Notes under the pieces: generated by a model
The model's input: only the letters and a program-made list of their open reading frames with translations
Database searches by the model: none
Told to the model about the DNA's origin: nothing
DNA from: Marinitoga aeolica
GTDB lineage: Bacteria; Thermotogota; Thermotogae; Petrotogales; Petrotogaceae
DNA: 64,000 nt
Assembly: GCF_029910535.1 (NCBI RefSeq)
Contig: NZ_CP069362.1
Span: 1,178,001-1,242,000 of the forward strand
Direction: 5' to 3'
Shown: positions 1 through 64,000 of the stretch, in pieces
Numbering within the stretch: position 1 is the stretch's first letter
Layout: each line of letters begins with the position of its first letter
Made by a program: the position numbers and the translations under genes

Positions 1-569
1 CCTTTAGCACCAGCATCTACTACATTAGCATCTCTCAGCTTTTTTAAATATTTAGGTGTTTCTTCTACAATTTCTTCTGATATTTCATATAATTTATCCA
101 TAAACTCTTCAAAATCATCTATATTTGACAGTTCATTTTCGGCCCTCTCGGCTAATTTTCTTATCAATGTAAGCATTGTACCTTCAACAGGCTTTATAAC
201 AGCATGATAAGCTACTTCTTTTGCGTTTTTTAAAGCTTCGATAAAATCCTTTGTTGTTACTGATTCTTTATTTTCTAATACTTCAGTAAAACCTCTAAAA
301 ATCTGGGATAAAATAACACCAGAATTACCCCTTGCCCCCATTAATAAACCGTCGCGCATATTTTTCATGATATCTTTTATCTTATCTTTATTTTTAACCC
401 TGTCAAGCCATTCACATGCTTCCAGCATTCCAGAAGTCATATTTGAACCGGTATCGCCATCAGGTACAGGGAAAACATTTAATGCATTTATCTCATCTTT
501 ATTTACCAATAATGTTTCAGCAGCCTTTTTGAATGCCACATAAAAGTCTCTTGCCTTTAATTCAGTCAT
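1..569 (-). CDS. fakA: FakA/YloV-like DAK2 (DhaL) domain protein, partial
   Basis: Only the N-terminal ~189 codons lie in the window; the C-terminus runs off base 1. Reading the minus strand from ATG at 569 gives NVFPVPDGDTGSNM near residue 30 and MGARGNSGVILSQ near residue 80. These are the hallmark ATP/Mg-binding motifs of the DhaL domain in the DAK2-fusion family, which includes fatty acid kinase FakA (phosphorylates FakB-bound fatty acids). The start follows an AGAGGTGA ribosome site. It is the last visible gene of the minus-strand operon and lies 13 bp after the Asp23 gene; asp23-fakA adjacency is common in bacteria. The fatty acid kinase role is inferred from family, and the C-terminal domains cannot be seen. 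Confidence 0.88.
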   Translation of the reverse strand, partial: MTELKARDFYVAFKKAAETLLVNKDEINALNVFPVPDGDTGSNMTSGMLEACEWLDRVKNKDKIKDIMKNMRDGLLMGARGNSGVILSQIFRGFTEVLENKESVTTKDFIEALKNAKEVAYHAVIKPVEGTMLTLIRKLAERAENELSNIDDFEEFMDKLYEISEEIVEETPKYLKKLRDANVVDAGAK

Positions 570-582
570 TACAGTCACCTCT

Positions 583-924
583 TTATGATTTTATTCCAAC
601 GACTTTTACATTTACAATTACGTCGACATCCCCCAAGGCCTCTTTTATCCTGTGATAGACATTTTCCTGAGCATTGGCAGCAACTCTTTTTAAAGGTAAA
701 CCGTATTCCATATAGATATATAGATTTATAGTTACTCTGTTATTTTCTTCAATTACTTCAACACCTTTTTCTTGTGGTTTTTGAAGCATAGAAGTTAATT
801 TGTTTAAAAATCCACCTTTTCCGATATCCACAGTACCATATGATTCTAATGCCGCTCTATATACAATTTCATTAAAAACTTCAGGTTTTATAGTAACCGT
901 TCCAAGTTCTGTTTCAACTATCAT
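583..924 (-). CDS. Asp23/Gls24 family envelope stress response protein
   Basis: A 113-aa protein of the Asp23/Gls24 (DUF322) family: ELGTVTIKPEVFNEIV at the N-terminus, the GKGGFLN stretch, then the typical INLYIYMEYGLPL and VYHRIKEALGDVDV segments. It is small, has no signal peptide and is probably cytoplasmic or membrane-associated. The family is linked to envelope stress and fatty acid kinase neighbourhoods, but its biochemical role is poorly defined. It starts at ATG 924 behind a strong GGAGGTG site and ends 13 bp before the FakA-like gene. Confidence 0.88.
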   Translation of the reverse strand: MIVETELGTVTIKPEVFNEIVYRAALESYGTVDIGKGGFLNKLTSMLQKPQEKGVEVIEENNRVTINLYIYMEYGLPLKRVAANAQENVYHRIKEALGDVDVIVNVKVVGIKS

Positions 925-940
925 AATAACACCTCCAGAA

Positions 941-1744
941 TTATTTTTCTAATATAGCTGATAAATATCCAACAGTTCTGTTATAATCGCCAAATGTTTC
1001 AGCGCTAGTCGTGTGATATAAAATTCTTACCTTATCAAACCCCATATATAATAACGTATTTATACACCCATATCCACATGCAGAAATACTATATTCTTTT
1101 ATATCTTCATATAATAGTTCGGGATCTAATTTTTTCAGATCTTTTATAATAATTTTGCCTTTTTTTATCGTTAATTCATGACTTTCATAATGGTTTAAGT
1201 CACTCGAAGCAATTATTAATGTTCCATCATCTATAATTTCTTTTAAAACCTGAGCCAGCATTTTTGACGTTTTTAAACTCTGATCTCCCAGTATTATAGG
1301 AATTATCTTAAACGTATTTCCATATAAATATTGTAAAAATGGTAACTGAACTTCAATAGAATGTTCATAATGATGTGCGGAATAATCACCTTTTATCTGT
1401 AATTTAGATAATAATAATTTTGCCTTTTCATCTATTTCTATTTCTCCATAAGGAGTGAGCCATGATCCTTCTGGAAACACAGAAATATTTGGACCTATAC
1501 CTGTATGATTAGGTCCAATAATTATAACAGATTTTATTTTACCTTTTTTGAAGATTTCATAATATCCATATGAAGCTGTTTTTCCAGAATATACAAAACC
1601 AGCATGTGGTGAAATTAATCCTGTAGGTTTTATATAATTTTTTGGAATATCCGGTAATTCTCCAAAAAACTCTTCCATTAAATCATTTAACTCACTTATT
1701 TTTTCAGGATAAAAAGTCCCTGCAACCACAGGGTATCTAATCAT
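941..1744 (-). CDS. amrB: AmmeMemoRadiSam system protein B (MEMO family)
   Basis: A protein of about 267 aa matching the MEMO/AmrB family: RYPVVAGTFYP at the start, PHAGFVYSGKTA, then HHYEHSIEVQLPFLQY and SSDLNHYE, which carry the conserved metal-site-like histidines. The family is related to class III extradiol dioxygenases; in bacteria it usually accompanies AMMECR1 and a radical SAM protein, and the reaction is unresolved. An ATG also exists at 1759, but ATG 1744 gives the canonical MIRYP start, has GGGGGCG correctly spaced upstream, and sits directly after the secretin stop (1746-1748). It is embedded at the 3' end of the pilus-type operon. No AMMECR1 or radical SAM partner is in the window. 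Confidence 0.88.
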   Translation of the reverse strand: MIRYPVVAGTFYPEKISELNDLMEEFFGELPDIPKNYIKPTGLISPHAGFVYSGKTASYGYYEIFKKGKIKSVIIIGPNHTGIGPNISVFPEGSWLTPYGEIEIDEKAKLLLSKLQIKGDYSAHHYEHSIEVQLPFLQYLYGNTFKIIPIILGDQSLKTSKMLAQVLKEIIDDGTLIIASSDLNHYESHELTIKKGKIIIKDLKKLDPELLYEDIKEYSISACGYGCINTLLYMGFDKVRILYHTTSAETFGDYNRTVGYLSAILEK

Positions 1745-1745
1745 T

Positions 1746-4478
1746 TTAATCGCCCCCATAATTAACTAATTTGGGCCAGATAAATAAGTTCAAATCATAT
1801 TCTCGATTTCTTTTTTCATTACTTTTAAATAGAAAACCAACAATAGGTAAATCCTTTAAAAATGGAACCCCAGAATTTAAATTTTCTTCCTTTATTATTT
1901 TTAATCCGCCTAAAATACTTACAAAATTATTTTTTAAAATCATTTTAGTATTTATTTCTCTCGAATTTTCTGCATTATAATTTGAAACAGTAGATTTCTC
2001 TGGTTCTCCAACCTTTAAATCTATATCCAGATCAATTAAGTCCATATTTTCTACATAATTTGCTTCTATCTCCAGTGTTAAACCACTTTCAATATATTTA
2101 ATAGAATTTTCTTGAACAACAGGAACTCTATATACAGATTTAAATGTCGATTTAGTTCCTGATTTCAATATAATTCGTGGTTTTGATACCAGTTTTGCAT
2201 TTGATCTTGAATTGATATCATTAACATTAAATGCAGTATCAAGTATTTCTTTATATAATTGCGGATTAATTATTCCCTGATTTATTGAATCTATAATGCT
2301 CTTTGAAGATATTTTCGCTTCTATTTTTTGTATAGTTTCTTCTAAAATAGAAGAATCCACTATAGCAATTTCTATAGATATTATCTTTGGAATTCTTTTC
2401 TTTACAATTATAACATTTTTTTCTTTCTCAAGATAATAATCGTTTTTTGTTAATAAAAGTTCGATATCATTAAAATCTTTCGGATTATATATAGTTATAT
2501 TTTTAAGTTTTTCATCATTTATCAATGCATAATTATTATTTTTAGCATATTGTTCTACCAATGAATATAATGTCAAACTTTCAGTATTTTTATTTTTCTG
2601 AACGTTTTCTTTCAAATCGTTTTTAAGAGATAATAATTCTTTTAACTTCATATATTCACTTTCATAAACATGTATTTTCACTATTTTTCCAGAATCATTT
2701 TCATATATATTATCATAATCAATATTTAAATTTTTTAAAATAATAGAAAAATATGCATATTCTTCATTTTTGACAGTAAAATAATAATCTTTTTTAGGCA
2801 ATATAATTGGAGTGGGTTCATTTGTTACCTTAACATCATATTTTTCGTTAAAATCTTTTATTGTATTTATAACATTTTCTGTACCTTTTATTATATAATT
2901 TTTATCTATCTTTTGGATTATAGAATCTTTAAAAATTTTATTAAATGGTAATAAATCAAGGTTAGAATGTATTATTTCGATTTTTTCTTCATTTTTTAAA
3001 TTTTTGACGTTATAATTTTTATTAATTTTCATTTCTTTTATTTGATGTATTTTTGATATAAGATTACTTAACTCATTAACATTTTTTCCTTTAACAATAT
3101 ATATAGTGTCATATACCTTTTTAATCTTTAAATCAAAAGTATCGGCTAAATTTTCTAGTGGTATATCTGTGTTTATTACTGTAATTGTAGAATCATTTTC
3201 TATATCAATAGAAGTTGGTTCCTCTGTAGGGATTAAAAATTTATTCAACTGCTCATTTAATGATTTTAACTGGCTTATATTTTTCTTTAAACCACTTATA
3301 AAATATATATCCTTATCAACATTTAAAATATTGACATTAAAAAATCTATCCATATTTTTCAGCGAATATTTTGACGTTATTATAGTATATGTAGGTTCTT
3401 CTGTAATTATTGGTTTGCTTTTTTCTTCTATTGTTTTAATTGTTGATTTAGTGCTTTTTTCATTTGCTTTTAATTTCTGAAATGTCTCATATGCCTTATT
3501 ATAAAATTCTTCGAAAAGTGTAATATCTTCCTCAAAACCAGTAAGTAATATTAAATTATTCGTAATTTCTGAATATTCAATATTAAACACATTTATAATA
3601 TCTTTTTGCGGTAAATTATATTCAAAAATTTTATGTATCTTATTTTTAATAATTTTTTGAGAATCTTTAATGATATTTTTATCCTGTTTTTTGGGTTGCA
3701 CAGGTATTGTATTAATAATTTTCTTTACAAGATCGATTTTATCCTCTGAACCCTTAATTACATATAAAGTGTCACTTATTTTTACATATTTCAAACCTAT
3801 AAGACTAAGTAGATTATTAAAATTAGATATATTGGTTTGCAAAGAAATATAAATTTCATCATCATTGATATTTAAAGGTTTTTTTGAGCTTATTATAGGA
3901 TAACTGGCATTATATAAAGGACTTTTAGAAATATAAATATCTTTAGTGCTGATATAATTATAATAAATACCTGTGGAATCAAGTATTATCCTGAATAAAT
4001 CCTCAGGGTAAAAGTTCTTTAAATCTAATGAAATTGTTTTATCAGGAATATCTGTCAAATAATATTGATTAAATCCCAGTTCTTTTAACAAAAGATTGAG
4101 CAAATCCTTTATTTTTATATTTTTAAATTTAAATGTTTCATTGTTTAATGCTTTTTTCCCTTTTGCGGAAATAATAACTTTATTATTTTTATTTATTACA
4201 ATATCTCCCGGGAAAATCATTATAATTTCTATGATATTATCATATAGATTTATTTTTTTAATAGGGCCGCGAGGCAAAATATAAGTTTTCTTTTCAAATT
4301 GAACATCATTGAATTTTATTTTATAATTTGTTTTTGTATTGTTTTTAAAAATAGTAATATCTGTGGCAACTCCTGTAATTTCAATAATATTGTTATTATT
4401 AAGATAATCGATTTTTATATCATAGGCAAAAAATAATGATGAAAGTAATATAAAAAATACAACAAACGATTTTTTCAT
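1746..4478 (-). CDS. secretin, PilQ/GspD family, with long periplasmic multi-module region
   Basis: A 910-aa outer-membrane secretin. Residues 1-18 form a signal peptide ending in FFA. A secretin/TonB short N-terminal (STN/N0-like) domain follows (FKFKNIKIKDLLNLLLKELG). Then come about six degenerate modules of roughly 50-55 residues, each ending in a VKG/SGL/TGF-like strand and helix; three linkers contain EPT. The C-terminal ~220 residues are the secretin pore domain: SKPRIILKSG, ESGLTLEIEA, and GVPFLKDLPIVGFLF near the end. It would form the gated outer-membrane channel for a type IV pilus or type II secretion-like machine. It overlaps the upstream accessory gene by 4 bp. Whether it is PilQ or GspD cannot be settled from sequence alone. 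Confidence 0.9.
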   Translation of the reverse strand: MKKSFVVFFILLSSLFFAYDIKIDYLNNNNIIEITGVATDITIFKNNTKTNYKIKFNDVQFEKKTYILPRGPIKKINLYDNIIEIIMIFPGDIVINKNNKVIISAKGKKALNNETFKFKNIKIKDLLNLLLKELGFNQYYLTDIPDKTISLDLKNFYPEDLFRIILDSTGIYYNYISTKDIYISKSPLYNASYPIISSKKPLNINDDEIYISLQTNISNFNNLLSLIGLKYVKISDTLYVIKGSEDKIDLVKKIINTIPVQPKKQDKNIIKDSQKIIKNKIHKIFEYNLPQKDIINVFNIEYSEITNNLILLTGFEEDITLFEEFYNKAYETFQKLKANEKSTKSTIKTIEEKSKPIITEEPTYTIITSKYSLKNMDRFFNVNILNVDKDIYFISGLKKNISQLKSLNEQLNKFLIPTEEPTSIDIENDSTITVINTDIPLENLADTFDLKIKKVYDTIYIVKGKNVNELSNLISKIHQIKEMKINKNYNVKNLKNEEKIEIIHSNLDLLPFNKIFKDSIIQKIDKNYIIKGTENVINTIKDFNEKYDVKVTNEPTPIILPKKDYYFTVKNEEYAYFSIILKNLNIDYDNIYENDSGKIVKIHVYESEYMKLKELLSLKNDLKENVQKNKNTESLTLYSLVEQYAKNNNYALINDEKLKNITIYNPKDFNDIELLLTKNDYYLEKEKNVIIVKKRIPKIISIEIAIVDSSILEETIQKIEAKISSKSIIDSINQGIINPQLYKEILDTAFNVNDINSRSNAKLVSKPRIILKSGTKSTFKSVYRVPVVQENSIKYIESGLTLEIEANYVENMDLIDLDIDLKVGEPEKSTVSNYNAENSREINTKMILKNNFVSILGGLKIIKEENLNSGVPFLKDLPIVGFLFKSNEKRNREYDLNLFIWPKLVNYGGD

Positions 4479-5056
4479 CTAAGCACCTCAAATCTCTTTT
4501 CATATTCGTTATATAATAAAATACCATCATTAAAAATCTTTAAAACATTATAATCCCCTATTTTTTGACCTTCGCTAACTTCTTTCAACAACCCATTAAA
4601 ATATATATAAGCTTTTTTTTGACTGTTTTTCATAATTACACCAGAAAATTCAAAAAATTCAGGATTATGCATATTTAACGTATTTTCCCACAATTTATTC
4701 ATATCAATATTTAAAAAACCAAATATTTTATAATCATATTTTTTATAATTTTTACTTAATTTTGTATTTTCTGGAATCGCCCTTTTTATATATAAAGAAT
4801 AGCTTTTATTTGAGAAAAAATCATAATTTGATTTTAATTTAAAATGTTCTATTAAAACCCCTTTTTCACTTTTTAATTTGGATAATATTTCATTTAATTC
4901 TTTAGCAGAAATTGCTGTATTAACATAATTATTATTAACATCAGAAATAGTATATTTTGGTATAATAATTTTGTTAGAATTATCTTCTGGAATTGAATTA
5001 ATCAAAAAAATAGAAAAAATAATTGCCATAATTGAAATCAAAAATCTATATATCAT
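4475..5056 (-). CDS. small membrane-anchored pilus/secretion accessory protein (PilP/GspC-like by position)
   Basis: A 193-aa protein with one N-terminal membrane segment (residues 4-21), a polar linker, and a C-terminal beta-rich stretch ending GLLKEVSEGQKIGDYNVLKIFNDGILL. That tail resembles the small beta domain of PilP/GspC clamps (G-x-K-IGDYxVxKI-xxDG). The gene directly precedes and overlaps the secretin gene, where PilP normally lies. Start ATG 5056 has GGAG upstream. The PilP-like assignment combines position with weak motif resemblance; overall identity is not recognisable. Confidence 0.6.
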   Translation of the reverse strand: MIYRFLISIMAIIFSIFLINSIPEDNSNKIIIPKYTISDVNNNYVNTAISAKELNEILSKLKSEKGVLIEHFKLKSNYDFFSNKSYSLYIKRAIPENTKLSKNYKKYDYKIFGFLNIDMNKLWENTLNMHNPEFFEFSGVIMKNSQKKAYIYFNGLLKEVSEGQKIGDYNVLKIFNDGILLYNEYEKRFEVLR

Positions 5057-5466
5057 TTTTTCAACTCCAGGATTTTATATTCTTCATACATTAAATCAAG
5101 TGTTCCATTTTCTTTTATTTGATATGGAGAAATGATTTTCATTCCGTCTATTACTTCTATTAAAATAGTAGCATCAAGGCTTTCTGGTGTATAATCAATA
5201 TCCTGAACAATAACCTTTGTTTTTATCTGTTCCAAAAAATTAAGAAAATCATATAATTTGCTATTTGCTTTTTTTGTGCTGTTGATTTTTAAGTTATACT
5301 CACTCATAATATTTTCATTTCTTTTAATCTGCGCAATTTTACTCATATGTTTTTTGTTTTGAAAATTTATATATGAAAATAATAATACTGTTAGTGATAT
5401 AGTCAAAAAAATCCATGAAAAAATATTAAGAAAAAATCGTATTCTTGATCTAAACATAAACAGCAT
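5053..5466 (-). CDS. membrane protein with coiled coil, PilN/PilO-like by position
   Basis: A 137-aa protein: one membrane segment (about residues 11-32), then a lysine-rich coiled-coil stretch (about 36-75), then a short beta/alpha end. This is the layout of PilN/PilO or GspL/M inner-membrane assembly proteins, but at a reduced size (PilO is usually about 200 aa). It overlaps both neighbours. ATG 5466 has AAGGGGA about 9 nt upstream; a second ATG at 5457 is possible. No family motif is recognised with certainty. Confidence 0.55.
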   Translation of the reverse strand: MLFMFRSRIRFFLNIFSWIFLTISLTVLLFSYINFQNKKHMSKIAQIKRNENIMSEYNLKINSTKKANSKLYDFLNFLEQIKTKVIVQDIDYTPESLDATILIEVIDGMKIISPYQIKENGTLDLMYEEYKILELKK

Positions 5467-5956
5467 TTAGAAAATCCCCTTTTATTTCATTTATAATATT
5501 TATTAATAATTTATTATCAAGCTGTATTTCTTCCCCCATTTTTTCATCTGAATATACACCATATAAATATTCATTATCTATTTTCTGATAAATTATGTTA
5601 TAAGATTCACCGATAAAAGAAATATATTCGCTTTCATAATTGTTTTTTTCCAGAAAATACCACAGCATATAATTAAGAGGAATAGTATAATCAAAAAAAA
5701 TAGAATTTCGGAACTTTTTGATATTACTGGTAATATACATATAATATGTATTGTCTTTCAAAACAATATATTTTATTTTCTGGGTAGAAATATTATAATT
5801 TTTAGAGTTTTTAATAATGAATTTATTCCTTTCTGTTTTATCAGAAAATTTTTTTATAATACCATAATAATCAACAATATTTATTTTTTTCGAATTAAAC
5901 CCTTTTCTTTTAAATCTATATAAAAATCTATTATTAAAATAAAAATTTATTACCAT
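5450..5956 (-). CDS. uncharacterised cytoplasmic protein in pilus-type operon
   Basis: About 168 aa, no signal peptide and no membrane segment, rich in Tyr, Asn, Ile and Lys. I do not recognise the family. By position (between the prepilin-like gene and the PilN/O-like gene) it sits where PilM or the cytoplasmic domain of GspL would lie, but it is half their length and shows no actin-like ATP motif. ATG 5956 is preferred over ATG 5971: it overlaps the upstream stop as ATGGTAA and has GGAGTGG at a normal distance. The downstream end overlaps the next gene. Confidence 0.6.
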   Translation of the reverse strand: MVINFYFNNRFLYRFKRKGFNSKKINIVDYYGIIKKFSDKTERNKFIIKNSKNYNISTQKIKYIVLKDNTYYMYITSNIKKFRNSIFFDYTIPLNYMLWYFLEKNNYESEYISFIGESYNIIYQKIDNEYLYGVYSDEKMGEEIQLDNKLLINIINEIKGDFLNAVYV

Positions 5957-6348
5957 TCTATACCACTCCATCTAAATGACGATGTAATAGGTAAAATAAC
6001 AAGATTGGCATCGTCTATTCTTAAAGTATTGCCAGGGCTTTTTAAGATTAAATTATAAAAATTAAAAATTTTTGCATAATCAGAAGTTTTATATGGAATT
6101 TCCTTATATATAATTCCATCAAAATAGCTATGGGAAGAAATTACGATTTTTGTACTCTGATCATTAAAATCAATAGAATGATATTTTATCTGAAGAAAAT
6201 AATTCATCATTTCAATAAAATCAATCCTCTTTTTTAAATCATCAAAAAAAGAGGTTTTTATAATAAAAGAAAAGCTTATAAAAAGAAGACTTTCAATAAG
6301 TAACATAATCATCAATTCATATAACACAAATCCATTTTTCTTTTTCAT
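5950..6348 (-). CDS. type IV prepilin-like (minor pseudopilin) protein
   Basis: A 132-aa protein beginning MKKKNG then FVLYELMIMLLIESLLF. The basic leader, Gly-Phe junction and Glu at mature position 5 followed by a hydrophobic helix form a prepilin peptidase recognition site. The C-terminal part is a short globular domain. It is likely a minor (pseudo)pilin that primes or tips the filament. It overlaps the GspF/PilC gene upstream by 4 bp and the next gene downstream. Confidence 0.78.
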   Translation of the reverse strand: MKKKNGFVLYELMIMLLIESLLFISFSFIIKTSFFDDLKKRIDFIEMMNYFLQIKYHSIDFNDQSTKIVISSHSYFDGIIYKEIPYKTSDYAKIFNFYNLILKSPGNTLRIDDANLVILPITSSFRWSGIEW

Positions 6349-7466
6349 AGCCCCAGTGAATTTATAGTATTGAATATACCCCCATAAAAACCATAAGCAA
6401 CCTCAAATATAATTATAGATATAATCATTATAAGTACGGGTTCCAGAAGTTTTTTAGTTTTCTGTATAATTTGATTTAATTCAAAATTCAACTGTGCTTC
6501 CAGTATATCCAACGGTTGTTTTAAACTACTCAAATCCTTTGATAATGAAATGCTAAAAACTAATTCATTTAAATCAGTTTTTTTCAAAACATCTATAATA
6601 TTATTTCCTTCTTCGATAAGACTTAAAATATTGATAATTTCTTCCTTTAGTCTTTTTGAGGAAATAATCTCAGAACTTTTCTCAAATGCCTCATATGTAG
6701 TATCCCCACTTTCTATAAAAACAGATGTGGTTTCAACAAATTCTAATAAAGCATATTTTTTATAAATTTTATTGATAAACGGCAAATTATAAATAATATT
6801 ATCAAATCGTTTTTTATTCTTGAAAAGAATAATAACTGTTGTGATAATAAAAAGTATAATTCCCACTAAAATCCATGAAATTATAAAATTGAAATTTGTA
6901 TGAAAATTATCTCTGAATATTGGAACAATTATAAACTGTAAAAATAAAAGAAGTGATATTAGTGCAGAAAATAGTAAAATTGGATAAGCCATTATATTTT
7001 TAATATCCTGAGCATTCTTTAATCTATTTTCATAAATATTTTCCAAACGATAAATGATTTTTAGCAGTTCATTATTATCAGAAACTCTCGATAGAGATTT
7101 TCTAAATTCATAATCAAAAAAAGTGTTCATATCCATAGCCTTTTTATATGGTATTCCAATTTTTATATTATTAATCAATAGATCAAGAGCAATTTTTATT
7201 CTTTCTGAAATCTCCTGGTTTTCCCTGATATATAAAATGGCTTCGTAAAAATTTAATCCAGAAGATATAAATGCCTTTAGCATTCTTATAAATTTCACAT
7301 GTTCCTTTATATTTAATTTTTTAAATCTAATTTTTTTAACATATTTAAAATTTTCTATTTCTATATTATCATCAATATTTTTTAATGCATCTATATCATT
7401 TCTTCCAAGAACATAACCTTTTATTTTTAAATTAAAATCTTTACCTTCAAAATAAAAAAGTTTCAT
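6345..7466 (-). CDS. type II secretion / type IV pilus inner-membrane platform protein (GspF/PilC family)
   Basis: A 373-aa GspF/PilC-family protein. Two repeated cytoplasmic helical T2SSF domains (about 55-165 and 240-345) are separated by two membrane segments (about 160-180 and 190-215), with a third at the C-terminus (about 345-365). The first domain has FIRMLKAFISSGLNFYEAILYI. It forms the inner-membrane platform that couples an assembly ATPase to pilin polymerisation. It is the first gene of the minus-strand operon, with AGGTGAT before ATG 7466. No PilB/GspE ATPase or prepilin peptidase gene is in the window. Confidence 0.88.
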   Translation of the reverse strand: MKLFYFEGKDFNLKIKGYVLGRNDIDALKNIDDNIEIENFKYVKKIRFKKLNIKEHVKFIRMLKAFISSGLNFYEAILYIRENQEISERIKIALDLLINNIKIGIPYKKAMDMNTFFDYEFRKSLSRVSDNNELLKIIYRLENIYENRLKNAQDIKNIMAYPILLFSALISLLLFLQFIIVPIFRDNFHTNFNFIISWILVGIILFIITTVIILFKNKKRFDNIIYNLPFINKIYKKYALLEFVETTSVFIESGDTTYEAFEKSSEIISSKRLKEEIINILSLIEEGNNIIDVLKKTDLNELVFSISLSKDLSSLKQPLDILEAQLNFELNQIIQKTKKLLEPVLIMIISIIIFEVAYGFYGGIFNTINSLGL

Positions 7467-7551
7467 AATATCACCTATTTAAAACAATTTATATATATTT
7501 TACCATAATAATTTTATTTTTTAAAATGGAGATAAGAAAATTCTAAAAATA

Positions 7552-7633
7552 GGCTATTCAAAAAGTTAAAATTACTCAGACAGCTCGATTGCATATCTTT
7601 AAGTCTTCGTTTCTTTTATACTTTTTGATAGCC
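7552..7633. repeat. imperfect inverted repeat with 53-bp spacer
   Basis: Arms GGCTATTCAAAAAGT (7552-7566) and ACTTTTTGATAGCC (7620-7633) are complementary except for one extra T. They lie between two divergently transcribed genes, so an ordinary terminator is not expected. It could be a small mobile-element remnant (MITE-like) or a structured leader; nothing inside is coding. Confidence 0.5.
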
Positions 7634-7669
7634 AATCAAAAATATAATGATGATATTGTTGCTATAATA

Positions 7670-7790
7670 GTTCTATAATAGAACGATTTTAATGAAAAAT
7701 AGTATCATTATAGAACGATTTTTTCTATATCACATAAAATTCGTTTTAATTTAGAACGAATTATTGTATAATTAGTATTGATATAGAACG
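7670..7790 (+). promoter_or_regulatory. array of four TAGAACG sites upstream of the AAA ATPase gene
   Basis: TAGAACG occurs at 7679-7685, 7711-7717, 7752-7758 and 7784-7790. The first copy lies in the perfect odd palindrome GTTCTATAATAGAAC (7670-7684). The third is part of inverted repeat AATTCGTT (7738-7745) / AACGAATT (7755-7762). The fourth abuts the GGAGGTG ribosome site of the 7802 gene. Copy spacings are 32, 41 and 32 bp, close to 3, 4 and 3 helical turns, as expected for a protein binding one DNA face. The regulator is unknown. Confidence 0.6.
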
Positions 7791-7801
7791 GAGGTGAAAA
7801 A

Positions 7802-8968
7802 ATGGATTTAAATGAAATTATTGAAAGAATGGAGTTAAAAAAAGCACGATTGCTAAACGCATTACCTGCAAAAAAGAGGTTGTATTTTAAAAATATTGAT
7901 AAATATGATAATAGAGGAATATTGTTATATGGACCTCGAGGAGTAGGTAAAACAACATATTTATTGATGAAAGCAAAAGAAAATAATTATTTTTATATCT
8001 CTGGAGACGATCCATTAATTTCAACATTTCCATTATATGAAATTGGTGAAAAAGTTTTTTTAGAAGGATATGATGGAATAATAATAGATGAAGTGCATTA
8101 CTTGAATAAATGGAGCATACATATTAAGGCGTTATATGATTCATATCCAGATAAAAAGATATGGATAAGTGATAGTAGCAGTATAATATTAAGAACAGGA
8201 ATATCGGATCTTTCAAGAAGGTTTATAAAAATTAGAATGCCTTTATTATCTTTTAGAGAATATATATATTTGTCAAAAAATATAGAAGTTCAAACCATAA
8301 ATTCTCCTTTCAATTTTGATAAGGAGAAATTTATGTCACAAATAAAAAATATTGATATTTTAAAGTTATTTAAAGAATATGCATCAGCAGGAACAAGACC
8401 ATTCTTCCTTGAAGGAAATTTTTCTGAAAAAATGGAAAATATTCTTGAAAAAACATTATATAGCGATATACCATTTTTTTTGAACAGCATAAAAGAAAAT
8501 CATCTAAAATTAATGAAAGCTGTAATAGGTTATTTGATATATTCAAGAATTCCAACGATTAACGTTGAACGAATGTGTAAAGAGTGGGGGTTGAGCAAAA
8601 ATAAATTATATGAATTATTAAAAGTGATGGAAGAAGCAGAATTAATAAATATAATATTAAAAGAAAAAGATTTTAGCATAAATTCAAAAGGTGAGAAAAT
8701 ATTTCTTGCTGATCCCGCATATTACTATATATATAATGGAGAAATTGAGAATTTTAGAGAGGCATTTACAGTATTTACGTTAAAAGAAAAAGGAAAGATA
8801 TTCGCATCAAAAAATGAAAAAGAAGGAGATTTTATTTGGAATGATATAAAAATCGAAGTAGGTGGGAAAAATAAAAAAATTAAAAAATCAGATTTTGTTA
8901 TTCGTGATGATATTGATATGCCTTTAAAAAATAAGGTACCATTATGGTTATTGGGATTTTTATGGTAA
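7802..8968 (+). CDS. AAA family ATPase with C-terminal DUF4143-like domain
   Basis: A 388-aa P-loop ATPase. Walker A GPRGVGKTT is at residues 44-52 and Walker B IIIDEVHY at about 93-100, followed by an AAA_14-type core. A winged-helix-like region lies near 250-300, and the C-terminal EVGGKNKK, FVIRDDID, PLWLLGFLW signature is typical of AAA_14/DUF4143 proteins, whose tail resembles PD-(D/E)XK folds. These proteins are abundant in thermophiles and archaea, and their function is unknown. It is transcribed away from the pilus operon and preceded by the TAGAACG array with GGAGGTG before ATG 7802. A separate promoter for the next gene suggests monocistronic expression. Confidence 0.85.
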   Translation: MDLNEIIERMELKKARLLNALPAKKRLYFKNIDKYDNRGILLYGPRGVGKTTYLLMKAKENNYFYISGDDPLISTFPLYEIGEKVFLEGYDGIIIDEVHYLNKWSIHIKALYDSYPDKKIWISDSSSIILRTGISDLSRRFIKIRMPLLSFREYIYLSKNIEVQTINSPFNFDKEKFMSQIKNIDILKLFKEYASAGTRPFFLEGNFSEKMENILEKTLYSDIPFFLNSIKENHLKLMKAVIGYLIYSRIPTINVERMCKEWGLSKNKLYELLKVMEEAELINIILKEKDFSINSKGEKIFLADPAYYYIYNGEIENFREAFTVFTLKEKGKIFASKNEKEGDFIWNDIKIEVGGKNKKIKKSDFVIRDDIDMPLKNKVPLWLLGFLW

Positions 8969-8980
8969 AAATGCTATAAT
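8951..8980 (+). promoter_or_regulatory. sigma70-type promoter with extended -10 for the Lon-like gene
   Basis: TTGGGA (8951-8956), an 18-bp spacer, then TGCTATAAT (8972-8980), an extended -10. It overlaps the end of the ATPase gene and lies just before the GGAGGAGGGG ribosome site at about 8986-8996, so the leader would be very short. Confidence 0.6.
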
Positions 8981-9003
8981 CTTAACGGAGGAGGGGAAAT
9001 AAA

Positions 9004-11367
9004 ATGGAATTAAAATGGGAAGATTTCAAAGTGAAAATTCCAGAGTTGGATTTTGAAAACACAGAAAATATCGATGCGATGACAGAATATTTTGGACAAA
9101 AACGTGCATATGAATCAATATTAATGGGTTTAGAAATAGAACAAAAAACACACAATATTTTTATTGCGGGCCCTGTGAATACAGGAAGAAGAACCTTTGC
9201 AAAAAACATATTATCCAGATATTCTACGAATAAAAAAACACCAAATGATTACATATATGTATATAACTTCAAAGACTCAATGAAACCAAAAGCAATATCA
9301 TTAAAACCTGGAACAGCAATAAAATTCAAAAAAGAACTGGAAGAAACAGTAGAAATGGCATTTAATGCTATAAAAAAGGGTATTGAAAGTGAGGATTTCT
9401 CACAAAAAAGAACAAAACTTGAACAGGAATATTTAAGTGAAAGAAAAAAAATATGGGAAGAATTGAAAAAACAGGTAGAAAAATTAAATTTTAAATTGCA
9501 ATTTACATCAGATGGAGCAGTAACAATCCCTGTGTACGAAGGAAAAGAATTAACAGACGAAGAATATGACCAATTGCCAGAAGATGTGAGAAATAAATAC
9601 GAAGAAAAAACACCTCAAATCAGGCAATTAATGGAAAAAACAATGGTAAAAATCACAGAAATAGACAAAAACTACAGAGAGCAATTAAGAAATTTAGAAA
9701 AATATTGGGCGTTATTTACTATTTCCAGCATATTTGAAAATCTCATAAAAGAATATAACGACAATTCAGATGTTGTTGAATATCTCAATGAAATAAAAAA
9801 TGATATTTCAGAAAAATTTCCTGAAATACTCTCAGATGAAAACTTAATAAAATACTATAAGAAAAAATATTCCATAAATATTATCGTGGATAATTCTTCT
9901 ATTAGTGGAGCACCTGTTATAGAAGCTACAGATCCCACATATTCAAACCTCATTGGAAAAATAGAATATATATCACAAATGGGTATATTAAAAACCGATT
10001 TTACAATGATAAAACCAGGGTTATTGCATAAAGCAAATGGTGGATATTTAATACTTGATGCAGAAAAAGTAATGAAAAATCCATATGTTTGGGAAGCATT
10101 AAAAAATGCACTAATGAATAAAGAAATAAAAATAGAAAACCTCGAAGGAAAAATGGGATTAAGCGTGGTTCACACATTAGAACCAGATCCAATCCCCTTA
10201 AATGTAAAAGTAATAATGATTGGTGAAGAATGGATGTATGAAATATTATATGCATATGATCCAGATTTCAAAAAACTATTCAACATAAAAGTTCCGTTTG
10301 ATACAGAAATAGAATTAAGCAAAAAAAATGCGGAATACTTTTCAATGTTTGTAAAAAATATAATAAAAGAAAATGATCTGAAAGATTTTACAAAAAAAGC
10401 GGTAGAAGAATTAATAAAATATTCCTGCAGGTTAAACGGAAAAAATGATAAATTATCAGCAAGATTTGGTATATTAAAAAATATAATTTTAGAAGCTAAT
10501 TATATTTCAGATAGATATAGCGATACAATTCCTTATGTAGATGGCAATGCTGTAAAAGAAGCAATTCAAAAACATGAAAATATGTTCTCATTATATAGGG
10601 ATAAAATAATGGAATCAATAAAAGATGGTCAATTGATATTAGAAACAAAAGGAGAAAAAATAGGACAAATTAATGGATTAACAGTTATGGAAATAGACTC
10701 ATATTCCTTTGGAGTTCCTGTAAAAATTACAGCAAAAGTATTCTCTGCAAAACAGGCGGGGTTGCTTGATATTCAAAGAGATGCAGACTTAAGCGGTAAA
10801 ATACATAGAAAATCCACATATATTATAGAAAATTATTTCTATTCCAAATATCATCTTGATGAACATATGGTATTCTCGGCTTCAATAAGTTTCGAACAGG
10901 TGTATTCTATGCTTGAAGGAGATAGTGCATCATTAGCAGAAGTATTGGCTTTAATATCAGCGATATCAAATATTCCAATAAAGCAAAATATAGCAGTAAC
11001 AGGTTCCATCGATCAGCATGGGAATATACAACCAGTAGGTGGAATAATAGAAAAGGTAGAAGGTTTCTATAATGTATGTAAATTACAAGGATTAACAGGA
11101 GAGCAAGGAGTAATAATTCCCTATCAAAATATAAAAAATCTAGTATTAAACCATGAAATAGAAAATGCAATAAAAGACGGAAAATTTCATATATATACAG
11201 TAAAAAATGTAGATGAAGCAATAGAAATAACTATGAATAAAAAAGCAGGAAAAATGGATGAACATGGCAATTTTGAAAAAGATACGGTAAATTGCATGGT
11301 ATTAGAAGGAATAAAAAATCTAAAAAAATTGCATCCCACTAAAAAGAGGTTTTGGCCGTGGAAATAG
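9004..11367 (+). CDS. Lon-like ATP-dependent protease, AAA_32 family
   Basis: A 787-aa protein of the AAA_32/Lon-C family (LonB-like, relatives of YcbZ and TM1869). A P-loop-like GPVNTGRRT is at 56-64, with Arg in place of the usual Lys. A long helical insertion (about 115-250) and a Walker B-like NGGYLILDAE (about 344-353) follow. The C-terminal Lon protease domain has GDSAS with catalytic Ser641 and GGIIEKVEG with Lys684; the 43-residue Ser-Lys spacing equals that of classical Lon. It is predicted to be a cytosolic serine-lysine protease for damaged or regulatory proteins. The strong GGAGGAGG site fixes ATG 9004. It overlaps the recombinase gene by a few bases, suggesting cotranscription. 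Confidence 0.88.
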   Translation: MELKWEDFKVKIPELDFENTENIDAMTEYFGQKRAYESILMGLEIEQKTHNIFIAGPVNTGRRTFAKNILSRYSTNKKTPNDYIYVYNFKDSMKPKAISLKPGTAIKFKKELEETVEMAFNAIKKGIESEDFSQKRTKLEQEYLSERKKIWEELKKQVEKLNFKLQFTSDGAVTIPVYEGKELTDEEYDQLPEDVRNKYEEKTPQIRQLMEKTMVKITEIDKNYREQLRNLEKYWALFTISSIFENLIKEYNDNSDVVEYLNEIKNDISEKFPEILSDENLIKYYKKKYSINIIVDNSSISGAPVIEATDPTYSNLIGKIEYISQMGILKTDFTMIKPGLLHKANGGYLILDAEKVMKNPYVWEALKNALMNKEIKIENLEGKMGLSVVHTLEPDPIPLNVKVIMIGEEWMYEILYAYDPDFKKLFNIKVPFDTEIELSKKNAEYFSMFVKNIIKENDLKDFTKKAVEELIKYSCRLNGKNDKLSARFGILKNIILEANYISDRYSDTIPYVDGNAVKEAIQKHENMFSLYRDKIMESIKDGQLILETKGEKIGQINGLTVMEIDSYSFGVPVKITAKVFSAKQAGLLDIQRDADLSGKIHRKSTYIIENYFYSKYHLDEHMVFSASISFEQVYSMLEGDSASLAEVLALISAISNIPIKQNIAVTGSIDQHGNIQPVGGIIEKVEGFYNVCKLQGLTGEQGVIIPYQNIKNLVLNHEIENAIKDGKFHIYTVKNVDEAIEITMNKKAGKMDEHGNFEKDTVNCMVLEGIKNLKKLHPTKKRFWPWK

Positions 11368-12287
11368 AAAGGAAAGAAATAAACAAATTCGATGAAATAT
11401 TAATAGAATTTCTCGAAGAGCTGGATGATGTAACTTCAGCGACTAAAAAGCAATATACAAAATCCATAAAATACTTTCTCAATTATTTGAGAAAGCACAA
11501 CATATCAAAACCCACACCCAAAACAGTAAAAATGTGGAAAACATATCTATTAAAAGACAAAAGTCCATATACAGTAAATCTGTATCTTTCTGGTATAAGG
11601 CGTTTTTTTGCTTTCCTGGAAGATAAAGGATTATATAAAAATATAGCTAAAAATGTAAAAGGCGCAAAAAGACCATTTGGCCATAGAAAAGATATATTAA
11701 CTGACGAAGAAATAAGAGAGATATTTAAAATAATAGACACATCAACATTAGCAGGAAAAAGAGATATGGCAATGATAAAAACATTGGCATATACAGGAAT
11801 AAGAATATATTCTCTTATAAACATAAAAATAAAAGACATAATGAAAAGAAATAATAAAATATTACTTCATTACAAATCAAAAGGACATGTTGGTAAAGAC
11901 TCGGTAATAGCTTTACATAAAGAAGTGTATGAATCTATAAATGAATTTTTAAAAGAAAGAAGAAAAATTCAAAAATACAAATCAAATGATCCGCTGTTTA
12001 TTTCACTATCACCAAATTCATATGGCAAAGCATTAACAGAAAGAGCAGTTCAGATGATAATAGATAAATATTTCAATGAATTGGGGTTAAAAGAATTTAG
12101 AGGCGATAAAAAACTTTCAGCACATTCATTCAGGCATACTGTGATTACAAAAATAGCATTAAATCATGGAATAGAAGCAGCAAAACAAATAGCAGGTCAT
12201 AAAAACATATCAACCACACAAATATACTATCACGAAGCAACCTCAGTAGCATTAGAAGCCGATGAGCTAATAGATTTTAGCGAGTAA
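11358..12287 (+). CDS. tyrosine recombinase/integrase (Xer-like)
   Basis: A recombinase of about 309 aa. The N-terminal SAM-like core-binding domain (about 10-95) is followed by a catalytic domain with all expected residues: Arg in YTGIRIYS (~149), Lys in HYKSKGHVGK (~175), HSFRHT (His ~256, Arg ~259), AGHKN (His ~281) and the nucleophile Tyr in QIYYHEA (~290). GTG 11358 is chosen over TTG 11352 because AAGAGGT then has a workable distance. It overlaps the Lon stop. Coupling to lon and a size near 300 aa fit a housekeeping Xer (dif resolution) enzyme, but a phage-type integrase cannot be excluded. Confidence 0.82.
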   Translation: MEIERKEINKFDEILIEFLEELDDVTSATKKQYTKSIKYFLNYLRKHNISKPTPKTVKMWKTYLLKDKSPYTVNLYLSGIRRFFAFLEDKGLYKNIAKNVKGAKRPFGHRKDILTDEEIREIFKIIDTSTLAGKRDMAMIKTLAYTGIRIYSLINIKIKDIMKRNNKILLHYKSKGHVGKDSVIALHKEVYESINEFLKERRKIQKYKSNDPLFISLSPNSYGKALTERAVQMIIDKYFNELGLKEFRGDKKLSAHSFRHTVITKIALNHGIEAAKQIAGHKNISTTQIYYHEATSVALEADELIDFSE

Positions 12288-12326
12288 ACTTAACAAAATA
12301 TTAACCAGTATTTAAACGGAAAAGAT

Positions 12327-12350
12327 TATAATAAATGTGTATATACACAT
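12327..12350 (+). promoter_or_regulatory. promoter with 16-bp palindromic operator for the toxin-antitoxin operon
   Basis: A consensus -10 TATAAT (12327-12332) is followed at once by the perfect palindrome ATGTGTATATACACAT (12335-12350), which would cover the transcription start. Ribbon-helix-helix antitoxins normally bind such short palindromes to repress their own operon. No convincing -35 is seen. Confidence 0.6.
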
Positions 12351-12372
12351 GAGGTGTAAAGGTGGTGGAAAA

Positions 12373-12648
12373 ATGTCTAAATTGGAAAGACATAATATAA
12401 TGATCGATCCAGAAACATGGAAAATCTTAAAAGAGTTAAAAAGAATACAGAATAAAAGCATTAGCGAAATATTAAGAGAAGCAATAAACCAACTTTTAAA
12501 TTCAAAAAAATATAATAAAACATATTTTAAAATAATGACTAATGCATCGTATTGTGATGATAAAGAAAATGAGGAATTAACCAGAATTCTTGATAGTTTA
12601 ACAGAAAAAGATTTAGAGGTTGTAGATGAATATGAGTTACATCGTTAA
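12373..12648 (+). CDS. ribbon-helix-helix (CopG/ParD-like) antitoxin
   Basis: A 91-aa protein with an N-terminal ribbon-helix-helix domain: RHNIMIDPETWKILKELK then SISEILREAINQLL. The beta strand binds DNA and the two helices dimerise; the acidic C-terminal tail (about 60-91) would wrap the toxin. ATG 12373 is chosen because GGTGGTGG lies just upstream; an in-frame GTG at 12337 falls within the operator palindrome and is unlikely. It overlaps the toxin gene by 23 bp. Confidence 0.8.
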   Translation: MSKLERHNIMIDPETWKILKELKRIQNKSISEILREAINQLLNSKKYNKTYFKIMTNASYCDDKENEELTRILDSLTEKDLEVVDEYELHR

Positions 12649-12910
12649 ATTAACTAAAAAAGCAAAGAAATCGATGAACAAACTTGATAAAGCAACAAAA
12701 GATAGAATAAATAAAGCACTAATTAATCTTATAGATTATTATGATGGGAAAAACGTTTCAGAACCTGATGTTAAAATATTAAAAGGAAAATATTTTGGAT
12801 TATTAAGGTTAAGAGTTGGTAATTATAGAATTATTTTTAAACTAGAAGAAAATGAGTTGATAATATTAATATTGGAAATAGTAGCTCGTGGTAGTGCTTA
12901 TAAAAAATAA
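12626..12910 (+). CDS. RelE/ParE-type toxin
   Basis: A 94-aa basic protein of the RelE/ParE superfamily: IVKLTKKAKKSMNKLDKATK, then VKILKGKYFGLLRLRVGNYRIIFKL, the typical GxxRLRxGxYRIIF strand, and a C-terminal hydrophobic strand. RelE homologues cleave ribosome-bound mRNA and ParE homologues poison gyrase; which applies is not clear. ATG 12626 has AGAGG 7 nt upstream. It is translationally coupled to the antitoxin and followed by a terminator. Confidence 0.82.
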   Translation: MNMSYIVKLTKKAKKSMNKLDKATKDRINKALINLIDYYDGKNVSEPDVKILKGKYFGLLRLRVGNYRIIFKLEENELIILILEIVARGSAYKK

Positions 12911-12936
12911 ATTGTCCGGTTAAGCCGGACAATTTT
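12909..12936 (+). terminator. rho-independent terminator after the toxin gene
   Basis: The stem AAATTGTCCGG / CCGGACAATTT has a 5-nt loop (12920-12924) and starts at the toxin stop codon. The T run after it is short (TTTT). Confidence 0.75.
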
Positions 12937-12976
12937 AGATTATAAACAAAATAAAATATGAAAAAATAATATGAGA

Positions 12977-13104
12977 GAATCCTTGAAAATTCCCGAGAAA
13001 ATTCAAATGGAGCAGGTCAATTTTGCACGGATGCAAAATTGAGTGAAGCCGAACACGGATGTGAGTCTGATACGACCTGCGAGAATGAGAATTCTCGAGG
13101 ATTC
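12977..13104. other. compact structured element of unknown nature
   Basis: This noncoding stretch is unusually GC-rich for the window and has nested self-complementarity. Outer arms are GAATCCTTGAAAATTC (12977-12992) and GAATTCTCGAGGATTC (13089-13104), with one mismatch and one G-U. Inner arms are GCAGGTC (13012-13018) and GACCTGC (13074-13080). Enclosed are a perfect hairpin AATTTTGC/GCAAAATT with loop ACGGAT (13019-13040) and a smaller hairpin CAC-GGAT-GTG (13054-13063). It lies between convergent genes (toxin and pilin). It could be a small structured RNA or an interspersed palindromic repeat; no known Rfam family is recognised. Confidence 0.6.
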
Positions 13105-13173
13105 AGAATTTTCACCGGATGAACGAATATTATTTTGAATATTTTATTTTTTACGTAATAATTATAACTACTA

Positions 13174-13608
13174 TTAAAATATAACTTTTAAAACCGGATA
13201 TTTTTCTGTATCAGATGGTACATCAGCAAGTGTAGAAAAATCTGTATTAGAAGAACTCCATTTTAATGTAGTGTCTAAATTTTCTAAATCATCAGCCTTT
13301 TCAACTTCGCTATTATAATAAACATAAACAACATTAGAATTTGTACTAAAATTTATATTATCAACAGCATTTTCTAAATAATTATTAGCAATTAAAGCAC
13401 TAATATCCGCAGGAATAGTATCTTCATCATAATAGTACTGAATAATAGAATTTTCCAAAACCTTCATATCGTTTATAATCTTCGTCATCTTCGCCTTTAA
13501 AATAACATTATTCACCATTGGCACAGCAAAAGTCCCCAAAATAGCAATAACTGCCAGAACAATCAACACCTCATACAAAGAAAAACCAGCTTTATTCTTC
13601 AAAGCCAT
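13174..13608 (-). CDS. type IV prepilin (major pilin-like)
   Basis: About 144 aa. The leader MALKNKAG is followed by FSLYEVLIVLAVIAILGTFAVP, a textbook class III/type IV prepilin N-terminus with Glu5 and a 20-residue hydrophobic helix. The remainder is a small acidic pseudopilin-like domain (about 115 aa). The second ATG (13608) is favoured over 13614 because AGGGGG is otherwise too close. It stands alone, away from the assembly genes at 1746-7466 but probably served by them. It is convergent with the toxin gene. Confidence 0.85.
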   Translation of the reverse strand: MALKNKAGFSLYEVLIVLAVIAILGTFAVPMVNNVILKAKMTKIINDMKVLENSIIQYYYDEDTIPADISALIANNYLENAVDNINFSTNSNVVYVYYNSEVEKADDLENLDTTLKWSSSNTDFSTLADVPSDTEKYPVLKVIF

Positions 13609-13664
13609 CCCCATACCCCCTTTTGTTAAATTTTAGATAAAACAATAATATTATATCATAAAAT

Positions 13665-13690
13665 AAATAAAAAAGCACCCGAAGGTGCTA
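13665..13690 (-). terminator. rho-independent terminator of the 13700 Wzz gene
   Basis: On the minus strand the stem AGCACC / GGTGCT has a TTCG tetraloop and is followed by a T-rich run (13665-13673). It lies directly after the stop of the minus-strand Wzz gene and upstream of the pilin gene, so the pilin gene needs its own promoter in the ~55 bp that follow. Confidence 0.8.
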
Positions 13691-13699
13691 AAATTTTAT

Positions 13700-15583
13700 T
13701 TATTTTTCAATATATATAACCCAATTATTTAAAATTAAATTTTTATACCTATCAACAACTTCTAATTCTGTAATTCCCTCTTTAATTAAAATAATCATTT
13801 TATCAAAAGATTTTTCATATAAAATAAAGTCTGGATCGGTTAATTCCGGTAAAAGCCTTATAGAAAAATCATTTGAATTGCTATTTTTAACACTTTCATC
13901 ATCCTTTACCAGCATAATGACATTATCAACAAATTCCTCATGTATAGAAACATCTCTATTTTCTCCATTGGATAAAATGTTCAACTCGTTTAATTTCTCT
14001 TTTATCTCATAAGCAATTGTTTTATATTCAAATTCGCCAATTCTTGTAATTCCAATATTTTTTAAACCATTAACATAAATAAAATTAACAATCCTTTTTA
14101 TTTCTCTTTCTATATTTCCATTATACATCACAAATTCTGGTGTTTTATATCTATTTGAAAACTCATAAACATCTTTCACCTTTTTATCTTGATATTCTTT
14201 AATAAAAATACCAAGTATAGCAAGAAATATTCCTAATACTCCACCTATAGCTAATGTTAATTTTTTATTTGGCGCAACAGGCTTGTATGGAATATATACA
14301 TTATCAACAATCCTGAGTGATGGTTGATAAAAGTTAGATTGCAATTCCTGGGTTTCTATAGAAGATTTTAACGTTTCATATTTTGTTTGTAAAATAGCAG
14401 AATCCTTTTTTAATAAAAAATATTCATATAATAATGGAGATTTTTCTTTAATATCAGAATCTATTTTCTGCATTAAAGAAACTGTAGATGATTTAATAAC
14501 ATCCAGCAATTCAAGTTGTGTTTTATCCGCAACATACTGCTTATAAGTATCAATATCAGTTGTAGCAAGATATTTAAGGTTATTACTTAAAATATCATTA
14601 ATTTGTTTTTTTAGATTATCCTCTAACACCTGAATTTTTGCTTCCAATTCAATTAATTTAGGGTTTTGAGAAGAATTTAATTTCAATGTTTCATATTCTA
14701 TTTTTAAATTAACCAATTGATCTTTTAAAGGTTTAATGGAATCATTGTTTTCCAAAAAGAATTTCTTTAAATCTGGATTCAGATTTACAAGATTATCCTC
14801 AACAGATTTTATTTTTGTCTCTAATTCTGTCTTTTTACTGTCTATATCAATTAAATCAAAATATAATTTAGAATATTGCGAAACATAAGGCTCTAAAGAA
14901 TTCTGATCAAAAATTTTATTATTAACCTGGAAATCCAAAATTTTCTTTTGTACATTTAAATACTTATCAGAAACATCCCTAAACATATCCTTCAACTTGC
15001 TTAAATAAAAGTTAATATCAGATAAAGCAACGTTTTTTTCGTACTTAATATATTCATCATAAACAGATTGTACAATAGAAGCAGCTAATGTTGGATCAGC
15101 TGATTTATAAGAAATCTTAATTAATGATGTATCTTTTTGTGGTTGAATATCAAGATTTTCTTTAATACTTTCAACAATATCGTATTTATTTATTTCACTT
15201 TTTTCTCTTTTCAAAATTTTACTAATAAAAGAAGGCTTTGAATTTTTTCGATAATAGTCCAATAACTTATTATCTTCCACAACATTTAACAAAATCTGAT
15301 CTGATTTCATCTTTTCAATAACAGTGCTAATAGAATTGCCTCCAGATGGCAAACTAATTCCCACCATAGAAGCCAGGCTTCCATATTGAGCAAGCAAAGA
15401 AGAAGTCTTTGAAGTATTTTTTGTTTCAATCACCATCTTTGCTTCATATATATCTTTAGCAAAATAAAGATATAACCCTGTAATTAAAACAGTTAAAAAT
15501 AAAATAACAAAAAAAGTAACCTTTCTTCTTTTAAATATTCTAAATATATCTGATAATGTCAACTCATTTTCAAAATCTTCCAT
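13700..15583 (-). CDS. wzz: Wzz/GumC-type polysaccharide co-polymerase without kinase motifs
   Basis: A 627-aa chain-length regulator. TM1 is at about residues 22-42, then the Wzz domain, a long coiled-coil periplasmic region (about 180-400), the GNVR-type region (LRIVDNVYIPYKPVAPNKK) and TM2 at about 444-464. The remaining ~160 cytoplasmic residues follow a BY-kinase-like alternation of strands and helices but have no Walker A, A-prime or B motif and no tyrosine tail. It is transcribed divergently from galE and the first polysaccharide locus. It is probably a scaffold controlling polymer length for Wzy. Confidence 0.85.
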   Translation of the reverse strand: MEDFENELTLSDIFRIFKRRKVTFFVILFLTVLITGLYLYFAKDIYEAKMVIETKNTSKTSSLLAQYGSLASMVGISLPSGGNSISTVIEKMKSDQILLNVVEDNKLLDYYRKNSKPSFISKILKREKSEINKYDIVESIKENLDIQPQKDTSLIKISYKSADPTLAASIVQSVYDEYIKYEKNVALSDINFYLSKLKDMFRDVSDKYLNVQKKILDFQVNNKIFDQNSLEPYVSQYSKLYFDLIDIDSKKTELETKIKSVEDNLVNLNPDLKKFFLENNDSIKPLKDQLVNLKIEYETLKLNSSQNPKLIELEAKIQVLEDNLKKQINDILSNNLKYLATTDIDTYKQYVADKTQLELLDVIKSSTVSLMQKIDSDIKEKSPLLYEYFLLKKDSAILQTKYETLKSSIETQELQSNFYQPSLRIVDNVYIPYKPVAPNKKLTLAIGGVLGIFLAILGIFIKEYQDKKVKDVYEFSNRYKTPEFVMYNGNIEREIKRIVNFIYVNGLKNIGITRIGEFEYKTIAYEIKEKLNELNILSNGENRDVSIHEEFVDNVIMLVKDDESVKNSNSNDFSIRLLPELTDPDFILYEKSFDKMIILIKEGITELEVVDRYKNLILNNWVIYIEK

Positions 15584-15848
15584 CCAGCTACCTCCTAACG
15601 TTTTTTATTATTATATCAAATTTTTCTTAAATGTATACTGTGTATAATAAAAATTAATTAATAAATATTATAAAATATTATTTAGTTAGAATAAAAAATT
15701 TTCGAGAAGATAGGGAAATTGACTAAGCTTAAAAGCTTGTTTTTGTAATCATCTTTCTACTTTTACTATATTTATAGAATTAAGCGCTAAACTTGTATAG
15801 GTAAAAATATGTTATAATAAATGGAGAAAAAATATCGGGGGTGAAATT
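15584..15848. other. divergent promoter region between wzz and galE
   Basis: A 265-bp gap with no gene. It holds the extended -10 TGTTATAAT (15810-15818) for galE, and ATTATA at 15610-15615 that could be a minus-strand -10 for wzz. A small palindrome AAGCTTAAAAGCTT followed by a T-rich stretch lies near 15728-15747. No riboswitch-like fold was recognised. Confidence 0.5.
15810..15818 (+). promoter_or_regulatory. extended -10 promoter for galE
   Basis: TGTTATAAT is an extended -10 about 30 bp before the galE ATG. A weak TTGTAT (15793-15798) lies only 14 bp upstream, so the extended -10 probably dominates. Confidence 0.5.
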
Positions 15849-16862
15849 ATGGCAATATTAATAACAGGTGGAGCAGGATACATTGGTTCTCATGCATGTG
15901 TGGAATTTTTAAATGCTGGATATGAAATTGTGGTTTTAGATAATTTTTCAAATAGTAAGCCAGAAGTATTAAAAAGAATAAAAGAATTAACAGGAAAAGA
16001 CTTTAAATTTTATGAATTAGATTTATTGGATAAAAAAGGATTAAAAAAGATATTTGAAGAAAACAAAATAGATGCAGTAATACATTTTGCTGGTTTAAAA
16101 GCAGTAGGAGAATCCGTTTCAATTCCTTTAAAATATTATCATAACAACATAACAGGTACATTGAATCTATTAGAAATAATGCAAGAGAAAAATGTAAAAA
16201 AAATAGTGTTCAGTTCATCTGCTACAGTATATGGTAATCCAGAAAAAGTACCAATAACAGAAGATGCACCATTATCAGCTACTAACCCATATGGTAGAAC
16301 AAAATTATTTATTGAATACATATTAAAAGATTTATATGTATCTGATAATGGATGGTCTATTGCATTACTCAGATATTTCAATCCAATAGGAGCACACGAA
16401 TCTGGTAGAATAGGTGAAGATCCAAATGGTATTCCAAATAATTTAATGCCATATATAACTCAAGTAGCAGTTGGAAAAAGAAAAAAATTATATGTATTTG
16501 GAAATGACTATAACACACATGATGGAACAGGTGTAAGAGATTATATTCATGTAGTGGATTTAGTAATAGGACATATAAAAGCATTGGAAAAAATAATGAA
16601 TGAAACAGGAGTAAAAGTATATAATCTTGGAACAGGTGTTGGATATAGTGTTTTAGATGTTGTAAAGGCATTTGAAGAAGCAAATAGAATAAAAATACCA
16701 TATGAAATAGTAGATAGAAGACCTGGCGATGTTGATCAAGTATATGCAGATCCAACAAAAGCATTAAAGGAATTGGGGTGGAAAGCCGAAAGAAATATAG
16801 TAGATATGTGTAGAGATTCCTGGAATTGGCAAAAAAATAATCCAAATGGATATGATAAATAA
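15849..16862 (+). CDS. galE: UDP-glucose 4-epimerase
   Basis: A 337-aa extended [18 protein letters not shown] binds [11 protein letters not shown] follows, and the catalytic Ser/Thr-Tyr-Lys set is in SSSATVYG and NPYGRTK (Tyr ~147). [16 protein letters not shown] and YIHVVDL are GalE-specific. It interconverts UDP-Glc and UDP-Gal (or the GlcNAc/GalNAc forms), supplying precursors to the adjoining polysaccharide genes. GGGGGTG precedes ATG 15849. A strong terminator follows, so it is likely monocistronic. Confidence 0.93.
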
Positions 16863-16888
16863 AAATGCCGGTTATCCGGCATTTTTTT
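16862..16888 (+). terminator. rho-independent terminator of galE
   Basis: AAAATGCCGG, loop TTAT, CCGGCAT followed by a run of seven T. The element overlaps the last base of the galE stop codon. Confidence 0.85.
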
Positions 16889-16939
16889 AATAAAATTAAC
16901 AAATTCTTATTTAATTATAAAAACAAAAAATCAAAAGTG

Positions 16940-16948
16940 TGCTATAAT
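16940..16948 (+). promoter_or_regulatory. extended -10 promoter for the first polysaccharide operon
   Basis: TGCTATAAT lies between the galE terminator and the GGAGGCATG ribosome site of the sugar transferase gene. The same TGCTATAAT precedes the Lon-like gene. No good -35 is visible. Confidence 0.55.
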
Positions 16949-16982
16949 TATGAATGGGATAAAATAGTGTTGGAGGCATGAA

Positions 16983-18245
16983 ATGAAAATAAATTCAAAT
17001 TTTCTAAAATTAATTGATTTTCTAATTTTAATAATTTTTAATACATATATAACCAGGAACATATATGTTTCATTGATATTTGGGACATTTATATATCTTG
17101 GTATATATGCATTTAGAACATATGATTTTGAAAACATAGAAAGCTGGAATGATACAATAATAAGAGTTTTTGCTGGAATGATGTTAGGTTTTCTCGCGGT
17201 TTTATCTTTTTCAGCAATTTTTGATAATTTTATTTTAAAATCATATTTTTTAGATAATTTTCTATTTAATATTTTAGTGTTACCAGTTGTTCATAAAATT
17301 AGTTATTATATATTATTAAGAAATATAGAACCAAAAAAATATATAGTAATTGGTAGAAAAGAAGAATGGGAAGATTTAATGAATGAAATAGAAAAAAAGA
17401 GTCTTGGAAAATTAAGATTTGCTGAATATATAAATCCTTCACCTGTTAGATTAAAAAAATTGATTAAAGAACATGATGGGGTTTTGGTAGCTGATCCAGA
17501 GTTAGAAAAATTGGTAATAAATGAAATAAATGAATTTAAAGAAAATGGTATAAAAGTTGAATATTTACCTGTCATAGTTGAAAGATTTTTAAGGAGAATT
17601 CCAATACAGGTAGCGAAAAAGTTTAAAGCCCATTATGAAGTAGCTTTTAGTGAAATAAAAGAATCGCCTGCTAAAAGAATAGTTGATATAATCTTCTCAT
17701 TATTTCTTTTAATTTTATTTTCACCATTAATAGTTATATCATATTTTCTGATTTTTTTAGAAGATGGAAATCCTGTTATTTTTAAGCAGATAAGAATTGG
17801 GCAAAATGAGAAACCTTTCCTTTTAATAAAGTTTAGAACTTTGAAAGATAAAAAAGATGAAGACAAATTATCGAATCCGAATGAAAAAATAGATAAACAT
17901 GCATTATATTTTGGGAAATTTTTAAGAAAAACAAGGCTTGATGAAGTCTTGCAATTTTTTAATGTATTAAATGGAACGATGAGCATTGTCGGTCCTAGAC
18001 CAGAAATGGAACATTTTCATATTTTAGCTAAAGAAAACATACCGATGTATGAATTTAGACTTAAATTAAAGCCTGGAATTACAGGATGGGCACAAATTAA
18101 TTATAAACATACAACTACATTAGAAGATTATAGAAAAAAAACAGAATACGATTTATATTATATAAAAAATAGAAAATGGTTATTAGATTTTAAAATAATG
18201 ATTCAAACGGTAGAAACAATATTTGGGTTGAAAGGCGCTAAATAA
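16983..18245 (+). CDS. initiating sugar-phosphate transferase (WbaP/WcaJ family, polyprenyl-phosphate)
   Basis: A 420-aa PHPT-type transferase. Four N-terminal membrane segments occupy about residues 8-105, followed by a Rossmann-like soluble region (YIVIGRKEEWEDL). A re-entrant membrane helix at about 230-255 comes before the catalytic C-terminal domain with KRIVDII, PVIFKQIRIG, LIKFRTL, LDEVLQFFNVL and MSIVGPRPE. It transfers a sugar-1-phosphate to undecaprenyl phosphate, starting repeat-unit assembly. It heads the first operon and is a clear paralogue of the 40075 gene. The sugar (Gal, Glc or a HexNAc) cannot be told from sequence. Confidence 0.9.
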   Translation: MKINSNFLKLIDFLILIIFNTYITRNIYVSLIFGTFIYLGIYAFRTYDFENIESWNDTIIRVFAGMMLGFLAVLSFSAIFDNFILKSYFLDNFLFNILVLPVVHKISYYILLRNIEPKKYIVIGRKEEWEDLMNEIEKKSLGKLRFAEYINPSPVRLKKLIKEHDGVLVADPELEKLVINEINEFKENGIKVEYLPVIVERFLRRIPIQVAKKFKAHYEVAFSEIKESPAKRIVDIIFSLFLLILFSPLIVISYFLIFLEDGNPVIFKQIRIGQNEKPFLLIKFRTLKDKKDEDKLSNPNEKIDKHALYFGKFLRKTRLDEVLQFFNVLNGTMSIVGPRPEMEHFHILAKENIPMYEFRLKLKPGITGWAQINYKHTTTLEDYRKKTEYDLYYIKNRKWLLDFKIMIQTVETIFGLKGAK

Positions 18246-18258
18246 TGGAGGCATCAAA

Positions 18259-19293
18259 ATGTGGCAATTATTTTTAATAATATCATTAATGCATGTATTA
18301 TTTGTAGCTATAGCAATAATATATAATGTTTTTAGCAAAAAAATTGATATGAATGTTTCTAATATAGATATTTCTAATTTTCCTAAAATAAGTATTTTAA
18401 TTCCAGCATATAATGAAGAAAAAAATATTGAAAATAAAATTAAAAATATTCTTAGTCAAAATTATCCAAAAGATAAATTAGAGATATTAATAGGTTCGGA
18501 TGGTTCAACAGATAGGACAGCTGAAAAGGCTAGAAAAGTTGAAAATGTAAAAGTTTTTGAATTTGATCGTTCAGGAAAAGCTAGTGTTTTAAATAAATTA
18601 TACCAAAAATCATCCGGAGATTATATATTAGTCTCTGATGCAGATACATTGTTTTTATCAAAAAATGCATTAAAAAATGCTGTTCTAAGTAATAGTGAAA
18701 TGGTAACAGCAATTGTTGGAAGTGATGAACTACCAGGATTGAAAAAATATTGGAATATAGAATTTAATGTAAGGAATTTTGAAAGTCAATTTGGGAAATG
18801 TGTTGTTTCTAGTGGTACATTTATTTTTGTTAAAAGAGAATATTTTCCTGAAATACCTTCTCACATTATTGCGGATGACTTATTTATACCCTTGTGGGTT
18901 ATAAAAAATGGCGGAAAAAGTATTCAAAATGATAGCATAATATGTAAAACAGAAAAAGAAAATTATACGACAAGGTCTTATTTTAAGAAAAAAATGAGAG
19001 TAGTTAGAGGTGGAATACAAACATTATTTGAATATTTTGAATTGAAATTAGATTTTTTATCTTTCTCTTTTTTCTTTCTACATAAAATTAGTAGATGGTA
19101 TATGGCATTATTTTTTACACTATTCTTATTGTTTTTTGATGTAAAACTGTTTTTATCATATATATCAGTATCTTTACTTCTTTTTCTAGTATTTAAAAAG
19201 TTTAGAATGCTTATGATAGATTTATATGTACCCGTAATAGCGACAATTTTAGAATTCATCAAACCAACAAAATTTGGTGGATGGGATTTTTAA
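18259..19293 (+). CDS. membrane-anchored glycosyltransferase family 2
   Basis: A 344-aa GT-A enzyme. One N-terminal membrane helix (2-23) precedes the GT2 domain with ISILIPAYNEEKNIE, GSDGSTDRT and the metal-binding DADT motif. Two or more C-terminal membrane helices (about 265-320) follow. The layout resembles HasA/BcsA-like synthases but is short. It likely adds a sugar to the lipid-linked repeat unit. GGAGGCATC precedes ATG 18259. Confidence 0.85.
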   Translation: MWQLFLIISLMHVLFVAIAIIYNVFSKKIDMNVSNIDISNFPKISILIPAYNEEKNIENKIKNILSQNYPKDKLEILIGSDGSTDRTAEKARKVENVKVFEFDRSGKASVLNKLYQKSSGDYILVSDADTLFLSKNALKNAVLSNSEMVTAIVGSDELPGLKKYWNIEFNVRNFESQFGKCVVSSGTFIFVKREYFPEIPSHIIADDLFIPLWVIKNGGKSIQNDSIICKTEKENYTTRSYFKKKMRVVRGGIQTLFEYFELKLDFLSFSFFFLHKISRWYMALFFTLFLLFFDVKLFLSYISVSLLLFLVFKKFRMLMIDLYVPVIATILEFIKPTKFGGWDF

Positions 19294-19294
19294 A

Positions 19295-20509
19295 ATGGGA
19301 GTTGATAAAATTTCCAACAAAGTTTTTAATTTTTTGATATTTGGTTTTTTTTGGTTACCTGTAGTTTTTTTTGGTGATGATTTAATTTATATTTCTGAGA
19401 TAATAATTGCATTTTTATTTATAATGTTTATTAAAACAGAGAAAATAGAATTTAAAAGTTATTGGTATTTTTTAATTCCAATAATTCTTTTTTTCTATAG
19501 AATAACATTTGCCCCATTTGCAGGAGCAGTTTTAGTAGCGAAAGAGTATATATTATTTTTTAAACAAATAGAATATTTTGTAATATTGACAGTTTTTTAC
19601 CATTTTTTTCAAAAAAATAAATATGAGGAAAGCAATTTATTTAATATTTTGAATGTTCTGTTTATAACATACGCTATATATATTTTTTATGATGGGATTA
19701 GTCATTTGGGTCAATTTCATAGAGCTGTGATACCTTTTAAAAAAGGTGTAAGTAGTAGTTTATCTGGATTGTTTTCTTCTATTAGTATATATTTTTCATA
19801 TTTGAACATAATCAACAATAGAAAAAAATTTTTAAACATTTTTTTTCTATTAATAGGTTTGGGAGCTCTTATATTAACTTTTTCACGAACTTCTTTACTT
19901 GCAATGATTTTAGTTTTTTCTGTTTTTTATATTTTTGAATTTATATATTCAAAGAATAAGAAAATAATAATATTAAGTATATTAGTATTATTATTAATTT
20001 TAAGTACTTTAAGTATAGTTTATAATTCTTTGGATTATAAATATGGTTTAAAATCATTTGATATAAATGGAATAATAAGAATGTTAAAATATGATAGATC
20101 ATTTTATATTAGAATACATTATATTGCAAAACCAGCAATAGAAAAAGATATAGGAGAAGATACTTTTCATACTTTTATAAATACATTATTTGGAAATATT
20201 AAAAATTCACAAAATATTTGGGATAATCAGTATTTGATGTTATTTAATAATTTCGGTCTTATTGGGGTTTTTTCATATTTTTTAATATATTTAAATATTT
20301 ATATAATGATATTAAAGAAATATAATAATATATTTAATAAATTAATGTTTCTAATAACTACGCATATAGTTATTTCTGGAATTACATTAGAATCTATGAC
20401 AAATATATATGTTTTTTTAAATATATATTATATATTAATTGCGTATTTAATATATCAATCTGGAGGTTGCGAAAATGGATACAGTTACTATAATAAAGAA
20501 TATGTATAA
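19295..20509 (+). CDS. wzy: O-antigen/polysaccharide polymerase (Wzy-like)
   Basis: About 404 aa, with some ten hydrophobic helices and a larger periplasmic loop before the last helices (about 255-320). The FSRTSLLAMIL segment resembles the Wzy_C/O-antigen ligase family. It probably polymerises repeat units in the periplasm, together with the Wzz gene that follows. ATG 19295 is used; an in-frame TTG at 19274 overlaps the previous gene. Its 3' end overlaps the next gene by 35 bp. Ligase (WaaL) activity cannot be excluded. Confidence 0.78.
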   Translation: MGVDKISNKVFNFLIFGFFWLPVVFFGDDLIYISEIIIAFLFIMFIKTEKIEFKSYWYFLIPIILFFYRITFAPFAGAVLVAKEYILFFKQIEYFVILTVFYHFFQKNKYEESNLFNILNVLFITYAIYIFYDGISHLGQFHRAVIPFKKGVSSSLSGLFSSISIYFSYLNIINNRKKFLNIFFLLIGLGALILTFSRTSLLAMILVFSVFYIFEFIYSKNKKIIILSILVLLLILSTLSIVYNSLDYKYGLKSFDINGIIRMLKYDRSFYIRIHYIAKPAIEKDIGEDTFHTFINTLFGNIKNSQNIWDNQYLMLFNNFGLIGVFSYFLIYLNIYIMILKKYNNIFNKLMFLITTHIVISGITLESMTNIYVFLNIYYILIAYLIYQSGGCENGYSYYNKEYV

Positions 20510-22244
20510 AAGATGGAAAATATATTATTGGATAACTTTTATATTAACAATAGTACTAGGAATATTGTATATAAAATATGCAGATAAAAAATATACTTCA
20601 AAAATGCTTATTGAATTAAATGATTCACAACAAAATTCATTTATTTCATCTGGATTAATTGATATTAATTCTTTAATAGGTGGAAATAATATAAATACAA
20701 TAGCTACCGAAAAAATAAGATTAACTTCTGAACCAGTGATAGAAAAGATAGTTGATGAGTTAAATTTAGTAGATTATTACAATAAAAATTTAAATATAAT
20801 AAGAAAATTATTAAAAACAAAAATCGAAAAAAGAAATGCTATAAATATTCTAAAAAAACAAATTGTTCTTGAAGAAGTACCATCAACAAATTATATTTAT
20901 GTCAGTTTTACTTCTACAGACCCAACTCTTTCTGCATCAGTTGTGCAGAGAATATACGATTATTATATAGAATATACCGTAAATAAACAAAAAGAATTTT
21001 TTAATTCGTATAAACAAAAACTTGAAAATATTAAAAAAACTTTAGAAGAAGAATTAAATAAAAAAACTCAAGAAATAATAGATTTCGAATTAAAAAATAA
21101 AGTTTTTTCAAGTTCATTACCAAAAAATTTAATAGATAAATATTATGAAATATATAATAATTTATTTGAAATTGAAAATCAAAGATATGAATTAAGAAAT
21201 AAAATTGAATTGTTTGAAAATAATTATGTGAATATTGATGATTCATTAAAAAAAGAATTAGTAATATCGTCAAACCCAGATATAACATCTTTAAAAAGAA
21301 GTTTATTAAATGAAAAATTAGAATTAGAAACGTTAAAATCATCAAATCCTAATTCTCCAAAAATATATGAAATGGAAACTCATATTAAATTATTAGAGCA
21401 GGAATTAGATAAAGAAGTTGAAAAAATATTATCAAATCAATATTTATATTTAGACACAGTATCAAAAAATGATTTCAAAGATTATATATCTCTAAAATCA
21501 CAATATGAGAAACTTGATGTTTATAAATCGTTTCTTGAAAAAACATTAAAAGATATTGATGCCAAAATATATTCTCAATCACCGTTATATTATGAATATT
21601 TTAATTTAAAAAAAGAGCAAGAAATAGCATCAAAAAAGTTATCAGATATAACAAGTTTAATTGACCAAATAAATTTAAAGGATTTTTCAATTATGCCGAA
21701 ATTTGATATTATTGAAAAACCCTATCCGCCAAAAAGTCCTTCTTCTCCAAACAAAAATTTATTATTAGCAACAACAATATTTTTAGCTATTATTATGGGA
21801 TTTTTAGGTATTTATTTAAAAGAACATTTTAATAATAAAATTATTGATATTGATTTATTTAAACAACATTTCAAAGAACCTGATATATATGATGATATCA
21901 AATTTAATAATATACGGAAATATTTATATAATAATCATATAAAAAAAGCAGTAGTATATCCATTAAATCTAAAAGAATTTGATTATTTATTTGATGAATA
22001 TGAAATTTATGAAATAAGGAAAAACACATCATTTAAAGACATAAAAGAAATAAATGAAAAAATAAAAAAATTAGAAAATGTACTTATTATAATAGATTCA
22101 AGCGAAAAAACAGACATAGAATTATTTAAAGAAATAAAAAATAGATTTGTTCTTATCGAAGAAAAATATACTTATATTGATGATGTAGAAAGAATAAAAG
22201 AGCTTCAAAACAATGTAAAATACATATATATTAAAACGGAGTGA
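20475..22244 (+). CDS. wzz: Wzz-type polysaccharide co-polymerase without kinase motifs (second copy)
   Basis: 589 aa with TM1 (about 16-37), Wzz domain, coiled-coil periplasmic region, a PYPPKSPSSPNKN junction and TM2 (about 430-450). It is followed by a ~140-residue cytoplasmic tail that lacks Walker motifs and a Tyr cluster. The tail retains a hydrophobic strand NVLIIIDSS where a kinase Walker B would be. It is a paralogue of the 13700 gene and is translationally nested in the end of wzy (GGAGG inside the wzy coding sequence). It likely sets chain length for the first polysaccharide. Confidence 0.85.
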   Translation: MDTVTIIKNMYKRWKIYYWITFILTIVLGILYIKYADKKYTSKMLIELNDSQQNSFISSGLIDINSLIGGNNINTIATEKIRLTSEPVIEKIVDELNLVDYYNKNLNIIRKLLKTKIEKRNAINILKKQIVLEEVPSTNYIYVSFTSTDPTLSASVVQRIYDYYIEYTVNKQKEFFNSYKQKLENIKKTLEEELNKKTQEIIDFELKNKVFSSSLPKNLIDKYYEIYNNLFEIENQRYELRNKIELFENNYVNIDDSLKKELVISSNPDITSLKRSLLNEKLELETLKSSNPNSPKIYEMETHIKLLEQELDKEVEKILSNQYLYLDTVSKNDFKDYISLKSQYEKLDVYKSFLEKTLKDIDAKIYSQSPLYYEYFNLKKEQEIASKKLSDITSLIDQINLKDFSIMPKFDIIEKPYPPKSPSSPNKNLLLATTIFLAIIMGFLGIYLKEHFNNKIIDIDLFKQHFKEPDIYDDIKFNNIRKYLYNNHIKKAVVYPLNLKEFDYLFDEYEIYEIRKNTSFKDIKEINEKIKKLENVLIIIDSSEKTDIELFKEIKNRFVLIEEKYTYIDDVERIKELQNNVKYIYIKTE

Positions 22245-22249
22245 AAAAA

Positions 22250-23560
22250 ATGATAAAAGTGAAAAAAATGTTTTTAATATCTGGACCAATAGGTCCAGTT
22301 ATTGGTAGTAATCAATCTTTTAAAAATACGTTAATTGAATATTTAAAAAGCGGTTATGAAGTATATCACTTTGCTTTTTTTTATAGAAATAGTCAAAAAT
22401 ATAATGTAAAAGATTTCCTTAAATTTAAAAATTATCATTTTTATGGAACACCCAAAGTTTTTGAGTATATAAGAAATTTAATAAGCAAGAAAAGTACTAA
22501 GAAAGAAATATCAATTCCAATTCCACATCCAGACGCAATAATAAAGCCGGAATCAGAAATTACCACATTTCAATCAATTTTTTTTATATTCTATACAATA
22601 TTTGAAAGTATAAGAGCACTGCTATTAGCTTTATTTATAAAACCAGATTTAGTGTATTCATATGAAGTATTTTCAGTAATACCAGGATATTTAATAAAAA
22701 AAATATTTAAAATACCAGCAGCAAAAAGATTTCAAGGAACCTATCTTGATTACAACAATTTAAATAACAAAAAACTCTGGTTTCATAAACTGGCATATAA
22801 ATTAAAATTTAACTTAGTAATAATGGCAAATGATGGAACAAAGGGAAATAAAGTATTAAAAAAATTAGGTATAAATAAATATTTATTTTTATTAAATGGT
22901 TTAGATGATAAAATAAAAGAAAAAGTTGATGAAGAAAAAATAAAATATTTAAAAGAAAAACATAATTTAAAAGAACATTATGTATTGGGAATATTTAATA
23001 GATTTCATCCATTTAAAAGAATAGATAGAGCAATATACTTATTAAAGCAAACCATAGATAATGGAATAAATGCAAAACTTCTTATAGGTGGAATGGGGGG
23101 ACCAATGGAAGATTCATTAAAAAAATATGCGAAAGAGCTTAATGTAGAGAAAAAGATAATATGGTTAGGAAAAATAAAATATGAAGAAATGAAATATTAC
23201 TATAAATTATGTGATGTTGTATTGATAGTAAATGATTATGCCAATACTGGTAATCAAATATTAGAAGTTTCATATCTAGGAATTCCAACAATTGCAACTG
23301 ATGATGAAAATAATTCAAAATATTTATCGTTTAATAATATTTATTACGTGAAACCTAAAGAATTTTCTAAAAATGCTATAAAAGGGATTTTATACTTTTA
23401 CAATAACAAAAATAAATTTAATAAAAATGAGTTAAAATCCTGGAAGGAAAGAATGGAAATAGAAATAAAAGAAATTGAAAAAATCTTGGAGGAAAAAAAT
23501 GAAAATACTAAGTTTAATAGGAGCAAGACCACAATTTATAAAAGAAGCAGTAATAAATAA
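22250..23560 (+). CDS. glycosyltransferase family 4/1 (GT-B)
   Basis: About 436 aa. The N-terminal acceptor domain starts FLISGPIGPVIGSNQSF, and the C-terminal donor domain has GIFNRFHPFKRIDRA, LLIGGMGGPM and LEVSYLGIPTIATD, the nucleotide-sugar site of GT1/GT4 enzymes. ATG 22250 is preferred over GTG 22241 because CGGAGTG then has normal spacing. The C-terminus overlaps wecB by 62 bp, unusually long for this operon, so the last ~20 residues may be a recent extension. Confidence 0.85.
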   Translation: MIKVKKMFLISGPIGPVIGSNQSFKNTLIEYLKSGYEVYHFAFFYRNSQKYNVKDFLKFKNYHFYGTPKVFEYIRNLISKKSTKKEISIPIPHPDAIIKPESEITTFQSIFFIFYTIFESIRALLLALFIKPDLVYSYEVFSVIPGYLIKKIFKIPAAKRFQGTYLDYNNLNNKKLWFHKLAYKLKFNLVIMANDGTKGNKVLKKLGINKYLFLLNGLDDKIKEKVDEEKIKYLKEKHNLKEHYVLGIFNRFHPFKRIDRAIYLLKQTIDNGINAKLLIGGMGGPMEDSLKKYAKELNVEKKIIWLGKIKYEEMKYYYKLCDVVLIVNDYANTGNQILEVSYLGIPTIATDDENNSKYLSFNNIYYVKPKEFSKNAIKGILYFYNNKNKFNKNELKSWKERMEIEIKEIEKILEEKNENTKFNRSKTTIYKRSSNK

Positions 23561-24572
23561 AGAATTAGAAAAAAAGGGTATAAAAGAAATATTAGTGCAT
23601 TCAGGACAACATTATGATAAAAACATGTCAGATATATTTTTTGAAACATTAAAAATAAAAGAACCAGATTACTATTTAAATATTGGGTCATGGAATCATG
23701 GTGAAATGACAGGAAAAATAATGATAGAGTTTGAAAAAATAACAATAAAAGAAAAACCAGATATAATTTTGGTATATGGAGATACAAACACAACATTAGC
23801 AGGAGCAATAGTAGCAAGTAAATTAAAAATACCAGTAGCACATATAGAAGCAGGAATAAGACAAGAACCAAAAGATATGCCAGAAGAAATAAATAGAGTA
23901 TTAACAGATAGAATATCAACATACTTGTTTTGTCCCAGCGAATTAGCGGTAGAAAATTTAAAAAAAGAAAATATAACAAAAGGGGTATACTTTGTAGGAG
24001 ATATAATGCATGACCTGTATAAAATAATGGAACCAAAATTCAGATATGATATATTTAACGAATTAAAACTAAAAGAAAATGAATATATAGTAATGACAAT
24101 GCATAGAGATTTCAATGTAGATAACAAAGAAAAATTAGAAAAAATACTACAGCAAATAGAAAAAATATCAAAAGAAAAAACAATAGTATTTCCAATACAT
24201 CCAAGAACTAAAAAAAGAATAAAAGAATTTAATTTAGAGAAATACTTGGAAAAAGTAAAAGTAATAGATCCAATAGATTATTTAAATTTAATGGGGATGG
24301 TAAAAAAATCATGGAAAGTAATAACAGATAGTGGAGGATTGCAAAAAGAAGCATATTTTGCTGAAAGACAGGCAATAGTAATAATGCCAGATACAGGATG
24401 GAGAGAATTAATAGAATTAAAGTGGAATAAATTAGCAGATGAAAACAATATATATGAAAAAGTATTTGAAAAAAATAATGCGAAATATCCGGGAAATGTA
24501 TATGGAAAAGGTAATGCTGGCGAAAAGATAGCAAAGATTTTAAAACATTTGGAGGAAATAAATGTTAGATAA
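23499..24572 (+). CDS. wecB: UDP-N-acetylglucosamine 2-epimerase (non-hydrolysing)
   Basis: 357 aa; GARPQFIKEA, VYGDTNTTLAGAIVASKL, HIEAGIRQ and the C-terminal SGGLQKEAYF are WecB/MnaA signatures. It interconverts UDP-GlcNAc and UDP-ManNAc. ATG 23499 with GGAGG upstream is used instead of the in-frame TTG 23475. It differs from the hydrolysing LegG at 28791. No WecC-type UDP-ManNAc dehydrogenase is nearby, so UDP-ManNAc may itself be a donor. It overlaps its downstream neighbour by 11 bp. Confidence 0.92.
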   Translation: MKILSLIGARPQFIKEAVINKELEKKGIKEILVHSGQHYDKNMSDIFFETLKIKEPDYYLNIGSWNHGEMTGKIMIEFEKITIKEKPDIILVYGDTNTTLAGAIVASKLKIPVAHIEAGIRQEPKDMPEEINRVLTDRISTYLFCPSELAVENLKKENITKGVYFVGDIMHDLYKIMEPKFRYDIFNELKLKENEYIVMTMHRDFNVDNKEKLEKILQQIEKISKEKTIVFPIHPRTKKRIKEFNLEKYLEKVKVIDPIDYLNLMGMVKKSWKVITDSGGLQKEAYFAERQAIVIMPDTGWRELIELKWNKLADENNIYEKVFEKNNAKYPGNVYGKGNAGEKIAKILKHLEEINVR

Positions 24573-25992
24573 AATATTAAAATTTGAAGAAAAAAATGAT
24601 ATATTAAATTTTAAATTTTCATCTGGAGATTTATTATGGCCATTTATAAGATATACTATATTATATGGGTATATGAAAAATTATTATGGTTTACAATTAG
24701 AATCAATGTCAAATGTTCATAAAAAAATGAACATTAAAGAATTATTAAAATATATATATATAACATTTTCCAATAACCCATATAAAGTAAAAAAAAATTA
24801 TGAAATATTGTTTTTTGGAGTAAATTCTGCTAATCATTTAAGAAATGATGGATTATATTTTAATAGGCTACACGATTATTATACAAATATTTTTCCTGAA
24901 AAAACTTTTTTTATTGAAAAATCGCATAACCTACAGTATTTTAGACCGCGTTATTTTAAAAATATTGCATATAGTGATTATCTAACAATGAATATAATAT
25001 TAAAATCTAAAATTTTAAAAAAAGCAGATAACCATGATAAAAAATTGGCAAATGAATTTATTCTTTTCTTAAAATCAAACTTTCAAGAATTTAATTATGA
25101 ATTTTATAATAACATATATAATCTTATTATAGCTCACTCTGTTCAGATTCCATTATATAAAAAATATTATAGAAAATTATTCAAAAAACTAAAACCAAAA
25201 ATTATTTTTGTTAACACTGCAAGTTACGGAAATATGTATGGACATATAGTAAAAATAGCTAAAGAGATGAAAATAAAAACAGCAGAATTCCAGCATGGTG
25301 TAATCACTTCGGGACATGTGGCATATAATTATAATGACACAATATTAAAAAATGAAGAATATAAAAAATATCTACCGGAATATCTTTTAACATATGGTGA
25401 TTTCTGGAACGATAATATGAAAACACCTGTAAAAAAAATAACTATTGGTAATCCTCATTTTTGGTATAATTTTGAAAGATTGAATAATGAAAAAAAAGAG
25501 AGGTCAAAAAAAATAATATTAATAGTTTCTCAAGGAACAGTTACGAATATAAATGTAAAAATAGCAAAAGAGTTATCAAAAAAAATAGATAAAAATTATA
25601 GAATAATATTTAGATTGCATCCGGGAGAAATACCTTTTGAAGAAAGATATAAAGAATTATATAATTATAATAATATTGAAATAAATAAAGAAGGAGACAT
25701 ATACAATTTAATACACGATTCAGATTATATTATTAGTATATATTCAACAACAATTTTTGAAGCTGTATCTTTAAATAAAACAGTGTTTATATATAAACAT
25801 CCGCTTTCCGAACTACATATTCCAAAGAATATAGGAATATGGTTTAACACCGTTGATGAATTATACGAAATGATTAAAAATAATATGAAATCAGAAAAGG
25901 AATATAATATAGAATATTTTTGGAATAAAAATTGGAAAGAAAACTATATAAATTTCTTAAAGAATGAAATTGGAATAGAGGTGAAAAAATGA
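24562..25992 (+). CDS. unassigned GT-B-like surface polysaccharide protein (candidate legionaminic acid transferase)
   Basis: A 476-aa soluble protein with no membrane helix. The N-terminal half is poorly conserved. The middle has AEFQHGVITSGHVAYNYND and LTYGDFWND. The C-terminal half has FRLHPGEIPFEERY and IISIYSTTIFEAVSLNKTVF, a GT-B-like nucleotide site with an HP motif followed by a Ser/Thr motif, as in bacterial sialyltransferase families and CDP-glycerol/capsule transferases. It sits directly upstream of, and overlaps by 4 bp, the legionaminic acid cassette. A role as legionaminyl transferase is inference; the family is not securely recognised. It resembles the 60239 protein. Confidence 0.6.
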   Translation: MLDKILKFEEKNDILNFKFSSGDLLWPFIRYTILYGYMKNYYGLQLESMSNVHKKMNIKELLKYIYITFSNNPYKVKKNYEILFFGVNSANHLRNDGLYFNRLHDYYTNIFPEKTFFIEKSHNLQYFRPRYFKNIAYSDYLTMNIILKSKILKKADNHDKKLANEFILFLKSNFQEFNYEFYNNIYNLIIAHSVQIPLYKKYYRKLFKKLKPKIIFVNTASYGNMYGHIVKIAKEMKIKTAEFQHGVITSGHVAYNYNDTILKNEEYKKYLPEYLLTYGDFWNDNMKTPVKKITIGNPHFWYNFERLNNEKKERSKKIILIVSQGTVTNINVKIAKELSKKIDKNYRIIFRLHPGEIPFEERYKELYNYNNIEINKEGDIYNLIHDSDYIISIYSTTIFEAVSLNKTVFIYKHPLSELHIPKNIGIWFNTVDELYEMIKNNMKSEKEYNIEYFWNKNWKENYINFLKNEIGIEVKK

Positions 25993-26960
25993 AAGTATTA
26001 GTCACAGGTTCAGAAGGATTTATAGGGTCTCATTTAACTGAAATGCTGGTTGAAAAAGGATATAATGTAAAAGCTTTTGTTAGATATAACTTTCAAAATG
26101 ATTGGGGTTGGCTTGAAAAATCTAAATATTTGAAAGATATAGAGATATATACAGGAGATATAAGAGACTATGATAGTGTATATGATGCAATGAAAGATGT
26201 AGATATAGTGTTTCATCTTGCAGCATTAATAGGAATACCATATTCATATCTTTCTCCATTAGCATATATAAAAACAAATACAGAGGGGACATATAATGTA
26301 TTGGAAGCAGCAAGAAAATTAAATATTCAAAGAGTAATACACACTTCAACTAGCGAAATATACGGTACAGCACAATATGTACCAATAGATGAAAAACATC
26401 CATATAATCCTCAATCTCCATATGCCGCTTCAAAAGCAGGAGCTGATCATTTAGCTTTAAGTTATTATAGATCATTCGAATTACCAGTAACAATAATAAG
26501 ACCATTTAATACATACGGTCCAAGGCAATCAGCAAGAGCAATAATACCAACAATAATATCTCAAATATTAGCAGGGAAAAAACAAATTAAGTTAGGTAAT
26601 TTAACTCCTACACGAGACTTAAATTATGTAAAAGACACAGCAAATGGATTTATAACTGTAGGATTACATGAAAAAACAATTGGTGATGTATATAATTTAG
26701 GAACAGGAAAAGAAATATCGATAGGTAATTTAGCTAAAAAAATAATTGAATTAATAGGAAAAGATGTAGAAATAATAACAGATAAAGAAAGATTAAGACC
26801 AGAAAAATCAGAAGTTGAAAGACTATTATCAAATCCAGAAAAAGCAATGAAATTAACTGGTTGGAAGCCACAATATACATTAGAAGAAGGGTTAAAAGAA
26901 ACTATTAATTGGATAAAAGAAAATATGCAATATTTTAAAGTTGATATATATAATGTTTAG
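25989..26960 (+). CDS. legB: NDP-GlcNAc 4,6-dehydratase, LegB type
   Basis: A 323-aa extended SDR. GSEGFIGSHLTEML binds NAD(P), FHLAALIGIPYSY follows, then TSTSEIYGTAQYVPI and SPYAASKAGAD (Tyr-X3-Lys). Its length equals that of Campylobacter LegB as I recall it. It makes the 4-keto-6-deoxy intermediate from UDP- or GDP-GlcNAc, the first committed legionaminic acid step. The six genes that follow are in pathway context, which supports this over a generic epimerase call. Confidence 0.85.
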   Translation: MKVLVTGSEGFIGSHLTEMLVEKGYNVKAFVRYNFQNDWGWLEKSKYLKDIEIYTGDIRDYDSVYDAMKDVDIVFHLAALIGIPYSYLSPLAYIKTNTEGTYNVLEAARKLNIQRVIHTSTSEIYGTAQYVPIDEKHPYNPQSPYAASKAGADHLALSYYRSFELPVTIIRPFNTYGPRQSARAIIPTIISQILAGKKQIKLGNLTPTRDLNYVKDTANGFITVGLHEKTIGDVYNLGTGKEISIGNLAKKIIELIGKDVEIITDKERLRPEKSEVERLLSNPEKAMKLTGWKPQYTLEEGLKETINWIKENMQYFKVDIYNV

Positions 26961-26971
26961 AAGGTGAATAT

Positions 26972-28138
26972 ATGAAATATATACCATTATCAATACCTAA
27001 TTTTACAGGAAAAGAGAAAGAATATGTATTAAATGCTGTGGAAACAACATGGGTTTCTACAGGGGGTTCATATATAACAGAATTTGAAAATAATATAGCT
27101 CAATATTTAAATGTTGAAAAAGCAGTTGCAGTTCAAAGTGGAACTGCAGGACTTCATCTTGGTTTAAAATTATTAGGGGTCGAACCAGGAGATGAAGTAA
27201 TTGTTCCAACACTCACATTTATAGCAGCTGTTAATCCGGTAAAATATTTATGCGCAGAGCCTATATTTATGGACTGTGATGATTCATTAAATATAGACAT
27301 AAATAAATTAGAAGAGTTTTTAAAAAATGAATGCGAATTAACCAGTAAAGGATTAAAAAACAAAAATACAAATAGAATAATAAAAGCAATAGTAGTTGTT
27401 CATATATTTGGAAATATGGCAGATATGGAAAGTTTAATAGATATAGCAGAAAAATATAAATTAAAGATAATAGAAGATGCCACAGAAGCACTAGGTACAA
27501 AATATACAGAGGGAAAGTATAAAGATAAATTTGCAGGAACAATAGGGGATATAGGAGTATATTCTTTTAATGGTAATAAAATAATCACCACAGGCGGTGG
27601 TGGTATGATGGTAGCAAAAGATAATAAAATTGCAGAAAAAGCTAAATATTTATCAACCCAATCAAAAGATGATCCATTATATTATATACACAATGAAATA
27701 GGCTATAATTACAGAATGACAAATTTGCAAGCAGCATTGGGTGTAGCACAGCTTGAGCAATTAGAAAAATTTATAAAAATAAAAACAAATAATTATAAAT
27801 TATATAAAGAATTGATATCTGAAATAGAAGGATTAGAATTATTAGATTTTAGAGAAAATACAAGACCAAATTATTGGTTTTATTCATTATTAATAGATAA
27901 AGAAAAATATGGTTTAGATAGAGATGAATTGTTAAAACGATTAAAAGAAAATGGAATAGAAACAAGACCCATATGGTATTTAAATCATATGCAAAAACCA
28001 TTTATAAATAATTATGCATATAAAATTGAAAAAGCTAATTATTATTGGGAAAGAGTATTAAATATTCCATGTAGCACTAATTTAACTGAAGAAGATGTTA
28101 AATATGTAGTAAAAAATATAAAAGAAATAAAAAAGTAG
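26972..28138 (+). CDS. legC: LegC-type PLP aminotransferase
   Basis: A 388-aa DegT/DnrJ/EryC1 aminotransferase: VQSGTAGLHLGLKLLG, GDEVIVPTLTFIA, the EDATEALG cofactor Asp and SFNGNKIITTGGGGMM with the PLP Lys. It would transfer an amino group to C4 of the LegB product. It starts at ATG 26972 with GGTGA four bases upstream, the spacing typical of this operon. Confidence 0.88.
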   Translation: MKYIPLSIPNFTGKEKEYVLNAVETTWVSTGGSYITEFENNIAQYLNVEKAVAVQSGTAGLHLGLKLLGVEPGDEVIVPTLTFIAAVNPVKYLCAEPIFMDCDDSLNIDINKLEEFLKNECELTSKGLKNKNTNRIIKAIVVVHIFGNMADMESLIDIAEKYKLKIIEDATEALGTKYTEGKYKDKFAGTIGDIGVYSFNGNKIITTGGGGMMVAKDNKIAEKAKYLSTQSKDDPLYYIHNEIGYNYRMTNLQAALGVAQLEQLEKFIKIKTNNYKLYKELISEIEGLELLDFRENTRPNYWFYSLLIDKEKYGLDRDELLKRLKENGIETRPIWYLNHMQKPFINNYAYKIEKANYYWERVLNIPCSTNLTEEDVKYVVKNIKEIKK

Positions 28139-28146
28139 GGGATAAA

Positions 28147-28791
28147 ATGTCTGAAAAAATTATTTTGGTTGGCGGCGGGGGACATTGTAAAGTTGTTTCT
28201 TCAATAATTTTAGAAAATAATGACTATGAAATTGTTGGTATTTCCGATATTGAAAATGAATTAGGAAAAGAGATAAATGGTATAAAAATAAAATATACAG
28301 ATGACCAATTAGAAGAATTATATAATAAGGGAATAAAAAATGCAATAATAACTGTAGGTAGTGTAGGAAATTCAACGCTTAGAATAAAATTATTTAATAA
28401 AATAAAATCAATAGGATTTTATATACCAGTTATAATATCAAAAAATGCAATAATAGCTAAAGATGTAGAAATAGATGAAGGAACAGTAATAATGCCAGGG
28501 GTTATAATAAATCCAGGAGTTAAAATAGGAAAAAATTGTATAATAAATACAGGAGCTATTATAGACCATGATTGTATTATAAAAGATAATGCTCATATAG
28601 CACCTGGGGTAACTTTAAGTGGCGGGGTTAAAGTTGGAGAAAACACGCATATAGGAACAGGAAGTTCTATTATTCAATATATCAATATAGGTAAAAATTC
28701 AATAATTGGTGCGGGGTCAGTAGTTGTAAGTGACATACCTGAAAATGTAAAGGCTTTTGGAGTACCAGCAAAAATCAGGAGTGAAATATAA
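28147..28791 (+). CDS. legH: LegH/NeuD-type sugar N-acetyltransferase
   Basis: 214 aa. The N-terminal Rossmann-like part has GGGGHCKVV. From about residue 95 a left-handed beta-helix of hexapeptide repeats follows (AIIAKDVEIDEGTVIMPGV, IGKNCIINTGAIIDHDC), ending with GVPAKI. PglD/NeuD family members acetylate the 4-amino group of the nucleotide sugar. It shares TAATG with the next gene. Confidence 0.87.
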   Translation: MSEKIILVGGGGHCKVVSSIILENNDYEIVGISDIENELGKEINGIKIKYTDDQLEELYNKGIKNAIITVGSVGNSTLRIKLFNKIKSIGFYIPVIISKNAIIAKDVEIDEGTVIMPGVIINPGVKIGKNCIINTGAIIDHDCIIKDNAHIAPGVTLSGGVKVGENTHIGTGSSIIQYINIGKNSIIGAGSVVVSDIPENVKAFGVPAKIRSEI

Positions 28792-29957
28792 TGAATAAAA
28801 TATGTATTTTTACTGGAACACGAGCAGAGTATGGATTATTATATCCACTAATGAAAAAAATAAAAGAAAGTAATGAATTAGAATTGCAAATAATAGTTTC
28901 GGGGATGCACCTATCTCCAGAATTTGGATTAACTTATAAGGAAATAGAAAAAGATGGTTTTAAAATAAATGAAAAAGTAGAAATATTATTATCAAGTGAT
29001 ACTGATATAGGTATAAATAAATCAATAGGGCTTGGAATAATAAGTTTTTCTGAAGCATTAAAAAGATTAAATCCAGAAATTTTAGTAGTATTAGGAGATA
29101 GATTTGAAACATTAGCAATAACTATAACTGCATATATACAAAAGATTCCTATAGCACATTTACATGGTGGTGAAAGGACCGAAGGAGCTATAGATGAAGG
29201 TATTCGTCACTCAATAACAAAAATGAGTTATTTGCATTTCACATCCACAGAAGAATATAGAAAAAGAGTAATACAATTAGGAGAAAGTCCAGAAAGGGTT
29301 TTTAATGTTGGGGCAATAGGATTGGATAATGTAAAGAGCATGAATTTATTAGAAAAAGATGAATTAGAGAATGAATTAAATTTTAAATTTGGTAAAAAAA
29401 ATATATTATTTACATATCACCCAGTTACATTAAAAAAAGAAAAATTAGAAAACGAATTAAAAGAAATATTTAATGCCCTTGAAGAATTAATAAAAAAAGG
29501 ATACAAAATAATTATAACAAAAAGTAATGCAGATGCGGGAGGAAGAACAATAAACAAATTCATAAATAATTTTTCAAACGAATATAAAAATGAAGTTTTA
29601 TCTGTTACTAATCTGGGGACATTAAAATATTTATCAACAATGAAATATGTTGATTTTGTAATGGGTAACTCTTCAAGCGGCATAATTGAAGCACCTTCTT
29701 TTAAAATTCCAACAATAAACATTGGAGACAGGCAAAAAGGAAGGGTTAAAGGAAATAGTATAATTGATTGTGACCCAATAAAAAAAGAAATATTAAAAGC
29801 TGTAAATATAGCAGAAAAAATGAATAGAAATGAAATAAACAATTCATATGATCAAGGTGGGGCAACAGAAAAAATATATGATGTATTAAGAGACTATATT
29901 AAAAACAATAAATTGAACACAATGAAGAAATTTTATGATATAAATTTTTCTATTTGA
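28791..29957 (+). CDS. legG: hydrolysing UDP/GDP-sugar 2-epimerase, LegG (NeuC family)
   Basis: 388 aa with FTGTRAEYGLLYPLMKKI, VLGDRFETLAI, IAHLHGGERTEGAIDEGIRH and MGNSSSGIIEAPS. These are NeuC/LegG signatures for 2-epimerisation with nucleotide release, producing the free 2,4-diacetamido sugar condensed by LegI. The hydrolysing type is distinguished from WecB (23499) by these motifs and by context. Confidence 0.9.
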   Translation: MNKICIFTGTRAEYGLLYPLMKKIKESNELELQIIVSGMHLSPEFGLTYKEIEKDGFKINEKVEILLSSDTDIGINKSIGLGIISFSEALKRLNPEILVVLGDRFETLAITITAYIQKIPIAHLHGGERTEGAIDEGIRHSITKMSYLHFTSTEEYRKRVIQLGESPERVFNVGAIGLDNVKSMNLLEKDELENELNFKFGKKNILFTYHPVTLKKEKLENELKEIFNALEELIKKGYKIIITKSNADAGGRTINKFINNFSNEYKNEVLSVTNLGTLKYLSTMKYVDFVMGNSSSGIIEAPSFKIPTINIGDRQKGRVKGNSIIDCDPIKKEILKAVNIAEKMNRNEINNSYDQGGATEKIYDVLRDYIKNNKLNTMKKFYDINFSI

Positions 29958-29969
29958 GAGAGTGAGAAA

Positions 29970-30992
29970 ATGAAAAAAGATAAAGTTTATATAATAGCAG
30001 AAGCTGGAGTAAATCATAATGGAGATATTAATATTGCATATAAATTAATAGATGCTGCAGTTGAGGCAGGTGTAGATGCAGTAAAGTTTCAGACATTTAA
30101 AGCAAATAAATTAGTATCAAAATATGCAGATATGGCATCATATCAAAAAAGAAGTTTAGGTAATAGTTCAGAACAATTAAAGATGTTGGAAAAGCTAGAA
30201 TTAAAATTTGATGATTTTATTAAATTAAAAAAATATTGCGATGAAAAAGGAATTGAATTCTTATCATCTCCATTTGATCTTGAAAGTATAAAATTTTTAG
30301 AGAAATTAATGCCATATTATAAAATTCCATCAGGTGAAATTGTAAATTATCCATATTTAAGAAAAATTGCAGAAAAAAACAAACCAATAATAATGTCAAC
30401 AGGTATGGCAACTTTATCAGAAGTAGAAAAAGCTTTAGACACAATATATGAAGTTAATAATAATGTTGAAATTTATCTTTTGCATTGTACTACGAATTAT
30501 CCAACTCCATATGAAGAAGTAAACTTAAAAGCAATGATAACATTAAAAGAAGCATTCAAATTACCTGTTGGATATTCTGATCACACTTTAGGAATTGAAG
30601 TGCCCATTGCTGCTGTTGCAATGGGAGCTCAAATAATTGAAAAGCATTTTACACTGGATAAAAATTTACCTGGTCCAGATCATAAAGCATCATTAGAGCC
30701 GCATGAATTAAAAGAAATGGTAAAATCAATAAGAAATATAGAAAAAGCGTTAGGAAATGGAATAAAAAAACCAAATAAAAGTGAAATTGAAATTAAAGAA
30801 GTTGCAAGAAAAAAATTAGTAGCTGCAAGAGATATAAAAAATGGTGAAATAATAACAGAAAAAGATATTAGCATAAAAAGATCAAATATAGGATTATCTC
30901 CTGAATATTATGAAATAATAATAGGTAAAAAGCTATTAAAAAAAATAAAAGAAGATGAAGGGTTTACATGGAATCATTTTATGGAGGAATAA
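29970..30992 (+). CDS. legI: legionaminic acid synthase (NeuB family)
   Basis: 340 aa. The TIM-barrel NeuB domain has IAEAGVNHNGD, AVKFQTFKANKL, ILSSPFD-like FLSSPFDLESI, GYSDHTLGIEVPIAAVAMGA and EKHFTLDKNLPGPDHKASLEP. A C-terminal SAF (antifreeze-like) domain carries LVAARDIKNGEIIT. It condenses PEP with the six-carbon sugar. QTF and surrounding motifs follow the Leg/Neu type rather than the Pse type (compare 63779). Confidence 0.92.
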   Translation: MKKDKVYIIAEAGVNHNGDINIAYKLIDAAVEAGVDAVKFQTFKANKLVSKYADMASYQKRSLGNSSEQLKMLEKLELKFDDFIKLKKYCDEKGIEFLSSPFDLESIKFLEKLMPYYKIPSGEIVNYPYLRKIAEKNKPIIMSTGMATLSEVEKALDTIYEVNNNVEIYLLHCTTNYPTPYEEVNLKAMITLKEAFKLPVGYSDHTLGIEVPIAAVAMGAQIIEKHFTLDKNLPGPDHKASLEPHELKEMVKSIRNIEKALGNGIKKPNKSEIEIKEVARKKLVAARDIKNGEIITEKDISIKRSNIGLSPEYYEIIIGKKLLKKIKEDEGFTWNHFMEE

Positions 30993-30994
30993 AT

Positions 30995-31690
30995 ATGTAT
31001 AACAATAAAAAATTTTTAGCAATAATTCCAGCAAGAGGCGGTTCAAAAGGAATAAAAAATAAAAATATTATAGATTTAAAAGGGAATCCTTTAATAATCT
31101 ATACAATTGAAGAAGCTAAAAAAAGTAATATATTTGATAAAATAATAGTAAGTACAGATTCACCTGAAGTAGCAGAAATATCCAAAAAATATGGAGCAGA
31201 AATTCCTTTTTTAAGACCAGAATATTTAGCAACAGATACATCTAGTAGCATAGATGTTATTTTACATGCATTGAATTATTTTAAAGATATAAATGAACAT
31301 TATGATTATTTTATATTATTACAGCCAACATCGCCATTAAGAAAAGCGGAAGATATTTTAAATGCTGTTGAGTTATTATTTCAGAAAAATGCAGATAATA
31401 TAGTTAGTGTTTGTGAAGTGGAACATTCACCATTATTCAGCAATACTTTACCAGAAGATTTAAGTCTTTCAAATTTTATTAGAGAAGAAGTAAAAAATAA
31501 AAGAAGGCAAGACTTACCAAAATATTATAGAATTAATGGAGCTATATATATTTCAAAAGTAGAAAGTTTTTTAAAAACAAAAGATTTTTATAATAAAAAA
31601 AGTTATGCTTATATTATGCCTATCGAAAGATCAATTGATATAGATAATATGATTGATTTAAAATTAGCAGAAATATTACTGGAGGAATAA
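30995..31690 (+). CDS. legF: CMP-legionaminic acid synthetase (NeuA family)
   Basis: 231 aa cytidylyltransferase: AIIPARGGSKGIKNKNI, VSTDSPEVAEISKKYG, LLQPTSPLRKAEDI and RINGAIYI. It activates the sugar acid as a CMP donor. ATG 30995 with GGAGG at the end of legI is chosen over ATG 30968 inside legI. Its stop is followed one base later by the next gene. Confidence 0.9.
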   Translation: MYNNKKFLAIIPARGGSKGIKNKNIIDLKGNPLIIYTIEEAKKSNIFDKIIVSTDSPEVAEISKKYGAEIPFLRPEYLATDTSSSIDVILHALNYFKDINEHYDYFILLQPTSPLRKAEDILNAVELLFQKNADNIVSVCEVEHSPLFSNTLPEDLSLSNFIREEVKNKRRQDLPKYYRINGAIYISKVESFLKTKDFYNKKSYAYIMPIERSIDIDNMIDLKLAEILLEE

Positions 31691-31691
31691 A

Positions 31692-32729
31692 ATGAAAATA
31701 AAAGAAATAAAAGATTTTTTTTCAGTAAAAAAAGAGGATGATCTTAATGTTGTAATTGAAACATTAAATAAATCGCCATATAAAATTCTTTTTGTTTTAG
31801 AAGGAAACAAAATTATTGGCACTATAACAGATGGAGATATAAGAAGATATTTATTTAATAAAAAGAACAATATTTCAGAAATAAAAGCATTTAATATAAT
31901 GAATACAAATTTTAAGTATATTTATGAAAAAGAATATAAGAGTTTTTCAATTAAAGATTACTTAAGATATAATGTTGAATATTTACCTGTTGTAAATGAA
32001 AAAATGGAAATAATAAAAATTATAAATATACCAATAAATTTTCAAGAATTAACCAATTTAAAAACTAAAGTTTTAATTATGGCAGGTGGAAAAGGCACGA
32101 GATTATATCCTTTAACTAGAGTTATTCCCAAACCATTGGTTCCGTATAAAGATAAAACAATAATAGAACAAATAATGGAACAATTTATAAATTCAGGATT
32201 TGATGAATTTATACTTAGTGTTAATTACAAAAAAGATTTAATAAAAAATTATTTTTCAGATTTAAAATATAATATTGAATATATTGAAGAAAAAGACTTT
32301 TTGGGAACAGCTGGAAGTATTGCTTACTTAAAATTCCATAATATAACTAAACCGTTTTTTATAGCAAATTGTGATGTTTTATTAGATGTTGATTTTAAAG
32401 AAGTTCTAGAATATCATAAGTCAGAAAAAGCTGATATAACAATTATTTCTGCAAAAGAAACAGTTGATATTGCATATGGTGTTTTAGAATTTGATGAAAA
32501 TAATAATTTTAAAGAAATTTCTGAAAAACCAAATTATGAGTTTTATGTAAATACGGGAATTTATGTATTAAATCCCAATATTATTGATTTAATTTCACTA
32601 AACGAAAAAATAGATATGCCAGAATTACTTGAACGCGCATTAAAAAATAATAAAAAAATAAAGGTTTATAAATCAGATAAAAAAATGATTGATATTGGCC
32701 AATGGGATTATTATAAAAAGTTTTTATAA
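31692..32729 (+). CDS. ptmE: PtmE-type glucosamine-1-phosphate guanylyltransferase (CBS + nucleotidyltransferase)
   Basis: 345 aa. Two N-terminal CBS motifs (about 1-115, with IIGTITDGDIRRYLF) precede a sugar nucleotidyltransferase domain with MAGGKGTRLYPLTRVIPKPLVP. In Campylobacter jejuni PtmE forms GDP-GlcN, so legionaminic acid is built on GDP rather than UDP precursors. Position at the end of the legBCHGIF set supports this, but the nucleotide specificity is inferred. Confidence 0.83.
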   Translation: MKIKEIKDFFSVKKEDDLNVVIETLNKSPYKILFVLEGNKIIGTITDGDIRRYLFNKKNNISEIKAFNIMNTNFKYIYEKEYKSFSIKDYLRYNVEYLPVVNEKMEIIKIINIPINFQELTNLKTKVLIMAGGKGTRLYPLTRVIPKPLVPYKDKTIIEQIMEQFINSGFDEFILSVNYKKDLIKNYFSDLKYNIEYIEEKDFLGTAGSIAYLKFHNITKPFFIANCDVLLDVDFKEVLEYHKSEKADITIISAKETVDIAYGVLEFDENNNFKEISEKPNYEFYVNTGIYVLNPNIIDLISLNEKIDMPELLERALKNNKKIKVYKSDKKMIDIGQWDYYKKFL

Positions 32730-32744
32730 TTTGGTGGTGATATA

Positions 32745-34190
32745 ATAAAAAGCGTAATAACTAAAATAAAAAAAAGCACAACTATAAAATCGGGAATATG
32801 GTATACAATAACAGATTTTATATTAAAAGGAATGGCATTTATAACCATTCCTATTTTTACAAGATTATTATCAGTTGAAGAGTATGGAATAGTTTCAGTA
32901 TATACCACATTTGTAGGAATTTTTGCTATAATTACAGGAATAGATTTGCATGCATCTATAGGAACAGGAATAAATGATTTTAAAGAAAAAAAGAAAGAAT
33001 TTTTATCTTCTGTATTATTTTTATCATTATTAAGTTTTATCTCAGTTTTTATTATTATTTATATATTTAGAGAATTATTATCCAATGTATTTAATATAGA
33101 GAGTAATATATTAATTTTTTCAGTAATATCAGGATATTTCGCTTTTATATTTAATTATTATATAACAATAAAAGTATTTGAAAAAAATTATAAAGTAAAA
33201 TCATTATTGAGTTTATTAAAAGCAATATCTACAGTTATATTGTCTATAATACTTGTAATAATAATAAAAAACAATAAATATTTTGGAAGAATATACGGTG
33301 AGTTAATTGTAGGAATTATAATCTCAACTATTTTATTTTTTTTAATATTAGCAAAAGGTAAGAAGATCATATGGATAAAAGCATGGAAATATTCAATGTT
33401 GATAGGAGTACCGTTAATATTACATAATCTATCTGGAATAATATTATCTCAATTTGATAGATTAGCAATACAAAAAATTATAGGATCAGAGAAAGTAGGA
33501 TTATATAGCTATGCATATACCCTGGGAATGATACCATTAATAATTTTAGGAGCTACTAATTTAGCATGGGTTCCATGGTTCTATGATAAAATGTATGAAA
33601 ATAAAAAAGAAGAAATATTTAAGAAAGTAAAATATTACAATGAGATATTCTTACTATTATTATTGCTAATGTTTATTATAATACCAGAGCTTGGTATTAT
33701 AATGGCGCCTAAAAATTATAGTACTTCTTTGATAATACTTCCGATAATAATAGCATCATATTACATGCAATTCTTATATACAATATATGTAAATTTTGCA
33801 TTTTTCTATAAAAAAACAGGATCAATATCCTTTGGAACATTATTAGCAGGTATAATAAATATAGTATTAAATATATGGTTAATACCAATATTTGGATACG
33901 AGATTGCTGCTATTACTACATTAATATCATATATATTTTTATTATTATTCCATGGAATAAACGTATTATACAACCTAAATGATAAAACAATAACTCCAAA
34001 ATACATACTTGGTTTTGCATTTTTAATAATATCTTTTAGTTTAATTCAATATATAATATCTAAATATTTTGGAATGTTTTCTATAACTGAGCGTATTTCA
34101 AGAATATTAATTTTTGGGAGTGTTGGGGCAATAGTTGGTATAAAAATATATAAAAAATCAAAAAATCTTTTTAAGGGGGATTTTATTTGA
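32745..34190 (+). CDS. wzx: polysaccharide repeat-unit flippase (Wzx), apparent AUA start
   Basis: A MATE/PST-superfamily flippase of about 481 aa with 12 or more membrane helices. The first ATG (32832) lies inside the first helix and would cut off the conserved N-terminus (GIWYTITDFILKG then MAFITIPIFTRLLSVEEYG). The frame is open from 32730 with no ATG, GTG or TTG before 32832. GGTGATATA places an ATA at 32745 exactly where operon neighbours have ATG (GGTGA plus four bases). Translation from AUA, or a recent ATG-to-ATA change, is inferred. It exports lipid-linked repeat units for Wzy. Confidence 0.8.
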   Translation: MKSVITKIKKSTTIKSGIWYTITDFILKGMAFITIPIFTRLLSVEEYGIVSVYTTFVGIFAIITGIDLHASIGTGINDFKEKKKEFLSSVLFLSLLSFISVFIIIYIFRELLSNVFNIESNILIFSVISGYFAFIFNYYITIKVFEKNYKVKSLLSLLKAISTVILSIILVIIIKNNKYFGRIYGELIVGIIISTILFFLILAKGKKIIWIKAWKYSMLIGVPLILHNLSGIILSQFDRLAIQKIIGSEKVGLYSYAYTLGMIPLIILGATNLAWVPWFYDKMYENKKEEIFKKVKYYNEIFLLLLLLMFIIIPELGIIMAPKNYSTSLIILPIIIASYYMQFLYTIYVNFAFFYKKTGSISFGTLLAGIINIVLNIWLIPIFGYEIAAITTLISYIFLLLFHGINVLYNLNDKTITPKYILGFAFLIISFSLIQYIISKYFGMFSITERISRILIFGSVGAIVGIKIYKKSKNLFKGDFI

Positions 34191-34939
34191 AAAGATATTT
34201 TAAGTTATTATTTGAAAAAAATCATTGGTCATTATATGAAAAAATATTAAAATTAGCACTTAAAAATAATTACAATGTGTTAAGTTTAAAAGAGTATTAT
34301 AATAATATAGAAAAATACAAAGACAAAAAAGTATTACTATTAAGACATGATGTAGATCATAGTCCTCACGATGCTTTAGTAATGTTTAATATAGAGAAAA
34401 AGTATAATATAAAATCTACATATTATTTTAGATGGGTAACTTCACAAGAGGAAATAATAAAAGAAATAAAAGATGCAGGATTTGAAGTAGGACTTCATTA
34501 TGAAACATTATCTTCTTATATAAAAGCAAATAATTTAAAGGATATAAATACTGAACATATTCTAATTTGTAAAAACATTTTAGAAAAGGAAATAGAAGAA
34601 TTTACACTATTATTTGGAGGATTAAACAGTATATGTTCACATGGAGCAATTGAAAATAGATTATTTAAAGTACCCAATACTATATTAGTAGATAAAACAA
34701 TAAGAGAAAAATATGGTATTTTTGAAGCATATGATTTAAAGGAAAAATTTGATGTATACATTTCTGATAATGACTTTACTATAAACCCATGGAAGTATAA
34801 CACTGATCCCATAACGGAAATAAAAAAAAGAACTGAAAAAATATATTTTTTATCCCATCCAGTTCATTGGGGAAGAAATATAATAAAAAGATATTATATG
34901 AAAAAATATAGAGAAACATATAATCAATATAATATTTAA
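34187..34939 (+). CDS. polysaccharide deacetylase-like protein (NodB-fold)
   Basis: 250 aa. LLLRHDVDHSPHDAL carries the Asp/His start of a NodB-like motif 1, STYYFRW follows, GLHYETLSS resembles the His motif and FLSHPVHWG ends the barrel. Proteins of this type occur in polysaccharide loci and may deacetylate a sugar or act as a catalytic relic. TTG 34187 is used, overlapping the Wzx stop, with GGGGGATT upstream. No signal peptide, so it is probably cytoplasmic. Confidence 0.72.
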   Translation: MKRYFKLLFEKNHWSLYEKILKLALKNNYNVLSLKEYYNNIEKYKDKKVLLLRHDVDHSPHDALVMFNIEKKYNIKSTYYFRWVTSQEEIIKEIKDAGFEVGLHYETLSSYIKANNLKDINTEHILICKNILEKEIEEFTLLFGGLNSICSHGAIENRLFKVPNTILVDKTIREKYGIFEAYDLKEKFDVYISDNDFTINPWKYNTDPITEIKKRTEKIYFLSHPVHWGRNIIKRYYMKKYRETYNQYNI

Positions 34940-34948
34940 GGTGATATC

Positions 34949-36040
34949 ATGACAATACTAATAATAGGATATATGCATCCAAAATACGATAAAAGAGTAC
35001 TTAGAACAGTAAAAGCACTGTCAAAAGAAAATAAGGTAATATATCAATATTGGACAAATAACGATGAAACAGAATATGAAGAGAGTAATGTAACATATAT
35101 ACCAATAAAATATACTAAAAATATTCAAGCAAACCCAATGATAAAACTAAAAAACAGAAGAAAACTCGATAAAAAAATTGTGAATATGATAAAAAATTAT
35201 GATTATGATATATTATATATGCATCATTTTTTAGCTTCCAGACCATTAGAACCTTTTAAAATAGCCAAAAAAAGAAACAAAAAAATAATATATGACATTC
35301 ATGAATATCATCCAGAAAATTTTTTAAACAATTTATCAGGAATAAAAAAACAAATAAAAGAAAAAGCATTATGGAAAATTTTTGAAAAACAATTAATATT
35401 ATCAGATAAATTAGTATTTGTATCAACGGACATGCAAAAAGATGTATATCAAAAATTAAATATTCATAATGATTATTTTATTCAAAAAAATTATGCAGAA
35501 ATATCAGTAGAAAAAAAAGAAATAATTAAAGAAATATCTTTTGTAGGTAAAATAAATAGAAATTTAGATGATGAAAAAGAAATACTAAAAAAACTAATTC
35601 AAAAAGGTTTTAAATTCAAAATAATCGGAATGGAATCAGAGTATTTTAAAGATATACCACATGAGCATACAAATTTTTTACCATATGAGGATATGATGAA
35701 AGAATTATCAAAATCAGCATTTTCTTTAATATCCTTTAATACAATAAAAAATAGAGAGTATAAAAATGATATATTCTCTTTACCAAATAAATATTACGAT
35801 TCAATTGCCAGTGAAACACCAGTTATAGTAAAGAATACGTTTATATCAATGGCAAAAGAAGTAGAAAAATACAATATAGGTGTGGTTATAAATCCAAAGA
35901 AAGTAGAAGAATCAGTCGATAAAATAATAAAAGCATATGAGAATTATGATGAGTTATTAGAAAATATAAGAAAATATAAACATGAATTTATTTGGACAGA
36001 AAAAAAAGAAAAAGAGTTTGTAAACTTTGTATTATCTTAA
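34949..36040 (+). CDS. glycosyltransferase (GT4-like, GT-B)
   Basis: A 363-aa GT-B-like enzyme: IIGYMHPKYDKRVLRTVKAL, YDIHEYHPENF, a donor domain beginning EISFVGKINRNLDDEKEIL and SLPNKYYDSIASETPVIV. The N-terminal lysine-rich loop is typical of membrane-associated transferases. It is likely a late step in repeat-unit assembly. Confidence 0.78.
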   Translation: MTILIIGYMHPKYDKRVLRTVKALSKENKVIYQYWTNNDETEYEESNVTYIPIKYTKNIQANPMIKLKNRRKLDKKIVNMIKNYDYDILYMHHFLASRPLEPFKIAKKRNKKIIYDIHEYHPENFLNNLSGIKKQIKEKALWKIFEKQLILSDKLVFVSTDMQKDVYQKLNIHNDYFIQKNYAEISVEKKEIIKEISFVGKINRNLDDEKEILKKLIQKGFKFKIIGMESEYFKDIPHEHTNFLPYEDMMKELSKSAFSLISFNTIKNREYKNDIFSLPNKYYDSIASETPVIVKNTFISMAKEVEKYNIGVVINPKKVEESVDKIIKAYENYDELLENIRKYKHEFIWTEKKEKEFVNFVLS

Positions 36041-36052
36041 TGGGGGGATAAA

Positions 36053-37033
36053 ATGAAAAAGGTATCTATTATAATACCAACATTTAATGAAGAAAAGTAT
36101 ATAGAAAAATGTATAAATTCATTAATAGAAAATGATTATGAAAATAAAGAAATAATCATTGTTGATGGTATGAGTGAAGATAAAACAAGAGAAATAATAA
36201 AAGAATATCAAAATAAAGAAAATTTAGATATAAAAATAATAGATAATGAACAAAAAATAACACCAGTTGCTTTAAATTTAGGAATAAAAGCAGCAACTGG
36301 TGATTATATTATGATAGCAGGAGCACACACAACATATTCAAAAAGTTATATATCTGCATGTGTAAAAAGATTAGATGAAAATAAATGTGACATTGTTGGT
36401 GGAATAATGATAACAAAACCTGGAAAAGAAACGACAATTGCAAAAGCAATATCACATATACTCTCTCATCCGCTGGGAATAGGAAATGCGAAATATAGAC
36501 TTGAAAACTCAAAAGAAGAATATGTAGACACAGTAGCATATGGAATATATAAAAAAGAAGTATTTGAAAAAGTAGGATTGTTTGTTCCACAATTAAAAAG
36601 GAATCAAGACATAGAAATGAATTTAAGATTAAAAAAATCAGGAATGAAAATAAAGCTTGTTCCAGAAGCAAAAAGTTATTATTATGCAAGAGATAATTAC
36701 AAAGACTTATTTAAAAACAATTTCCAAAATGGATTATGGGTAATACTTTCTACACATTATTCTAAAAAGGGTTTTTCATTAAGACATATAATCCCGCTAT
36801 TATTCGTATTATTTTTAATATTTGGAACAATAGCTTCAATATTCTCACCAATTGTAAGAATACCATTTTTCATAATCCTTTCAATTTATCTTGTTCTAAC
36901 AATATACTTTTCATTAGAAATATCATTAAAAAATAAAAATTTAAAACTATTCTTACCATCATTATTATCTTTCTGGATATTGCATATTTCATATGGACTT
37001 GGCTCATTTTATGGTCTTTTTCTCATTCTTTAA
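36053..37033 (+). CDS. glycosyltransferase family 2, ExoA-like, with C-terminal membrane helices
   Basis: 326 aa. The GT2 domain has SIIIPTFNEEKYIEKCI and IIIVDGMSEDKTREI, then YIMIAGAHTTYSK where ExoA-type enzymes usually have a DAH or DxD motif; the first Asp is replaced by Gly. KRNQDIEMNLRLKKSG supplies the catalytic Asp. Three C-terminal helices (about 242-325) follow. It is the last gene of the first locus; the next operon has its own promoter. Confidence 0.82.
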   Translation: MKKVSIIIPTFNEEKYIEKCINSLIENDYENKEIIIVDGMSEDKTREIIKEYQNKENLDIKIIDNEQKITPVALNLGIKAATGDYIMIAGAHTTYSKSYISACVKRLDENKCDIVGGIMITKPGKETTIAKAISHILSHPLGIGNAKYRLENSKEEYVDTVAYGIYKKEVFEKVGLFVPQLKRNQDIEMNLRLKKSGMKIKLVPEAKSYYYARDNYKDLFKNNFQNGLWVILSTHYSKKGFSLRHIIPLLFVLFLIFGTIASIFSPIVRIPFFIILSIYLVLTIYFSLEISLKNKNLKLFLPSLLSFWILHISYGLGSFYGLFLIL

Positions 37034-37196
37034 TACATAAAAATTTATTTTTATTTAAATAACAAAATTAATTAATCACCTGATATATTAATTCGAATTT
37101 AAACAAAACAGAAAAGAAAAAAGTTGCAATATAACTCAATTAATGATAAAATAATACAAGATTATATGTTCAATATAAATATATGTTTAAATAATA

Positions 37197-37224
37197 TTGA
37201 CAAATCAAATTATTATAGTAAAAT
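37197..37224 (+). promoter_or_regulatory. promoter of the second polysaccharide operon
   Basis: Consensus TTGACA (37197-37202), a 16-bp spacer and TAAAAT (37219-37224), about 36 bp before the ATG. The rest of the 37034-37260 gap is AT-rich and shows nothing else. Confidence 0.7.
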
Positions 37225-37260
37225 ATATATAGATAGAATTATAATGAACGGAGGAAAAGA

Positions 37261-39417
37261 ATGGAACCAGAAATCTATGAAGATGAACTTACTCTAGAGG
37301 ACATAATGCATATATTTAAAAAACGTTTTTGGTGGTTTTTTCTTACAGTGGCAGTAACAGTAGCTTTAACCATAACCTATCTTTTTATAACAACACCCAT
37401 ATATGAAGCAAACGTCACATTGAAAATCGAACCACAGCAGAGCAGTTCTATATCAGATTTATTCACCTCACAAATCACTTCTGCAAGGCCAGAAATTTCA
37501 ACAGAGGTAGAATTAATAAAAAGCAGAACTAATTTAGAAAAAGTAGTGGATGATTTAAATTTAATAGAATACTTTAAGAATAAATCAGAAGACCCAAAAG
37601 CAGAAATAACAAAACAGGACATAGTAAAAACATTATCCGAAATGATAACGGTTTCGCCTGTGAAAGACACAAATATAGTTAAAATTTCTGTTCAAAGTGA
37701 TAATCCAGAATTAGCAAGAAATGTAGCAAATAAATTAGCAGAGGTATATAATGAATTTTTAAAAACATTGTCTAAAAATGAATATACAGTAAAGCGTGAG
37801 TTTATAGAACAACAAATTCCAAAAGTAGAATCTGATTTAAAAGCTGCAGAAGAAAAAATAAGAAAATTCAAAGAAAAAAATAAAGTATTTTTGCTTGATG
37901 AAGAAGCAAAAAACATATTATCTTTCACATTAGAATACGATAGGCAAATAAACCAATATAACCTTCAATTAGAAGAAACAAAATCAAAGGTGAAGGCATT
38001 CAACGACTTATTAAAAAAGGTTGATGAAAAAATCATTTCATCAGAAACCATATCAACAAATCCTTTAGTAAGCCAATTAAAATCCAAATTAATTGATTAT
38101 AAAGTGGAATTGGCTGGGTTGTTAAACGTATATCCAGAAACAGATCCAAAAGTAAAGGAAATCAAAGACAAAATAGCAGAAACAGAAAAATTATTAAAAG
38201 ATGAAGTATCTAAAATAATAACTTCACAGGTACAAACAATTAATCCTGCTTATCAAGACATATATTTACAATTAATAGAATCACAATATACAACAGAAGT
38301 ATTAAAATCAACAATAGATGCATTGACAAAATTAAAATCAACATATAATGAAAAATTCTCAAAATTACCATTACTTGAACAGCAATTATTAGAATTAGAA
38401 AGAGATATAAAAGTAAAAGAAAATCTATATACATTATTATTAGAAAAATTAGAAGAAACAAGGATAGCAGAAGCAGGAGTTGTAGGAACAGCGAAATTAA
38501 TAGATTCAGCAATAACCCCCAATAAACCAATAAAACCAAATAAAAAATTAACTGCAGCAATAGGTGGGGTATTAGGAATATTCTTAGGTATTCTTGTTGC
38601 TTTTATAGTTGAATATATGGATAAAAGTATAAAAGATGAAGATGAAATAAAAAGAATGGCAAAAGGTCATATAGTATTAGGTAGAATTCCAACATTTGAA
38701 ATGAAAAAAGAATATGAAAAACCGGAATTAATAGTATTAAATGAACCAGTTTCTCCTGTTTCAGAATCTATTAAATTAACATTAGCTAATATTAATTATT
38801 CTACAACTCCAGCTCCTGAAGTAATTGCAATAACAAGTGCAGGTCCAGGAGAAGGAAAAACAATAACTTCAGCGAATTTGGCAATATCTTATGCACAAAA
38901 CGGCTTAAAAACATTACTTATTGATATTGATATGAGAAAACCAAGGGTTGAAAAAGCATTGGGATTAGAAAGATATAATATTGGTGTTGTTAACCACATA
39001 TTAAAAGATATACCAATAGAAAGAGTTACACAAAATTATATGGAAAATTTAGACGTTATACCAGTTGGTCCATTACCTCCTAACCCAACAGCCTTATTAA
39101 CATCAAAGAAGTTTGGTGAATTAATAGAACAATTAAGACAAAAATACGACAAAATAGTTATAGATTTACCTCCAATTCTTGCAGCGGCAGATGCTTTAAT
39201 TGTGGCAAAGCACACGGATGGTTTAGTATTAGTAGTAAGAGCTGGAAAAACACAAAAGCATTCATTAAAAGTAGCCCTTGAAAATATTACAACATCTGAT
39301 AATAAATTACTTGGTATTGTAATTGATGATATAAATGAAAAGAATTCAGGTTATTATTATTATTATTATTATTACCAAGATGGTGAAAAGAAAAAAAGAA
39401 GTAAAAAATCAAAATAA
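37261..39417 (+). CDS. wzc: Wzz/BY-kinase fusion (tyrosine autokinase, Wzc-like)
   Basis: 718 aa. TM1 at about 24-43, Wzz domain, coiled coil, GNVR-type region, TM2 at about 430-452, then a BY-kinase domain. Walker A is AGPGEGKT (~527-534), Walker A-prime LLIDIDMRKP (~553-562) and Walker B KIVIDLPP (~634-641). The C-terminal tyrosine cluster is Y698-Y705, eight consecutive Tyr, encoded by seven TAT and one TAC. It controls polymer length through phosphorylation cycles. The PHP phosphatase that follows is its expected partner. It is the only one of the three Wzz homologues in the window with kinase motifs. Confidence 0.93.
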   Translation: MEPEIYEDELTLEDIMHIFKKRFWWFFLTVAVTVALTITYLFITTPIYEANVTLKIEPQQSSSISDLFTSQITSARPEISTEVELIKSRTNLEKVVDDLNLIEYFKNKSEDPKAEITKQDIVKTLSEMITVSPVKDTNIVKISVQSDNPELARNVANKLAEVYNEFLKTLSKNEYTVKREFIEQQIPKVESDLKAAEEKIRKFKEKNKVFLLDEEAKNILSFTLEYDRQINQYNLQLEETKSKVKAFNDLLKKVDEKIISSETISTNPLVSQLKSKLIDYKVELAGLLNVYPETDPKVKEIKDKIAETEKLLKDEVSKIITSQVQTINPAYQDIYLQLIESQYTTEVLKSTIDALTKLKSTYNEKFSKLPLLEQQLLELERDIKVKENLYTLLLEKLEETRIAEAGVVGTAKLIDSAITPNKPIKPNKKLTAAIGGVLGIFLGILVAFIVEYMDKSIKDEDEIKRMAKGHIVLGRIPTFEMKKEYEKPELIVLNEPVSPVSESIKLTLANINYSTTPAPEVIAITSAGPGEGKTITSANLAISYAQNGLKTLLIDIDMRKPRVEKALGLERYNIGVVNHILKDIPIERVTQNYMENLDVIPVGPLPPNPTALLTSKKFGELIEQLRQKYDKIVIDLPPILAAADALIVAKHTDGLVLVVRAGKTQKHSLKVALENITTSDNKLLGIVIDDINEKNSGYYYYYYYYQDGEKKKRSKKSK
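39352..39375 (+). repeat. in-frame TAT trinucleotide repeat encoding the tyrosine tail
   Basis: Seven perfect TAT units plus TAC at the 3' end of the BY-kinase gene. Slippage would change the number of autophosphorylation sites without a frameshift. Confidence 0.85.
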
Positions 39418-39436
39418 TAATTAAGGAAGTGTTTAT

Positions 39437-40063
39437 ATGTTTTATGACATACATAATCATATACTCTTTGGAGTAGATGATGGATTAAAAACAATAGAAG
39501 AATCAATAGAAACATTGGAAAATTATAAAAAAAATAATATTACGACAGTGTTTTTTACACCACATGTAAATCATCCAACAGTAAAAACAGATATAGGAAA
39601 AATAAAAGAGCATTATGAAATATTAAAAGAAAAAGCAATTGAAATAGGAATAACAACATATTTAGGTAGTGAATTATATTTAGGACCAAATCAAAATAAT
39701 AATTTTATACCATTAAAAGATTATTTTGTATTAATAGAATTACCAACAACAATATATCCTGTTTATTTACTGGATACAATATTTGATTTACAACTTGAAG
39801 GATATGAAATAATATTAGCTCACGTAGAAAGATATCAATGGTTGAAAGATAATGAAGCATTAATAGATAAATTAAAAAGAATGAATGTATATTTCCAAAT
39901 GAATTTAGAATATATAGAAAATGACAATTATTTTATACCAAATGAACTTATCGATTTCATAGCAACAGATTATCATGGTAAAAAAAGAAAACCAATAGAC
40001 TTTTCATTGTTTAAAAAATATGAATATATAATGGAAAAAGGTAAAAAGATATTGAAGATATAG
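39437..40063 (+). CDS. PHP-family tyrosine phosphatase (CpsB/YwqE-like)
   Basis: 208 aa. DIHNHILFGVDDG starts the PHP metal site (HxH and DD), TPHVNHPTV, IILAHVERYQ and ATDYHGKKR add further metal ligands. CpsB/Wzb-type phosphatases of this fold dephosphorylate the BY-kinase. It starts 19 bp after the kinase stop. Confidence 0.9.
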   Translation: MFYDIHNHILFGVDDGLKTIEESIETLENYKKNNITTVFFTPHVNHPTVKTDIGKIKEHYEILKEKAIEIGITTYLGSELYLGPNQNNNFIPLKDYFVLIELPTTIYPVYLLDTIFDLQLEGYEIILAHVERYQWLKDNEALIDKLKRMNVYFQMNLEYIENDNYFIPNELIDFIATDYHGKKRKPIDFSLFKKYEYIMEKGKKILKI

Positions 40064-40074
40064 GACGTGTTATT

Positions 40075-41331
40075 ATGCGAAAATTTCCAAAAATAATTGA
40101 TTTGATTATATTAATAATAATAAATATTTTTCTATTTAATTATACATGGTATATCTCATTAATAATATCATTATCATTATTTTTAGGATATTATGCATTT
40201 AGATCATATGATCTTGAAACGATGAATTCATTAAATGAATCGATTATAAGAATATTTGCAGGATTTTTATTGGGTTCAGTTATATTGCTTTTCTTTTATC
40301 CTATATTCCTTGAAAATAATATAAATAGAAATACGTTTATAAATAACCTATTTATCTCGCTTTTAATTTTACCATTATTACACAAACTCGAATACCAGCT
40401 TTTTGAAAAGCATGCAAAACCAAAAAGATATTTAGTCATAGGAAGAGAAAATGAAATAGGACAGGTTTTAAATGAACTTGGTGAAAAAACATTAAATAAA
40501 TTACAGTTCATAGATTATATAAACCCATCACCGGTAAAACTTGATGAACTGGTAAGTGAAGGATACCATGCTATTTTAGTAACAGATCCCAAATTAGAAG
40601 AAATAGTAAAGGATAAACTTGAAGAATATAAAGAGATGGGAATAGAAATAGAATATTTACCAAATTTAGTTGAAAAACATTTAAAAAGAATTCCTTTGGA
40701 AGTGGTAAAAAAGTTTAAAGAATATTATTCAATAATTTTTGAGCAAGAACAATATTCACCAGCTAAAAGATTAATAGATATTATTGGATCAATTATTGCT
40801 TTAATTATATTTTCACCATTTATGATATTAACTTCAGTTTTGATTTACATAGAAGATAGAAAACCAATAGTTTTTAATCAAAAAAGAGTAGGTTTGAATG
40901 AAAGACCATTTAATATGGTTAAATTCAGAAGTATGAAAAATATTAAAACAGATGGTCCAAAATTTGCTGATGATGAAAAAGATAGAATATTAAAAGTAGG
41001 TAGATTAATAAGACCTATAAGAATTGATGAAACATTACAATTTATAAATATCCTTAAGGGAGATATGTCTTTAGTAGGTCCAAGACCAGAGCAAATACCT
41101 TTTGTAAAAGAATTTAACAGAAATATTCCTTTTTATTATGCTAGACATAAGGTAAAACCTGGATTAACTGGTTGGGCGCAAATAATGTTTAAATATGCAT
41201 CATCACAAGAAGATACAAAAATAAAGCTTAGTTATGATTTATATTATGTAAAAAATAGAAATACATTATTTGATTTAAGAATAATATTACAAACATTAGA
41301 AGCTGTATTTTGGAAGAGGGGAGCGAAGTGA
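40075..41331 (+). CDS. initiating sugar-phosphate transferase (WbaP/WcaJ family), second copy
   Basis: 418 aa with the same architecture as the 16983 protein: four N-terminal helices, RYLVIGRENEIG Rossmann-like start, re-entrant helix (about 237-262) and catalytic motifs KRLIDII, PIVFNQKRVG, VKFRSMKN, IRIDETLQFINIL and MSLVGPRPE. It would start repeat-unit synthesis for the second polysaccharide. The duplicate suggests two different polymers. Confidence 0.9.
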   Translation: MRKFPKIIDLIILIIINIFLFNYTWYISLIISLSLFLGYYAFRSYDLETMNSLNESIIRIFAGFLLGSVILLFFYPIFLENNINRNTFINNLFISLLILPLLHKLEYQLFEKHAKPKRYLVIGRENEIGQVLNELGEKTLNKLQFIDYINPSPVKLDELVSEGYHAILVTDPKLEEIVKDKLEEYKEMGIEIEYLPNLVEKHLKRIPLEVVKKFKEYYSIIFEQEQYSPAKRLIDIIGSIIALIIFSPFMILTSVLIYIEDRKPIVFNQKRVGLNERPFNMVKFRSMKNIKTDGPKFADDEKDRILKVGRLIRPIRIDETLQFINILKGDMSLVGPRPEQIPFVKEFNRNIPFYYARHKVKPGLTGWAQIMFKYASSQEDTKIKLSYDLYYVKNRNTLFDLRIILQTLEAVFWKRGAK

Positions 41332-42140
41332 ATAATAAAAAATATCCTTTGGTAAGTGTTGTAATGAGTGTATACAATGGAGAAAAATATCTAAGTGATT
41401 CAATCAAAAGTATTCTTGATCAAACATATGAAAATTTTGAATTTTTAATAATTGATGACAATAGTAATGATAAATCAAGAGAAATATTAAAAAAATTTTC
41501 AAATATAGATGATAGAATTAAAGTTTTTTTTAATAATGAAAATAAAGGATTGACTTATAACTTAAACTTTCTAATAAATAAGTCAAAAGGTTCTTTAATA
41601 GCAAGAATGGATGCAGATGATGTTTCAAAAAATAACAGATTTGAAAAACAAATTTCTTTTTTAATGGAAAATACTGAAGTAGATATTTTGGGTACTTGGG
41701 CAATAGATATTGATGAGTTTAATAATGAAATTAGAAAAAGAACTGTTCCTATTACAGATATAGATATAAAAAAAATTATGTTAAAAGTAAATCCTTTGAT
41801 TCATTCAACCATAATGTTTAAAAAAGAAAGTTTAGAAAAAATAAATTTCTATGATATAAAATATAGAACTTCACAGGATTATGATATGTATTTTCGAGCA
41901 GCTTCTATAGGTTTAAAATTTCATAATTTAAATGATTATCTTTTATATTATAGATACGAAAGAAATTATTCTAAAAAAAGGAATTTTAAATATAGGTTAA
42001 ATGATTTTTATATAAAGAAAAATGGATTTAAGATTAATAGAGTTCCCTATTATAAATGGTATATGTTATTAATACCTATTTTTTTAGGGATTGTGCCCCC
42101 TTTTACATATAATATATTTAAAAAATTAGACCCAAGATAA
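41328..42140 (+). CDS. glycosyltransferase family 2
   Basis: 270 aa GT-A: VSVVMSVYNGEKYLSDSI, IIDDNSNDKSREIL, the DADD metal motif in ARMDADDVSK and SQDYDMYFRA. GTG 41328 overlaps the previous stop (GTGA) and has GAGGGG upstream; an in-frame TTG at 41310 is less likely. A short hydrophobic helix lies near the C-terminus. Confidence 0.87.
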   Translation: MNNKKYPLVSVVMSVYNGEKYLSDSIKSILDQTYENFEFLIIDDNSNDKSREILKKFSNIDDRIKVFFNNENKGLTYNLNFLINKSKGSLIARMDADDVSKNNRFEKQISFLMENTEVDILGTWAIDIDEFNNEIRKRTVPITDIDIKKIMLKVNPLIHSTIMFKKESLEKINFYDIKYRTSQDYDMYFRAASIGLKFHNLNDYLLYYRYERNYSKKRNFKYRLNDFYIKKNGFKINRVPYYKWYMLLIPIFLGIVPPFTYNIFKKLDPR

Positions 42141-42152
42141 GGAGAATAAAAT

Positions 42153-43166
42153 ATGAAAATATTAATAACAGGAACAGCAGGTTTTATAGGCTTTCATTTA
42201 TCTGAGCATTTACTTGAAAAAGGATATAATGTAATAGGAATTGATAATATTAATGATTATTATGATACTAAACTAAAAGAAGATAGATTAGCAATATTAG
42301 AACAAAATAACAATTTTATATTCCATAAAGTAGATATTAAAGATAAAACAGAAGTAGATAAAATATTTGAAATGTATAGATCAGAATACGTAATAAATTT
42401 AGCAGCTCAAGCAGGAGTAAGATATTCTATAAAAAATCCTTATGCGTATGTTGATTCAAACTTAATAGGATTTATGAATATTCTTGAAGCATGTAGAAAT
42501 TATCCTGTTAAGCATTTACTATACGCATCTTCAAGTTCAGTATATGGGGGGAATAAAATAGCACCATTTTCAACAAATCATAATGTAGATCATCCAGTAA
42601 GTTTATATGCAGCAACAAAGAAATCAAATGAATTAATGGCACATACATATAGTCACTTATATGGAATACCAACTACGGGATTAAGATTTTTTACTGTATA
42701 TGGTCCATGGGGAAGGCCGGATATGGCATATTTTTCGTTTACAAAGAATATAATAGAAGGAAATCCGATAAAAGTATTTAACCATGGAAATATGGAAAGA
42801 GACTTTACATATATAGATGATATTGTAGAGGGAATATATAAATTATTAAATGTTATACCAAAACCAAATCCTGATTGGGATGAAACAAAGGATAGTATAA
42901 GTAGTAGTTTTGCTCCGTATAAAATATACAATATAGGAAACAATCAACCAGTAAAATTAGAAACATTCATATCTATTCTTGAAGAAAAAATAGGAAAAAA
43001 AGCAGAAAAAATATATATGGATATGCAACCAGGAGATGTATTGAGAACTTATGCTGATGTTTCTGATTTAGAAAAAGAAATAGGTTTTAGACCAAGTACG
43101 AGTATTGAAGAAGGATTAGAGAAATTTGTAAATTGGTATAAAGAATATTATAATATAAACCTTTAA
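42153..43166 (+). CDS. UDP-glucuronate 4-epimerase (CapI/LspL-like)
   Basis: 337 aa extended [21 protein letters not shown], the [13 protein letters not shown] segment characteristic of UDP-GlcA epimerases, [23 protein letters not shown] and YAATKKSNE. It interconverts UDP-GlcA and UDP-GalA. It precedes ugd, which makes its substrate. Confidence 0.9.
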
Positions 43167-43200
43167 TTTAGTATTAATCGGAATAAGAGGGGGAATAACT

Positions 43201-44367
43201 TTGAAAATAGTAGTAGCAGGGATGGGATATGTAGGATTATCATTAGCAGTATTATTATCACAACATAATGAAGTAGTAGCATTAGATATAATACAAGAAA
43301 AAGTAGATATGGTAAATAATAAAATATCCCCAATAAAAGATAAAGAAATAGAAGAATATTTAAAAACAAAAGATTTAAATATAAAAGCAACAACAAATAT
43401 AGAAGAAGCATATAAAGATGCGGAATATATAATAATAGCAACACCAACAGATTATGATCCTGAATTAAATTATTTTAATACAAGTTCAGTAGAAAAAGTA
43501 ATATCAGATGTATTAAAAATAAACCCAAAAGCAATAATGATAATAAAATCAACTGTACCAGTTGGATATACAAAACAAGCAAGAGAAAAATTTGAAACAG
43601 AAAATATAATATTCTCTCCGGAATTCTTAAGAGAAGGAAAAGCATTATATGATAATTTATATCCATCAAGAATAATAGTAGGTGAAAGATCAAAAAGAGC
43701 AGAAAAGTTTGCAGAATTATTAATAGAAGGAGCAATAAAAAAAGATGTACCAGTATTATTTACAGATTCAACAGAAGCAGAGGCGATAAAATTATTTGCA
43801 AATACATATTTAGCAATGAGAGTAGCATTCTTTAATGAATTAGATACATATGCAGAAATAAGAGGATTAAACACAAAACAAATAATAGAAGGAGTATGTT
43901 TAGACCCAAGAATAGGAAATCATTATAACAATCCATCATTCGGATATGGTGGATATTGTTTACCTAAAGATACAAAACAATTATTAGCAAATTATAAAGA
44001 TGTACCAAATAACTTAATAGAAGCAATAGTAAAAGCAAACTCAACAAGGAAAGATCACATAGCAGAAATGGTAATAAAAAAGAATCCAAAAATAGTTGGA
44101 GTATATAGACTAACAATGAAAAAAGACTCAGACAATTTTAGACAATCAGCAATACAAGGAGTAATGAAAAGGATAAAAGGAAAAGGAATAGAAGTAGTAG
44201 TATATGAACCAGCATTAAAAGAAGATGAATTTTACCGCTCGAGAGTAATAAGAGATTTAGAAGAATTCAAAAAAATATCAGATGTAATATTAGCGAATAG
44301 AATGTGTGAAGAATTGGAAGATGTAAGAGAGAAAGTATATACGAGGGATTTGTATGGGAGAGATTAA
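43201..44367 (+). CDS. ugd: UDP-glucose 6-dehydrogenase
   Basis: A 388-aa short-form Ugd: [43 protein letters not shown] and [12 protein letters not shown] with the catalytic Cys. It oxidises UDP-Glc to UDP-GlcA for the preceding epimerase. TTG 43201 is used, with AGAGGGGGAAT upstream. The coding strand is very A-rich, which creates long false antisense frames. Confidence 0.93.
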
Positions 44368-45274
44368 CAAAAAAATAAAATTTGTAAAATTTAAAGGTGG
44401 TTTAGGAAATCAATTATTTCAATATGCATTTTTAAAAAATATTGAGAGATATTGTAATTGTAAAGTTAAAGGAGATTTTTCTCATTATAATAATTTAATC
44501 AAAGAAGATTTGATAAGAGTACCAAGAATATTAAAAATGAATGTAAATATTGATATTGCTACAGAAAAAGATTTAAAAAAAGTTTTAATATTTAAGAGTT
44601 TTAAATTTAATCCGAAATCCAAAAAATATAAAATGAGTACTGTATTTGAGACCTTATTTAATAGAAAATATTTTTTTGAATTTGATAGGAAGTATAGAAC
44701 GGTTAAAGATATTATAAATTATATAATTTTTGATGGATATTGGCAATCATGGAGATATGTTAAGAATGTAGAAAAAATATTAAAAAAAGAAATTACTTTG
44801 AGAGATAAAATAAGTAAAAAAAATGCAATATTTATTGATAAAGTTACTAAAGAAGAATCAGTATTTATAGGTATTAGAAAAGGCGATTATCATAGTACAA
44901 AAAAAAGTATGAATCGATATGGAATTTTTGATGAAAATTATTTTAATAGAGCAATTGAAATAATCAAAAGAAAAGTGTTAAATCCAAAATTTTATGTTTT
45001 TTCAAATGATATCGATTGGGTAAAAAATAATATTAAATTTGATGAAAAAGTTATATATAGGGAAAAGAAAGACCAGGTAAATGATTTAGAAGAATTATTT
45101 GTATTAGGTTCATTTAAGCATGCAATAATTGTAAATAGCACTTTTTATTGGTGGGGTGCCTGGTTAATAAATAATAAGGATAAAATAGTTATTGCTCCCA
45201 AAGAATGGTTTAATGATGGTTCAAAAATAGATATCGTTCCACCCGAATGGATAAAATTAAGTAGGAGGAATTAA
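44354..45274 (+). CDS. alpha-1,2-fucosyltransferase (GT11 family)
   Basis: 306 aa. [14 protein letters not shown] is the GT11 start, [10 protein letters not shown] corresponds to the HxRRxDY donor motif (with GI replacing HV), and [12 protein letters not shown] is motif III. It overlaps ugd by 14 bp and precedes gmd and fcl, which make GDP-fucose, so an alpha-1,2-fucosyl branch is likely. Confidence 0.88.
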
Positions 45275-45277
45275 AAA

Positions 45278-46438
45278 ATGAAAACCGCAATAATAACAGG
45301 GATAACAGGACAAGATGGTAGTTATTTAGCAGAATACTTACTAGAAAAAGGATATGAAGTACATGGATTCATAAGAAGATCATCTTCTTTCAATACAAAA
45401 AGAATAGATCATTTATATAAAGATCCTCATGAAGAAAATGTTAGATTATTCCTACATTATAATGACTTAACAGACTCAACAAATATAATAAGATTAATAC
45501 AAAAAATACAGCCAGATGAAATATACAATTTAGCAGCACAAAGTCATGTAAAAGTAAGTTTTGAAATACCAGAATATACAGCAAATTCAGATGCGTTAGG
45601 AACATTAAGAATATTAGAAGCAATACATTTACTAGGATTAGAAAAGAAAACAAAATTCTATCAAGCAAGTACATCAGAATTATATGGAAAAGTACAAGAA
45701 ATACCACAAAATGAAAAGACACCATTCTATCCAAGAAGTCCATATGCAGCAGCAAAATTATATGCATATTGGATAACAGTAAACTATAGAGAAGCATATA
45801 ATATGTTTGCATGTAATGGAATACTATTCAATCACGAATCAGAAAGAAGAGGAGAAACATTCGTCACAAGAAAAATAACAAGAGCAGCAACAAGAATATT
45901 AGTAGGAAATCAAGAAAAATTATACCTAGGTAACTTAAGTGCAAAAAGAGACTGGGGATATGCAAAAGATTATATAAAAGGAATGTGGATGATATTGCAA
46001 CAAGAAAAACCAGATGACTATGTACTAGCAACAGGAGAAACACATGAAGTAAGAGAATTCTGTGAAAAAACATTTAATAATTTAGGAATAGAAATAGAAT
46101 GGAAAGGAATAGGAATAGATGAAAAAGGAATAATCAAAAAAATAGATAAAAATAAAACAAAAGAAATAATAGAAAAATTAAAAGAAAAACATCCAGACCT
46201 AAAAGAATTTAAAATAAATACAGATCATCTAAAAGAAGGACAAGAAATAATAGCAGTAGATCCAAAATATTTCAGACCAACAGAAGTAGATATATTGCTT
46301 GGTGATCCAACAAAAGCAAAAGAAAAGTTAGGATGGAAACCAGAAACAACATTTGAAGAATTAGTAAAAATAATGACAGAATATGACTTAGGATTAGCAA
46401 TAAAAGAAAAACACAGAAATGAATGGATAAAAGAATAA
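45278..46438 (+). CDS. gmd: GDP-mannose 4,6-dehydratase
   Basis: 386 aa: [62 protein letters not shown] and [15 protein letters not shown] are Gmd signatures. It forms GDP-4-keto-6-deoxymannose. A lysine-rich insertion (about 280-320) lies before the conserved [17 protein letters not shown]. Confidence 0.94.
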
Positions 46439-46486
46439 AAAATAAAAAAAATATAAAAAGATAAATAAAAACAAGGGGATGTAAAA

Positions 46487-47554
46487 ATGGAAAAAAATGC
46501 AAAAATATATGTAGCTGGACATAGAGGATTAGTAGGTTCTGCAATAGTAAGAAAACTAAAAGAATTAGGATATACAAATATAATAACAAGAACACATAAA
46601 GAATTAGACCTAACAGATCAAAAAGCAACAAGAGAATTCTTTGAAAAAGAAAAACCAGAATATGTATTCCTAGCAGCAGCAAAAGTAGGAGGAATATTAG
46701 CAAATAACACATACAAAGCAGAATTCATATATCAAAATATAATGATAGCAGCAAATGTAATAGAAGCATCATATAGATATGGAGTAAAAAAACTACTAAA
46801 TCTTGGATCATCATGTATATATCCCAAATATGCAAAACAACCATTAAAAGAAGAATACTTACTAACAGGAGAATTAGAACCAACAAATGAACCATATGCA
46901 ATAGCAAAAATATCAGCAATAAAAATGTGTAGATATTATAATGAACAATATGGAACAAACTTCATAAGTGTAATGCCAACAAACCTATATGGACCAAATG
47001 ATAACTTCAATTTAGAAACTGCACATGTATTACCAGCATTAATAAGAAAATTCTATTTAGGAAAATTATTAAACGAAGGAAATTATGAAAAAATAAAAGA
47101 AAACATAAAAAAATATCCAATAGGATTTGGATTAGATAAAGAAATAGATGAAAATAACAATGAAACAATAGACAAAGTATTAAAACAAGTAGGAATAACA
47201 AAAGAAAACATAACATTATGGGGAACAGGAGAAGTATATAGAGAATTCTTGTATGTAGATGACATGGCAGATGCATGTGTATATCTAATGAGAAACGTAG
47301 ATGCAGAAGAAATGGGAAAGATATCGCCAGATTATTTTGTAAATATAGGAGCAGGAAAAGATATAACAATAAAAGAATTAGCAAAAATGATAAAAGAAAT
47401 AATAGGATACCAAGGAGAAATAATACATGACACAACAAAACCTGATGGAACCCCAAGAAAATTATTAGATGTAACAAGATTAAATAAATTAGGATGGAAA
47501 TATAGTGTTGAATTGGATGAGGGTATTAGAAGAATTTTTGAATATTTATATTAG
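46487..47554 (+). CDS. fcl: GDP-L-fucose synthase
   Basis: 355 aa: [41 protein letters not shown] and PYAIAKIS (Tyr-X3-Lys). It epimerises and reduces the Gmd product to GDP-L-fucose. It is longer than the ~320 aa E. coli form owing to a charged insertion of about 45 residues (~190-240) before [18 protein letters not shown] debris begins within a few bases of its stop. Confidence 0.92.
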
Positions 47555-47566
47555 TTATCTGAATAT

Positions 47567-47690
47567 TCTAACAATTTGAGAAAAAATAAGTGAACTCATT
47601 TTTCAAGTAAACAATAAAATCATTAAAATTAATTTAATTTCATTAGAATTATTATTTTGATTAGAAAAAAGATTAAAAATAGAATCATTT
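47567..47690 (-). mobile_element. 3' fragment of the same decayed rve-type IS as at 54985-55950
   Basis: This stretch aligns by eye with about 54995-55105 (shared pieces include ACTCATTTTT, GATTAGAAAAAAGATTAAA versus GATAAGAAAAAAGATTAAA, and AATTTAATTTC). It represents the transposase C-terminal end and terminal region on the minus strand. It abuts, without a gap, the IS3 remnant that follows. Confidence 0.5.
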
Positions 47691-47936
47691 TATTCAATAA
47701 TCAAAAAAAGAAGAAATATGGGTAAATAATTATAAAACCTTTGAAGAAGCAAAAATAAAAATATTTGAATACATAGAATCATTTTATAACAGAAAAAGAA
47801 TACATAGTTCTATCAATTACATGACTCCACAAGAAAAAGAAGATGAAGCCTTAAAATTGTTAGAAAAAAGTTACATTGCTTAAAATGCTATTTTTTTAGT
47901 TAAACTTAGCCTGCCCACCGTTCTTGGATAAGACCA
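47676..47936 (+). pseudogene. 3' remnant of an IS3-family element (OrfB C-terminus)
   Basis: It encodes the last ~60 residues of an IS3 Orf[19 protein letters not shown] then [15 protein letters not shown], stop at 47881-47883, followed by the right end ...GGATAAGACCA (to 47936). Bases 47731-47936 match 53273-53477 except for one extra T at 47817/47818. The 5' part of the element is missing. It keeps the correct reading frame that the downstream copy has lost. Confidence 0.8.
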
Positions 47937-48420
47937 TTAATCAAATCATTATTTATTTTTATAAAATCTAAATTATTAACTATATGAAATTGTTGAAAAG
48001 GAAGGTGTTTAATCGATTTCAACTAAGACAAATATTTATAATTATAAAAAATTATTAACTTTTCCAAACTTTTTTAATAATAGTAATGCTTAAGAATAGC
48101 TTTATAAGAAGAAAATTTTTCCTGTAAAAAGAATAATGAGTTTTTTAAAAAAATTATATCAATAATACTGAAGATAAAAATAATTTTTTAATAAAAGTGT
48201 GTTTAGGATCTAAGCTAATATAAATTTGAGTGTACTTATATCTACATTTTGGACATATAAAAGATAAGTCAATTATTTGGAAATATACTGTTGAACTAAA
48301 AGAGTCTCCGGTAATAAGTCAAGAGGAAAATAAAAAAAACAATGAAAATTAACAAGGATGTAAAACAACAAGAATTCAGAATAAAACGATAGAAAAAAGA
48401 CTAAAACAAATATTATGCAC
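47937..48420. other. noncoding AT-rich debris between IS remnants
   Basis: No intact gene. Around 48230-48440 a plus-strand reading hints at a decayed zinc-ribbon-like transposase N-terminus, but stops and frameshifts make this too weak to call. Near 48417-48429 there is a small hairpin TGCAC-AGG-GTGCA that may mark an IS110 end. Confidence 0.4.
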
Positions 48421-48467
48421 AGGGTGCAAAAAATAGAATTATTTAATTGTTTAGTTAATTGTATTGC

Positions 48468-49557
48468 TTAATTATCACCATCATCCTTCAAAAATACCAT
48501 ATTTTTAGAAGGTTGAGATAATTCAATAGGATTATAGGATGAATTATTTTTAAGCATATAATAAATACTTCTAACTAATTTTCTGGCAGTAAAAATAACA
48601 GTCGCTTTGTGAGATTTACCTTGAGCTCTTTTCTTTTTGTAATAAGATTTAAGTACAGGATCATACCTAATAGCACAAGAAGCTGCTTGATATAGGTAAT
48701 ATCTTAGATATTTATTACCTCTTTTGGATAAATCTTTGTGATTATCAGTTTTTTTACCAGAATCATTTAAATCCCAGCGTAGTCCAGCATAAGAAGATAA
48801 TTTAGAATCAGATGCGAAATTATCAATATTAATAATTTCAGAAATAATAGACATAGATAAAACAACAGAAATACCTGGTATAGTATCAAGAGTAGTGTTT
48901 AAACGTTTAAAATATAAGTTTAGTTGTTTGTCAATACGATCGATTTGAGATTTCAAAAGTTTAATTCTATCAAAAGCAAGAGCAATATTAAAATTAGCTG
49001 TATTAAAATCATTCAAAGTAGAACGATAAATCTTAGTAATAATAGACTTAAGTTTCTTAGCAAAGTCAATACCGAGTCTTCTTTTATATAAAGAAGAAAC
49101 TAAATTGAATAAATCATTAATAGACTATTAACAATATCTTCAGCAGAATAATCAGATAAAATATTAATATGATATCTAGAACGAGTAATTTCTCTAAGAG
49201 ATTCAAAAAAAGAATCTTTAGGAACAAAAGGAGTAAGATTCTCAGGAAACTTAATAGCAGTTTTTTGAATAACTTTAGCATCTAATTTATCAGTTTTAGG
49301 CCAATTAAGAATCTTTCTAGTATTATGAACATCAGAAGGAGAAACAAAAAACAACTCATCAAAACCGTGAGATTTAAGAAAAACAAAAATGTTTTTAGAA
49401 TAAACACCAGTTATAAGCAAAAGCAACATCTTTGCCCTTGAAAATAGAAACAAGTTTCTCATAACCATCAATAGAGTTATCAACAACACCTTTGATAGAA
49501 TTATCAAGATAAAAATCAAGCTTATCTTTAGAAACATCAATACCAACAAACAACATA
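48468..49557 (-). pseudogene. IS110-family transposase with two frameshifts
   Basis: From ATG 49557 the minus strand reads MLFVGIDVSKDKLDFYL, the DEDD N-terminus of IS110 transposases. A +1 disruption near 49408-49416 shifts the frame, which continues with FVSPSDVHNTRKILNWPKTDKLDAK. A second shift near 49118-49130 is followed by the Transposase_20 C-terminal domain: DTIPGISVVLSMSIISEI, SYAGLRWDLNDSGKK and SKRGNKYLRYYLYQAA. All domains are present, so inactivation is recent. Confidence 0.85.
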
Positions 49558-49564
49558 GAAACAC

Positions 49565-49760
49565 AACCTTTCAGAATTAGCTTCTAACTCTGGGTATATA
49601 AGAAAAGAACCTTATGGTACGTAGGAGCTCAAACTCATTCTCCGGTAGCAATTCAACTTATATACCAAAGTTAGTCAGACTATTCAAAGCGCCTTTTGTG
49701 CAGGAGGTGACAGAATTACTTTAGTTATATAATAACTCAGAGTTAGAATACTTTTTTTAA
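49565..49760 (-). ncRNA. putative IS110 bridge-RNA region
   Basis: The noncoding end upstream of the IS110 transposase. It is bounded by an 11-bp inverted repeat TTCTAACTCTG (49582-49592) / CAGAGTTAGAA (49738-49748). Nested within is a 10-bp stem GGTATATAAG (49593-49602) / CTTATATACC (49657-49666) enclosing an internal GGAG...CTCC hairpin. IS110-group elements encode a two-loop bridge RNA in this position that specifies target and donor sites. The fold is inferred by eye; the loop-target pairing was not tested. Confidence 0.55.
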
Positions 49761-49833
49761 AAATAAATATCATATTTATTAATTATATGAAAACATTATA
49801 CATAAGAATATTTCTTTGAAGAGGAGAGGAAAA

Positions 49834-50805
49834 ATGTTAGAGAATTCTGAGAAATTGCGAGTAAGATTAATAGTTATTACAATAAATTACAATTCAGCGG
49901 AATATACATTAAAAGCTATAGATTCTTTCATTAAAAATCATCAAGGGTTATTATATAAATTAATTGTAGTTGATAATAACTCTTTAAAAGATGATTATGA
50001 AAAATTGCTAAAAAACATTCAACAAATTAATACTAATAATAATATAATAATAATTAGATCAAATAACAATTTAGGATTTTCTAAGGGAAATAATTTAGGT
50101 TTGAAATATGCTTATGATAACTATATATTTGATTATCTGTTATTAATGAATAATGACATAATAATACATACAAAAGGATTATTAAATAAAATGATATATG
50201 ATATAGAAAAAAAAGGTTCTATATATGTAGCTGAAATGCCATTAATAAATAATATTAAACAAAAAAAAGAAGCTGAAAAACAAATTCAAATTAGAAAAAT
50301 TCCAAATCTTTTTAGCTTATTTATAGTCTCAAGTCCAATTTTAAATAGAATATTTTTTCCAGTAAAAAATAACTTTATATATAAATCGAAAATGCCATTT
50401 AAAAATGATGTAGATGCTTATGTTCTTTCTGGAGCTTTTATGCTTTTATCAAAGAGATTTATAAATATGATCAAATATTTTGACGTTGATACATTCTTAT
50501 ATGGAGAAGAAATTATAATAGGTTATCAAATAAAAAAATATGGATACAAAGGATTTTTAAATACGAAATACATTGTTGATCATGTTCAAGGTGCTTCCTC
50601 TGAAAAAAAATCATTTTCTGGTTTTACATTTTTTCATAAATATAAAAGTGCAAGTATATTTGCAAAAAAGTATTTAAAAGCGAAAAAGTATTATCTTTTT
50701 TTCTTTAAAGTAAAATTTATTATTGAGGCATTTGTTTTAGATATGTTAATAAATAAATCAATAAAGGAATTTTTAATATTTTATAAATTATTGAAAAAAC
50801 TATAA
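49834..50805 (+). CDS. glycosyltransferase family 2 (rhamnosyltransferase-like)
   Basis: 323 aa GT-A. VITINYNSAEYTLKAIDSF, VVDNNSLKDDYEKLL, SNNNLGFSKGNNLGLKYA and LMNNDIIIHTKG follow the pattern of dTDP-rhamnosyl transferases (RfbF/WsaF type), where NND replaces DxD. Later motifs SGAFMLLSKR and YGEEIIIGYQIKKYG fit this. ATG 49834 with GAGGAGAGG upstream is used. The rml genes at 56179-59612 would supply its donor. Confidence 0.83.
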   Translation: MLENSEKLRVRLIVITINYNSAEYTLKAIDSFIKNHQGLLYKLIVVDNNSLKDDYEKLLKNIQQINTNNNIIIIRSNNNLGFSKGNNLGLKYAYDNYIFDYLLLMNNDIIIHTKGLLNKMIYDIEKKGSIYVAEMPLINNIKQKKEAEKQIQIRKIPNLFSLFIVSSPILNRIFFPVKNNFIYKSKMPFKNDVDAYVLSGAFMLLSKRFINMIKYFDVDTFLYGEEIIIGYQIKKYGYKGFLNTKYIVDHVQGASSEKKSFSGFTFFHKYKSASIFAKKYLKAKKYYLFFFKVKFIIEAFVLDMLINKSIKEFLIFYKLLKKL

Positions 50806-50822
50806 ATATTTAAAGGTGTAAT

Positions 50823-52040
50823 ATGGAAAGAATGGGAAAAAAGATAGAAAAAAAATTTATTCTAGCTATTTTAATATTTCAGATTCTTTTTTATTTAACA
50901 GGTCCTTTAGAATACATTGGGATAAATAATAGAATAGTTACTATTTTTTCATATATGTTAATTTTTATGGTTTTATTAAGTATTGATAGAACTATAATTT
51001 TTAAATTATCAGTATATAGAGCGTTCTTATTTATATATATTACTTTAAAATTTCTTTTTAGTATATATCTTAAAATACCTCTTTTACAAATTGGAGTGGC
51101 ATATTCTAAATTTTTGCTTTTATTATTATTGTTGCAATTTATTGAAGAAATGAAAGCATATTTTTCTATTAAAAAATTTGAAAAAATGTATATAATTTTT
51201 ATTTCATGGTTATTATTAATTTCTATTATTCAATATGGAAAAATAGAGCCTTTTTCAACTATCTTTACAGAATATGGTGGAAATTTTATTAGCGGTAGAA
51301 TATTCTTAGATAATTTTTATTTAAGAGTTAATGGTGGAATTGGAGGAACGGTAATTGATTTTGCAGTGCTATTAATTATATTTTATTATATTATAATTTT
51401 TTCTAATATAAAAAAAACATTATTTATTATTTTAAATATTTCTTTTATTATAATGTTTTTTTTATCTTTCTCAAGAGTTTCTATTCTCTCTCTTTTTTTT
51501 ATAATACTGAGTATTTTTATTAGATATAGTGATAAATTATATAATAAAAAAATTTTTATAATATTTATTATATTATTATTATTATTTAATGTTATATTTA
51601 TTATTGTAGCGAGGGATTTATTAATATCATTTTCTGATTTATTTTTAAATAATAAGATTGAGGATATTAAAGAAAGAAGAGTTTCAACATGGTTGAATGC
51701 TTTTAAAGAAGTTAACTTTAGAATACTTATTGGGAATGAATTTGGTAAAAATACAGGATTACCAATAAAAGATAATAAAAATATAACAGATAGTTTTTTA
51801 TTTTCTATATTAGATGATTTGGGTATAATTGGATTATTTATATATATTTTGGTTATTTTGGAACCAATTAATAAATTAAGGAAAAAGATATCAAAAAAAT
51901 ATTTTTTGATTTCTATCGTTATGATAATTAATATAATTTTTATACAAATTATAAATAGTGCTTTTTTTTATCATTTAAATATTATTAATTATTCCATATT
52001 AATTTTATTTATTAGCAAAAAAACAACAAGCAAAAAATAA
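50823..52040 (+). CDS. wzy: polysaccharide polymerase (Wzy-like), second copy
   Basis: 405 aa, about ten to eleven membrane helices rich in Ile, Leu and Phe, with a periplasmic loop (about 270-320) and FSRVSILSLFF, similar to FSRTSLL in the first Wzy. No sequence motif is decisive; the call rests on topology and locus. It is flanked on both sides by transposon-derived sequence, consistent with an exchangeable module. Confidence 0.72.
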   Translation: MERMGKKIEKKFILAILIFQILFYLTGPLEYIGINNRIVTIFSYMLIFMVLLSIDRTIIFKLSVYRAFLFIYITLKFLFSIYLKIPLLQIGVAYSKFLLLLLLLQFIEEMKAYFSIKKFEKMYIIFISWLLLISIIQYGKIEPFSTIFTEYGGNFISGRIFLDNFYLRVNGGIGGTVIDFAVLLIIFYYIIIFSNIKKTLFIILNISFIIMFFLSFSRVSILSLFFIILSIFIRYSDKLYNKKIFIIFIILLLLFNVIFIIVARDLLISFSDLFLNNKIEDIKERRVSTWLNAFKEVNFRILIGNEFGKNTGLPIKDNKNITDSFLFSILDDLGIIGLFIYILVILEPINKLRKKISKKYFLISIVMIINIIFIQIINSAFFYHLNIINYSILILFISKKTTSKK

Positions 52041-52192
52041 TTTTATTCACAATTTAGACAATAAATTTATTGTTAAGATAATTGCTTATCTTTAGTTATT
52101 AGAGAATAAAAAAATTTTTTTGCAAAATAAAAAATTATTGAGTTTACGTAGTGAATTTTTTTATGTATTCAAAAAGTAGAAATAAAAATGAC
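52041..52192. other. short noncoding gap before the IS3 element
   Basis: It holds the perfect 16-bp palindrome ACAATAAATTTATTGT (52058-52073), possibly part of a weak terminator. Otherwise AT-rich with nothing recognisable. Confidence 0.4.
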
Positions 52193-52269
52193 TGGATCTA
52201 ACCAAAAAAAGTGGGCACCAAAAAGTTAACAAAGAATAGTATAATAAAAACAGAAAGAAGGTGACCCAT

Positions 52270-52545
52270 ATGAGTAGAAATGGTAAAAGGTATAGTGATG
52301 AATTCAAAGAACAAATAGTAGAATTGCATGAAATGGGAAAAAAAGTGTATGACTTAAGTGACGAATATGGCATAAGTGCAGTAACAATATATAATTGGAT
52401 AAAAGAAACAAAACCAGTAGCAGACGGTGAATTTAGTAAAAAGGAATATGATAAAATGAAAAAAGAAATACAGCAATTAAGAATGGAAAATGAAATATTA
52501 AAAAAAGCTACAGCCATATTCGCACGAAAACAACAAGAGAAATAG
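52270..52545 (+). CDS. IS3-family transposase OrfA
   Basis: 91 aa: helix-turn-helix of the HTH_Tnp_1 type (RYSDEFKEQIVELHEMGKK, YGISAVTIYNWIKE) and a leucine-zipper end (QQLRMENEILKKATAIFA). ATG 52270 follows AGAAGGTG. A slippery run of seven A followed by G (52500-52507) in zero frame A-AAA-AAA would allow -1 frameshifting into the orfB frame, as is usual in the family. The stop overlaps the OrfB GTG as TAGTG. Confidence 0.85.
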   Translation: MSRNGKRYSDEFKEQIVELHEMGKKVYDLSDEYGISAVTIYNWIKETKPVADGEFSKKEYDKMKKEIQQLRMENEILKKATAIFARKQQEK

Positions 52546-53424
52546 TGAAATTCATAGAAAAATACAAAAAATATTATCCAATAAAAATGATATGTAAAGT
52601 ATTAAAATTTGCAAGGAGCACATATTATAAAGCAAAAAATCATAAAAAAAGTAATCTAGAAAAGTTCAATGAAATACTGGATCAAAGAATATTAGAGATA
52701 TATAATGAAAGTAAAAAACGTTATGGAGCACCAAAAATACAAAAAGTACTAGAAAAAAACGGTATAAAAGTTAATATAAAAACGGTTCAAAAAAGGATGA
52801 AAAAATTAGGAATCCACTCAATAGTAATAAAAAAATTCAAAAATCACAAAACAAAAGAAGAAATCAAACAATTGCCAAACATAATAAATCGAGATTTTGA
52901 AACAACAACGATAAACCAGAAATGGTGTGGAGATATAACTTATATAAATATACAAGGAAAACTGGCTGGACATACTTAGCAAGTGTAATGGATATGCATA
53001 CAAACAAAATAATAGGATATTCATACTCTAAAAAAATGGATAAAGAACTAGTAATAAAAGCAATGAAAAATGCATGTATAAATATAAAAGAAACACAAGG
53101 AATCATATTTCACAGCGATTTAGGAACTCAGTATACAAGTAAAGAATTCAATAAATTATTAAAAGAAAAAGGCATTCAACATTCATACAGTAAAAAGGGA
53201 ACACCATATGACAACGCAAAAATAGAATCATTTCATTCAATAATTAAAAAAGAAGAAATATATGTAAATAGTTATAAAACCTTTGAAGAAGCAAAAATAA
53301 AAATATTTGAATACATAGAATCATTTTATAACAGAAAAAGAATACATAGTTCTATCAATACATGACTCCACAAGAAAAAGAAGATGAAGCCTTAAAATTG
53401 TTAGAAAAAAGTTACATTGCTTAA
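52545..53424 (+). pseudogene. IS3-family transposase OrfB, two frameshifts
   Basis: The frame starts in -1 relative to orfA and runs through the HTH_21-like region (RYGAPKIQKVLEKNGIKV) to WCGDITYINI (first DDE Asp). A lost base near 52960-52970 moves it to another frame with YLASVMDMHTNKIIGYS, HSDLGTQYTS (second Asp) and DNAKIESFHSIIK (Glu). A second 1-base loss near 53359 then truncates the end; the 47676 remnant shows the intact version. The element is therefore non-autonomous unless these are sequencing errors. Confidence 0.85.
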
Positions 53425-53477
53425 AATGCTATTTTTTTAGTTAAACTTAGCCTGCCCACCGTTCTTGGATAAGACCA

Positions 53478-53759
53478 GACACTTATTAACTCAATATTAA
53501 AATATTAAATTAGATAAGAATTGATAAAAAAATTTTCAATTCAATATTAGCACAAAAGAAGGATGTTTGAGATTATTTTATAAAAAGGGAAGCTGCTTTA
53601 TGTTCTTTATATGATATCTTTTTTAAAAAACCTGAATATTTTTTATAGAAAAAAGAAAATTTCTATATGGAGAGGCTTTATTTATCTTAAAAATAAGAGA
53701 AATTTATATTTATTGTTGTAAATTGTAAAATATTTTTGTATTTATAGTGGAGGTATATT
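53478..53759. other. intergenic gap after the IS3 element
   Basis: An AT-rich stretch with no recognisable gene or repeat. It contains the GGAGG ribosome site (about 53748-53752) of the next gene and probably its promoter. Confidence 0.4.
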
Positions 53760-54719
53760 ATGGCATTTACTACATGTGTTGTCATGTGCACATATAATGG
53801 TGAAAAATTTTTAGAAGAACAATTAGATAGCATTCTTAACCAAAGTAAAAAAATCGATAAGATTTATATTACTGATGATAACTCTACGGATAATACAATT
53901 GAAATTTTGAAAAAATATGAAAGAGAATATTATGAGATTATTGATTTAAAGATTAATGATAAAAACATTGGGTATATAAAAAATTTCGAAAAAACATTAA
54001 AAAGAGCAAAAGAAGATATTATATTTTTGGCTGATCAAGATGATATATGGCAAAAATATAAAATTGAAAAAATATTAAAATTTTTTCATGAAAATCCATG
54101 GAAATCTTATGTATTTTCTGATGCATATTTAAAAGAAGGAGATCAAATAAAAGATTATTCACTATTTGATATTTATTTTAAAAAAAAGAAAAGAAAGCAT
54201 TATGAAAAAAATCCTATAAAATCATTGTTACCTAAAAATTTTGTAACAGGAGCAACTTTAGCTATTCAAAAAAAATATCTAAATTATGCATTTCCATTTA
54301 CAGGAAAAATTCCACATGATTATGAAATAGTTTTAAAATTGTCATATTTTAGTGAAGGTGATTATATTGAAGATAAATTGATAACCTATAGAATGCACAA
54401 AAACCAAACAATGGGTGTTCATTATGGCATAAAAAAATTTTTTCGTATAATTAAAAATTTAGATGAAGTATTCAATAAGGAAAAAAATATATTGTTATTA
54501 AACAATTTATATAAAGCATTTGAAGAAATTAATCATGCGTATAAAAACAACTCAAATCAAGAAATAGAAAATTTAATAGAAAATTATATAAGTTTTTTAA
54601 AATTTAGAAGAGATCTATATTTATCAAATGAAAAAAAAATAAAAATTTTTAGTAGATTAAGGGATTATTTAAAGTTTGACAATTTTAATTCTTTATTTAA
54701 GGATATATTTTCAATATAA
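53760..54719 (+). CDS. glycosyltransferase family 2
   Basis: 319 aa: TTCVVMCTYNGEKFLEEQL, YITDDNSTDNTIEIL, the metal motif in FLADQDDIWQKYK (DQDD) and HDYEIVLKLSYF. The DQDDIW and YRMHKNQTMG motifs are typical of rhamnosyl- or galactofuranosyl-type GT2 enzymes in O-antigen loci. GTGGAGG precedes ATG 53760. It lies between two transposon-derived segments. Confidence 0.85.
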   Translation: MAFTTCVVMCTYNGEKFLEEQLDSILNQSKKIDKIYITDDNSTDNTIEILKKYEREYYEIIDLKINDKNIGYIKNFEKTLKRAKEDIIFLADQDDIWQKYKIEKILKFFHENPWKSYVFSDAYLKEGDQIKDYSLFDIYFKKKKRKHYEKNPIKSLLPKNFVTGATLAIQKKYLNYAFPFTGKIPHDYEIVLKLSYFSEGDYIEDKLITYRMHKNQTMGVHYGIKKFFRIIKNLDEVFNKEKNILLLNNLYKAFEEINHAYKNNSNQEIENLIENYISFLKFRRDLYLSNEKKIKIFSRLRDYLKFDNFNSLFKDIFSI

Positions 54720-54736
54720 GATGATAATTATGAATA

Positions 54737-54764
54737 ACAAAATCTTATTTGAAGAAGATTTTGT
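54737..54764 (+). terminator. possible terminator of the 53760 gene
   Basis: Stem ACAAAATCTT / AAGATTTTGT with an 8-nt loop, 18 bp after the stop. It lacks a clean T run, so confidence is limited. Confidence 0.45.
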
Positions 54765-54984
54765 GTATATTAAGATTATATGTCACGAAAACATAAGGAT
54801 AAACAAACTTAAACAATTTTTAATTCATAACAATGAAAAGATCAATTAAAAAATACAATGCAATCCATACAGAAATTAAACAATTCTTGTTATTAACATA
54901 TTAAACATTTTTTTGAAAAAGTTTTTGATGGATTAAACATTTCAGCAAGAAATTTTTTCATTTAAAATTTTTTGGCTTGACCCC

Positions 54985-55950
54985 ATAATATTGGAGAAGA
55001 AATAAGGAAAACTCATTTTTTTACAAAAGCAATAAAATTATTAAATTTAATTTCTTCTAAATTAGAATCAAAATCGTGATAAGAAAAAAGATTAAACATA
55101 AAATCTAGTGTAAAATAATTTAAAGAACCGTGAGGCCTTAAATTATTGTAAAAATAATGTATGAAATATAATAATTATAAACATCATCAATATAATCAAA
55201 TTCAATAGGTTCAATAAATTCATGTTGAACGCTAGAATGAAAAGATTCAATATAAGCTTGAGAATTAGTATTATTCTTGTACCAAAATTCATGGATAAAT
55301 TTAATTCTTCTATGAAAGCAGAAATAATTTTAGAAAATGTCCATTATTAGGAGTAGATCCCCTAAATTCAATAGATTATATAACTGTATCAATAAAATTC
55401 TCAGTTTTAATAGAACTACCAATATAAACCACCAATAGATCTATCAAAAGCATCGATTATACTAAGAATAGGAATATAGCCATAATATTTAGTGTGATAA
55501 AAATTTTTTCAATATTCATTAATCAGCAATACTATATTTTAAAATCCTCTTCTAGGATCTTTGCAGGGGTGTAATTCTAAAACGGTTAATTTTTTTACTA
55601 ATCCATAAAACTTTTTGTGATTAACAATAATATTAAACCTTTGCCTAGCAGATAATTTTTTAGAACCAAGAGTTTGGTAAAAAACTTTAGATTAGTGTTA
55701 TTAACAACAGATAACAATTCAAAGAATAATTTTTTAATATATTTATAGAAACTTTTTTGTCATCAGTAGTATAAGAATAAGCCTAAAAAGTAGATATTTA
55801 TTCACGTACAACAGTATCAAAAAAATGTAGTATTGTAATAAAAGCTACTAGAACTAATATTATAAGAACTTAAAAATAGTAAAAACACCATAATTTTTAT
55901 ATTTAAAAATTATCAAAAAGTTCCAATAAAAGTTATAACTTCTGGCTATT
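54985..55950 (-). pseudogene. heavily decayed rve-domain (IS3/IS481-like) transposase
   Basis: Minus-strand fragments in several frames: KLSARQRFNIIVNHKKFYG (~55640), YYGYIPILSIIDAFDRSI (~55470, DDE Asp region), SIEFRGSTPNNGHFL (~55360), AYIESFHSSVQHEFIEPI (~55240, Glu region) and YNNLRPHGSLNYFTLDFM (~55110). Many stops and frameshifts separate them. The order fits an integrase-core transposase. Its 3' end is also found at 47567-47690. Confidence 0.75.
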
Positions 55951-56178
55951 TTTTAAAAAGTTAATTCGTCTTCAGTATTTTAAGAAACAATTCTTTTTCA
56001 AGAAGAAGACGTTCATAATATTCGGTTCTTTATTCTATGAGGTGATTACGTTAAAAATAAAAAGAAAAAGATAATATTTTCAAAAAATTAAGAAAAAACT
56101 AGATTCAGATTTCCGGTAGACAGTCAAATGAATAAAAAAGAGGTTAATTAAGAATATTTTTTTGAAGAGGAGGCATTT
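55951..56178. other. noncoding stretch upstream of rmlA
   Basis: AT-rich, no gene. It ends with the strong GAGGAGG ribosome site (about 56166-56172) of rmlA. Any promoter for the rml operon must lie here or within the decayed IS; no consensus pair is clear. Confidence 0.4.
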
Positions 56179-57054
56179 ATGAAATCAATAATACTATCAG
56201 GAGGTTCAGGAACAAGATTATATCCAATAACAAAAGCAGTAAGTAAACAATTATTGCCAGTATACGATAAACCAATGATATATTATCCATTATCAACAGT
56301 AATGTTATCAGGAATAAGAGAAATATTAATAATAACTAACCCAGAATACATAGAATTATACAAAAGATTATTTGGAGATGGCTCACATTTAGGATTAAGA
56401 ATAGAATATAAAATACAAGAAGAACCAAGAGGATTAGCAGATGCATTTTTAGTAGGAGAAGAATTCATAAATGGAGATAAATGTATGCTAACCCTTGGAG
56501 ATAATATATTCTATGGTCAAGGATTTAGTTCCATGTTAAAAAGAGCAGGAAGTTTAGAAAAAGGAGCAGTAATATTTGGATATTACGTAAAAGATCCAAG
56601 AAGTTATGGAGTAGTAGAATTTGATGAAAATGGAAAAGCAATAAGCTTAGAAGAAAAGCCAGAAAAGCCAAAAAGCAACTATGCAATACCAGGATTATAT
56701 TTTTACGATGAAAGAGTAGTAGAATTTGCAAAACAATTAAAACCATCAAAAAGAGGAGAATTAGAAATAACAGATTTAAATAGAATATATTTGGAATTAG
56801 GGGAACTAACAGTAGAAAAATTTGGAAGAGGATTTGCATGGCTTGATATGGGAACATATCAAGGATTACTAGAAGCATCAAATTTTGTAGAAACAATACA
56901 AAAAAGACAAGGTTTCTACATAGGATGTATAGAAGAAATTGCATATAGAATGGGATATATAAATAGAGAAGAATTATATAGACTAGGAAAAGAATTAGAA
57001 AAAACAGAATACGGAAGATATTTAATGGAAATAGCAGATGGAGTGAGAGAATGA
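56179..57054 (+). CDS. rmlA: glucose-1-phosphate thymidylyltransferase
   Basis: 291 aa: [20 protein letters not shown] then [25 protein letters not shown] and [20 protein letters not shown] are RmlA signatures. It makes dTDP-glucose from Glc-1-P and dTTP. First gene of rmlACDB, overlapping rmlC by 4 bp. Confidence 0.95.
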
Positions 57055-57617
57055 GTAAATTCAAAAAAATAGAAACACCAATAGAAGGATTATATATAAT
57101 AGAACCTACAGTATATGGAGATAACAGAGGATTTTTCATGGAAAGTTGGAACAAAAAAGAATTTCAAGAAATAGGATTAAACATGGAATTTGTACAAGAT
57201 AATCATTCAAGATCAACAAAAGGTGTATTAAGAGGATTACACTTTCAAAATCCTCATTCACAAGGAAAACTAGTAAGAGTAATAAAAGGAATAGTATATG
57301 ATGTGGCAGTAGATTTAAGAAAAAATTCAAAAACATATGGTCAATATTATGGAATAATATTATCAGAAGAAAACAAAAAAATGTTTTACATACCAGAAGG
57401 ATTTGCACATGGATTTCTAGTATTAAGTGAAACAGCAGATTTTATGTACAAAACAACAGATTATTATTGTAAAGAATGTGATGGCGGAATAATATGGAAT
57501 GATCCAGATATAAACATACAATGGCCATTAAAAGAATATGTAATAGAAAAACCGATATTATCAGAAAAAGACAAACAATTACCAACATTAAAAGAATATA
57601 ATGAAAAGAATATATAA
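57051..57617 (+). CDS. rmlC: dTDP-4-dehydrorhamnose 3,5-epimerase
   Basis: 188 aa cupin: [31 protein letters not shown] (catalytic His), [29 protein letters not shown] and [15 protein letters not shown]. It epimerises the RmlB product at C3 and C5. Confidence 0.95.
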
Positions 57618-57688
57618 GAAAAAGGAAAAAATAAAAAAAGAAAAAAACAAGTATAGAAAATAATAAATAAAAGCAAGGAATGATAAGC

Positions 57689-58543
57689 GTGAAAATATTG
57701 ATAACAGGAGCAAAAGGACAATTAGGACAAGAATTTCAAAAATTATTCCAAAAAGTTAAAATAGAATATATACCAACAGATCATGAAGAATTAGATATAA
57801 CAAATCTAAAAAAAATAAGAGAATTTGTAAAAGATAAAAATATAACTCATATAATTAACTGTGCAGCATATAATCTAGTAGATAAAGCAGAAGAAGATTG
57901 GAAAACAGCATATAGTGTAAATGGGTTAGCAGTAAAAAATTTAGCAATAGTAGCAAATGAAATAAATGCAGAACTAATACATTACTCAACAGATTATGTA
58001 TTTGGAGGAAATAAAAACGAACCATATACAATATATGATAAACCAAATCCCATAAACAAATATGGAAAAAGTAAAGAATTAGGTGAAAGGTTCATACAAA
58101 ATATAGCAAATAAATACTACCTCATAAGAGTAAGTTGGGTATTTGGAATAGGAAATAACAACTTTGCCAAAAAAGTAATACAATGGTCAAAAAACAATGA
58201 AGTATTAAAAATAGCAGATGATGAAATAAGTGCACCAACATATGCAGTAGATTTAGCAAATGCAACATATAAACTAATACAAGAAAAAGCATATGGATTA
58301 TATCATATAACCAATACATCATGTTCAAGATATGAATGGGCAGAATATATACTAAAAAAAATAAATTGGAATAGGAAATTAGAAAGAGCAAGTAAAGATG
58401 ATTTTAATTTACCAGCAAAAAGACCTGGATATTCAGTATTAGATAATTATGGATTAAAAGAAACAATAAACTATGAAATGCCAACATGGCAAAATGCAAC
58501 AGAAAGATTCTTAAAAGAATTAAAAGAAACGGGGGAAATATAA
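57689..58543 (+). CDS. rmlD: dTDP-4-dehydrorhamnose reductase
   Basis: About 284 aa: ILITGAKGQLGQEF, LDITNLKKIREFV, CAAYNLVDKAEEDW, STDYVFGG and NKYGKSKELGE. It reduces the last intermediate to dTDP-L-rhamnose. GTG 57689 with AAGGAATG at a normal distance gives the canonical MKILITG start; ATG 57680 would abut the ribosome site. Confidence 0.94.
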   Translation: MKILITGAKGQLGQEFQKLFQKVKIEYIPTDHEELDITNLKKIREFVKDKNITHIINCAAYNLVDKAEEDWKTAYSVNGLAVKNLAIVANEINAELIHYSTDYVFGGNKNEPYTIYDKPNPINKYGKSKELGERFIQNIANKYYLIRVSWVFGIGNNNFAKKVIQWSKNNEVLKIADDEISAPTYAVDLANATYKLIQEKAYGLYHITNTSCSRYEWAEYILKKINWNRKLERASKDDFNLPAKRPGYSVLDNYGLKETINYEMPTWQNATERFLKELKETGEI

Positions 58544-58544
58544 A

Positions 58545-59612
58545 ATGAATATACTAGTAACAGGAGTAGCAGGATTCATAGGAAGTAACTTTGTATATTA
58601 TTACTTAGAAAAATACAAAGATAGAAAAATAATAGGACTAGATAAACTAACATATGCAGGAAACTTAGAAAATTTGGAAAAATTAACTCCAGAACAAAAA
58701 GAAAGGTTTGTATTCATAAAAGGAGATATAAACAACCAAGAATTAATAGAATACATATTCGAAACATATAAAATAGAAGGAATAATAAACTTTGCAGCAG
58801 AAAGTCATGTAGATAGATCAATACATGATCCACAAATATTCTTAAAAACAAATGTAATAGGAACACAAACATTACTAAATGTAGCAAAAAAATACTGGCA
58901 AAAAGATACACAAAAATTTATAGATGGAGTAAAGTTTTTACAGATATCAACAGATGAAGTATATGGTTCATTGGGACCAACAGGATACTTCACAGAAAAG
59001 ACACCACTAGATCCACATAGTCCATATTCAGCAAGTAAAGCATCAGCAGACTTAATAGTAAAAGCATATTATGACACATATAAAATGCCAACAAACATAA
59101 CAAGATGTTCAAACAATTATGGACCATATCAATTTCCAGAAAAATTAATACCATTAATGATAAACAATGCATTAAACCACAAAAAATTACCAGTATATGG
59201 AGATGGAAAACAAATAAGAGATTGGTTATATGTAACAGATCATTGTAGAGCAATAGATTTGGTATTTGAAAATGGAAGAACAGGAGAAGTATATAACATA
59301 GGAGGACATAACGAAAAAGAAAACATATACATAGTAAAAAAGATAATAGAAATACTCAGAGAAAAAACAGGAGATAAAGAAATAAATGAGAAATTAATAA
59401 AACACGTAAAAGACAGACTAGGACATGATAGAAGATATGGAATAGATCCAACAAAAATAAAGGAAGAATTAGGATGGGAACCAGAAATAATGTTTGATGA
59501 AGGAATAGAAAAAACAATAGAATGGTATTTAGAAAATCAAGACTGGATGAAAAGAGTAATTTCTGGTGAGTATTTGGAATTTTATGAGAAGAATTATGGA
59601 GGGAAAAAATGA
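58545..59612 (+). CDS. rmlB: dTDP-glucose 4,6-dehydratase
   Basis: 355 aa: TGVAGFIGSNFVYYYL, LDKLTYAGNLENL, FAAESHVDRSIHDP, STDEVYGSLG, PYSASKASADL and NNYGPYQFPEKLIPLMI. It makes dTDP-4-keto-6-deoxyglucose. It overlaps the acetyltransferase gene by 4 bp. The rml order A-C-D-B differs from the common B-D-A-C. Confidence 0.95.
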   Translation: MNILVTGVAGFIGSNFVYYYLEKYKDRKIIGLDKLTYAGNLENLEKLTPEQKERFVFIKGDINNQELIEYIFETYKIEGIINFAAESHVDRSIHDPQIFLKTNVIGTQTLLNVAKKYWQKDTQKFIDGVKFLQISTDEVYGSLGPTGYFTEKTPLDPHSPYSASKASADLIVKAYYDTYKMPTNITRCSNNYGPYQFPEKLIPLMINNALNHKKLPVYGDGKQIRDWLYVTDHCRAIDLVFENGRTGEVYNIGGHNEKENIYIVKKIIEILREKTGDKEINEKLIKHVKDRLGHDRRYGIDPTKIKEELGWEPEIMFDEGIEKTIEWYLENQDWMKRVISGEYLEFYEKNYGGKK

Positions 59613-60235
59613 TACATAAATTACTATATTATATAAAATTATATAGTTTTAAAAAAAAATGGAGGGAAAAAAACAAACATAATGAGACTAGTCCTGTAAA
59701 TTTGTTTCCCATAGAAATTGTCAAAGTAGGAAATTATTCATATGGACCGCTTGAAGTACATTCATGGGGTGCAAATAATGAAAGATTAGAAATAGGAAAT
59801 TTTGTTTCTATAGCTTCTGGTGTAAAATTTATTTTGGGAGGAAATCACACAATAGATACATTTTCAACATACCCTTTTAAGGTAAAATTTTTAGGTGAAA
59901 AAAGAGAAGCATGGTCAAAAGGTCCAATAGTAGTGGAAGATGATGTATGGATAGGTATGGATTCAATGATTTTATCAGGGGTTAAAATTGGGAAAGGAGC
60001 TATTATTGCTGCTAGGAGTGTTATCAGTAAAGATGTTCCACCATATGCTATAGTTGCCGGAAATCCAGCTAGGGTTATTAAATTCAGATTTAAAAAAGAA
60101 TTAATTGAAAAATTATTAAAAATTGATATTGAAGAAATTTTGACACAAAATTTTATTAAAAATAATATAGATATTTTATATAATAAATTGGATGAGAAAA
60201 TATTAAATATAATTTTTTTTAATAATATGAGGTGA
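59609..60235 (+). CDS. left-handed beta-helix acetyltransferase (CatB/WcaF-like)
   Basis: 208 aa. NYSYGPLEVHSWG, IGNFVSIASGVKFILGGNH, VEDDVWIGMDSMILSGVKIG and AIVAGNPARVIKFRF are xenobiotic/colanic-type O-acetyltransferase signatures. It probably decorates a repeat-unit sugar. From here codon usage becomes more T-rich than in the rml genes. Confidence 0.87.
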   Translation: MIHKLLYYIKLYSFKKKWREKNKHNETSPVNLFPIEIVKVGNYSYGPLEVHSWGANNERLEIGNFVSIASGVKFILGGNHTIDTFSTYPFKVKFLGEKREAWSKGPIVVEDDVWIGMDSMILSGVKIGKGAIIAARSVISKDVPPYAIVAGNPARVIKFRFKKELIEKLLKIDIEEILTQNFIKNNIDILYNKLDEKILNIIFFNNMR

Positions 60236-60238
60236 CAA

Positions 60239-61594
60239 ATGGAAACGTTGAGATCATGGTTTAATAATAATAAAATATATTACAAAAATTATAATTTATT
60301 AACTATATTGGTTGCTAAAAAGTATTTACAAATTCTTAATGAAAATTATTATTCAATGAATATAAAACTTAAATTAAAAAAAATAATTGAAAATCTCATT
60401 ATAAAATATTCACATATTTTTAAACCTAAAATTTTAACATCAAGAATTAATAGTTTAGCTAATAAAAATTTTTATATTGTGAATTTTAATCCCGATGAGG
60501 TAAAGACTTTTCTTCATATACACAATATTATTAAATTTGATAATAACGCCGTTGTAGGTACAGTTTCGAAGAAAACTTATAAATATTATAAAATGTTAAA
60601 AATTCCAGTAATATTTTTTGATATTAAATATAAGTTAAAACATGATAAATTTACTTTTGATAAAAATTTTTCAGCGAATGAATTTTTAATGCTACATAGA
60701 GCAGCAGCGTTGATTGATACATTAGAAAAAACTATTATCAAATATCAATATCCAAAAACTTTGATTACAGTTCAAGATTATTATTATTTTGATTCTATTT
60801 TTGCTAATTTTTTTAAAAATAAAATACCAACAATTACTCTTCAACATGGCTTGATATCAAAGATGGAAAATAAAGATAATTCTTTATGGAATTTTGTATT
60901 TTCTGATTATATTATTGTTTGGGGAAAATCACAAAAAGAAATTTTAAAATATTATAATATTAATGAAAGCAAAATAAAAGCTTTAGGAACCGCAAGATAT
61001 GATGACTATTTTATAAATAATATAAATAATATAAATTATAATACAAAAATTATTGATAATAAAATTTTATTTAGCATACAACCACTTAATTTATTAGAAA
61101 AAGATTTAATAAACTATATGATTAAGCTTATTGGCAAAATAACAAAAAATAATGAATATGAGTTATTTTTAAGATTTCATCCTGGAAATTCTAAAGAAGC
61201 GAAAAAAGAATTTATAAATTCTTTGAAGCGGGAGAATATAATCAATTTTAAAGTATCGGAAGAGGAAGATGTTATAAAAGATATAATTAGTTCAAGAATT
61301 GTTCTTTCGAATAGGAGTGGAATTGCATATGAAACAATGTTATTTAATAAACCTCTAATTGAGTATTATTCAATTGATAATAATACTTTCGACTACAGAA
61401 ATGCTGTAATAAATGCTCTGGATATCGATGAAATAATTCAATATATAGATAGAATATTTAAAGAAGAAAAATTTTTATTAGATGTATTAAAAAAACAAAA
61501 AAAATTTATTAATCAGTATTTTAAACAACCCCCTTCAAGTAAAAGAATTTTAGAATTTATTAATAACCAATCTAAAAAATCTGGAGGTAAATAA
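60239..61594 (+). CDS. unassigned GT-B-like surface polysaccharide protein (candidate pseudaminic acid transferase)
   Basis: 451 aa, soluble. ITLQHGLISKMENKD, YIIVWGKSQKEILKYYNI and LGTARYDDYF are followed by LFLRFHPGNSKEA and LSNRSGIAYETMLFNKPL. This HP plus Ser motif layout parallels that of the 24562 protein. It lies 1 bp before pseB, as 24562 lies before legB. The assignment as pseudaminyl transferase is inference; a CDP-glycerol-transferase-like role is an alternative. Confidence 0.6.
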   Translation: METLRSWFNNNKIYYKNYNLLTILVAKKYLQILNENYYSMNIKLKLKKIIENLIIKYSHIFKPKILTSRINSLANKNFYIVNFNPDEVKTFLHIHNIIKFDNNAVVGTVSKKTYKYYKMLKIPVIFFDIKYKLKHDKFTFDKNFSANEFLMLHRAAALIDTLEKTIIKYQYPKTLITVQDYYYFDSIFANFFKNKIPTITLQHGLISKMENKDNSLWNFVFSDYIIVWGKSQKEILKYYNINESKIKALGTARYDDYFINNINNINYNTKIIDNKILFSIQPLNLLEKDLINYMIKLIGKITKNNEYELFLRFHPGNSKEAKKEFINSLKRENIINFKVSEEEDVIKDIISSRIVLSNRSGIAYETMLFNKPLIEYYSIDNNTFDYRNAVINALDIDEIIQYIDRIFKEEKFLLDVLKKQKKFINQYFKQPPSSKRILEFINNQSKKSGGK

Positions 61595-61595
61595 G

Positions 61596-62615
61596 ATGAT
61601 AAATGGGAAATCTTTATTAATTACAGGTGGAACTGGATCATTTGGAAAAATGTTTACTAAAATATTATTGGAAAGTTATGATCCTAAAAAAATAATTATA
61701 TATTCTAGAGATGAATTTAAACAGGATGTAATGAGGAAAGAATTAATGTTTAAGTATCCAGATAAAATGAATAAATTAAGATTTTTCATTGGTGATGTAA
61801 GAGATAAAGAAAGATTATATAGAGCATTTGATGGAGTAGATTATGTAATTCATGCAGCTGCAATGAAGCAGGTTCCAGCATGTGAGTATAATCCATTTGA
61901 AGCAATAAAAACAAACATACACGGTGCTCAGAATATAATAGATGCAGCTATTGATAGAGGTGTAAAAAAAGTAGTTGCTTTGTCAACAGATAAAGCTGTC
62001 AACCCCATCAATTTATATGGTGGTACCAAATTAGTCTCAGATAAATTATTTATTTCAGCTAATGCTTATTCGGGAAGCAAAAATACAATATTTTCAATAG
62101 TTAGATATGGAAATGTTGCTGGTAGTAGAGGATCAGTAATTCCATTTTTTAAAGAATTAATTGAAAAAGGAATAAAAGAATTACCTATAACAGATTTTAG
62201 AATGACTAGATTTTGGATAACCTTAGAACAAGGGGTTGATCTTGTTATCAAAGCATTAAAAGAATCAAAAGGTGGGGAAACATATATATCCAAAATACCA
62301 TCATTTAAAATTACAGATTTAGCTCAAGCAATGTTACCTGGATGCAAAATGAAAGAGATTGGTATTAGAGAAGGGGAAAAATTACATGAAGTTATGATAA
62401 CAAAAGATGATTCTAGAACAACATATGAATATGAAAAACATTATATAATTTATCCACATTTTGACTGGTGGAACTTTGAAAGCCATTTTACTCCTGGAGG
62501 AAAGTTAATAGAAGAAGGATTTGAATATAATTCTGGAAATAACTCAGAATGGTTGACTGTAGAAGATTTAAGAGATTGGCTAATCAAATTGAATCTAATG
62601 CCAAATATTGAGTGA
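61596..62615 (+). CDS. pseB: UDP-N-acetylglucosamine 4,6-dehydratase (inverting), PseB
   Basis: 339 aa: LLITGGTGSFGKMFTKILLE, IIYSRDEFKQDVM, HAAAMKQVPACEYNP, STDKAVNPINLYGGTK and RYGNVAGSRGSVIPFF are PseB/FlaA1 signatures. It forms the 4-keto-6-deoxy-AltNAc precursor of pseudaminic acid. GGAGGT precedes the ATG. Confidence 0.93.
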   Translation: MINGKSLLITGGTGSFGKMFTKILLESYDPKKIIIYSRDEFKQDVMRKELMFKYPDKMNKLRFFIGDVRDKERLYRAFDGVDYVIHAAAMKQVPACEYNPFEAIKTNIHGAQNIIDAAIDRGVKKVVALSTDKAVNPINLYGGTKLVSDKLFISANAYSGSKNTIFSIVRYGNVAGSRGSVIPFFKELIEKGIKELPITDFRMTRFWITLEQGVDLVIKALKESKGGETYISKIPSFKITDLAQAMLPGCKMKEIGIREGEKLHEVMITKDDSRTTYEYEKHYIIYPHFDWWNFESHFTPGGKLIEEGFEYNSGNNSEWLTVEDLRDWLIKLNLMPNIE

Positions 62616-62625
62616 AGGTGATACT

Positions 62626-63765
62626 GTGAAAATTCCATATGGCAAACAATGGATTGATGAAAAAGATATAAAAGAAGTAGTGAAAATACTGGAAAATGAC
62701 TGGATAACTCAAGGACCAATGGTAGAGAAATTCGAACAAAAAGTTGCAGAATATTGTGGAGTTAAATATGCTGTAGCTGTTAATTCTGGTACTGCAGCAT
62801 TACATGCAGCATATTTTGCAGCAGGACTAAAATCTGAAGATGAAATAATAACATCTCCTATTACATTTACTGCAACTTCAAATGCGGCATTGTATTTAGG
62901 AGCAAAACCAATATTTTGCGATATAGATATTAAAACATATTGCATTGATATTGAAAAAATTGAAGAAAAAATAACCGATAAAACTAAAATAATAACTCCA
63001 GTATCGTATGCAGGATATCCTGTAAACATAGATAAAATAAAAGAAATAGCAGATAAATATAATTTGATAGTCATTGAAGATGCTGCTCATGCACTTGGTG
63101 CAATCAGGAACGGAAAAAAAGTTGGAATTGATGCAGATATGACAATATTATCTTTTCACCCGGTTAAGCATATAACAACTGGCGAAGGTGGTATGATATT
63201 GACAAATGATGAAAAATATTATGAAAAATTAAAATTATTTAGAACTCATGGAATTACCAAAGATAAAAATAAAATGTTAAAAAACGATGGAGCTTGGTAT
63301 TATGAAATGCATGAATTGGGATATAATTATAGAATACCAGATATATTATCTGCATTAGGTTATTCACAAATGGACAAATTAGAAATGTTTATAGAAAGAA
63401 GAAATTATATAGCAAAAAGGTATAATGAAGCATTTAGAAATAATCATAAAATAACAATTCCACCGGTAGTAGATAATAATTCTAGACATGCATATCATTT
63501 ATATCCATTATTGATTAATGATAAAAATAAAAGAAAATATGTATTTGATAGATTAAGAGAAGAAGGAATATACGCTCAAGTGCATTATATCCCTGTACAT
63601 TTACAACCATATTATCAAAAAAATTTGGGTTATAAAAAAGGAGATTATCCTATTGCAGAAGATTTTTATTCCAAAGAAATATCATTACCAATGTATCCAA
63701 AAATGACAGAAGAAGAAATTAATTATGTAATAAATACTGTAGATAAAATATTAAAAGAAATATAA
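62626..63765 (+). CDS. pseC: UDP-4-amino-4,6-dideoxy-AltNAc transaminase, PseC
   Basis: About 379 aa DegT-type aminotransferase: YGKQWIDEKDIKEVVKIL, VNSGTAALHAAYFAAG, IEDAAHALGA and SFHPVKHITTGEGGM with the PLP Lys. GTG 62626 sits four bases after GGTGA, the operon-typical spacing; TTG 62608 lies inside pseB. Confidence 0.92.
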   Translation: MKIPYGKQWIDEKDIKEVVKILENDWITQGPMVEKFEQKVAEYCGVKYAVAVNSGTAALHAAYFAAGLKSEDEIITSPITFTATSNAALYLGAKPIFCDIDIKTYCIDIEKIEEKITDKTKIITPVSYAGYPVNIDKIKEIADKYNLIVIEDAAHALGAIRNGKKVGIDADMTILSFHPVKHITTGEGGMILTNDEKYYEKLKLFRTHGITKDKNKMLKNDGAWYYEMHELGYNYRIPDILSALGYSQMDKLEMFIERRNYIAKRYNEAFRNNHKITIPPVVDNNSRHAYHLYPLLINDKNKRKYVFDRLREEGIYAQVHYIPVHLQPYYQKNLGYKKGDYPIAEDFYSKEISLPMYPKMTEEEINYVINTVDKILKEI

Positions 63766-63778
63766 AGAAGGTGATTCG

Positions 63779-64000
63779 ATGGAATCCTTTAAAATAAAAA
63801 ATAAAGAAATAGGTGGTACTTCACCCGTATTTATAATTGCAGAAATGTCGGGGAATCATTTACAAAAATATGAAAACGCTGAAAAACTTGTAGTAGAGGC
63901 TGCAAAATCTGGAGCGGATGCAATTAAATTACAAACATACACTCCAGATACTATAACATTAAATGTTGATAATGAATATTTTAGAATAAAGCAAGGAACA
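63779..64000 (+). CDS. pseI: pseudaminic acid synthase PseI, partial (5' end)
   Basis: 74 codons to the window edge. FIIAEMSGNHLQKYENA and SGADAIKLQTYTPDTIT are PseI-type (QTYTPDTIT rather than QTFK as in LegI). It starts at ATG 63779, four bases after GGTGA. PseF, PseG and PseH are expected beyond the window. Confidence 0.9.
   Translation, partial: MESFKIKNKEIGGTSPVFIIAEMSGNHLQKYENAEKLVVEAAKSGADAIKLQTYTPDTITLNVDNEYFRIKQGT

What the first reader, a model, noticed from the sequence alone, without database searches (positions are those of the whole stretch)
47731..53477. Near-identical IS3 direct repeats bracket a GT-Wzy module
Bases 47731-47936 and 53273-53477 match apart from one base and lie in the same orientation, flanking the IS110 copy, the 49834 glycosyltransferase and the second Wzy. 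Homologous recombination between them would delete or swap this 5.5-kb module and change polymer linkage.
Basis: partly seen in the sequence, partly recalled or inferred. Interest (0 to 1): 0.5.

Follow-up and report, generated by a model that had tools for sequence, protein, structure and literature searches.

The report
Dead insertion-sequence relics in polysaccharide locus
Two matching pieces of a dead mobile element really do flank a sugar-transferase and polymerase gene pair, but they appear to have landed separately and look like ordinary scars in a gene cluster that varies between species, not a proven switch for the cell's sugar coat.

Summary
The repeats are real: 47675-47936 and 53218-53477 are 97.3% identical over 262 columns, in direct orientation. 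They are not two IS3 copies. The right one is the 3' end of a near-full, frameshifted IS3-family element (52193-53477). The left one is only a 3' fragment, fused on its 5' side to a fragment of another IS. The right element is flanked by a 3-bp duplication (GAC/GAC) and sits inside the end of an older IS ("Z") whose homology continues across the insertion point. The left relic abuts a different point of another Z relic, in the opposite Z orientation. So these look like independent insertions in an IS graveyard, not the ends of one transposed or exchanged cassette. GT and Wzy have no match in 6 of 6 congeners. GT 53760, beyond the right repeat, has only partial matches there. Deletion by recombination between the repeats is possible, and clustered differences hint weakly at gene conversion, but no deleted or swapped form was seen. 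Larger repeats exist: two wzx copies share a 425-bp identical block, and gmd-fcl is repeated in a congener. Ordinary; low interest.

The parts
46487..47554 (+). fcl (GDP-fucose synthase-like), preceded by gmd 45278-46438: left border of the variable slot
   Evidence: gmd and fcl DNA at 87-91% in G004 (3 copies) and G005 (1 copy); full-length fcl protein match in 2 of 6 congeners. Gene names are recalled; no family search was run on these two.
47574..47687 (+). 5' fragment of a second IS ('ISX'), fused to the IS3 relic
   Evidence: 79% identity to ISX positions 37-162 of 1180; four ISX copies matched over 1138 bases elsewhere in the own genome
47675..47936 (+). left repeat: 3' relic of the IS3-family element, fused to ISX across a 13-nt imperfect shared stretch (11 of 13)
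   Evidence: 97.3% to 53218-53477; junction sequences
47937..48197 (-). relic of a third IS ('Z'); the left IS3 relic abuts it at Z position about 634 of 1080
   Evidence: 72.8% to L147 2924-3210. The Z ORF in L147 gave no Pfam match, so calling Z an IS rests on its repeated, ORF-bearing form
48304..49802 (-). IS110-family relic, reading frame broken by several stops
   Evidence: Pfam PF01548 and PF02371 in two separate ORFs; stops in the single-frame translation; long matches at 80-93% in G002, G003 and G006
49816..50805 (+). family 2 glycosyltransferase (an ATG lies at 49834)
   Evidence: Pfam PF00535 E 1.1e-17; no match in 6 of 6 congeners
50823..52040 (+). Wzy/O-antigen ligase-like membrane protein (another Wzy-like protein lies at 19274-20509)
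   Evidence: Pfam PF04932 E 1.8e-7, 31.5 bits, just under the 31.7 cut-off; 0 of 6 congeners; 2 of 103 phylum genomes, the own one and one 26% match
52153..52192 (+). Z-element terminal sequence left of the IS3 insertion, ending in one copy of the 3-bp target duplication (52190-52192)
   Evidence: aligns to the Z end in L147: 0 of 1250 GC-matched control pieces reach its score, but 2 of 5 Z references gave no signal; 3-bp repeat
52193..53477 (+). near-full IS3-family element, orfB frameshifted twice; its 3' 260 bp (53218-53477) is the right repeat
   Evidence: ends TGG...CCA; Pfam HTH_Tnp_1, HTH_21, rve; frames 2 to 1 to 3 against one 309-aa frame in L114
53478..53664 (+). second copy of the target duplication (53478-53480) and the rest of the Z relic, in opposite orientation to the left Z relic
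   Evidence: 69% to L147 3314-3118; junction-spanning alignment
53760..54719 (+). family 2 glycosyltransferase outside the repeat-bracketed segment, without a close congener relative
   Evidence: PF00535 E 4.4e-26; all 6 congeners have matches at E <= 0.001, but partial, 26-42% identity
54974..56031 (+). longer, diverged ISX relic
   Evidence: 75.5% to ISX 21-1158 of 1180
56179..57054 (+). rmlA-like gene, start of the sugar genes to the right of the variable slot
   Evidence: relative in G002 (74% DNA, 67.7% protein) lying directly after an IS110 copy. Gene name recalled.

Best explanation
The repeats are scars of separate insertions of the same, now dead, IS3-family element into an exopolysaccharide locus that collects IS elements. 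Shown by sequence: the right copy lies in the end of an older Z-type element just downstream of wzy, between 3-bp direct repeats; the left copy abuts another Z relic at a different point; the left copy lacks its 5' part and is joined there, at a short imperfect homology, to an ISX fragment; both copies are frameshifted. Inferred: the GT and Wzy genes belong to a larger species-specific block (about 47.6-56.2 kb) between gmd-fcl and the rml genes, exchanged between species like other glycosyltransferase and polymerase genes, with the IS elements as passengers. The pair could still delete about 5.54 kb by homologous recombination, but nothing seen here shows that it does.
For: GAC/GAC flanks of 52193-53477; among related elements TAG/TAG in L114 and ATG/ATG for the outer ends in L117. 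Z homology runs across the insertion point. The Z points and orientations differ at the two IS3 copies. ISX-IS3 fusion at an 11/13 match. orfB in three frames here against one in L114. Only two substantial copies found in the genome. GT and Wzy in 0 of 6 congeners, and GT 53760 with partial matches only. Relics of the same IS families in the loci compared from G002, G004 and G005.
Against: A 3-bp duplication can arise by chance (1 in 64). Of 4 end pairings in related elements 2 match; L112 and the inner ends in L117 do not. Z homology is weak (69-73%) in AT-rich DNA, and 2 of 5 Z references gave no signal left of the insertion. The Z ORF has no Pfam match. Differences between the repeats are clustered (207-column run with one difference, permutation p 0.0027, statistic chosen after seeing the data), as gene conversion would give. 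The left copy's own duplication cannot be tested because its 5' end is gone. The low GC of GT and Wzy (18-21%) is not special: other glycosyltransferase and flippase genes of the window are 20-25%. Only 6 congeners were available, four of them drafts of 50-90 contigs and one 87% complete.
Confidence: 0.82

Rival explanations
1. One reading: the direct repeats are a working substrate, and homologous recombination between them deletes or swaps the GT-Wzy module and changes the polymer.
For: Direct orientation, 97.3% over 262 columns, 119-bp exact run; slot contents differ between congeners; clustered differences fit gene conversion between the copies.
Against: No recombinant or exchanged form was seen in the 7 genomes. 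The right copy appears to keep both original flanks. The species-specific stretch seems to extend past the right repeat. Larger repeats are present: wzx here and gmd-fcl in G004.
Confidence: 0.12
2. Composite transposon: two IS3 copies moved the 5.5-kb segment in as one unit.
For: Two copies of one IS flank accessory genes.
Against: The left copy has no 5' end. The right copy alone is flanked by its own 3-bp duplication and interrupts an older element. Both copies are frameshifted.
Confidence: 0.02
3. The left repeat is a segmental duplication of the right copy's end, or the reverse, not a separate insertion.
For: The two copies are closer to each other (97%) than to the long matches in congeners (85% and 90%).
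Against: Homology stops exactly at the IS terminus on the right side, and the flanking Z sequences are different points in opposite orientation.
Confidence: 0.04

Closest known systems
IS3-family insertion sequences (orfA/orfB, DDE integrase core)
   Same: HTH_Tnp_1 orfA, HTH_21 plus rve orfB, orfB in the -1 frame and overlapping orfA in the relative L114, TGG...CCA ends and 3-bp target duplication
   Different: The window copy is dead (two orfB frameshifts) and the left copy is only a 3' fragment
[quoted passage not shown] the original Xiang et al. 1994 seen only in its reference list)
   Same: IS remnants between polysaccharide genes in a cluster whose wzy and transferase content differs from relatives
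   Different: There the two parent clusters are known and the remnant sits at the junction between them. Here no parent cluster or recombinant is known, and the right IS looks like a simple insertion inside another element
IS-scarred wzy region of Salmonella groups B1/B2/D3 (PMC3715488, passages read)
   Same: Forms that differ by IS presence and deletions around a wzy gene
   Different: Here the wzy-like ORF is uninterrupted and one genome per species is held

Membership tests
IS3 family | orfA with HTH and orfB with rve integrase core | tested here: met
   PF01527, PF13276 and PF00665 in consecutive ORFs of 52193-53477
IS3 family | orfB overlapping orfA in the -1 frame, read by programmed frameshifting | tested here: inconclusive
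   In L114 orfA is in frame 3 (57-350) and orfB in frame 2 (302-1228), and the window copy starts the same way; frameshifting itself cannot be tested
IS3 family | terminal inverted repeats and short (3-5 bp) target duplication | tested here: met
   Partly matching ends; GAC/GAC here, TAG/TAG in L114, ATG/ATG for the outer ends in L117; no match in L112 and for the inner ends in L117
IS3 family, active element | intact transposase | tested here: not met
   orfB split over three frames; left copy truncated and frameshifted
Composite transposon | two IS copies with usable outer ends bracketing cargo | tested here: not met
   The left copy has lost its 5' (outer) end
Composite transposon | target duplication at the outer ends and not around one copy alone | tested here: not met
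   GAC/GAC flanks the right copy alone
IS-mediated module exchange in a polysaccharide locus | module alternates between strains with breakpoints at the IS | tested here: inconclusive
   Module absent in 6 of 6 congeners, but breakpoints cannot be placed at the IS3 copies and no second strain of the species was available
Homologous-recombination substrate | long near-identical direct repeats | tested here: met
   97.3% over 262 columns, 119-bp exact run; whether they recombine is not testable here

The most novel reading that the evidence does not exclude
The locus carries nested direct repeats that work as a graded recombination switch for exopolysaccharide: the IS3 pair (5.5 kb, GT and Wzy) inside the two wzx copies (about 34 kb from copy to copy, holding the fucose-rhamnose cluster). 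Exchange already left its mark as the 425-bp identical block in wzx, and perhaps as conversion of the IS3 ends.
Probability: 0.1. Interest if true: 0.45.

Novelty: new member of a known kind. Interest (0 to 1): 0.15.

Why it matters
If the repeats did recombine, a cell could lose a polymerase and one sugar transferase in one step and change its coat, which could matter for phage sensitivity and biofilms. As it stands, the locus is a worked example of IS-scarred, species-specific glycan genes. It also shows how nested insertions and target duplications can separate 'IS brackets a module' from 'IS moved a module'.

Tried and rejected
A scan of genome contigs with the Wzy protein found no confirmed relative. 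A scan with fcl gave 590 relatives, of which the best 80 were kept, none with a title that points to this genus; they were not used further. Rfam found nothing in the window at gathering thresholds. The phylum search for the GT gave matches in 27 of 103 genomes including the own one; the best-scoring non-self match is 33% identical, so no donor could be named. Composite transposon and segmental duplication were considered and rejected (see rivals). Low GC as a sign of foreign origin was dropped, because other glycan genes of the window are nearly as low.

Limits: in the DNA searches of whole genomes only 40 first-look candidates per genome were scored, so copy counts of IS relics are lower bounds. 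The protein searches show all candidates scored in the rows listed.

One congener contig of 2,231,407 bases agrees with what I recall as the size of the Marinitoga piezophila chromosome; this is recall and was not tested. Paper searches listed no paper whose title or abstract start is about IS elements in polysaccharide loci of this group. I read only the listings, plus passages of PMC3715488.

Full report
Observation. The repeats are there. 47675-47936 and 53218-53477 align over 262 columns with 7 differences (97.3%), in direct orientation, start-to-start about 5.54 kb. The longest exact run is 119 bp. In a window-against-itself BLAST (pieces of 150 bp or more, E <= 1e-20) the only other pair was 66.5% identical over 920 columns. 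In the own genome (2,444,241 bases, one contig) two searches found these two copies and otherwise only short matches; each scored 40 of its 356 and 235 first-look candidates.

What the repeats are. The right repeat is the 3' end of a 1285-bp IS3-family element at 52193-53477: HTH_Tnp_1, HTH_21 and rve domains, ends TGG...CCA. Against a related element in congener G004 (L114), whose orfB is one 309-aa frame, the window copy's orfB runs through frames 2, 1 and 3, so it carries two frameshifts. The left repeat is only a 3' fragment with its own one-base insertion. So these are a dead element and a fragment, not two IS copies.

How they got there. The right element is flanked by GAC on both sides. 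Among related elements, L114 has TAG on both sides and the outer ends in L117 have ATG on both sides; L112 and the inner ends in L117 do not match. When the flanks of the right element are joined, homology to an older element ('Z', for example L147 about 2291-3370) runs across the junction. The 60 bases left of the insertion scored 42 against the L147 Z end, reached by 1 of 1000 mononucleotide shuffles. The last 40 bases scored 34, reached by 0 of 1250 GC-matched control pieces; against L152 and L148 by 4 and 19 of 1250; two other references (L150, L151) gave no signal, with 637 and 700 of 1250 controls reaching the score. The left relic abuts Z at another place (about 634 of 1080 against 1024 of 1080) and in the opposite Z orientation. 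Z bears an ORF in L147 without a Pfam match; that it is an IS is inferred from its repeated form. On its 5' side the left relic runs into a fragment of a further IS ('ISX', 47574-47687; its own ORFs carry HTH_Tnp_1 and rve domains) across a 13-nt stretch with 11 matches, which looks like a short-homology deletion. The natural reading is two insertions of one IS family into older relics, then decay.

The enclosed genes. Between the repeats lie a broken IS110 relic (48304-49802), a family 2 glycosyltransferase (49816-50805) and a Wzy-like protein (50823-52040; Pfam Wzy_C at 31.5 bits, just under the 31.7 cut-off). Another Wzy-like protein (22.8 bits, below cut-off) lies at 19274-20509. The GT and Wzy have no match in 6 of 6 congeners. 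Among 103 genomes of the phylum the Wzy matched 2, the own one and one at 26% identity. GT 53760, outside the right repeat, has matches in all 6 congeners, but partial ones of 26-42% identity, best non-self E 1.0e-9 (in the own genome; 2.5e-9 in a congener), as expected of a common enzyme family. So the species-specific stretch seems to run from fcl to rmlA and not to be cut at the right IS3. GT, Wzy and GT 53760 are 18-21% GC against 27.6-29.3% for gmd, fcl and rmlA, but other glycosyltransferase and flippase genes in the window are 20-25%, so this is no sign of separate origin.

Relatives. A full-length fcl was found in 2 of 6 congeners: G004 three times and G005 once, plus a fragment in G004. 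gmd precedes it in all four. None of the four is followed by this GT and Wzy, which had no match in these genomes; other ORFs follow, which were not put through a family search. In the nine congener loci compared (L110-L118), relics of IS3 and ISX occur in G002, G004 and G005, and of Z and IS110 in G002 and G005. In G002 an ISX copy interrupts an IS3 copy.

Evidence for exchange, told fully. Six of the seven differences between the repeats lie in the first 55 columns; a run of 207 columns with one difference has permutation p 0.0027, with the statistic chosen after seeing the data. The longest difference-free run alone is not unusual (p 0.11). This is weak support for gene conversion. Stronger signs lie elsewhere. 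The wzx-like gene at 32735-34166 has a second copy, in the same orientation, beyond the window (G000:1245026-1246458), 88.5% identical, with a 425-bp identical block; 0 of 2000 random placements of the 164 differences gave such a run, the largest being 105. In G004 two direct gmd-fcl copies share 98.1% over 2287 bp with a 998-bp exact run. These are larger substrates than the IS3 pair.

Mechanism and verdict. Most likely (0.82): independent IS insertions and later decay in a species-specific exopolysaccharide block, with the repeats as passengers that could in principle recombine. Recombination between them as an actual switch: 0.12. Precedents for IS remnants at polysaccharide module junctions and around wzy exist in Salmonella (PMC3715488, passages read). 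The kind of thing is known; this instance is new only as an example.

Noticed in passing
window 32735-34166 and G000:C1:1245026-1246458 (L165 3527-4959): Two wzx-like flippase genes in direct orientation, 88.5% identical over 1436 columns with a 425-bp identical block, flank about 33 kb that hold the fucose-rhamnose cluster: a mosaic that points to gene conversion or exchange. Only the copy in the window was put through Pfam.
   Followed up: partly
G004:C2:1220282-1222571, 1227496-1229805, 1263948-1266238 (L111, L112): A congener has three gmd-fcl copies at 95.7-98.1% mutual identity; two are direct repeats bracketing a segment with other ORFs and IS relics.
   Followed up: partly
window 58504-59612 and G000:C1:848564-849674: The rmlB-like gene has a 95.4% identical second copy in another locus of the same genome, with a related rmlA (70.7%) nearby.
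   Followed up: no
window 56051-56188: Short stretches just upstream of rmlA match near the ends of several contigs, mostly in G003, and other places in the genus, so they belong to a dispersed repeat (list cut off).
   Followed up: no
window 49803-49826 and 56149-56172; L117 9948-9964: The 24 bases between the IS110 relic and the GT start match bases upstream of rmlA at 96%; in G002 an IS110 copy ends about 16 bases before rmlA. Possibly a shared IS110 target or end.
   Followed up: partly
L165 9994-17001 (beyond the right edge of the window): Four ORFs with near-identical starts (MRRFCTSGPVD...), three of 507-509 aa and one cut by the end of the stretch, right after the cluster.
   Followed up: no
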